From a virus, in the IMG/VR virus record IMGVR_UViG_3300033571_020901, positions 1 to 25,172 of that record: a stretch of 25,172 bases of DNA. The stretch is one strand, 5' to 3'. A program made the translations under genes and the position numbers. Below, piece after piece: positions 1 to 25,172 of the stretch. Below the pieces are notes generated by a model that was not told the origin of the DNA, did no database searches, and saw only the letters and a program-made list of their open reading frames with translations. Within the stretch, counting starts at the first letter, position 1; every line of letters begins with the position of its first letter.

Positions 1-146
1 CTAAGGGCGGCGTATTTGCTACGTCAGATATAGAGTTGATCAAGCGCGCTCTCATGGCATTTGTGCATAACACGACCGATCCTATCTCGGCGAATGAAGA
101 GAGACAGATAGTCAATCTGCTGCACAGGCTGAACAACAGGATCTAA
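1..146 (+). CDS. 3' end of a phage protein gene, truncated by window edge
   Basis: An open frame enters from the left edge (first full codon at base 3) and ends at TAA 144-146, giving about 47 C-terminal residues (KGGVFATSDIELIKRALM at the left, ending LLHRLNNRI). The fragment looks like two amphipathic helices with a charged, leucine-rich end and has no motif I can name. It stops seven bases before the first tRNA gene. It is co-directional with everything up to base 17466, so it probably belongs to the same transcript as the tRNA cluster. Function unknown. Confidence 0.7.
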   Translation, partial: KGGVFATSDIELIKRALMAFVHNTTDPISANEERQIVNLLHRLNNRI

Positions 147-153
147 GCTTAAT

Positions 154-231
154 GGTCCCGTAGCTCAGCTGGATCAGAGCACGAGCCTTCTAAGCTTGGG
201 GTCGCAGGTTCGAATCCTGCCGGGATCGCCA
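154..231 (+). tRNA. tRNA-Arg(TCT)
   Basis: Acceptor GGTCCCG pairs with CGGGATC (221-227), followed by discriminator G and encoded CCA. Anticodon stem CGAGC/GCTTG closes the loop CTTCTAA, anticodon TCT, which reads AGA/AGG. The T-arm contains GGTTCGAATCC. AGA is rare in GC-rich alphaproteobacteria but visible in the csg and cyclase genes here. Confidence 0.93.
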
Positions 232-235
232 TCAC

Positions 236-311
236 ACTCCTGTAGCTCAATGGTCAGAGCTGACCGCTCATAACGGTTAGGTTGCAGGTTCGAGTCCTGC
301 CGGGAGTACCA
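236..311 (+). tRNA. tRNA with CAT anticodon (Met or lysidine-modified Ile2)
   Basis: Acceptor ACTCCTG pairs with CGGGAGT (301-307, one T-G wobble), discriminator A and encoded CCA. Stem GACCG/CGGTT closes loop CTCATAA, anticodon CAT. The first pair A-T and a normal acceptor argue against an initiator tRNA. Sequence alone does not separate elongator Met from Ile2 (which reads ATA after lysidine modification by TilS). Confidence 0.9.
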
Positions 312-324
312 CATCGGAAAAAGA

Positions 325-918
325 ATGTTAGACAGTATTAGAGGTATAAAGTGGGTAGGTAGTTTGTCTAACGAAGACGCCGACATCTTGGCATCTTATG
401 GCAAGAAAGCTTACAACGTTCTAGAAGCAGGAGCTGGAGGATCTACTATGATCTTTGCTCAGACTGCTCAGCGAGTCGTGTCTATTGAAGATAATCCACG
501 TTGGAAGGACGCCACAAAAAGGAGACTAGACATTTTAGGATGTACTAACGTCTCTTTCTATACCACCGAAACTTTCAATTCTGGGGAAATGTTCGATCTG
601 ATCTTTATAGACGGAAAAAATACGACTAGATACAGCGACGCCAGCAGACTTTGGCAAAACCTATGTCCTGATGGTATCATTATCTTTCATGATACTACCA
701 GAAGGCACTATCTAAAACAGGCCATGTCTTTCCATCTAGATCATCTCTATGAGATAGAAGAGTTCTACATCAACCCTGTCGCAAAAAACAATGTCATGAG
801 TAATTTAACTATATTTAGGCGCGGCATATATAGGCCTATGTTAACATGGACTAAAGGACGACCACGCTGGTCTCTAGGAGATCTAGATACGTTTGATAAG
901 TTCTACGAAGTAGAGTAG
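325..918 (+). CDS. Class I SAM-dependent methyltransferase-like protein
   Basis: This 197-residue protein has a Rossmann-type SAM-binding start: LEAGAGGSTMIFA around residues 33-45 fits motif I (E-x-G-x-G-x-S/T). It is followed by an acidic strand end VVSIEDNPRW (motif II, ribose-binding acidic residue), FDLIFIDGKN (motif IV-like) and GIIIFHDTTR. This layout resembles small stand-alone methyltransferases annotated as Methyltransf_24-like, which often act on sugars or small molecules. The substrate cannot be read from sequence. The gene sits wholly between two tRNA genes; its TAG stop (916-918) directly abuts tRNA-Gly at 919. The start at ATG 325 has only a purine-rich stretch (GGAAAAAG) upstream. 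A tRNA- or DNA-modifying role would be speculation. Confidence 0.75.
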   Translation: MLDSIRGIKWVGSLSNEDADILASYGKKAYNVLEAGAGGSTMIFAQTAQRVVSIEDNPRWKDATKRRLDILGCTNVSFYTTETFNSGEMFDLIFIDGKNTTRYSDASRLWQNLCPDGIIIFHDTTRRHYLKQAMSFHLDHLYEIEEFYINPVAKNNVMSNLTIFRRGIYRPMLTWTKGRPRWSLGDLDTFDKFYEVE

Positions 919-992
919 GCGGGGTTGGTATAGTGGTATTATGACAGCCTTCCAAGCTGACGAGACGGGTTCGATTCCCGTACCCCGCTCCA
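919..992 (+). tRNA. tRNA-Gly(TCC)
   Basis: Acceptor GCGGGGT pairs with ACCCCGC (982-988), discriminator T and encoded CCA. Anticodon stem CAGC/GCTG with loop CTTCCAA, anticodon TCC. T-arm CGGGTTCGATTCCCG. It resembles bacterial glyT and begins at the base after the methyltransferase stop codon. Confidence 0.95.
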
Positions 993-998
993 AAAAAT

Positions 999-1081
999 GC
1001 GAGTATGGCGAAATTGGTAGACGCACCTGGTTTAGGTCCAGACGGGCAACCGTGGGGGTTCGAGTCCCTCTACTCGCACCA
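999..1081 (+). tRNA. tRNA-Leu(TAG)
   Basis: A class II tRNA of 83 nt. Acceptor GCGAGTA pairs with TACTCGC (1071-1077), discriminator A, encoded CCA. The loop TTTAGGT carries anticodon TAG (reads CTA/CTG) and the variable arm is extended (GGGCAACCGTG region). T-arm GGGTTCGAGTCCC. Confidence 0.95.
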
Positions 1082-1088
1082 AGTTAAT

Positions 1089-1163
1089 GCCCGGTTAGCT
1101 CAGCGGTAGAGCAGATCCTTTACACGGATAAGGTCGGCGGTTCAATCCCGTCACCGGGTACCA
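1089..1163 (+). tRNA. tRNA-Val(TAC)
   Basis: Acceptor GCCCGGT pairs with ACCGGGT (1153-1159), discriminator A and encoded CCA. The loop TTTACAC carries TAC, with four good stem pairs ATCC/GGAT and a G-A mismatch at the stem base. The last A (1163) is immediately followed by the first base of tRNA-Ser, so the two must be separated by exact processing. Confidence 0.92.
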
Positions 1164-1253
1164 GGAAGCGTGTCCGAGTGGTTTAAGGATCCAGTCTTGA
1201 AAACTGGCGTACCTTCACGGGTACCGTGGGTTCGAATCCCACCGCTTCCTCCA
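1164..1253 (+). tRNA. tRNA-Ser(TGA)
   Basis: A class II tRNA of 90 nt with a long variable arm. Acceptor GGAAGCG pairs with CGCTTCC (1243-1249), discriminator T, CCA 1251-1253. Anticodon stem CCAGT/ACTGG, loop CTTGAAA, anticodon TGA. Abuts tRNA-Val with zero spacing. Confidence 0.95.
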
Positions 1254-1275
1254 ATTTTTTAATGATGGAGATATT

Positions 1276-1515
1276 ATGGCATACGAAGTTACTGCAGAAC
1301 AGCTGCGTCTGTTCATTGAACGTATCGAGCGACTTGAAGAAGAGAAGAAGGGCATCTCTGACGACATCAAGGACGTCTACTCTGAAGCCAAGTCAAACGG
1401 CTACGACACCAAGACTATGAAGAGTATCGTCAAGCTGCGTAAGATGGAGCGTGATGCACGTATGGAGGCTGAGGCTCTTCTGGAGACCTATAAGGCAGCT
1501 TTAGGTCTAGACTGA
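1276..1515 (+). CDS. gapR: GapR-like (DUF2312) nucleoid-associated DNA-binding protein
   Basis: This 79-residue protein matches the DUF2312/GapR family along almost its whole length. The N-terminal [19 protein letters not shown] is followed by [20 protein letters not shown], then a basic helix [13 protein letters not shown] and an acidic C-terminal helix ending ALGLD. In Caulobacter, GapR is an essential all-helical protein of about 89 residues that clamps overtwisted DNA ahead of polymerases and helps topoisomerases. The family is largely restricted to Alphaproteobacteria and their phages, so this is the best host clue in the window. The start is ATG 1276, after ATGGAGATATT (GGAG Shine-Dalgarno). 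It lies between tRNA-Ser and tRNA-Gln. A role in managing supercoiling of phage DNA, or competing with host GapR, is inference. Confidence 0.93.
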
Positions 1516-1521
1516 CCTGCC

Positions 1522-1595
1522 TGCCCCATCGTCTAAAGGTAGGACAGCGGATTTTGATTCCGTCAATGTTGGTTCGAGTCCAGCTGGGGCATCCA
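1522..1595 (+). tRNA. tRNA-Gln(TTG)
   Basis: Acceptor TGCCCCA pairs with TGGGGCA (1585-1591), discriminator T and encoded CCA. Stem GCGGA/TCCGT with loop TTTTGAT, anticodon TTG. T-loop GGTTCGAGTCC. Starts seven bases after the gapR stop codon. Confidence 0.94.
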
Positions 1596-1640
1596 TCTTA
1601 AGTCTTTGAAATGGTTAGATAAAAAAAATTAAATTAAACA

Positions 1641-1669
1641 TGTACATATTCTCATTTTTATGATAGGAT
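1641..1669 (+). promoter_or_regulatory. Early promoter P1 (TGTACA - 17 - TAGGAT)
   Basis: -35 TGTACA at 1641-1646, 17-bp spacer, -10 TAGGAT at 1664-1669. It shares the -35 box TGTACA, the following TATT and the 17-bp spacing with several other sites in this window. The expected start near 1676 falls at the 5' foot of a hairpin. It would drive the winged-helix gene at 1754. Confidence 0.75.
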
Positions 1670-1674
1670 AGGAT

Positions 1675-1734
1675 CATAATGAAGAAACAGACATCCTTCA
1701 TTATGTCTATGGGTAGTAAGTGCCCACCACTTAC
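1675..1734 (+). promoter_or_regulatory. Two consecutive hairpins in the leader of the winged-helix gene
   Basis: A perfect 10-bp inverted repeat CATAATGAAG (1675-1684) / CTTCATTATG (1696-1705) with an 11-nt loop starts at the predicted transcription start. It is followed by GTAAGTG (1716-1722) / CACTTAC (1728-1734) with a 5-nt loop. The Shine-Dalgarno of the next gene (GAGG near 1745) lies just after the second hairpin. Likely roles are 5'-end mRNA stabilisation or attenuation; neither hairpin is followed by a clear U tract. A 20-codon ORF (1679-1741) spans them, but its ATG lies too near the start site to have a ribosome site. Confidence 0.6.
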
Positions 1735-1753
1735 ATTTTGATATGAGGTAACT

Positions 1754-2020
1754 ATGACTAAAGCAAACACCAAGATCGAGAACCTTCTGGAAGCTTTTCA
1801 GAACGGCGACGAACTCACTCAGAAGCAGATGGTCAGCCGCTTCGGCTTCTCGTCTGACAACTCTGTCCGCGGCGCTATCACTGCCCTGCGTCAGAAGGGT
1901 TTCCCGATCTATGCCAATAAGCGCACCAACAGCAAGGGTGAGCTGAAGACGAAGTATCGTCTCGGTCAGCCTTCGCGCTCGGTGATCGCTGCGGGCTACC
2001 GCGCGATGGCTAACGCCTAA
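1754..2020 (+). CDS. Small winged-helix/HTH DNA-binding protein
   Basis: An 88-residue basic protein. Residues about 8-60 look like a helix-turn-helix with a wing: KIENLLEAFQNGDELTQKQM, then FGFSSDNSVRGAITALRQKG (recognition helix region), then a basic hairpin IYANKRTNSKGELKTKYRLG. The tail PSRSVIAAGYRAMANA is characteristic of a small protein common in T4-like phages. It probably binds DNA as a regulator; its target is unknown. It is the only gene between promoter P1 with its two leader hairpins and a strong terminator at 2041, so it forms a monocistronic early unit. Start ATG 1754 follows ATGAGGTAACT (GAGG). Confidence 0.75.
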   Translation: MTKANTKIENLLEAFQNGDELTQKQMVSRFGFSSDNSVRGAITALRQKGFPIYANKRTNSKGELKTKYRLGQPSRSVIAAGYRAMANA

Positions 2021-2040
2021 GTTTATAGCTTAAAACCACC

Positions 2041-2074
2041 AAAACGGGGGTGGCCTAGCTGCCCCCGTTTTTTT
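2041..2074 (+). terminator. Rho-independent terminator after the winged-helix gene
   Basis: AAAACGGGGG (2041-2050) pairs with CCCCCGTTTT (2062-2071), 11-nt loop, in a T run reaching 2074. A GC-rich 6-bp core flanked by A/T pairs is the classical intrinsic form. It lies 21 bases after the stop of the winged-helix gene and about 20 bases upstream of promoter P2. Confidence 0.92.
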
Positions 2075-2095
2075 ATGCCTTGTTCATTTTTAGGG

Positions 2096-2124
2096 TTTAC
2101 TTATTATCAAAACTTTGGTAGGAT
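2096..2124 (+). promoter_or_regulatory. Early promoter P2 (TTTACT - 17 - TAGGAT)
   Basis: -35 TTTACT 2096-2101, 17-bp spacer, -10 TAGGAT 2119-2124. The -35 departs from the TGTACA form, but spacer length and the following AGGCCTATAATGAAG leader match P3 closely. It sits directly behind the 2041 terminator, so terminator plus promoter form one insulating cassette. Confidence 0.7.
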
Positions 2125-2133
2125 AGGCCTATA

Positions 2134-2189
2134 ATGAAGAAGGAAGAAAACATGGCTTATCCCAAGACGATCCTCATCGGCGACCGCGT
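2134..2189 (+). repeat. 56-bp direct repeat, left copy
   Basis: Bases 2134-2189 are identical to 10193-10248 over all 56 positions. They span the 5' leader (with the AAGGAAG ribosome site) and the first 12 codons of the small gene. Upstream, 12 of the next 17 bases also match across the -10 region. Right of the repeat the sequences diverge at once. The two copies enclose the tRNA/csg/cyclase segment. Confidence 0.95.
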
Positions 2190-2307
2190 CAAGACGCCGA
2201 GCGGTCTTATCGGCACTGTAATAGATATCTTAGGTTCCACCTGCGAAGTAGAACTTGATGCTGGTGGCTTAATGCATTATAATGTTAAAGCTCTTAAAAA
2301 GATTTAA
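2152..2307 (+). CDS. Small SH3/KOW-like hypothetical protein
   Basis: A 51-residue protein beginning MAYPKTILIGDRVKTPSG, continuing LIGTVIDILGSTCEVELD and ending NVKALKKI. The pattern (GDRV...G..GTV...) resembles a compact KOW or SH3-like beta-barrel; that is a fold guess only. The start is ATG 2152 with Shine-Dalgarno AAGGAAG seven bases upstream. An in-frame ATG at 2134 lies almost at the predicted transcript start and lacks a ribosome site. The first 12 codons and leader are duplicated exactly in the gene at 10211, whose remainder is different, so the two may be paralogues diverged after the N-terminus or the product of recombination. Confidence 0.75.
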   Translation: MAYPKTILIGDRVKTPSGLIGTVIDILGSTCEVELDAGGLMHYNVKALKKI

Positions 2308-2325
2308 CGGATTAGGTGGGATAAG

Positions 2326-2556
2326 ATGACTGTTTCTGAACTTCGTGACATGTCTGATCTGAACAACGATATGATCTTTGAAGAGATCTCTGACGAACTT
2401 ATGCACATGACTCTTGGGCAGTTCTTTACTGCTCTTGAAGAGCGCGGCATTATGGATGACTTTAGCGATCTTGGTCGAATCTATTCAGAGTTCGTCGAGC
2501 GCATCTACGAAGAGCGCGCCGAACGTTATGAATATGAACGCATGGTGGAGATGTAA
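2326..2556 (+). CDS. Acidic hypothetical protein, 76 residues
   Basis: The protein is rich in Asp and Glu and predicted mostly helical (ISDELMHMTLGQFFTALEER, then EFVERIYEERAERYEYERMVEM). I recognise no domain. Start ATG 2326 follows GGTGGGATAAG (a GGTGGG ribosome site). It sits 18 bases after the preceding small gene and one base before the next, so the three genes behind P2 probably form one early operon. Small acidic early proteins of T4-like phages often target host enzymes, but nothing here identifies a target. Confidence 0.7.
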   Translation: MTVSELRDMSDLNNDMIFEEISDELMHMTLGQFFTALEERGIMDDFSDLGRIYSEFVERIYEERAERYEYERMVEM

Positions 2557-2557
2557 G

Positions 2558-2821
2558 ATGTTTCATGTTAATGTAGATCAGTTCTTAAATCGCACCAAGG
2601 GCAACTTCTCGATGAAGTTTCCGAACGGCTACACCGTCTCTCTCGCCATGGGCGACGGCATGTACTGTTCTGGTAATCAGACTCAGGGCTTTAGCTCGGT
2701 CGAGGTTGCTGCATGGGATGCTGATGGTAACTGGGTTAAGCTTGGTGATAACGATGATATTGTCGGCTGGCAGTCGACAGACGACGTTCTTGCCATAATG
2801 AATCGTGTGGCAGCGATGTAA
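2558..2821 (+). CDS. Hypothetical protein, 87 residues
   Basis: The product (MFHVNVDQFLNRTKGNFS... SVEVAAWDADGNWVKLGDND... DVLAIMNRVAAM) looks like a small alpha/beta domain with several beta strands in the middle and a C-terminal helix. It resembles conserved unnamed proteins of T4-like phages; no function can be assigned. The ATG at 2558 starts one base after the upstream TAA, in the arrangement TAAGATG, so translation is probably coupled. An in-frame extension upstream to 2414 exists but overlaps the 2326 gene and has no supporting ribosome site. Confidence 0.72.
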   Translation: MFHVNVDQFLNRTKGNFSMKFPNGYTVSLAMGDGMYCSGNQTQGFSSVEVAAWDADGNWVKLGDNDDIVGWQSTDDVLAIMNRVAAM

Positions 2822-2831
2822 ATAGGTTAAT

Positions 2832-2907
2832 GGGGACTTAGCTCAGTTGGGAGAGCGCTAGCTTTGCAAGCTTGAGGTCGGGGGTTCGATCCCCCCAGTC
2901 TCCACCA
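2832..2907 (+). tRNA. tRNA-Ala(TGC)
   Basis: Acceptor GGGGACT pairs with AGTCTCC (2897-2903, one G-T), discriminator A and encoded CCA. Loop TTTGCAA, anticodon TGC. T-arm GGGGGTTCGATCCCCC. Confidence 0.95.
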
Positions 2908-2908
2908 T

Positions 2909-2984
2909 GGACACTTAGCTCAGTAGGTAGAGCAACGGGCTTTTAACCTGTAGGTCCTGGGTTCGAGCCCCAGAGTGTCCACCA
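2909..2984 (+). tRNA. tRNA-Lys(TTT)
   Basis: Acceptor GGACACT pairs perfectly with AGTGTCC (2974-2980), discriminator A and encoded CCA. Stem ACGGG/CCTGT, loop CTTTTAA, anticodon TTT. Starts two bases after tRNA-Ala. Confidence 0.95.
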
Positions 2985-2989
2985 GTTTA

Positions 2990-3065
<76 letters not shown>

Positions 3066-3105
3066 GTTTGGGTCGGTAAAGCCAGTGGCTCTCGGAGTAA
3101 TCGAT

Positions 3106-3363
3106 ATGCGTGTTATCTACAAGTATGAGCTGATGCTCGGATACAACTCGATCGATCTGCCTGCAGGATATAAGGTCCTGAAGATTGCAGAGCAGTACGG
3201 AAACCTGACCATGTGGGTCGAGCAAGATTCGTCGTATCCTTCAAGTAGTGTTGTCTTCAATGTGTACGGAACTGGATACAGCATTCCTAATCCCAATGCA
3301 GTTCATGTCGGATCCGAGCTTATGGAATCTGGCCTCGTCTGGCACGTGTACGTCGATGGCTAG
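3106..3363 (+). CDS. Conserved phage hypothetical protein (DUF7352-like), 85 residues
   Basis: Starts MRVIYKYELMLGYNSIDLPA and continues GYKVLKIAEQYGNLTMWVEQD, with a glycine-rich, beta-strand-rich body and an end WHVYVDG. The pattern of KYEL..., P.G.....V..Q.G...LW... resembles small phage proteins grouped as DUF7352; I hold that name loosely. ATG 3106 is preferred because GGAG (3094-3097) lies eight bases upstream. An in-frame GTG at 3085 lacks a good site. The gene lies between tRNA-Lys and a degenerate tRNA-like sequence, and its TAG stop falls inside that element. Confidence 0.65.
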   Translation: MRVIYKYELMLGYNSIDLPAGYKVLKIAEQYGNLTMWVEQDSSYPSSSVVFNVYGTGYSIPNPNAVHVGSELMESGLVWHVYVDG

Positions 3364-3416
3364 TCTCGAAGATTTCTTTGTTCGCGGGGGAGGATCGATA
3401 CCTCACTGGCCCACCA
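3357..3416 (+). pseudogene. tRNA-like remnant (3' half with T-arm and ACCA)
   Basis: Bases 3390-3404 form GAGG-ATCGATA-CCTC, a T-arm-like hairpin with TCGA in the loop. It is followed by CTGGCCC (3406-3412), A and CCA. Two 5' partners are possible: TGGCTAG 3357-3363 (six of seven pairs, giving a 60-nt element with a CGAA/TTCG middle hairpin and no D-arm) or GGGTCGG 3070-3076 (seven of seven with wobbles), which would place gene 3106-3363 inside a split tRNA. No convincing D-arm exists for either, so a decayed tRNA is the simplest reading. Confidence 0.4.
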
Positions 3417-3420
3417 GATA

Positions 3421-3497
3421 CGGGGATTAGCGCAGCCTGGTAGCGCATCTGCTTTGGGAGCAGAGGGTCGGCGGTTCGAATCCGTCATCCCCGACCA
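3421..3497 (+). tRNA. tRNA-Pro(TGG)
   Basis: Acceptor CGGGGAT pairs with ATCCCCG (3487-3493), discriminator A and encoded CCA. Stem CTGC/GCAG, loop TTTGGGA, anticodon TGG. The C1-G72 first pair is typical of bacterial tRNA-Pro. Confidence 0.95.
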
Positions 3498-3499
3498 GT

Positions 3500-3575
3500 G
3501 TCCCTCAAGCATTTAGGGGCGATGCACCGGTCTCCAAAACCGGATAGCGAGGTTCGAGTCCTCGGAGGGATGCCA
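3500..3575 (+). tRNA. tRNA-Trp(CCA)
   Basis: Acceptor GTCCCTC (3500-3506) pairs with GAGGGAT (3565-3571) including a first G-T wobble; discriminator G; CCA 3573-3575. Stem CCGGT/ACCGG, loop CTCCAAA, anticodon CCA. D-stem GCAT/ATGC and T-arm CGAGGTTCGAGTCCTCG support it. Confidence 0.88.
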
Positions 3576-3603
3576 GATATATAGTACTATCAGTAGGTGA
3601 TGT

Positions 3604-3777
3604 ATGATACATGATGAAATTGCCAAGATGATAGCTACGATTTTAGGCGAAAGCGACCTATTGAAAGTTAAGAGTTGTTTAACTTTTGGCAATCATAGAC
3701 GTGGTGATAGCTGGGATCTTTCATTTAACGTAGTTAAGTATCTAAAACTTAAAAATATTGCTTTTAGCGTAGAGTAA
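3604..3777 (+). CDS. Hypothetical protein, 57 residues
   Basis: A short ORF between tRNA-Trp and tRNA-Thr encodes MIHDEIAKMIATILGESDLL, then KVKSCLTFGNHRRGDSWDLS and FNVVKYLKLKNIAFSVE. A ribosome-site-like AGGTGAT lies just before ATG 3604 and the stop precedes tRNA-Thr by eight bases. It has an N-terminal amphipathic helix and no recognisable domain. Codons are AT-rich (ATA, TTA, AAA) compared with the replication genes, as expected of recently acquired accessory DNA. Function unknown. Confidence 0.55.
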   Translation: MIHDEIAKMIATILGESDLLKVKSCLTFGNHRRGDSWDLSFNVVKYLKLKNIAFSVE

Positions 3778-3785
3778 AGAGCATC

Positions 3786-3861
<76 letters not shown>

Positions 3862-3876
3862 TAAGGAGAATATATT

Positions 3877-4080
3877 ATGAAGTGGATTATGATTTTAGCT
3901 CTGTGGAACACCAATCCTCCACAAGAGTCTTTTAAGTTCTATACTCAGACGTTTGCATCTGAAACGGCTTGTGAAGAAGCTATTCAGGATGCGTACGCAG
4001 CTGCGTTCAATCGCGGAGTTCAAGCTCAGGCTGTATGTGTCTCACAGAGTAGCCTGAATTTAGGTTCTAGTTACTATTAA
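3877..4080 (+). CDS. Small hypothetical protein with hydrophobic N-terminus and Cys pair
   Basis: A 67-residue product beginning MKWIMILALW (short hydrophobic stretch) with Cys in ASETACEEAI and in AQAVCVSQS. The same plan (MK-W-hydrophobic, mid Cys, then A-K/Q-x-VCV) occurs in the gene at 15707, so they may be distant paralogues of a small exported phage protein. Strong AAGGAG ribosome site before ATG 3877. It starts 15 bases after tRNA-Thr and is the first protein gene of the long co-directional run leading into csgF/csgG. Function unknown. Confidence 0.68.
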   Translation: MKWIMILALWNTNPPQESFKFYTQTFASETACEEAIQDAYAAAFNRGVQAQAVCVSQSSLNLGSSYY

Positions 4081-4103
4081 TTAGCTTCAGGCTTCGTGGC
4101 TCG

Positions 4104-4111
4104 TATAAATA
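4104..4111 (+). promoter_or_regulatory. Possible T4-type late promoter box ahead of the csg operon
   Basis: TATAAATA at 4104-4111 matches the T4 late -10 octamer exactly. A start about 13 bases from the first T would fall at 4117, the ATG of the next gene, implying a leaderless message for that gene but a normal leader for those downstream. It may be fortuitous; two other copies of the octamer in this window are better placed. Confidence 0.4.
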
Positions 4112-4116
4112 TCAGT

Positions 4117-4404
4117 ATGAGCTATGACATCGTATTCAAAATTATAGCTGACGTTGGATTCCCTATCGCAGCAGCTTTGCTAGGTGGGGTCTTTGTTTAT
4201 CATATTCTGAAGTACATCATGGACGGTGTAGTTTCCCAACTTAAGGGTCTACAAGGCATAATCGGTGCATTAGACAATCGTGTCAAAACTATGAATCATG
4301 ACATTATACGAGTCGATGCAGTCGTAAGTTCTGCCCTGGGCCTCAGACCAGATCTTGATAGGATCGCTCGAGCCGACGGTAAGAACGATGCCAGGAGAGA
4401 TTAG
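4117..4404 (+). CDS. Small membrane-anchored coiled-coil protein
   Basis: From ATG 4117 the product is 95 residues: MSYDIVFKIIADVGFPIAAA, a membrane segment around residues 12-35, then a helical tail (LKGLQGIIGALDNRVKTMNH) ending in charged residues. It resembles the protein encoded at 4583 in plan and in the motif GFPI(A/V)AA followed by a membrane helix and a coiled-coil. Such single-helix plus coil proteins recall BhlA/UviB holin-like or other phage membrane proteins; no function is proven. A GTG at 4096 would add seven residues; ATG 4117 aligns better with the paralogue, though its ribosome site is poor. Confidence 0.65.
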   Translation: MSYDIVFKIIADVGFPIAAALLGGVFVYHILKYIMDGVVSQLKGLQGIIGALDNRVKTMNHDIIRVDAVVSSALGLRPDLDRIARADGKNDARRD

Positions 4405-4593
4405 TTGGAGCTTATGGGAACAACTTATGCTGACTACATATTTGAGATTTTAAGCGATGGATCGATCCTTATGGATCGTGACATTACATCGAAGGATTTC
4501 TCGGTTTGTAGGTCCGGTGATCAATATACCTTCGTGATCAATGATAATGGACGAATCGTTTTAAGAAAGAACGTCGTCCAAAATGAACCCTGA
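4405..4593 (+). CDS. Hypothetical protein, 62 residues, TTG start
   Basis: The product has a beta-rich pattern (DYIFEILSDGSILMDRDITS, then VCRSGDQYTFVINDNGRIVL) suggestive of a small beta-barrel or sandwich; no family recognised. TTG 4405 immediately follows the TAG of the previous gene and has AGGAGAG nine to thirteen bases before it, while ATG 4414 has GGAG too close to act. The 3' end overlaps the next gene by 11 bases. Both junctions imply translational coupling within the operon. Confidence 0.6.
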   Translation: MELMGTTYADYIFEILSDGSILMDRDITSKDFSVCRSGDQYTFVINDNGRIVLRKNVVQNEP

Positions 4594-4852
4594 ACAATTA
4601 AGTGAACTGATATCTAAGTACGGATTTCCCATAGTCGCTGCTGTGGGGATGGGCTTTTTTATCAAGTTCATATATTCACATGTAACCACTCAAATTATAC
4701 CAGTCATAAAAGAAACGAACGCCACCCTTATTGCGTTGATCGATCGTATCAGAATGCTTGACAATGATCTGATCCGCTTACAACAGAAGGTGAGTGTACT
4801 ATTACAGCTGCGAGAGGAAGGAAATCGAGATGACCATAAGTCTAAAGATTGA
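4583..4852 (+). CDS. Membrane-anchored coiled-coil protein (BhlA/UviB-like layout)
   Basis: An 89-residue protein: MNPEQLSELISKYGFPIVAA, a membrane segment about residues 15-36, then a long helix (ETNATLIALIDRIRMLDNDL, IRLQQKVSVLLQLREE) with a coiled-coil heptad feel and a charged tail. It appears paralogous to the 4117 product. Proteins with this shape recur in T4-like phages of Alphaproteobacteria and cyanobacteria. A holin-like role is possible, but a dedicated holin lies next to the endolysin at 18690, so a scaffold or envelope role in this operon is equally plausible. It overlaps its neighbours on both sides. Confidence 0.68.
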   Translation: MNPEQLSELISKYGFPIVAAVGMGFFIKFIYSHVTTQIIPVIKETNATLIALIDRIRMLDNDLIRLQQKVSVLLQLREEGNRDDHKSKD

Positions 4853-4961
4853 ACTCCTCAAGATACTTAATATTGAATTTAGCTTCTCTTCTGATAAAAA
4901 AGAGAAAGAAGAAGATGCTGAAAAGGATACTGATCCTAACGTTCTTGATGTTCTTAAGTAG
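4830..4961 (+). CDS. Tiny overlapping hypothetical gene upstream of csgF, 43 residues
   Basis: ATG 4830 has an excellent ribosome site (AGGAAGG). The product is MTISLKIELLKILNIEFSFS followed by a strongly charged SDKKEKEEDAEKDTDP and VLDVLK. It overlaps the previous gene by 23 bases and csgF by 47 bases in another frame. The amphipathic N-terminus and acidic/basic tail give no family hint. Overlap with csgF suggests that translating this ORF could regulate access to the weaker csgF start. Confidence 0.55.
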   Translation: MTISLKIELLKILNIEFSFSSDKKEKEEDAEKDTDPNVLDVLK

Positions 4962-5364
4962 TCCTGCTCTTGCAGGAGATATAGTACAGCAGTTTAAGAG
5001 CCCATCCTTTAACGGTTACGGATGGTCTTCGCATGTACAGTCTATAGAACAGCAAGAGCGATCGCGAGAACAAGCTATCAAAGACAAGGCTGCGGCTGAA
5101 GAAGCCAAAGCTCTGGCTGCTGCGTCCAACACACCGTTGGCTAAGTTCATGCAACTGTTCACGGCGCAAGTCTATTCACAACTGGCCACTCAGCTTTCCA
5201 ACAGCTTGTTTGCTGAAGGTAGCACGAACAACGGTGGATCCTTTCAACTCGACGGGAACACCATAAGCTATGTCAAGACCGGCACAGACGTCACCCTGAC
5301 GGTGGTCGATCTCTCTGGTAAAATCACAGTGATAAGTGTCCCAATAGCATCATTTGCTTTCTAG
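4915..5364 (+). CDS. csgF: CsgF-like curli assembly factor
   Basis: The 149-residue product carries a Sec signal peptide (MLKRILILTFLMFLSSPALA, cleavage before G21), then the hallmark mature start DIVQQFKSPSFNGYGWSS, comparable with the F-R-N-P-x-F-G-G-N motif of E. coli CsgF that binds the CsgG channel. The middle ATPLAKF-like helix (TPLAKFMQLFTAQVYSQLAT) and the C-terminal strands (TGTDVTLTVVDLSGKITVIS) follow CsgF order and length (138 residues in E. coli). CsgF caps the CsgG pore at the cell surface and couples secretion to fibre nucleation. ATG 4915 is chosen because it gives an intact signal peptide. The csgG start lies nine bases downstream, so the pair is co-expressed. Confidence 0.9.
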   Translation: MLKRILILTFLMFLSSPALAGDIVQQFKSPSFNGYGWSSHVQSIEQQERSREQAIKDKAAAEEAKALAAASNTPLAKFMQLFTAQVYSQLATQLSNSLFAEGSTNNGGSFQLDGNTISYVKTGTDVTLTVVDLSGKITVISVPIASFAF

Positions 5365-5372
5365 GAGGTCAA

Positions 5373-6188
5373 ATGAAAAAGCTACTGGGACTAATCTCAT
5401 TTGTACTCTTGACTGGCTGCGCAGGCAGTGTTCATCCTACTCTTAATCAAAGCTTTGTCTTGAGAGGAGATGCCAAAGTCGCGACGTTTGCAAACGCAGA
5501 CATCATGCAAACCGTCCCGGAACTGGACGGGCCTCCTATACCGGTGGCAGTGTATTCTTTTACTGACAGGACCGGTCAAAGAAAACCGTCACATTCTTTA
5601 TCCTCTTTCTCTACTGCGGTGACTCAGGGCGCAGATGCCTATGTCATCAAGACTCTACAAGATGTCGGTGGTGGAAAATGGTTCATTCCTGTCGAACGTG
5701 TCGGCATCGATAACCTGATCAAAGAACGTCAGCTTATCAGACAGATGCGCGAACAGGTTCAAGGTGAAGATGTGACGTCTCTACCTCCGCTGATGGTGGC
5801 CGGAATCATCCTCGAAGGCGGAATCATTGACTACAACTCTAACATCAAGACTGGTGGATTGGGTGTAAGAGTGTTTGGCATAGGTCCTCACACTCAGTAC
5901 ATAGAAGATCAAGTGATCATCCATCTTAGACTTGTGTCTGTACAGACAGGCGAGGTACTAACGTCTGTCACAGTTCAAAAGAATCTACTATCCACATCAG
6001 AAGGCGTGACAGCCTTCAAATTCTTTAATGTGGGAACTAACGCATTTGAACTAGACGGACAACAGACATCTAACGAACCAGGGAATTATGCTATACGTTC
6101 AGCCATAGAGACCGGTGTTGTTGAGCTCATTAAAAATGGTGAAAATAAGGGTCTATGGCGCTTTAAAACACAGGAAGAAAACAAATGA
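5373..6188 (+). CDS. csgG: CsgG-like outer-membrane curli secretion channel (lipoprotein)
   Basis: A 271-residue protein (277 in E. coli) with a lipoprotein signal MKKLLGLISFVLLTGC (lipobox LTGC, Cys16). Family landmarks follow in order: VAVYSFTDRTGQRKPS, FSTAVTQGADAYVIKTLQD, KWFIPVERVGIDNLIKERQL, ILEGGIIDYNSNIKTGGLGV, RVFGIGPHTQYIEDQVIIHL, SVQTGEVLTSVTVQKNLLS, TSNEP and AIETGVVELI. These cover the periplasmic and transmembrane hairpin regions of the nonameric CsgG pore. It exports unfolded curlin across the outer membrane. A strong AGGAGGT ribosome site precedes ATG 5373. The end overlaps the curlin gene (ATGA). Finding CsgG in a T4-like phage is unusual; the gene appears full length and intact. 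Confidence 0.95.
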   Translation: MKKLLGLISFVLLTGCAGSVHPTLNQSFVLRGDAKVATFANADIMQTVPELDGPPIPVAVYSFTDRTGQRKPSHSLSSFSTAVTQGADAYVIKTLQDVGGGKWFIPVERVGIDNLIKERQLIRQMREQVQGEDVTSLPPLMVAGIILEGGIIDYNSNIKTGGLGVRVFGIGPHTQYIEDQVIIHLRLVSVQTGEVLTSVTVQKNLLSTSEGVTAFKFFNVGTNAFELDGQQTSNEPGNYAIRSAIETGVVELIKNGENKGLWRFKTQEENK

Positions 6189-6970
6189 GACTCCACATAA
6201 CAGCACTCTTTGCGGTGTTGTTTGCTTCTACTGCGGCCGTAGCACAGGTGGCGACACCCCAGGCCGTGGTATTGCCCACCGCACCTACTCCGCCGGCGAT
6301 CGTTACTTCTTCTCCTAATGAGAACGAAGCTGCAGCCATAGCAACGACCAACAAGGTCTATATCGATCAGACCGGTCAAAACGTCGAAGTTAACATAGAG
6401 CAGTCTGGTACAGGTAACCGTGTAGGTACTGGTCTAGACAAGATAGTACTGAGCGGAGACAATCAGACGGTAACGGCGATTCAGGACGGCGATAATAACC
6501 AGCTTTATTTGACTGTGACTTCAGGTACTGGTCAGACAGGATTAGCAACAATCACGACTCAACAGATCGGTGATATCAACTATGCCCTCATCCGTTGTGG
6601 TGATGGCAATACGACCAGCTGTAACCAGCTTGATATGAACGTTCGTTTTACAGGAAACAACAATCGTTTTGAGTTTCTTGGTAACGGAGAAAACATTCGC
6701 AATTCAATGGATGTCAACGGTAACAACAACGAGTTCTACTTGGACGTTGATAGTCCTAATGCCACTCAGACTGTCTTAGTGACAGGAGATCAGAACATCT
6801 TCAACGTTACACAGACTGGACTAGGAGGTACTTTTGGACATTCGTTGTATACGAACTTTACGGGTTCTGGTAACATCGTCAATACGAATCAACAAGGCGC
6901 TACAGAGACTATAATCAATATTCAAGCGGTCGGTAGCAATGGCACGTATAACATTACTACTGTTAATTAG
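6185..6970 (+). CDS. Curlin-repeat (CsgA/CsgB-like) secreted amyloid candidate
   Basis: A 261-residue protein with a signal peptide (MRLHITALFAVLFASTAAVA), a Pro/Thr/Ala-rich spacer to about residue 50, then degenerate repeats rich in Q, N and G: YIDQTGQNVEVNIEQSGTGN, VLSGDNQTVTAIQDGDNNQL, ITTQQIGDINY, FTGNNNRFEFLGNGEN, VNGNNNEFYLDV, VTGDQNIFNVTQTG, FTGSGNIVNTNQQG and IQAVGSNGTYNI. This follows the curlin plan of strand-turn-strand units with Q-x-G-x-x-N turns. A unique loop RCGDGNTTSC holds two Cys that could form a disulfide. Placed right after csgF/csgG, it is the obvious export substrate. It is longer than E. coli CsgA (151), and no separate nucleator (CsgB) or CsgE is visible. The end overlaps the FecR gene by 32 bases. 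Confidence 0.85.
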   Translation: MRLHITALFAVLFASTAAVAQVATPQAVVLPTAPTPPAIVTSSPNENEAAAIATTNKVYIDQTGQNVEVNIEQSGTGNRVGTGLDKIVLSGDNQTVTAIQDGDNNQLYLTVTSGTGQTGLATITTQQIGDINYALIRCGDGNTTSCNQLDMNVRFTGNNNRFEFLGNGENIRNSMDVNGNNNEFYLDVDSPNATQTVLVTGDQNIFNVTQTGLGGTFGHSLYTNFTGSGNIVNTNQQGATETIINIQAVGSNGTYNITTVN

Positions 6971-8081
6971 TCTACTACTGTTAATTAGTCTACTCGCGTT
7001 ATCGACTCCTGCGATGGCATCAATCGGGTCGATAACAGAGTTTAAAGGCGCTGGCTCCATAAAACGGGCCGCAAGAACTATGCCAGCGGCAAGAGGATCT
7101 GGGATAGAAAAGAACGATACAATTTCTACGACTTCTCAAGGACGTTTTAGGATTACGTTTGTTGATTCTACCAACGTTAATATCACTGAGAACTCTAGAC
7201 TCGTCATCGATGACTTTGTATTCGACGGAAATGCAAAAGCAAAAGGTCGACTAGGGCTCAAAGTAGCTTTAGGCACAGTTCGCTATGCGTCTGGAGGCAT
7301 CGCTCATGGCAATACAAAGGGTGTCAACATTAGAACGCCTACAGCCACCATCGGAGTTAGAGGCACAGACTTTGTCATGTCAGTCGACGAGGCTGGAAGG
7401 ACCATGGTCGTTCTGTTGCCAGCGTGCTTCGACGACGCAGACATGTTCAAAGACACGAACGACTGCGAGGTCGGAGAGATCGAGGTGATCACTGCAAGCG
7501 GAGTGGTGACAATGAATCAGCCGTTTCAGGCGACCGTCGTCGAGAGCTCGTTCGTCCCTCCGTCTCCGCCTACCACCGTCAACATGACCATGAAGCAGCT
7601 TGACAATAACCTCCAAATCTCGGCGCCTGCTAGTGATTCAGGAGAAAGTGTCATCGGTCGAGCACGCAGAGATCTCAAAAAGAGCACCAATCCTGCTGCA
7701 GCAGCGGCAGACGACAATCAAGATCCGGACGTAGGAGCTTCTATAGAACAGGTGGCTGTAATCATTCAGCAACCTCCCACTCAAGACGAACTGTATCAGA
7801 TCTTCAAAGAGTTTAATCCTGAAAAAGAATTAGTAGCTACTCTGCAGACAAACGTTTCACCGTATCTAGAGAAACAGGTGCAAGTTGGTTGGGTCTACTC
7901 TAGCTTGTCACAAGATGCCGGTCAACTGACCACCATCTTTTTAGAAAAGACTACAGACACAGAGATCATCGTTGTTCAGAATGGACTGATAGACTACTTC
8001 AACTTTGCTGACCATAAGTGGCCTACTTCAGGCATGGGCAGATCACAGGGCAGCATAACGATATGGCAATCTAATAAATAG
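6939..8081 (+). CDS. FecR-domain periplasmic protein
   Basis: A 380-residue protein with a long, leucine-rich signal peptide (MARITLLLLI, repeated core, cleavage near PAMA-S). Residues about 28-160 form a FecR domain: GSGIEKNDTISTTSQGRFRI, TFVDSTNVNITENSRLVIDD, then IRTPTATIGVRGTDFVMSVD, the signature R-T-P-x-A-x-x-G-V-R-G-T-x-F. A 2-Cys insertion (LLPACFDDAD, NDCEVGE) and a Pro/Ala-rich linker follow, then a C-terminal region of unknown fold. FecR domains sit in the periplasm and relay or scaffold signals. Here the gene overlaps the curlin gene and lies three bases before a CHASE2-cyclase. An 18-bp tandem duplication at 6955 lengthens the signal peptide by six residues. Confidence 0.88.
   Translation: MARITLLLLISLLLLISLLALSTPAMASIGSITEFKGAGSIKRAARTMPAARGSGIEKNDTISTTSQGRFRITFVDSTNVNITENSRLVIDDFVFDGNAKAKGRLGLKVALGTVRYASGGIAHGNTKGVNIRTPTATIGVRGTDFVMSVDEAGRTMVVLLPACFDDADMFKDTNDCEVGEIEVITASGVVTMNQPFQATVVESSFVPPSPPTTVNMTMKQLDNNLQISAPASDSGESVIGRARRDLKKSTNPAAAAADDNQDPDVGASIEQVAVIIQQPPTQDELYQIFKEFNPEKELVATLQTNVSPYLEKQVQVGWVYSSLSQDAGQLTTIFLEKTTDTEIIVVQNGLIDYFNFADHKWPTSGMGRSQGSITIWQSNK
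6955..6994 (+). repeat. 18-bp tandem duplication in the curlin/FecR overlap
   Basis: TACTACTGTTAATTAGTC occurs at 6955-6972 and again at 6973-6990, with four more matching bases after. The first copy contains the curlin stop codon TAG (6968-6970). In the FecR frame each copy encodes six hydrophobic residues (LLLLIS), so copy number sets signal-peptide length in steps of six without shifting frame. Confidence 0.92.
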
Positions 8082-8084
8082 GCC

Positions 8085-10130
8085 ATGAAAAAGATAGTAC
8101 TTTCACCTTGGATGGCAGTCCTTACATTCACGCTACTTTTGGCGGTGAAGCTGCTTGATCCATATCTAGTAGAAGCTACTAGACTGAAGTTTTATGACTT
8201 CCTCATGTTAGATAATTCTAAGCAGTCTGAACAGATTGTCTTGGCAAACATCGGCGAAAAGGCGATTGAGACGTACGGTCAATATCCATTTCCCCGAGGT
8301 ACATATGTCAAGATTCATTCAGACCTGTATTCTGCTGGCGCTGGTCTCGTCGGCACTACTATTCTTTATCCTGATCCCGATCGTTTCGGAGGTGACAAAG
8401 AACTTGCAGGCAGTTTCAGAAGCGCTCCGGTAGTTTTATCACAGACGACTCTGCCATCGTGTCCAAGTAAAGAAACCCGCAATCCTCGAACGATTGGCGT
8501 TGCGGTGATTGGAGATGGTCAGGCCACCGACTATCTACCGGATTATCCTTGCGTAATATCAAATGTTGAAGTTCTTCAGCAAGCCGCAGTTGGTGTTGGA
8601 GTAACTTCGACTCTTCCCGAATCAGATGGAGTCGTTCGGAGAGTTCCTCTTCTTGCGACTTCAGGCAGTGAATACTATCCAGCGTTTGCTTTAGAAATGC
8701 TTCGAGTAGCTGCGGGAGATCCCTCGTATCAGGCGAAAGTGAATGTGACGGGTGTTGAAGCATTACGAGTTCCTTCATATGAAACAATTAAGACGGATGA
8801 GTATGGTCGGATCTTTATCAATCCGAACTTTCGATTTCAGTCAATCGAAATTGGTGAGGGTCCTTTACCAGACCTGAGTGGTAAAATAGTGATAGTTGGC
8901 GTAACTGCTGCTGGTATCGCGAACCCTGTAGCGACTCCCTCAGGTGCGCAGAATCCCCATCAACTCCAGGCCAGCATTCTAGAGACTCTTCTGAATGGTG
9001 AATCTGCGTCGATTCCAAATTGGATTCCTTTGGTGGATCTTGGCTCATTCGTATTCCTCGCGCTGGCGCTGATAGTGTTGTCTAGATTTAGGTTTTCCTG
9101 GATATATATCATTATACTCCTGTCTGCCTATATGTACATACCTTTCTATCTGTTTGGCAGCAAGAATATTCTGCTAGACGTCACTTTTAATTTTGCTGCA
9201 GCTATACTGATCTACGTACACATCTTTACTGCCAAGTACATCTCTGAATACATGCAGAAGATGCAGATCAAGAAGCAGTTTGGTACGTATCTTTCACCAG
9301 CAATGGTAGAGAAGCTACAAAAAAATCCAGAGTTGTTGACGCTCGGCGGAGAGTCCCGTGAGCTGTCTATCATGTTCACAGACGTACGTGGATTTACCAC
9401 AATCTCAGAGCACTATGGCAAGGACGTTCAAGGTCTGACAAAGATCATGAACCGCTACATGACTGCCATGACCTCTAGAATCATAGAAAATAACGGCACG
9501 CTAGATAAGTATATAGGCGACGCTCAGATGGCATTTTGGAATGCTCCGCTTGACGACGAGGAGCATGCGCTGAACGCCGTCAAGACTAGTCTGGCGATGC
9601 TTAAAGACTTGGAGAAATTCAATGAAGAGATATCTCAAGAAGGCATTCCTGCTTTTGGCATGGGTCTTGGCATTAATACTGACACCGTTGTGGTTGGCAA
9701 TATGGGTTCTACTCAGCGGTTTGACTATACTTGTCTTGGCGACGGGGTTAATCTCGCCTCGAGACTGGAAGGACAATCCAAACCTTACGGGGTTAAAATC
9801 ATTATTGGGCCAAAAACCGCCGAGTATGTAAGAGCAAAGTATCAGGTCGTAGAGCTAGATCTTATAGCTGTCAAAGGCAAGACCGAACCGGCCCGAATCT
9901 ATACCGTTTTAGGAAAGATTGACAAGAGCTCTGAAATTGCTCACTTCCGATTCCTTGATGCCTACAGACAAGGTGAATGGGACAGAGCTCTAAACATGGC
10001 TGTTGTCATGAAACACGTTTGGGCAGGGGCCTTAAAAGACTACTATAAGATGATGGAAGCTCGCATCAGGGAGCTCCAGGACAGCCCGCCGGCCAACTGG
10101 GACGGGGTCTACAGGGCCTCCTCAAAATAA
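8085..10130 (+). CDS. CHASE2-domain membrane adenylate cyclase (class III)
   Basis: A 681-residue receptor cyclase. An N-terminal membrane helix (about 8-24) leads to an extracytoplasmic CHASE2 domain (about 30-300; FYDFLMLDNSKQ, QYPFPRGTYVKIHSDLYSAG, LPDLSGKIVIVGVTA), then three membrane helices (about 310-385) and a linker YLSPAMVEKLQKNPELL. The catalytic domain has metal ligands Asp433 (FTDVRGFT) and Asp479 (KYIGDAQM), purine-specifying Lys475, and DYTCLGDGVNLASRLEG with Thr549, Asn556 and Arg560. Lys/Thr pairing is the class IIIb adenylate cyclase pattern, and all catalytic residues are present, so it should make cAMP. A C-terminal 50-residue helical tail follows. In bacteria, CHASE2-cyclases and FecR proteins often neighbour each other. 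It ends the operon, before promoter P3. Confidence 0.93.
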   Translation: MKKIVLSPWMAVLTFTLLLAVKLLDPYLVEATRLKFYDFLMLDNSKQSEQIVLANIGEKAIETYGQYPFPRGTYVKIHSDLYSAGAGLVGTTILYPDPDRFGGDKELAGSFRSAPVVLSQTTLPSCPSKETRNPRTIGVAVIGDGQATDYLPDYPCVISNVEVLQQAAVGVGVTSTLPESDGVVRRVPLLATSGSEYYPAFALEMLRVAAGDPSYQAKVNVTGVEALRVPSYETIKTDEYGRIFINPNFRFQSIEIGEGPLPDLSGKIVIVGVTAAGIANPVATPSGAQNPHQLQASILETLLNGESASIPNWIPLVDLGSFVFLALALIVLSRFRFSWIYIIILLSAYMYIPFYLFGSKNILLDVTFNFAAAILIYVHIFTAKYISEYMQKMQIKKQFGTYLSPAMVEKLQKNPELLTLGGESRELSIMFTDVRGFTTISEHYGKDVQGLTKIMNRYMTAMTSRIIENNGTLDKYIGDAQMAFWNAPLDDEEHALNAVKTSLAMLKDLEKFNEEISQEGIPAFGMGLGINTDTVVVGNMGSTQRFDYTCLGDGVNLASRLEGQSKPYGVKIIIGPKTAEYVRAKYQVVELDLIAVKGKTEPARIYTVLGKIDKSSEIAHFRFLDAYRQGEWDRALNMAVVMKHVWAGALKDYYKMMEARIRELQDSPPANWDGVYRASSK

Positions 10131-10154
10131 TTTCATTTTAATTAAAAAAGGGCA

Positions 10155-10183
10155 TGTACATATTCTCCATTATGGGGTAAGGT
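10155..10183 (+). promoter_or_regulatory. Early promoter P3 (TGTACA - 17 - TAAGGT)
   Basis: -35 TGTACA 10155-10160, 17-bp spacer, -10 TAAGGT 10178-10183, followed by GGACCTATGATGAAG as in P2 and P4. It starts the four-gene operon at 10211-11068. Its leader is the right copy of the 56-bp repeat. Confidence 0.75.
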
Positions 10184-10192
10184 GGACCTATG

Positions 10193-10248
10193 ATGAAGAA
10201 GGAAGAAAACATGGCTTATCCCAAGACGATCCTCATCGGCGACCGCGT
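10193..10248 (+). repeat. 56-bp direct repeat, right copy
   Basis: Exact copy of 2134-2189, same orientation, 8059 bases away. It covers the leader with the AAGGAAG ribosome site and the first 12 codons of the gene at 10211. The segment between the copies carries nine protein genes of the surface-fibre operon plus smaller genes and six tRNAs. Confidence 0.95.
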
Positions 10249-10468
10249 TCGTTATGAGTCTGCCGCAGGCACCATTCGTGGCGAAGTTGTCAAGATCATG
10301 AAGGACTACAACGCAGCTGACGACCTGATCGATTGGATCTATGTTCAGTTCTACAATGAAAAGTCACCTTCCAAGTACTCGATCGCTCGACTGGCTGATA
10401 CGTCGCTGGAGATGATGAAGTTCGTGGTGACGTTCCGCGATATTGCTATTCAGAAGAGAGTTGCATAA
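10211..10468 (+). CDS. Small SH3/KOW-like hypothetical protein, paralogue of 2152 gene
   Basis: An 85-residue protein beginning MAYPKTILIGDRV, exactly as the product at 2152, then diverging: RYESAAGTIRGEVVKIMKDY, DDLIDWIYVQFYNEKSPSKY and a C-terminal helix. The GDRVRYESAAGTIRGEVV segment resembles a KOW/SH3-like beta hairpin. ATG 10211 has AAGGAAG seven bases upstream; upstream in-frame ATGs at 10190 and 10193 fall at the predicted transcript start. First gene of the P3 operon; its TAA overlaps the next ATG by one base. Function unknown. Confidence 0.75.
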   Translation: MAYPKTILIGDRVRYESAAGTIRGEVVKIMKDYNAADDLIDWIYVQFYNEKSPSKYSIARLADTSLEMMKFVVTFRDIAIQKRVA

Positions 10469-10680
10469 TGTCTCAGATTTCTCCCATGGCTTCGTGCGCT
10501 CAGAAGCACATGTACAAGAGCTGGATTAGGGAAAATCCTGAACTGGCACTAGAGCGCGTCGAAGCCTTCTGTCGTGAAGCCAAAGAACGCGGCATGATGC
10601 TACGCTACTACGAAGACGATCACTATGTAGACGTGGTGGCAGCTTTTACTGAAACTGATTTGGAAGCGAGGTATATATAA
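10468..10680 (+). CDS. Hypothetical protein, 70 residues
   Basis: The product (MSQISPMASCAQKHMYKSWI, RENPELALERVEAFCREAKE, RGMMLRYYEDDHYVDVVAAF) is predicted mainly helical and has two Cys without a metal-binding pattern. It shares one base with the previous stop (TAATG) and one with the next start, showing tight translational coupling. No recognisable family. It is early-expressed by position, behind P3. Confidence 0.7.
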   Translation: MSQISPMASCAQKHMYKSWIRENPELALERVEAFCREAKERGMMLRYYEDDHYVDVVAAFTETDLEARYI

Positions 10681-10883
10681 TGACTGGTGTGAATGAGATG
10701 ATCCTTGCACAGGACGATCCTTTTGAATTTGTCTATGAGGCCATCACAGGCGTTCATGGCGTCGAGATCCGCGACTACATTCAGGAAATGTATAACGACG
10801 TGGTCATTGACTGCGGCTATCATCCTGATGATGACTTCGAAGAAATCATCTCTCGTATCATCGATCTTCTGGAGGACATGTAA
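10680..10883 (+). CDS. Acidic hypothetical protein, 67 residues
   Basis: A strongly acidic helical protein (DDPFEFVYEAITGVHGVEIR, DYIQEMYNDVVIDCGYHPDD, DFEEIISRIIDLLEDM). It overlaps both neighbours by one base in TAATG junctions. The periodic pattern of hydrophobics with DDDFEEII resembles small acidic phage proteins of unknown role, possibly a DNA mimic or host-enzyme binder; that is speculation. Confidence 0.7.
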   Translation: MTGVNEMILAQDDPFEFVYEAITGVHGVEIRDYIQEMYNDVVIDCGYHPDDDFEEIISRIIDLLEDM

Positions 10884-11068
10884 TGAAGAGCAATACGATT
10901 GAATACTTTGGCATGCCCACAGTGGAGCGTGCTATTGCTCACTACTTCTATGTTCATGGTGTAACCGAAAACGTTCGTGACAAGCTCATGCGAATGGAGT
11001 CAGAAGACGAAGACGAGTTTTTCCAGCTGGTCTGTGACTTTGTGGAGACGACTACGCCCGTCAAGTAA
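10883..11068 (+). CDS. Acidic hypothetical protein, 61 residues
   Basis: The product (MKSNTIEYFGMPTVERAIAH, YFYVHGVTENVRDKLMRMES, EDEDEFFQLVCDFVETT) shares general character with its upstream neighbour: helical, acidic, with VRDKL...E-E-F-x-x-L/I. A common origin is possible but weak. Last gene of the P3 operon. The stop lies six bases before tRNA-Leu(TAA), which is presumably processed from the same transcript. Confidence 0.68.
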   Translation: MKSNTIEYFGMPTVERAIAHYFYVHGVTENVRDKLMRMESEDEDEFFQLVCDFVETTTPVK

Positions 11069-11074
11069 CCTTTT

Positions 11075-11158
11075 GGGGACGTGGCGAAATCGGTAAACGC
11101 AAGGCACTTAAAATGCCTCGGTAAATCCTTGCGGGTTCGAGTCCCGCCGTCCCTACCA
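11075..11158 (+). tRNA. tRNA-Leu(TAA)
   Basis: A class II tRNA of 84 nt. Acceptor GGGGACG pairs with CGTCCCT (11148-11154, first pair G-T), discriminator A, CCA 11156-11158. Stem AGGCA/TGCCT, loop CTTAAAA, anticodon TAA (reads TTA/TTG), with an extended variable arm. Confidence 0.93.
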
Positions 11159-11165
11159 AAATACA

Positions 11166-11194
11166 TGTACATATCCTAAAACACAGTATATATA
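11166..11194 (+). promoter_or_regulatory. Early promoter P5 (TGTACA - 17 - TATATA)
   Basis: -35 TGTACA 11166-11171, 17-bp spacer, -10 TATATA 11189-11194. The predicted start near 11201 lies just upstream of tRNA-Asn (11210). No protein gene follows for over 500 bases, so this promoter appears dedicated to the tRNA and the structured RNA region. Confidence 0.72.
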
Positions 11195-11209
11195 GAATAC
11201 ATAAGTTAT

Positions 11210-11284
11210 TCCGGTGTAGCTCAGCGGTAGAGCCCTCGACTGTTAATCGAGTGGTCGTAGGTTCGAATCCTACCGCCGGAGCCA
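11210..11284 (+). tRNA. tRNA-Asn(GTT)
   Basis: Acceptor TCCGGTG pairs with CGCCGGA (11274-11280, one T-G), discriminator G and encoded CCA. Stem CTCGA/TCGAG, loop CTGTTAA, anticodon GTT. T-arm GTAGGTTCGAATCCTAC. Confidence 0.95.
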
Positions 11285-11285
11285 T

Positions 11286-11742
11286 TTTAGATGCGGGAAG
11301 TTAAAGGTAGTTGCAACTGCCTTGACAAGGCACACTATGAGAGTCTTTGAACTTGAACTGCTTAACCCGCATATTCCGCGCCGGTATCCTATCGCCTCGT
11401 GGTCTCAGTAATGATAGGATATGACTCTGATTGCCCGTCGGTCAGAGCGAGATGAATGTCTGCTGGAGCCCGGCGGACATAGGGCGGGCCAAATTTGCCC
11501 TTGATCTGGGACACGGTCGTCGTGCAGTTAGACTAAGATCCCCTGCATTCAGGGGTACGTGGGGGAGGATCCCACAGGGCATCCAAGATCACTGCCGACG
11601 GGTGGTGTAAGAAGCGTGACTGAATAAGGTCCTTGTCAGTGGACCTAAAGTAGATCCGGGGATTGGTCTCCCGCTCAACCGGCAAACGGATCGTTGACCG
11701 AGATTACGATAGGTAATTGACTGGGTCTTGAAGGTATAACCA
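11286..11742 (+). ncRNA. Candidate large structured non-coding RNA
   Basis: This stretch has no plausible gene but many independent stems: ATGCGGG 11291/CCCGCAT 11366; TATCCTATC 11385/GATAGGATA 11413; CTCTGA 11425/TCAGAG 11442; TGTCTGC 11457/GCGGACA 11473; CACG 11512/CGTG 11521; CCCCTG 11540/CAGGGG 11550; GTGGG 11559/CCCAC 11571; AGGTCC 11627/GGACCT 11641; GATCCG 11653/CGGATC 11687; ATTAC 11703/GTAAT 11713. The loop CCCGTCGG (11434-11441) is perfectly complementary to CCGACGGG (11595-11602), a likely pseudoknot. It follows tRNA-Asn and promoter P5. Large ornate phage RNAs such as GOLLD and ROOL also sit beside tRNAs, but I cannot match their consensus. Ends are approximate. An unusually long riboswitch-like leader is the main alternative. 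Confidence 0.7.
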
Positions 11743-11770
11743 AATCCTTCCGCTTCGCCTTTAAAGGATT
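11743..11770 (+). promoter_or_regulatory. Hairpin sequestering the ribosome site of the YkgJ-type gene
   Basis: AATCCTT (11743-11749) pairs with AAGGATT (11764-11770). The 3' arm contains AAAGGA, the only Shine-Dalgarno-like sequence before ATG 11774. Folding would hide it, so translation could depend on unfolding or on the upstream RNA structure. No U tract follows, so it is not a terminator on the plus strand. Confidence 0.5.
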
Positions 11771-11773
11771 CAT

Positions 11774-12115
11774 ATGAGAGAGTGTGGTGAGTGCACAGCC
11801 TGTTGTTCAGGAGCTTTGAGCGCCGATATCCATGGAATTCCAATGCATCGAGGAAAGCCATGTCACTTTCTAAACAAACTAGAGGTGCATGGTTGTGCGA
11901 TCTACGATCAACGCCCTGAAGTGTGTAGAAGATACCTATGCGCATGGATGACAGAAGATCTTCCTGAAGAACTCAAACCGAGTAATTGTAACTTTATAGT
12001 CCACAATAGAATGAAGACTCAAGGAAGATATAACATGATTCGTGTGGATGCATCTAAACCTCTCAAAGAGGAACATAAATTACTATATAATAACTGGCTT
12101 AAACAAAAAAAGTGA
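11774..12115 (+). CDS. YkgJ-family cysteine-cluster protein
   Basis: A 113-residue protein with the family-type N-terminal cluster CGECTACCSG (Cys4, 7, 10, 11), then KPCHFL (Cys30), HGCAIYDQRPEVCRRYLC (Cys41, 51, 56). This spacing (CxxCxxCC ... C ... GC.IY..RP..CR.F.C) matches the YkgJ/UPF0153 putative zinc- or iron-chelating domain. The biochemical role of the family is not settled; metal binding or redox handling is assumed. The C-terminal half is basic with no other domain. Start ATG 11774 lies behind a hairpin that masks AAAGGA. It is followed seven bases later by a peroxiredoxin gene, which fits a redox or metal-stress pairing, though that is inference. Confidence 0.82.
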   Translation: MRECGECTACCSGALSADIHGIPMHRGKPCHFLNKLEVHGCAIYDQRPEVCRRYLCAWMTEDLPEELKPSNCNFIVHNRMKTQGRYNMIRVDASKPLKEEHKLLYNNWLKQKK

Positions 12116-12122
12116 GGTTATC

Positions 12123-12698
12123 ATGAATAATAAATTAGTTTCTTCAGAGGGAATTGAAGAGTATACTGATCTGCCTGAAGTAGTTCCTTCTGTAGTGTTT
12201 AAAACCCGCATCAGGGATGAGTCGATTGGTGGATCTAATCCATATCGCTGGCAAGACGTGACCACGTTTGAGCTTTTTGCTGGTAAGCGCGTAGTCCTCT
12301 TCTCACTTCCTGGCGCCTTCACACCCACCTGTTCTACATACCAGCTTCCTGGCTTTGAAGAAAAGTTTTCTGAGTTCAAGGCTCTCGGCATCAAGGACAT
12401 CTATTGCATCTCCGTCAACGATGCCTTTGTCATGAACAAGTGGGCTAAGGATCAGAAGATCAAGAAGGTCAAAGTTATTCCTGATGGCAACAGTGAGTTT
12501 ACGAGTGCCATGCGTATGGAAACAGGAAAGTTCAATCTTGGCTTCGGATATCGGTCTTGGCGTTACGCTTGCGTCGTCAACAACGGCAAGATCGAGAAGT
12601 GGTTCGTTGAACCTGGAAAGACCTGGAACTGTGAGACTGATCCATATGGTGAAACCTCTCCAGAAAATATCCTGAATTGGTTGAAGGAAAACAGCTAA
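12123..12698 (+). CDS. Peroxiredoxin (Prx5/AhpE-like thiol peroxidase)
   Basis: A 191-residue thioredoxin-fold protein. The active-site segment SLPGAFTPTCSTYQLPGFEE contains the P-x-x-x-T-x-x-C motif with peroxidatic Cys70 and Thr67, followed by GIKDIYCISVNDAFVMNKWA, typical of the Prx5 subfamily. Other Cys lie in YACVVNN and TWNCETD and could serve as a resolving residue. The family reduces hydrogen and organic peroxides using thiol donors in the cytoplasm. There is an N-terminal extension of about 20 residues. GAGG precedes ATG 12123. It overlaps the next ATG by one base. A phage copy would protect the infected cell from oxidative damage. Confidence 0.92.
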   Translation: MNNKLVSSEGIEEYTDLPEVVPSVVFKTRIRDESIGGSNPYRWQDVTTFELFAGKRVVLFSLPGAFTPTCSTYQLPGFEEKFSEFKALGIKDIYCISVNDAFVMNKWAKDQKIKKVKVIPDGNSEFTSAMRMETGKFNLGFGYRSWRYACVVNNGKIEKWFVEPGKTWNCETDPYGETSPENILNWLKENS

Positions 12699-12823
12699 TG
12701 ATTCCCGCTATCACTCTGCGCCGTATCGTCAACGCTCGTCGAGCCATGATGAATGCGCAAGATCCCAAGTTTAAAGAGTTTTGGCAGTCTGTGATTCACC
12801 GACTGTCAGAGGCCTATGATTGA
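12698..12823 (+). CDS. Small conserved phage protein, 41 residues
   Basis: The product MIPAITLRRIVNARRAMMNA followed by QDPKFKEFWQSVIHRLSEAYD is basic at the N-terminus and helical throughout, a pattern I associate with unnamed small proteins of T4-like phages. ATG 12698 overlaps the peroxiredoxin TAA by one base, so it is translationally coupled. No function can be inferred. Confidence 0.6.
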   Translation: MIPAITLRRIVNARRAMMNAQDPKFKEFWQSVIHRLSEAYD

Positions 12824-12862
12824 GCCATATCAATCATTATTGAAACAAATGAGGTAATTAAT

Positions 12863-13339
12863 ATGAAGAATCTGATGATTACGACCGCTGCAGCTGCTGC
12901 GGCAATGTTTGCGACTCCTGCACTGGCTGGCGACTTCGCTGGTCCTCGTGTGGAAGTTACAGCCGGAGCTGATGACGTGACAGCTGGCGTTGATCCTACT
13001 GATGTGACCTACGGTGCTGGCGTCGGCTACGACCTTCAGTTCGGTAACATCGTAGCTGGCGTTGAAGCCAACGTGGACAACGTGTTCGATCGTCGTGATA
13101 TCGGCGTTGGTGCTCGACTCGGCTACGTGTTGAACGAGAACGTGCTTGTCTATGGCAAGGCAGGTTACTCGAACTGGCGTCAGGCAGCTGGCGTTGACAC
13201 CGAAGGCCTTCGTCTCGGCGGTGGTCTTGAAGTGAACCTCGCTGGCCCGGTCTATGCCAAGGCAGAGTATCGCTATACTGACTTCGAAGGTGGTCAGGGC
13301 AAGCATGGCGGTCTGGTCGGCGTCGGCCTCCGCTTCTAA
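12863..13339 (+). CDS. Outer-membrane beta-barrel protein (porin/Omp25-like family)
   Basis: A 158-residue protein with a classical signal peptide (MKNLMITTAAAAAAMFATPA, cleaved before GDF). The mature part alternates polar and hydrophobic residues in about eight strands: PRVEVTAGADD, VTYGAGVGYDLQFGNIVAGV, DIGVGARLGYVLNENVLVYG, KAGYSNWRQAAG, GLRLGGGLEVNLAGPVYAKA, EYRYTDFEGG. It ends LVGVGLRF, with C-terminal Phe as the BAM recognition signal. Similar small barrels are abundant in Rhizobiales and Sphingomonadales. Codon use is smooth and GC-rich (CTC, GGC, GTC). ATG 12863 follows ATGAGGTAATTAAT. A phage-encoded barrel could alter receptors and block superinfection, or stabilise the envelope. 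Confidence 0.88.
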   Translation: MKNLMITTAAAAAAMFATPALAGDFAGPRVEVTAGADDVTAGVDPTDVTYGAGVGYDLQFGNIVAGVEANVDNVFDRRDIGVGARLGYVLNENVLVYGKAGYSNWRQAAGVDTEGLRLGGGLEVNLAGPVYAKAEYRYTDFEGGQGKHGGLVGVGLRF

Positions 13340-13362
13340 TATGTGAGAGAAAGGTAGCCGAT

Positions 13363-13539
13363 ATGGCAAAGAAAAACACGACTGCACTTTTAGTAGGAGT
13401 GGCAGCTCTGGCTGCTATAGGCTATATCGGCTACCGTCTTCTGAAGGACGAACTAGATAAGCTCGATGACATCGATTGGGGAAACCTAGACGAAGCCATG
13501 TTTCCAGGAAAGTATCCTACAGATAATGATCTACAATAG
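13363..13539 (+). CDS. Small single-pass membrane protein, 58 residues
   Basis: The product is MAKKNTTALLVGVAALAAIG, continuing YIGYRLLKDELDKLDDIDWG: a short basic start, one membrane helix (about residues 8-25) and an acidic soluble tail ending in YPTDNDLQ. GAAAGGTAG before ATG 13363 can serve as ribosome site. It overlaps the FkbM methyltransferase gene by 14 bases. It follows the outer-membrane barrel by 23 bases, so the two may be co-expressed envelope proteins. Role unknown. Confidence 0.65.
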   Translation: MAKKNTTALLVGVAALAAIGYIGYRLLKDELDKLDDIDWGNLDEAMFPGKYPTDNDLQ

Positions 13540-14221
13540 AGAACCAGTCTTAGACAAGCTGTTTGGTCTGACCAACAGTATGTTAGTCCCAGACTTCATC
13601 GTTGAAGTCGGTAGTTTTGACGGAGAGAGTCTCAAGACCTACGGCACGTTTAGTCCATACAGCAGGTTGATCGGGTTCGAGTGTAACCCGATCAATTATT
13701 TTAAGCGCTGTCTAGGCAAACCGGTCAACTACATGACCATCACCAATCATACTGGATCTACAGAGATATATAGACCTGTGAGCAGGATCGACGATGCTGG
13801 AAGAGAGCATACTCGTGGTAACGACAGAGTTTCTGGAATTCATATGGTAGATAACGCTACCATGTTCGAGACATATACAACGCCATGTAGTACTCTGGAC
13901 GACTACTTCGAAGTCCCGCTCTCGCAAGGAAAGACGTTCAGCCTGATTGTGGATGCAGAGGGAGCAGCGTATGAGATCCTGCAAGGAGCTCAGAAGTTTC
14001 TGCAGAACGTAGTTTCCATGAAGCTCGAGTTAGAGACAGTGTCTTGTTGGGAAGGACAGAAGCTTGAGGCAGAAGTGTTGCCTCTTGTGCCTGAGAAGTT
14101 TGTAAAGATCGCTGAGACGCGCTACACTGGCAAGCCTCAGAAGCAAAACAACTCTTACTTCTTTGAAAAAGACGCAGCACTATACTTTAAGTCGATCGGT
14201 GGAGAATTACAAGGAGTATGA
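13526..14221 (+). CDS. FkbM-family methyltransferase
   Basis: A 231-residue class I methyltransferase. VPDFIVEVGSFDGESLKTYG around residues 21-40 is the SAM-binding motif I, LIGFECNPINYFKRC the acidic motif II, STLDDYFEVPLSQGKTFSLI and VDAEGAAYEILQGAQKFLQN carry the FkbM signature (K/V-D-x-E-G-x-E/A-x-x-x-L-x-G). Members O-methylate sugars, polyketides or other small substrates. In phages they are often near glycan or capsule genes, but the target here is unknown. Start overlaps the preceding gene by 14 bases. It is the second methyltransferase of the window, unrelated in detail to the one at 325. Confidence 0.85.
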   Translation: MIYNREPVLDKLFGLTNSMLVPDFIVEVGSFDGESLKTYGTFSPYSRLIGFECNPINYFKRCLGKPVNYMTITNHTGSTEIYRPVSRIDDAGREHTRGNDRVSGIHMVDNATMFETYTTPCSTLDDYFEVPLSQGKTFSLIVDAEGAAYEILQGAQKFLQNVVSMKLELETVSCWEGQKLEAEVLPLVPEKFVKIAETRYTGKPQKQNNSYFFEKDAALYFKSIGGELQGV

Positions 14222-14222
14222 A

Positions 14223-14393
14223 ATGAAGTGGATCGGTAAGTTTCGTTGTGACAATGAAAAGTGTGGTCACGAATGGGAAGAAGAGTCTGGCTCAGCCGGC
14301 TGTCCTAAGTGTGAGTCTAAAGAATTCACCTGGACAAACTATGAAGAGCTATCTAACACGTTCTTTTCAAAAACACGTAGGCGTAGTAAGTGA
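14223..14393 (+). CDS. Small zinc-ribbon protein
   Basis: A 56-residue protein with two knuckles, CDNEKCGHEW and GCPKCESKEF, that is C-x4-C ... C-x2-C spacing typical of rubredoxin/zinc-ribbon domains, followed by a basic tail KTRRRSK. It may bind nucleic acid or protein; no partner is evident. ATG 14223 has AAGGAG seven bases upstream, inside the end of the FkbM gene. Its TGA overlaps the next start (TGATG). Confidence 0.75.
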   Translation: MKWIGKFRCDNEKCGHEWEEESGSAGCPKCESKEFTWTNYEELSNTFFSKTRRRSK

Positions 14394-14590
14394 TGAAGAT
14401 GCTTAAAGAGTTAGCCTTCTTGGCTTCTGAGATAGCTCAGATTCTGACAATAGTTATATTGTTTGCTCTGGGAGTCAGCGCCATAGTGGCCATGATAGCG
14501 ATTTATTTTTCGTTGTGGCTCTTGGGACTAGCTCTGGCTCTGCCTTACATCTGTATGAAATGGTTGCTTAATTCTGCGTTCAAGCGGTAA
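14393..14590 (+). CDS. Small integral membrane protein, 65 residues
   Basis: Two adjoining hydrophobic segments, about residues 10-33 (IAQILTIVILFALGVSAIVA) and 36-58 (YFSLWLLGLALALPYICMKW), separated by almost no loop, with a basic C-terminus (NSAFKR). ATG 14393 shares a base with the upstream TGA. It is followed by a hairpin and promoter P4. Holin-like in shape, but the window already has a holin at the lysis locus; role undetermined. Confidence 0.68.
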   Translation: MKMLKELAFLASEIAQILTIVILFALGVSAIVAMIAIYFSLWLLGLALALPYICMKWLLNSAFKR

Positions 14591-14601
14591 GTCTTTGATT
14601 T

Positions 14602-14648
14602 GAAAAGAAATCTTTTCTATGTACATATTATTGGTTTTGGGGTATAAT
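14602..14648 (+). promoter_or_regulatory. Hairpin plus early promoter P4 (TGTACA - 17 - TATAAT)
   Basis: The inverted repeat GAAAAGA (14602-14608) / TCTTTTC (14611-14617) directly precedes -35 TGTACA (14620-14625), a 17-bp spacer and a perfect -10 TATAAT (14643-14648). GGACCTATAAT follows, as in P2 and P3. The hairpin-promoter pairing recalls the mobile PeSL cassettes described in T4-like phages. It drives the metallopeptidase gene. Confidence 0.78.
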
Positions 14649-14673
14649 GGACCTATAATTGGAAAGGAAGAGA

Positions 14674-15147
14674 ATGCAGATCAATGTCACAGGCTTCACC
14701 GAAGAACAGGTCGTCGAGCTCAGGGAAGCAGCGCTGTTCTTCTCGAAAGCGCTCGGCTTAGGCCGCATCGGGTATCAGCTCGATATTGAGCGTGACAAGA
14801 AGCTCGACAATGAAGGCGAGTGCGCCGACGAGGACGGCATCAAGAACCCCCGTTGGTTCACCATCACCCTCCGCGGCAAGCGTGGAGACGATCCTCTGAT
14901 TCGGACTTTGGCCCATGAAATGGTCCATGTCAAGCAGTACATTCGCAACGAGCTTGGCAAGGAACTGACCATCGCCAAAGGCAAAGGCTTCAAGATGGCC
15001 ACTCGCTGGAAGGGAGAATACTGGACTCCGGCTGCACACGAAGACGAATACTTCGATGCGCCATGGGAAATCGAGGCCTACGGCCGCGAGATTGGCCTCT
15101 ACCATAAGTGGGCAATTCACAAAGAAAAGGCCAAAGCAAGTGCTTAA
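14674..15147 (+). CDS. Zinc metallopeptidase-like protein (HExxH, SprT-like)
   Basis: A 157-residue protein with the zinc-peptidase motif LAHEMVHVKQY (His81, Glu82, His85) and a downstream WEIEAYGREIG whose Glu is the probable third ligand. The region before it (RWFTITLRGKRGDDPLIRTL) provides the edge strand common in gluzincins and SprT-like domains. Such phage proteins are conserved but their substrates are unknown; SprT-type relatives act on DNA-protein crosslinks. The true start is ATG 14674, with AAAGGAAG just upstream in the P4 leader; an in-frame TTG at 14659 overlaps that site. The end overlaps the next gene by eight bases. Confidence 0.75.
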   Translation: MQINVTGFTEEQVVELREAALFFSKALGLGRIGYQLDIERDKKLDNEGECADEDGIKNPRWFTITLRGKRGDDPLIRTLAHEMVHVKQYIRNELGKELTIAKGKGFKMATRWKGEYWTPAAHEDEYFDAPWEIEAYGREIGLYHKWAIHKEKAKASA

Positions 15148-15346
15148 TGCGATAAAATGGATAGGAACGGCATGTGTCGTAGCAGCTGCAGCATGCCGAG
15201 CCTTTGATGTACACGCAGCTGACATCGCATTGTCCATTGCAGGAGGTCTGCTATGGGCAGGAGTTGCAGCCAAGACTAAAGACAATGCACTCTTTACGGT
15301 CAATGCCTTCATCGTGGGGATCCTCCTGATAGGAGCCTTCCGTTGA
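15140..15346 (+). CDS. Small membrane protein, 68 residues, GTG start
   Basis: Starting at GTG 15140 (AAAGG nine bases upstream) the product is MLNAIKWIGTACVVAAAACR, then FDVHAADIALSIAGGLLWAG and DNALFTVNAFIVGILLIGAF: three hydrophobic segments. No ATG exists in this frame after the upstream stop. It is conserved-looking in composition but unnamed. It overlaps the metallopeptidase gene by eight bases and the next tiny ORF by four, fitting a coupled operon of small membrane proteins. Confidence 0.65.
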   Translation: MLNAIKWIGTACVVAAAACRAFDVHAADIALSIAGGLLWAGVAAKTKDNALFTVNAFIVGILLIGAFR

Positions 15347-15444
15347 GACATCCACGTCAGAGAGATATGCAATATCCTGGCTGTTTTATGCACCTCGCAA
15401 TCATGCTAGTGATTGCCTATATCATTGGAGTTTTTATATCATGA
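15343..15444 (+). CDS. Tiny membrane peptide gene, TTG start, 33 residues
   Basis: TTG 15343 has AGGAG at an ideal seven-base distance (15331-15335) and overlaps the previous TGA; the ORF ends in ATGA overlap with the next start at 15441. The peptide has a basic head (RHPRQRDMQYPGC) and a single membrane helix (FMHLAIMLVIAYIIGVFIS). Perfect junction geometry on both sides is the main support; composition alone would not convince. An internal ATG at 15367 is a weaker start. Confidence 0.5.
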   Translation: MRHPRQRDMQYPGCFMHLAIMLVIAYIIGVFIS

Positions 15445-15710
15445 AGAATGCCAAGGAAATCATCAACACCATCTTCGATCGTCTGTTTAGTTTTCCTATG
15501 TTCATCGTTATGATGGTCGTACTTACATTTTACATGCTGGTCGGCATCATTGAAGATGATAACCAAAAGCGGGCAGAAGCTAAAGCAGCATCGGCTATCT
15601 GTTATTCCATGGGAATGGTAGACGTTGAGACTGATGCTGGCAAGCGCTGCGCGACACCTGCCGATCTCAAAGAAGCCAAGATCGTTGAGCGCGTAGTAGT
15701 CAATCAGTGA
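15441..15710 (+). CDS. Single-pass membrane protein with conserved CY...RC motif
   Basis: An 89-residue protein: amphipathic start, membrane helix about residues 17-38 (FPMFIVMMVVLTFYMLVGII), then EDDNQKRAEAKAASAICYSM, GMVDVETDAGKRCATPADLK. The C-terminal pattern CY-x2-G-M-V-x4-TD-x-G-x-RC-x-P-x-DL recurs in the product at 15900, so the two are paralogues separated by one gene. The paired Cys point to an oxidising location, i.e. the tail is probably periplasmic. Function unknown. Confidence 0.7.
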   Translation: MKNAKEIINTIFDRLFSFPMFIVMMVVLTFYMLVGIIEDDNQKRAEAKAASAICYSMGMVDVETDAGKRCATPADLKEAKIVERVVVNQ

Positions 15711-15907
15711 AGTATTGGCTTATCATATTCTTCTTCGACACTCACGGAGAGTTCGTGAACAAGAAAGAAGTGCAACTGTCCAGCTATACGACGTGTCGTC
15801 AGGTGGAGCAGCAGGTCCTTATCAAGCATACCAATGCCAAGACTGTCTGCGTCACTGACGACCATCATAGCGGCAAGAAGCAAGATCCAGGAATTCCATA
15901 TGATTGA
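15707..15907 (+). CDS. Small hydrophobic-start protein with Cys pair, GTG start
   Basis: The 66-residue product MKYWLIIFFFDTHGEFVNKK, then LSSYTTCRQVEQQV and AKTVCVTDDHH. It shares its plan with the product at 3877 (MK-W start, S/T-x-C, then VCV) although overall identity is low. GTG 15707 overlaps the previous TGA by three bases. The hydrophobic start could be a signal peptide, giving a small exported disulfide protein; that is inference. It sits between the two CY...RC paralogues. Confidence 0.62.
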   Translation: MKYWLIIFFFDTHGEFVNKKEVQLSSYTTCRQVEQQVLIKHTNAKTVCVTDDHHSGKKQDPGIPYD

Positions 15908-16148
15908 TACATTGAAAAAGATCAGAGATCAATTCTTCACTTATCGTACGTTCTTTTGGCTCCTGATTATCGGGTTTACGTGGCTCGTGGTCGCGACCAT
16001 GCAAGATCAGACGCGCGAAGAGGAAGAGGCTTTCCGTTTCATGGAAAGTTGTTATGCTGAAGGTCTCGTTCCCGCGTACACAGACATGGGCCCACGGTGT
16101 GTGCCTTCTGATATTTTAGTGGATCCTTACAATGAACCTCGAACTTGA
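15900..16148 (+). CDS. Single-pass membrane protein, paralogue of the 15441 product
   Basis: An 82-residue protein with a membrane helix about residues 17-36 (TFFWLLIIGFTWLVVATM) and a tail QDQTREEEEAFRFMESCYAE, GLVPAYTDMGPRCVPSDILV, matching the CY-x2-G-x-V-x4-TD-x-G-x-RC-x-P-x-D pattern of the 15441 product. ATG 15900 has CAGGA upstream and overlaps the previous gene by eight bases. Tandem duplication with an intervening gene is likely. Function unknown. Confidence 0.7.
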   Translation: MIDTLKKIRDQFFTYRTFFWLLIIGFTWLVVATMQDQTREEEEAFRFMESCYAEGLVPAYTDMGPRCVPSDILVDPYNEPRT

Positions 16149-16368
16149 AGCCTATGAAGGCGAACTGAAGCAATTGCGCAAGCTTAGTAAGATCCTCAAG
16201 CATGAGGTGCTGGCAGAAAAGCTTGGTGAAATCTATTTTATCTGCGGCGAAGGTGGCGAGAAGGATGATAACAATCTTCCGGAAAGCATTTACATTTGCC
16301 CTGCTTATGGTGTAGACTGGTTTCAGGTCTACAAAAAGACTGATACCACCCACGGCCCGGAGTATTGA
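16132..16368 (+). CDS. Hypothetical protein, 78 residues
   Basis: The product starts with a helix (LELEAYEGELKQLRKLSKIL, KHEVLAEKLGEIYFICGEGG) and continues with beta-like segments IYICPAYGVDWFQVYKK. No family recognised. ATG 16132 overlaps the upstream gene by 17 bases in another frame. It precedes the deaminase gene by one base, so it is probably co-translated with it. Confidence 0.65.
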   Translation: MNLELEAYEGELKQLRKLSKILKHEVLAEKLGEIYFICGEGGEKDDNNLPESIYICPAYGVDWFQVYKKTDTTHGPEY

Positions 16369-16369
16369 T

Positions 16370-16789
16370 ATGACTAATTGGGACCAGCGTTTTCTAGAGC
16401 TGGCAGAACACGTAGCAACATGGTCTAAGGATCCACGCACCAAGGTGGGTGCTGTGGTGGTAGACGAGAAGAAGCGTGTCGTCTCAGTGGGTTTTAACGG
16501 ATTTCCTCGTGGAGTCCTCGATATCGAAGAGCGTCTTGATGATCGTGAGATGAAGTATCTCTTCGTCGCTCATGCTGAACGCAACGCTCTCGACAATGCA
16601 CCTATCATGACTGATGGGTGCACACTTTACTCGCCTCTGTTCCCGTGCAGCGAGTGTGCCAAGACAATCATTCAGAAAGGCATCAAACGGGTGGTCTCAC
16701 GGCCAATCTTTGAAGACGTCCCTAAGTTTCGTTGGGACATTACGATCGCCATGTTCCGTGAGGCTGGCGTTCGATATGAATATGTTTGA
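16370..16789 (+). CDS. Deoxycytidylate (dCMP) deaminase
   Basis: A 139-residue zinc-dependent deaminase. AHAERNALDNAP holds the zinc His and the catalytic Glu; FPCSECAKTIIQKG holds the two zinc Cys; STSKDP-like start appears as ATWSKDPRTKVGAVVVDEKK, and NGFPRGV is the substrate loop of dCMP deaminases. The enzyme converts dCMP to dUMP, feeding thymidylate synthesis during phage replication (T4 cd counterpart, which is longer). Its active-site residues are intact. ATG 16370 lies one base after the preceding TGA. A late-type promoter box overlaps its stop codon region. Confidence 0.9.
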   Translation: MTNWDQRFLELAEHVATWSKDPRTKVGAVVVDEKKRVVSVGFNGFPRGVLDIEERLDDREMKYLFVAHAERNALDNAPIMTDGCTLYSPLFPCSECAKTIIQKGIKRVVSRPIFEDVPKFRWDITIAMFREAGVRYEYV

Positions 16790-16797
16790 TATAAATA
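16790..16797 (+). promoter_or_regulatory. T4-type late promoter for hsp20
   Basis: TATAAATA at 16790-16797 overlaps the end of the deaminase ORF. The expected start near 16803 leaves a leader of about 50 bases before ATG 16854, beginning with a hairpin GTCTAC (16802-16807) / GTAGAC (16817-16822). This placement makes it the most natural late promoter on the plus strand here. Confidence 0.7.
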
Positions 16798-16853
16798 CCA
16801 TGTCTACGCCTAATGGGTAGACTTAATTAACCTCGCTGAAAAGGAGAATGTAT

Positions 16854-17366
16854 ATGACTGGATGGAACTTTAACCATACCTTTAAGGACTTCGATCGTTT
16901 CTTCGTTGGATTTGATCCAATAGTCAAGAAGATCGCTACCGCAGCCGAACAGGCTGCCAAGCTGGCTCAAGAAGCCAAGTATCCTCCATACAACATCAAG
17001 AAAGTAGACGAGAATCGCTACGTCATCGAGATGGCTGTCGCTGGCTTCGGCAAGCAAGACATCGAACTCGAACTTGTAGGCGATAAGCTCGTTATCAAGG
17101 GCAATGCCAAGTCAGGAGACGAAGCTCTTCCTGATGGCACATATCCCGCATATCTCTATCATGGTCTAGCTCAGCGTCCGTTTACGCGGCACTTCACGCT
17201 TGCTGACAATGTCGAGGTGGCTGGTGCTCAGCTTCTCAACGGCATCCTCAAGATCGGCCTCGAAGCCATCATCCCTGAGGAAAACAAGCCCAAGAAGATC
17301 GATATCACCACCGATGAAGACAAGGACGAAGGCGCTTCGTTCGTAGACCAGAAGAAAGTGAAGTAA
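16854..17366 (+). CDS. hsp20: Hsp20/alpha-crystallin small heat-shock chaperone
   Basis: A 170-residue protein of the IbpA type. The N-terminal FNHTFKDFDRFFVGFDPIVK is the usual aromatic-rich arm; the alpha-crystallin domain runs about residues 43-140 (YPPYNIKKVDENRYVIEMAV, AGFGKQDIELELVGDKLVIK, LAQRPFTRHFTLADNVEVAG, AQLLNGILKIGLEAIIPEEN) including the A-x-x-x-n-G-v-L-type motif. T4-like cyanophages carry similar genes, thought to hold folding intermediates during virion assembly. ATG 16854 is chosen over 16848 because AAGGAG sits seven bases before it. It is preceded by a late promoter and a leader hairpin. Confidence 0.93.
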   Translation: MTGWNFNHTFKDFDRFFVGFDPIVKKIATAAEQAAKLAQEAKYPPYNIKKVDENRYVIEMAVAGFGKQDIELELVGDKLVIKGNAKSGDEALPDGTYPAYLYHGLAQRPFTRHFTLADNVEVAGAQLLNGILKIGLEAIIPEENKPKKIDITTDEDKDEGASFVDQKKVK

Positions 17367-17367
17367 G

Positions 17368-17466
17368 ATGTTTAATCATAAGTATGTCGTGCCCGTTTCT
17401 CGGGCCGCTGCAATTTCTGTGCTTGCAATGGTAGGCTTTTGTTTCTACGCATTACTGACTATATAA
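17368..17466 (+). CDS. Tiny membrane peptide after hsp20, 32 residues
   Basis: ATG 17368 lies one base after the hsp20 TAA. The peptide MFNHKYVVPVSRAAAISVLA, MVGFCFYALLTI has a short basic head and one membrane helix. The ribosome site is weak (GAAGTAAG). Its stop lies at the foot of the terminator hairpin that separates it from the convergent lysis genes. Plausible but not proven. Confidence 0.45.
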   Translation: MFNHKYVVPVSRAAAISVLAMVGFCFYALLTI

Positions 17467-17494
17467 AAAAGAAGGGGAGCGAAAGCTCCCCTTC
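17465..17494 (-). terminator. Intrinsic terminator at the convergence of hsp20 and lysis units
   Basis: GAAGGGGAGC (17471-17480), loop GAAA, GCTCCCCTTC (17485-17494): a perfect 10-bp stem with a stable tetraloop. On the minus strand it is followed by six T, making a strong terminator just past the endolysin stop. On the plus strand only AATTTA follows, so termination there should be weaker. Confidence 0.92.
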
Positions 17495-17497
17495 AAT

Positions 17498-18679
17498 TTA
17501 TCCCCAAGCCGCGTATTGCTTAGTCTTCTTTAGTCTATCATCGAGGCCGTGTGTGCCTCCGTTGACTCTGCGTGTAATCTGAGTAATGATGGCATCTGTC
17601 ACACCTTTGTTGGCGATAGCAAACAACCCATTCTTTTCGAAAAAGAAGATAGCTGATTCGAAGGCCAACTCTGAAGCTACCACGTCAGGATTGGTCATGA
17701 TATCAGGACGACCGATGTGGTTGGCAAACGCTTGATAGTTGTCCTTTCCAGTCAACTGAATAGGACCTCGTCCGCGGAACTTCCAGCCGTCACCTGATGC
17801 TTCGTTGCCGTTGCCCATTCTATTTGAATAGACGACGTTGGCGATCTTCTCGGGCTTACGAGAATACTGAGCAGCGTTTCTGCCAGCCTTGATGAAGTAC
17901 TTAGGAAAGATCTTGTTCAGACCGTCTGCAGAGTAGTTAAGGTTTTCTGAGAATACCTTGAACCCGCCAGACTCGTGTGAACACTGACCGAAGAAGTGCG
18001 CAGCCTGATTGTTTGTAAGCTTGAAGTAGGCGCGCGCAGCCTTATAAGTACCAGGTCCCCATTTACCGTCAGCGGTAACACCACACTTAGCTTGGAGAGC
18101 AGCCAATGGACCGAGACCCGAAGAAGATGGAGCTGGCCGAGATTGAGGCGTGGCTTGACCAGATGTTGCAGGACGTGCTGCAGCAGATTGACCAGGAAGA
18201 GTCGAAGGGTCAAAATCCGCCACAGGAGTATACTGAGTCCCTCCCGTCTTCGACTTCGTCGCAATCAGACGCTGACGACGATTACCGCCTTCCTTTTTAA
18301 TAGAAGCGTGTACCCATCCAGAATTCTTGTCGCCTTTGGTGTAGAACTCGAGGATGACCTGATCGAACTCTAGGTTGTCTGCAACCCAATCTGCGACCGT
18401 CTTATTGTCTACTCCAGGAACTTCGAAGTCGATAGCTTGACCATTGACGTGTTGAGAAGTCTTAGATCCACCTACGGCTCTGTTGACGGCTGGAGCTCGA
18501 TAAGAGGAGTTGACTTGAACAGGGCCAAACTTTGCACGCACTGGTTCGAGGATCTTCTCGCAACAGTATTTCATATTAGCGATGTGTTCAGGAGTAGGAG
18601 TATTAGATAAGCCAAGTTTCTTGGCAGTCGGCGAAGTCGTTAGTTCCGCCAAAGTGAAGTGTTCTGTTATTTGTGTCAT
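17498..18679 (-). CDS. Modular endolysin: M15 peptidase + GH19 muramidase/chitinase-type domain
   Basis: A 393-residue lysin. Residues 1-130 form a Peptidase_M15_3-type D-Ala-D-Ala carboxypeptidase: SSYRAPAVNRAVGG, SQHVNGQAIDFEV (His77, Asp84) and WVHASI (His124) supply the zinc ligands. A low-complexity Ala/Pro/Ser linker (about 150-192) follows, then a short peptidoglycan-binding-like stretch LQAKCGVTADGKWGPGTYKA and a GH19 domain (about 220-393) with catalytic Glu236 in QCSHESGGF, SGDGWKFRGRGPIQLTGKDN and NPDVVASELAFESAIFFF. It would cut both peptide stems and glycan strands. No signal peptide, so it needs the holin gene just upstream. Start has AGGTGA. Transcribed leftward from a late promoter. 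Confidence 0.92.
   Translation of the reverse strand: MTQITEHFTLAELTTSPTAKKLGLSNTPTPEHIANMKYCCEKILEPVRAKFGPVQVNSSYRAPAVNRAVGGSKTSQHVNGQAIDFEVPGVDNKTVADWVADNLEFDQVILEFYTKGDKNSGWVHASIKKEGGNRRQRLIATKSKTGGTQYTPVADFDPSTLPGQSAAARPATSGQATPQSRPAPSSSGLGPLAALQAKCGVTADGKWGPGTYKAARAYFKLTNNQAAHFFGQCSHESGGFKVFSENLNYSADGLNKIFPKYFIKAGRNAAQYSRKPEKIANVVYSNRMGNGNEASGDGWKFRGRGPIQLTGKDNYQAFANHIGRPDIMTNPDVVASELAFESAIFFFEKNGLFAIANKGVTDAIITQITRRVNGGTHGLDDRLKKTKQYAAWG
18106..18300 (+). CDS. Possible antisense-embedded small gene inside the endolysin
   Basis: On the plus strand, opposite the endolysin linker, ATG 18106 (GGAGAG six bases upstream) opens a 64-codon frame: MDRDPKKMELAEIEAWLDQM, LQDVLQQIDQEESKGQNPPQ, then a Ser/Asp-rich tail ending DDDYRLPF. 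The acidic amphipathic helix looks protein-like rather than random. However, the opposite frame is low-complexity Ala/Pro/Ser, which can generate such antisense ORFs by itself, and no plus-strand promoter is evident. Listed as a candidate only. Confidence 0.25.
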   Translation: MDRDPKKMELAEIEAWLDQMLQDVLQQIDQEESKGQNPPQEYTESLPSSTSSQSDADDDYRLPF

Positions 18680-18689
18680 GTGTCACCTA

Positions 18690-19139
18690 TTAGAATGGAC
18701 CGTGATCTTCGTCTGATTCGAGATATTCGTCGACAGCCTTCATCATCTTGATCTCGTTGTCGATTTCGATGCCTTCTGCTTCAGCGTTGATCTTGTGTGC
18801 TTCAGCGAGAGCTTTATGATCTGTTTTGCCTAGCTCTTGAGTCTTGACATTCGGATCAAATTCGGCAGTTTTCATACCCATCATGGTAGCAAATGCACCG
18901 ACAAAAGCACCTACGATCGTTGAGAATGCAGGTCCAATGATCTTGAAGATCTCGTTGTTGTCGATCAAGTGATTTGGTACAAACATACCGATCAGAAAGA
19001 TAAAGACGACAGCCATCATGATGACACCAAGAATGGTTGCAGCCATCTTCATGATGGTTAATTGAATCTTTCCTTTTTCCAATTCTAACTGTTCAAAGGA
19101 CGTGACTTCTGGAGCTGAGAAGAACGATAGTAAGCTCAT
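18690..19139 (-). CDS. Putative holin, two-transmembrane type
   Basis: From ATG 19139 (AAGGAAAAT ribosome site) the protein has 149 residues. Two membrane helices are seen, about residues 31-54 (MAATILGVIMMAVVFIFLIG) and 66-88 (IIGPAFSTIVGAFVGAFATM), then a charged, helical cytoplasmic tail (ALAEAHKINAEAEGIEIDNE) ending DEDHGPF. Location immediately upstream of an endolysin lacking a signal peptide, under the same late promoter, supports a holin role: timed permeabilisation of the inner membrane. The size is larger than most holins and no named family was recognised. A longer frame upstream to 19226 would run through the promoter and is rejected. Confidence 0.7.
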   Translation of the reverse strand: MSLLSFFSAPEVTSFEQLELEKGKIQLTIMKMAATILGVIMMAVVFIFLIGMFVPNHLIDNNEIFKIIGPAFSTIVGAFVGAFATMMGMKTAEFDPNVKTQELGKTDHKALAEAHKINAEAEGIEIDNEIKMMKAVDEYLESDEDHGPF

Positions 19140-19168
19140 TATTATTTTCCTTATTCTTACTAAATCTA

Positions 19169-19197
19169 TGTACTTGTAGCACGCACAGTGGTATTTA
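19169..19197 (+). promoter_or_regulatory. Early promoter P6 for DNA polymerase (TGTACT - 17 - TATTTA)
   Basis: -35 TGTACT 19169-19174, 17-bp spacer, -10 TATTTA 19192-19197. Predicted start about 19204, 21 bases before the polymerase ATG. The -10 coincides with the minus-strand late box, so the two divergent promoters overlap. Confidence 0.7.
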
Positions 19198-19199
19198 TA
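19192..19199 (-). promoter_or_regulatory. T4-type late promoter for holin-endolysin
   Basis: The plus strand reads TATTTATA, i.e. TATAAATA on the minus strand. The expected start near 19186 gives a leader of about 47 bases before the holin ATG (19139). It lies exactly over the -10 of the polymerase promoter P6. Confidence 0.78.
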
Positions 19200-19224
19200 G
19201 ATCTTGAACCTAGCGGAGTCATGC

Positions 19225-21714
19225 ATGCAATTCTACACGAACGTCCATCGCAAAGGCAACAAGATCCTGGTACGTGGCATTCAAAACGGTAAACAAGTCA
19301 AGCGTGCATTAGATTACAAGCCCTACCTCTTCGTTCAGAGCGGGGTCGACGGGAAGTACAAGACACTCGAAGGCAAGTCTGTCGGTCGAGTCGACTTCAC
19401 GTCTATGTACGATGCTGCTGACTTTTTGAAGAAGCACGAGAACGTTCATGGCATGCCGATCTACGGCCTGACCAACTTCATCTACCTATTCATCTACGAC
19501 TATTTCAAGGGGCAGATCAAGTATGATCCGTCCCTCGTTTCCGTTGTGTCTCTCGACATCGAGACTGACTCGTCTGATGGGTTTCCAGACATCGCCACAG
19601 CCAATCGTGAGATCACTGCCATCACCATCTCTCGTAATGGAAAGAAGACGACCTTCGGCTGTGTAGACTTCAAGACTGACGATCCTACTGTCACTTACTA
19701 CAAGTGTTGGGACGAGGCTGCTCTGCTGAAGTCGTTCCTCGAGGTATGGTCTGGCAGCCTCTACAATCCTGACATTGTGACTGGTTGGAACATCGAGTTC
19801 TTCGACATTCCATATCTCGTCAATCGAATTCAGCGTGTCCTCGGCGACGAGTATGTCAAGCTGCTGTCTCCATGGGGCATCATCAAGCCATACGAGATCG
19901 AGATCCGCGGTCAGAAGTCTACCTCATACGACCTCATCGGCGTGTCTGTCATGGATTACATGGCACTCTATAAGAAGTTTACCTACACAAATCAAGAGTC
20001 GTACAGACTCGATCATATCGCCAGCGTCGAGCTCGGAGAGAAGAAGGTCGACTATCGAGACGAAGGCTACACGTCGCTCGATGATCTTTTCAAGAGGAAT
20101 CCACAGCGATTCATCGAGTACAACATTCAGGATACTGTCCTGATCGAGAAGCTCGAAGACAAGATGAAGCTGATCGAGTTGGTCATGGCTCTGGCTTATG
20201 ACGCCAAGATCAACTACGACGACACACTGGCTTCTGTGAATCCGTGGGACGTGATCATTCACAACTATCTCATGGATCGGAACATCGTGGTTCCGCAGAA
20301 GCCACGTAACACCACTTCAGATCCTCTGGTAGGTGGATATGTGAAGGAGGTACAAGCGGGCATGCATCCGTGGGTGGTCTCGTTCGACCTCAACTCACTC
20401 TATCCGCACCTCATTCAGCAGTACAACATCTCGCCTGAAACCTTTGTCGAGAAGCTCAACAGCTTTCCTACCATCGATCAGATCCTCAATGGATACGGCA
20501 TCGAAGATACAGGCATGTCTGTAGCTGCCAATGGTTGCATGTATCGTAAAGACAAGCAAGGTTTTCTTGGTGCCATCATGGCCAAGATGTACGATGATCG
20601 TGTTCACTACAAGAACCAGATGATCGAGGTCAAGAAGGAATATGAGAAGACTAAGGATCGCGAGCTCTACAAAGAAGTAGCTCGACTCAACAACCTGCAG
20701 ATGGCCAAGAAGATTCAGTTGAACTCAGCTTACGGTGCACTCGGCAACAAGTACTTCCGTTGGTATGACATCAACCACGCCGAAGCCATCACCATGTCTG
20801 GTCAGCTATCGATCCGTTGGATCGCAGACAGACTCAACGAGTATCTGAACAAGCTACTTAAGTCCGATAACATGGACTATGTCGTGGCTTCTGATACAGA
20901 CTCTGTGTATCTGTGTCTCGGCCCATTGATCAAGTCCACTATGCCCGACGAGACTGACAAGAAAAAGATCGTCGAGTATGTCGACAAGATCTGCAGCAAG
21001 GTTCTCGAGCCTTTCATCGACAAGGCATATCAGCAGTTGGCTGATCGAATGGGTTCTTATGCTCAGAAGATGTTCATGAAGCGTGAAGCCATCGCCGACA
21101 AGGCCATATGGATTGCCAAGAAGCGGTACATCCTCAATGTATGGGACCTCGAAGGCGTTCGTTATGAAAAGGCAAAGCTCAAGATGTCGGGCATCGAGGC
21201 TGTCAAGTCCTCGACTCCTTCGTTCTGTCGTGACGGTCTGAAGGAATCATTCGAGATCATCATGAACGGCACCGAAGCAGACTTGCAGAAGTACATCACC
21301 GAGTTTAGAACCAAGTTCAAGACCATGCCGTTCCATGCCATTGCATTCCCTCGTGGAGTGTCTGAGATCTCAAAGTGGAAAGGTCGTGGTGCCGAGATGT
21401 ACAAGTCTGGCACTCCTATCCATGTCAAAGGCAGTCTTTTGTTTAATCATCTCGTGAGGACGAAAGGCCTCTCGAATAAATATCAGACCATAGCAGACGC
21501 CGACAAGATCAAGTTCTGCTATCTGAAGTTCCCGAATCCATACTCGACCAACGTGATCTCTTGTCCCGACGAGTTGCCTAAGGAGTTTGATCTGGAACGC
21601 TACATCGACTACGACAAGCAATTCGATAAGTCATACTTGGACGCGCTGGCCCTGATCCTCGATAAGATCGACTGGCAGTCAGAAAAGAAAGCAACACTGG
21701 AGGCATTTTTCTAA
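19225..21714 (+). CDS. 43: Family B DNA polymerase (T4 gp43-like)
   Basis: An 829-residue replicative polymerase (T4: 898). The exonuclease domain shows VVSLDIETD (Asp111, Glu113), GWNIEFFDIPYL and YNIQDTVLIEKL. The polymerase domain shows motif A SFDLNSLYPHLIQQYN (Asp388), motif B KKIQLNSAYGALGN and motif C ASDTDSVYL (Asp557, Asp559), then KKRYILNVWDLEGV. All catalytic residues are present, so both synthesis and proofreading should be intact. A typical PCNA/clamp-binding-like tail ends with LEAFF. ATG 19225 is chosen with GGAG seven bases upstream; an in-frame TTG at 19204 is the predicted transcript start. GC-ending codons dominate, unlike the csg region. Overlaps the next gene by one base. 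Confidence 0.97.
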   Translation: MQFYTNVHRKGNKILVRGIQNGKQVKRALDYKPYLFVQSGVDGKYKTLEGKSVGRVDFTSMYDAADFLKKHENVHGMPIYGLTNFIYLFIYDYFKGQIKYDPSLVSVVSLDIETDSSDGFPDIATANREITAITISRNGKKTTFGCVDFKTDDPTVTYYKCWDEAALLKSFLEVWSGSLYNPDIVTGWNIEFFDIPYLVNRIQRVLGDEYVKLLSPWGIIKPYEIEIRGQKSTSYDLIGVSVMDYMALYKKFTYTNQESYRLDHIASVELGEKKVDYRDEGYTSLDDLFKRNPQRFIEYNIQDTVLIEKLEDKMKLIELVMALAYDAKINYDDTLASVNPWDVIIHNYLMDRNIVVPQKPRNTTSDPLVGGYVKEVQAGMHPWVVSFDLNSLYPHLIQQYNISPETFVEKLNSFPTIDQILNGYGIEDTGMSVAANGCMYRKDKQGFLGAIMAKMYDDRVHYKNQMIEVKKEYEKTKDRELYKEVARLNNLQMAKKIQLNSAYGALGNKYFRWYDINHAEAITMSGQLSIRWIADRLNEYLNKLLKSDNMDYVVASDTDSVYLCLGPLIKSTMPDETDKKKIVEYVDKICSKVLEPFIDKAYQQLADRMGSYAQKMFMKREAIADKAIWIAKKRYILNVWDLEGVRYEKAKLKMSGIEAVKSSTPSFCRDGLKESFEIIMNGTEADLQKYITEFRTKFKTMPFHAIAFPRGVSEISKWKGRGAEMYKSGTPIHVKGSLLFNHLVRTKGLSNKYQTIADADKIKFCYLKFPNPYSTNVISCPDELPKEFDLERYIDYDKQFDKSYLDALALILDKIDWQSEKKATLEAFF

Positions 21715-21962
21715 TGGGAATCCTAGATCTAGACGAAGAGTTCGACTTCGGCTTTACTACTGTCAGCGACGACATCTTTCAGCAGGCAGAGGCTGCCACA
21801 GTAGAAGGTCAACAAAAGGCAGAGCTGATGTATAAGCTCGTCTTGCCGCTTCTCAATAATTTGGCCAAAGACGCAGACAAGAATGCGTACATTCATTGGC
21901 CAAATCGAGCTGCCAAGATCGAAGAGTTCAAGAAGAAGCTGCAAGCTGTCATAGCTAGCTAG
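21714..21962 (+). CDS. Small conserved T4-like phage protein between gp43 and uvsX
   Basis: An 82-residue acidic helical protein: MGILDLDEEFDFGFTTVSDD, then AELMYKLVLPLLNNLAKDAD and IHWPNRAAKIEEFKKKLQAV. Proteins with this beginning and IHWPNR segment recur next to replication genes in T4-like phages of cyanobacteria and Alphaproteobacteria, so a replication-linked role is likely, but none is established to my knowledge. ATG 21714 shares its A with the polymerase stop (TAATG), so it is translated with gp43. Confidence 0.75.
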   Translation: MGILDLDEEFDFGFTTVSDDIFQQAEAATVEGQQKAELMYKLVLPLLNNLAKDADKNAYIHWPNRAAKIEEFKKKLQAVIAS

Positions 21963-21970
21963 TAAAACTA

Positions 21971-21999
21971 TGTACTTGACATCGTTAATGAGGTATACT
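21971..21999 (+). promoter_or_regulatory. Early promoter P7 for uvsX (TGTACT - 17 - TATACT)
   Basis: -35 TGTACT 21971-21976, 17-bp spacer, -10 TATACT 21994-21999, start about 22006. A TTGACA lies inside the spacer at 21976-21981 but is only 12 bp from the -10, so the TGTACT box fits better. It matches P6 in carrying the TGTACT variant. Confidence 0.75.
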
Positions 22000-22023
22000 G
22001 CATAATGTTGCAAAGGAGTTATT

Positions 22024-23106
22024 ATGTCTGATCTTCTCAATAAGCTACGTAAGAATACCACTATCAAGGATACTGATATCCTGTCAGAATCCAAGTTCTT
22101 CACCAAGAAGGACATGATCCCCACTTCGGTGCCAGCGATCAACATCGCCCTCTCAGGCAAGCTCGACGGTGGTCTCACTCCAGGCCTGACCATCTGGGCT
22201 GGTCCTTCGAAGCACTTCAAGACTTCGTTCAGCCTGCTTATGGCCAAGGCTTACATGGACAAATATCCTGGTTCGGTCCTCATGTTCTATGACTCTGAGT
22301 TCGGCACCCCGCAGTCATACTTCGAGACCTTCAAGATCGACACCAAGCGAGTGCTTCATACTCCTATCACTGACGTCGAGCAGTTGAAGTTCGACATCAT
22401 GGCTCAGCTCGAGAATATTACTCGCGATGAACGCGTGATCATTGTCATCGACTCTGTAGGCAACCTCGCTTCCAAGAAGGAAGTCGAAGATGCTCTCAAG
22501 CAAAACTCTGCTGCCGACATGAGTCGCGCTAAGCAGATCAAGTCTCTGTTCCGTATGGTCACGCCGCATCTCAACCTCAAGGACATTCCTCTGGTCGTGG
22601 TCAATCATACTTACATGACACAGGAAATGTACTCGAAGCCAGTCGTTAGCGGCGGCACTGGTATCTACTACTCTGCTGACAACATCTATATCCTTGGTCG
22701 TCAGCAGGAAAAGGATGGCAAGGACACAGTCGGCTACAACTTTATCATCAACGTCGAGAAGTCACGCTTCGTCAAGGAAAAGAGCAAGATCCCTATCGAA
22801 GTGTCGTGGCAAGATGGTATCAGCAAGTGGTCAGGTCTGTTGGACATGGCTCTCGAGTCTGGCCACGTTATCAAGCCTAAGGTCGGTTGGTATCAGAAGG
22901 TCGACCTCGAGACTGGCGAAATCTTTGAAAAGAACTATCGCCATGCTGATACCTACACTGCCGATTTCTGGCTGCCCATTCTACAGGCTCCTTCCTTCAA
23001 GAAGTACATCGAAGAAAAGTATGCTGTCGGAAATGGTGACATCATGAAGGAAGATGTCATGAGCGAAGTGTACGACATTCTAGAAGAGGATGAAGACATT
23101 GCCTAA
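22024..23106 (+). CDS. uvsX: UvsX recombinase (RecA-like)
   Basis: A 360-residue RecA/UvsX ATPase. Walker A is GPSKHFKTS (residues 60-68); the strand VLMFYDSEFGTP carries the catalytic Glu region; Walker B is VIIVIDSVGNLAS; the loop AADMSRAKQIKSLFRMVTPH corresponds to the DNA-binding L1 area and VVSGGTGIYYSADN to L2. UvsX coats single-stranded DNA and drives strand exchange for recombination-dependent replication and repair in T4-like phages. AAAGGAG precedes ATG 22024. It has its own promoter P7 and its 3' end overlaps the next gene by 17 bases. Confidence 0.95.
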   Translation: MSDLLNKLRKNTTIKDTDILSESKFFTKKDMIPTSVPAINIALSGKLDGGLTPGLTIWAGPSKHFKTSFSLLMAKAYMDKYPGSVLMFYDSEFGTPQSYFETFKIDTKRVLHTPITDVEQLKFDIMAQLENITRDERVIIVIDSVGNLASKKEVEDALKQNSAADMSRAKQIKSLFRMVTPHLNLKDIPLVVVNHTYMTQEMYSKPVVSGGTGIYYSADNIYILGRQQEKDGKDTVGYNFIINVEKSRFVKEKSKIPIEVSWQDGISKWSGLLDMALESGHVIKPKVGWYQKVDLETGEIFEKNYRHADTYTADFWLPILQAPSFKKYIEEKYAVGNGDIMKEDVMSEVYDILEEDEDIA

Positions 23107-23347
23107 GTTTCGTAAGAAGCCAGTTGTGGTCGAAGCCATTCTGTGGACCGGAGAAAACTTAGAAGAGGTCTCACAATTTATTGGTAAAGCTCGTAGAATG
23201 GTACCGTATAATGTCTTACAGATCTATACGCCGGAAGGTATCATGGATGCATCTGTTGGAGACTTCATCATCAAAGGTGTTGCAGGTGAATTCTATCCAT
23301 GCAAACCTGATATCTTTGAACAGACATATGAAGAGGTAGTTGAGTGA
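23090..23347 (+). CDS. Small conserved phage protein (GDFIIKG...FYPCKPDIF motif)
   Basis: An 85-residue protein: KFRKKPVVVEAILWTGENLE, then MDASVGDFIIKGVAGEFYPC and KPDIFEQTYEEV. This is a widespread small phage protein in which a short K-P-V-V-V-E-A start precedes a conserved G-D-(F/Y)-I-I-x-G-V-x-G-E-x-Y-P-C-K-P-x-I-F segment. Its function is not established. It is wedged between uvsX (17-base overlap) and the helicase (GTGA overlap), suggesting co-translation with the recombination-replication enzymes. Confidence 0.85.
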   Translation: MKTLPKFRKKPVVVEAILWTGENLEEVSQFIGKARRMVPYNVLQIYTPEGIMDASVGDFIIKGVAGEFYPCKPDIFEQTYEEVVE

Positions 23348-24750
23348 AAATCGAAGAGGCAATCTTTAGCAATCTTATTCATAATGAAGAGTATGCTCGC
23401 AAGACTATTCCGTTCTTGCGTGGTGAATACTTTCATGACATCGTCGAAAGGAAAGTCTATAACCTGATTGATGACTACGTCAAGAAGTATAACAGTGCAC
23501 CTACTAAAGAAGCCCTTCTGATCGATGTGAACAACATCGAAGGTCTGAGCGACGAGCAGTTTGTCAATGCCAAAGAGATCATTACCAAGCTCGATGAGCC
23601 TACTGGTAATGACATCGAGTGGCTCGTCGATCAGACCGAAAAGTTTTGCCAAGACAAAGCGATCTACAATGCCATCATGGAGTCGATCAAGATTATCGAC
23701 GACAAGGCCAAGAACCTGAGCAAAGGCAGCATTCCTCAGCTACTGTCTGATGCTCTGGCCGTGTCGTTCGATACCAGCATCGGTCACGACTTCCTCGAGA
23801 ATGTGGAAGAACGCTATGAGTTCTATCACACCAAGGAATTCCGTATCCCGTTCAATCTCGACTACATGAACAAGATCACCAAAGGAGGTGTTCCGCGTAA
23901 GACTCTCAATATTGCCTTGGCTGGAACTGGCGTCGGTAAGTCTCTGTTTATGTGTCACTGCGCGGCTACCAATCTCATGGACGGGTACAATGTTCTGTAC
24001 ATCACCCTGGAAATGAGTGAAGAGAAGATCGCAGAGCGTATCGACGCCAATCTTTTGAATGTGACCATCGATCAGTTGGCTGAGTTGCCGCAGGACACTT
24101 ATTATAAGATGCTGAGTAAGGTTCGTGGTAAGACTACAGGTAAGTTGATCGTCAAGGAATATCCAACTGCCAGCGCTGGCAGCGGTAACTTCAGACATCT
24201 TCTTAACGAACTGAAGATCAAGAAGAACTTCGTTCCCGATATTATCTACATCGACTATCTCAACATCTGTGCATCTTCTCGTATGAAGATGGGTTCTAAC
24301 GTCAACTCATATACTCTAATCAAGGCCATCGCCGAAGAACTTCGTGGTCTGGCTGTTGAGTTCAATGTTCCTGTCATCTCGGCAACGCAGACTACTCGGA
24401 GTGGCTATGACAACTCTGACGTCGGCCTGACTGACACCTCAGAATCGTTTGGTCTGCCCGCTACCGCCGACTTTATGTTTGCTCTCATCTCTACCGAAGA
24501 GCTCGAGCAACTCGGTCAGATCATGATCAAGCAGCTCAAGAATCGCTACAACGATCCTTCGATGTATAAGCGATTTGTGGTTGGCGTCGATCGTGCTAGA
24601 ATGAAGCTGTACGATGCAGAAGACTCGGCGCAAGAAGATCTCGTAGATACTGGCTCTGTAATGGATAGAACTCCTGTAGGAGAACGACTAGAGAACGAGA
24701 GCAAGCCAGTCAGTAAGTTTGATCGCGCAAAGTTTAGTGGATTTAAGTGA
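23344..24750 (+). CDS. 41: Replicative DNA helicase (T4 gp41/DnaB-like)
   Basis: A 468-residue hexameric helicase (T4 gp41: 475). The N-terminal helical domain (about 1-150) is followed by the RecA-fold motor: Walker A ALAGTGVGKSLF (about 191-202), VLYITLEMSEEKIAERID (DnaB motif 1a region), Walker B DIIYIDYLNICASS, the Gln-bearing motif VPVISATQTTRSG and the arginine-finger area LKNRYNDPSMYKRFVVGVDR. It unwinds DNA 5'-3' on the lagging strand and recruits primase, which is not in the window. The GTG start at 23344 overlaps the upstream TGA. The C-terminus is acidic and probably flexible. Confidence 0.95.
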   Translation: MKIEEAIFSNLIHNEEYARKTIPFLRGEYFHDIVERKVYNLIDDYVKKYNSAPTKEALLIDVNNIEGLSDEQFVNAKEIITKLDEPTGNDIEWLVDQTEKFCQDKAIYNAIMESIKIIDDKAKNLSKGSIPQLLSDALAVSFDTSIGHDFLENVEERYEFYHTKEFRIPFNLDYMNKITKGGVPRKTLNIALAGTGVGKSLFMCHCAATNLMDGYNVLYITLEMSEEKIAERIDANLLNVTIDQLAELPQDTYYKMLSKVRGKTTGKLIVKEYPTASAGSGNFRHLLNELKIKKNFVPDIIYIDYLNICASSRMKMGSNVNSYTLIKAIAEELRGLAVEFNVPVISATQTTRSGYDNSDVGLTDTSESFGLPATADFMFALISTEELEQLGQIMIKQLKNRYNDPSMYKRFVVGVDRARMKLYDAEDSAQEDLVDTGSVMDRTPVGERLENESKPVSKFDRAKFSGFK

Positions 24751-25097
24751 TGGGAATTAATATTCATTATTACACTGTCTACGGTGTAAAGATCGACAAA
24801 TATGACAATGAATTCTCCGAAGCCGAGGAAGAAGTCTATGACGAGCTCAAGGCTAGCGAAGATCTAGATGTAATTATGGATGGCATGGGTGGCAGTTATA
24901 TGATCTTCGGCAAGATCTTTTTCGATTCTGGAAATCTTCGCTGGGGAGACGAAGGAGATGTATGGGTAGAAATAGAGCCCGATTGGCTTAAGAGCTATAA
25001 AGTTAAAGCTAAAAACGAATTCATTCGATTGTTTCCTAAATTTGCACATTACATGGACGAAGAATGGAAGCTCATGACATTCGTCCACTATAGTTGA
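24750..25097 (+). CDS. Hypothetical protein, 115 residues
   Basis: The product begins MGINIHYYTVYGVKIDKYDN and has an acidic helix (FSEAEEEVYDELKASEDLDV), a glycine turn (MDGMGGSYMIFGKIFF) and a C-terminal aromatic-rich helix (LFPKFAHYMDEEWKLMTFVH). The layout resembles unnamed small proteins of T4-like phages. ATG 24750 shares a base with the helicase stop (TGATG) and is preferred to the GTG at 24747. Function unknown. Confidence 0.72.
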   Translation: MGINIHYYTVYGVKIDKYDNEFSEAEEEVYDELKASEDLDVIMDGMGGSYMIFGKIFFDSGNLRWGDEGDVWVEIEPDWLKSYKVKAKNEFIRLFPKFAHYMDEEWKLMTFVHYS

Positions 25098-25103
25098 GGT
25101 ATT

Positions 25104-25172
25104 ATGACAGTAGGTATTACATTTAGCTCGTTTGATTTGTTACATGCTGGCCATATCCTCATGCTTGAGGAA
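25104..25172 (+). CDS. Nucleotidyltransferase (cytidylyltransferase-like), 5' end only
   Basis: The first 23 codons are visible before the window ends: MTVGITFSSFDLLHAGHILM. The HAGH segment after F-D-x-x-H is the HxGH nucleotide-binding motif of the cytidylyltransferase superfamily (TagD, NadD and relatives), and the arrangement fits glycerol-3-phosphate cytidylyltransferase-like enzymes common in phages. Substrate cannot be told from this fragment. GAGGT lies before ATG 25104. Confidence 0.8.
   Translation, partial: MTVGITFSSFDLLHAGHILMLEE

Follow-up and report, generated by a model that had tools for sequence, protein, structure and literature searches.

A divergent phage curli module with FecR-domain, CHASE2 cyclase and small membrane protein genes in a T4-like phage fragment

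The module and its setting

The stretch of DNA analysed here ("the window") is a whole IMG/VR virus record of 25,172 bp. It is a fragment of a T4-like phage, with a GC content of ~47%, 15 tRNA genes, and a DNA polymerase ~51% identical to those of cyanomyophages. Seven genes at 4096-10130 form one module:

4096..4404, + strand: smA, small membrane protein of 102 aa (phrog_18771, E 1.3e-31; alignment; hydropathy)
4583..4852, + strand: smB, 89-aa paralogue of smA (phrog_18771, E 7.8e-30; module-linked in most loci)
4915..5364, + strand: CsgF, signal peptide followed by the CsgG-binding start GDIVQQFKSPSFNGYG (PF10614, E 1.6e-16)
5373..6188, + strand: CsgG, outer-membrane lipoprotein pore (PF03783, E 1.1e-50)
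6185..6970, + strand: curlin (CsgA/CsgB-like), 261 aa, with signal peptide (by family profile and predicted fold)
6939..8081, + strand: secreted FecR-domain protein, 380 aa (PF04773, E 3.5e-11)
8085..10130, + strand: CHASE2 class III adenylate cyclase, 681 aa (PF05226, E 5.7e-33; PF00211, E 3.2e-19)

The start of the curlin gene overlaps the csgG stop codon (ATGA), the first 32 nt of fecR lie within the curlin gene, and curlin, FecR and cyclase genes follow one another without a gap. The original prediction, made from the sequence of the window, placed intact and coupled genes for CsgF, CsgG and a 261-aa repeat protein at 4915-6970, which is what is found. As a reading of this phage as curli-bearing it holds for the gene identities and was too narrow in scope, with the FecR-domain protein, the cyclase and the small pair missed. 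Its view that a curli set in a phage is unexpected is out of date: csgF and csgG were described in pelagimyophages in 2020 (Zaragoza-Solas; PMC7029224) and, with an idea about lysis, in Methylophilales phage Melnitz in 2022 (Buchholz; PMC9004378), and the full module with curlins, FecR and adenylate cyclase, its expression in metatranscriptomes, and its transfer across phage families were reported in the same year (Wittmers; PMC9599517). The window module is a new, divergent example of these published cassettes. In the literature searched, neither a functional test of the phage module nor a report of a fibre from such a phage was found.

CsgF, CsgG and the repeat protein

CsgF aligns to its Pfam model over nearly the full length. 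CsgG carries a lipobox (LLTGC), with a Shine-Dalgarno sequence (AGGAGG) ahead of its gene, and matches the E. coli CsgG structures over residues 47-269 (E 3e-48). Its constriction loop is one residue longer than that of E. coli; of the E. coli constriction residues, Phe is retained and Tyr and Asn are not.

For comparison with bacteria, 38 chromosomal csgG loci, with up to ~8 kb on either side, were taken from 385 alphaproteobacterial and 398 same-phylum genomes. The phage CsgGs form one clade in the resulting tree (support 100/99), apart from all 38 bacterial sequences, and the window phage is placed as a divergent member outside the branch of Pelagibacter phage HTVC008M and Melnitz. A CsgG match in "Salmonella phage S.Kent 1-2-1," a 1499-bp record, was discounted, as this is probably host DNA. 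A remote CsgG-like protein (27% identity) is present in 350-kb Brevundimonas jumbo phages (ON529851-ON529860), outside this module.

CsgE (PF10627) had no match in the 25-kb window, an incomplete genome. It is not a defining curli part, since alphaproteobacterial curli modules are reported to lack it (PMC9599517). The lack of a match to the CsgE gate would suit a pore through which CsgG admits larger nutrients to the infected cell, a use raised by both Zaragoza-Solas 2020 (PMC7029224) and Wittmers 2022 (PMC9599517). Such a role leaves CsgF, the one or two conserved curlins, and the selection on the curlin unexplained, and we consider it very unlikely.

The 261-aa repeat protein has no Pfam match of its own. 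In the Pfam search proposed as a check on the original prediction, CsgF and CsgG were recovered; Curlin_rpt was missed in the window protein alone and matched in 12 of 19 aligned family members (best E 1.5e-6). A profile of the family searched against the PDB has a solved curlin, 8c50, as its sole significant match (E 1.7e-4). Structure prediction, another of the proposed checks, came out in favour of a curlin: the AlphaFold2 model, from alignments built from virus contigs, is a strand-turn-strand beta-solenoid (mean pLDDT 81.5). Foldseek gave no significant match of this model in the PDB (best E 0.04); when its candidates were realigned with VIA-align 2, 8c50 (CsgA of Pontibacter korlensis) ranked first, with Z 19.6 for an alignment of 211 residues, and the next candidates were unrelated solenoids scoring no higher than Z 18. 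Because the superposition on 8c50 has a large rmsd (8.9 Å), the fold match backs the sequence evidence and cannot stand alone. Relative to composition shuffles, the protein is enriched in G..N turns (9 observed, 3.8 expected) and Q.G (7 observed, 1.9 expected). The phage curlin profile also detects repeat proteins near 29 of the 38 bacterial csgG genes, with no matches in a control set of 29 cyclase loci. Judged by family profile and predicted fold, the repeat protein is a curlin. A second curlin gene, found before the cyclase gene in relatives, is absent from the window.

Conservation, selection, and exchange among phages

A search for the csgF-csgG-curlin trio in other phages, also proposed with the original prediction, finds it in dozens of virus contigs and in HTVC008M and Melnitz. 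The order common to 80 virus contigs with CsgG and these two phages, judged only where a contig is long enough, is smA-smB-csgF-csgG-curlin-fecR-(second curlin)-cyclase; in some contigs the small pair is sited elsewhere nearby. This order is constant across phages whose CsgGs are deeply diverged. In each of the seven genes, the curlin included, Nei-Gojobori dN/dS falls in the range 0.02-0.17 for those pairs whose dS is informative, which points to strong purifying selection on the whole module.

A misjoin of host DNA to phage DNA, the failure that the original prediction had allowed for, or a decaying passenger, could be suspected from base composition: GC3 is 0.41-0.51 for the module genes, below the 0.57-0.66 of the phage core genes tested. 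Misassembly is unlikely, however, because dozens of virus contigs, each assembled separately, and two phages in culture have the genes in this order; taken with the low dN/dS and the separate phage CsgG clade, this leaves the explanation a negligible probability, and it was rejected.

Some relatives differ in ways that suggest recent movement. Contigs L023 and L042 are 96.9% identical over 4,977 bp (7594-12570 in each), from within csgF to within the cyclase gene; the sequences on either side are unrelated, and changes in smA/smB are close to saturation. A csgF-csgG-curlin-FecR block (7480-10729) is common to L077 and L078 at 96-97% identity, with flanks otherwise unrelated. In L109 and L111 the whole block is deleted, and an open frame fuses the N-terminus of CsgF (~65 aa) to the C-terminus of the cyclase; the junctions fall at the same places as in L023/L042, early in csgF and late in the cyclase gene. 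Only a csgF stub remains in L113, and L116 and L210 have no remnant of the module. From these sequence comparisons, the csgF-to-cyclase block is read as a cassette that passes between unrelated phages and has been deleted from others. These recent events are a new contribution over the published work.

Two further observations concern the deleted loci. The in-frame CsgF-cyclase fusion, of 128 aa (L111:10327-10713 and L109:4734-5120), lies beside a NUMOD3/HNH endonuclease gene. In L104, a gene for a calcineurin-like metallophosphoesterase (10261-11199) stands in the place of the curli genes, flanked by a CsgF-like start and a downstream CHASE2 remnant.

The small pair

The smA product has an N-terminal hydrophobic segment at about residues 11-42 and a conserved coiled-coil-like tail ending RIARADGKNDARRD; that of smB has a hydrophobic segment followed by a conserved LIALIDRIRMLDNDLIRL motif. 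Each protein has a single hydrophobic stretch, and the coiled-coil-like tail is highly conserved in both. No Pfam family matches smA above the cut-off. The published module is described as having one or two histidine kinases ahead of it in every case (PMC9599517). By position and count, these "HK" genes are most likely smA/smB. The kinase label is unsupported: these are proteins of 89-102 aa in which a Pfam search, with the E cut-off relaxed to 10, shows no kinase domain (HisKA/HATPase). The re-reading of the pair as probable non-kinases is new relative to published work.

A scan of ~85,000 species genomes for smA/smB returned 14 loci, mostly in MAG records; 10 of them have other module genes adjoining, and the remainder resemble phage contigs. 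The idea of smA/smB as bacterial genes was dropped, since in the genome collections they occur only on such phage-like contigs. Among virus contigs, a search from the window smB found csgG in 57 of 76 loci, most of the others being truncated. The pair of contig L155, a phage of 68% GC that lacks csg genes, was also used as a query: of the 77 further loci found, 70 have other module genes within 6 kb, and the order and orientation of these vary. In L155 itself (1540-3111), the genes directly after smA-smB encode a small membrane-type protein (phrog_1544) and a GH108 endolysin.

Control of lysis timing by the pore was proposed by Buchholz 2022 (PMC9004378); with the small pair added here, the CsgG/CsgF pore and a holin-like smA/smB would depolarise or gate the envelope late in infection. 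The N-terminus of smB does match a holin PHROG (phrog_4898), weakly and over 20 residues only (E 1.9e-4 in the window; also weakly, E 4.4e-5, in L155), the L155 pair is directly upstream of the membrane-type protein and endolysin just described, and Melnitz cultures grew without observed clumping (PMC9004378). However, CsgG is an outer-membrane pore and lysis is triggered at the inner membrane; a bare pore has no need of a curlin under purifying selection; an M15/GH19 endolysin is encoded elsewhere in the window (17498-18679); the small pair is sometimes retained after deletion of the pore genes; and the L155 context is one locus. Lysis timing is on balance a rather unlikely function of the module. 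That smA/smB act at the inner membrane, perhaps in connection with lysis, is no more than a lead.

The FecR-domain protein and the cyclase

The model of the FecR-domain protein (mean pLDDT 77.8) resembles 4m0h, PupR (6ovk), and the surface-anchor domain of 5ix9. Strands of the form IxxxQDG...IxIxQ, curlin-like by eye, are present at its C-terminus; a true curlin repeat there was rejected, as comparison with the curlin profile is not significant (E 0.06).

The cyclase is laid out as a periplasmic CHASE2 domain, ~3 further TM segments, and a cytoplasmic cyclase domain. Residues D433, K475, D479, and R560 are invariant across 123 sequences; the window also has N556, in place of which 27 of the 123 have Ser. 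With catalytic aspartates, substrate lysine, and transition-state Arg/Asn all in place, the window protein is by sequence a class III cyclase. CHASE2-cyclases are common in alphaproteobacteria (strong matches in 173 of the 385 genomes sampled), and FecR adjoins the cyclase gene in five of 29 alphaproteobacterial loci inspected. FecR and CHASE2-cyclase genes are likewise clustered in Campylobacterota (PMC9239204), and in S. meliloti smc02177, a FecR gene near CyaD1, is dispensable for signal perception (PMC5498481). From their domains and these bacterial clusters, the two phage proteins may be a signalling pair.

The circuit could even be the main function, with curlin, FecR, and cyclase serving to set host cAMP according to the state of fibre or pore, and adhesion secondary. 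The invariant cyclase residues, the likeness of the FecR fold to anti-sigma domains of cell-surface signalling, the curlin-like strands noted by eye, and the status of FecR and cyclase as phage-specific additions (beside none of the 38 bacterial csgG genes) would all fit; against this, no output such as a CRP-like receptor was identified, and the C-terminal strands fail the profile comparison. We regard a primarily sensory module as unlikely.

Comparison with known systems

The same gene order, HK-CsgF-CsgG-CsgA/B-FecR-(CsgA/B)-adenylate cyclase, defines the T8SS region of HTVC023P-type podophages and pelagimyophages (PMC9599517). The window has this order if smA/smB are taken as the HK genes, and differs in that its phage is T4-like and divergent, at ~47% GC, and in having a single curlin. 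HTVC008M (KC465899) has a complete module with two smA/smB genes and a second curlin before the cyclase; its CsgG and cyclase are 46 and 39% identical to those of the window, which has no such second gene. Melnitz (MZ577097; CsgG ~46% identical) also has a complete module: the record annotates curlin repeat proteins, FecR, and cyclase, and the paper reports csgF and csgG only, proposing lysis control (PMC9004378).

Chromosomal curli operons of Pseudomonadota share CsgF (35 of 38 loci), CsgG, and curlin repeats (29 of 38) with the phage module; FecR, CHASE2-cyclase, and smA/smB were found beside csgG in none of the 38, and no bacterial operon with all components was among them. This count of phage-specific parts is new here. 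It is the small pair and FecR/cyclase, not the curli genes, that mark the phage module off from bacterial operons. Conversely, the FecR-cyclase linkage of Campylobacterota (PMC9239204) and S. meliloti (CyaD1/SMc02177; PMC5498481) resembles that of the window but is uncoupled from curli export, and a phosphodiesterase and a TPR protein are additionally encoded in the Campylobacterota clusters. The simplest history would be a single ancient union, inside phages, of a bacterial csgFG-curlin unit with a FecR/CHASE2-cyclase unit.

Possible function of the cassette

The reading that we rank first, and consider moderately probable, is of a mobile phage cassette which, in the infected cell, supplies a type VIII (curli) secretion line together with a sensor running from envelope to cAMP. 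CsgF, CsgG, curlin, and the FecR-domain protein would be exported by Sec; CsgG and CsgF would form an outer-membrane pore and its cap, through which the curlin would leave to assemble into fibres at the cell surface. The periplasmic FecR-domain protein, in presumed contact with the inner-membrane CHASE2 cyclase, would translate the condition of the envelope or fibre line into cAMP, to be read by a postulated receptor, and smA/smB may be a phage-specific, membrane-associated accessory. The phage could benefit from the altered surface of the infected cell if sibling cells were kept close or receptors masked from rival phages; sibling capture and a block to superinfection, pay-offs also named in the original prediction, had already been proposed in print (PMC7029224, PMC9004378, PMC9599517).

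Several observations count against this cassette reading: the lack of clumping in Melnitz and of a CsgE match in the window, the dispensability of smc02177 for perception in S. meliloti, and the persistence of several related phages that have lost the module. A further scheme sees a new composite put together by phages, in which the phage-specific membrane pair and FecR/CHASE2-cyclase sensor are built onto an amyloid exporter, so that secretion of fibres in the infected cell is sensed, converted to cAMP, and used to time steps of the infection, lysis for one; this we hold to be quite unlikely.

If the secretion and signalling cassette is functional, infected cells would gain both a secretion system and a second-messenger circuit. 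SAR11 and the OM43 host of Melnitz reportedly lack the curli side of the module. The module is common, appears to be under strong selection, and is exchanged between phages; the small pair and FecR/cyclase, being its phage-specific parts, offer concrete experimental handles.

Other genes in the window

The M15 peptidase/GH19 endolysin gene and an adjoining gene for a membrane-type protein of unknown family occupy 17498-19226 on the minus strand; these are likely the phage's own lysis genes, and are distant from the curli module. A 158-aa outer-membrane beta-barrel protein with a signal peptide (12863-13339; OMP_b-brl, E 8.9e-15) could possibly act in surface modification or superinfection exclusion. 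A peroxiredoxin gene (Redoxin PF08534, E 1.1e-25) is at 12123-12698, and two methyltransferase-like genes (Methyltransf_24; FkbM type) are found amid clusters of tRNA and small genes at 325-918 and 13526-14221. At 16848-17366 is a gene for an Hsp20-type small heat-shock protein, which the module-free relative L116 has as well.
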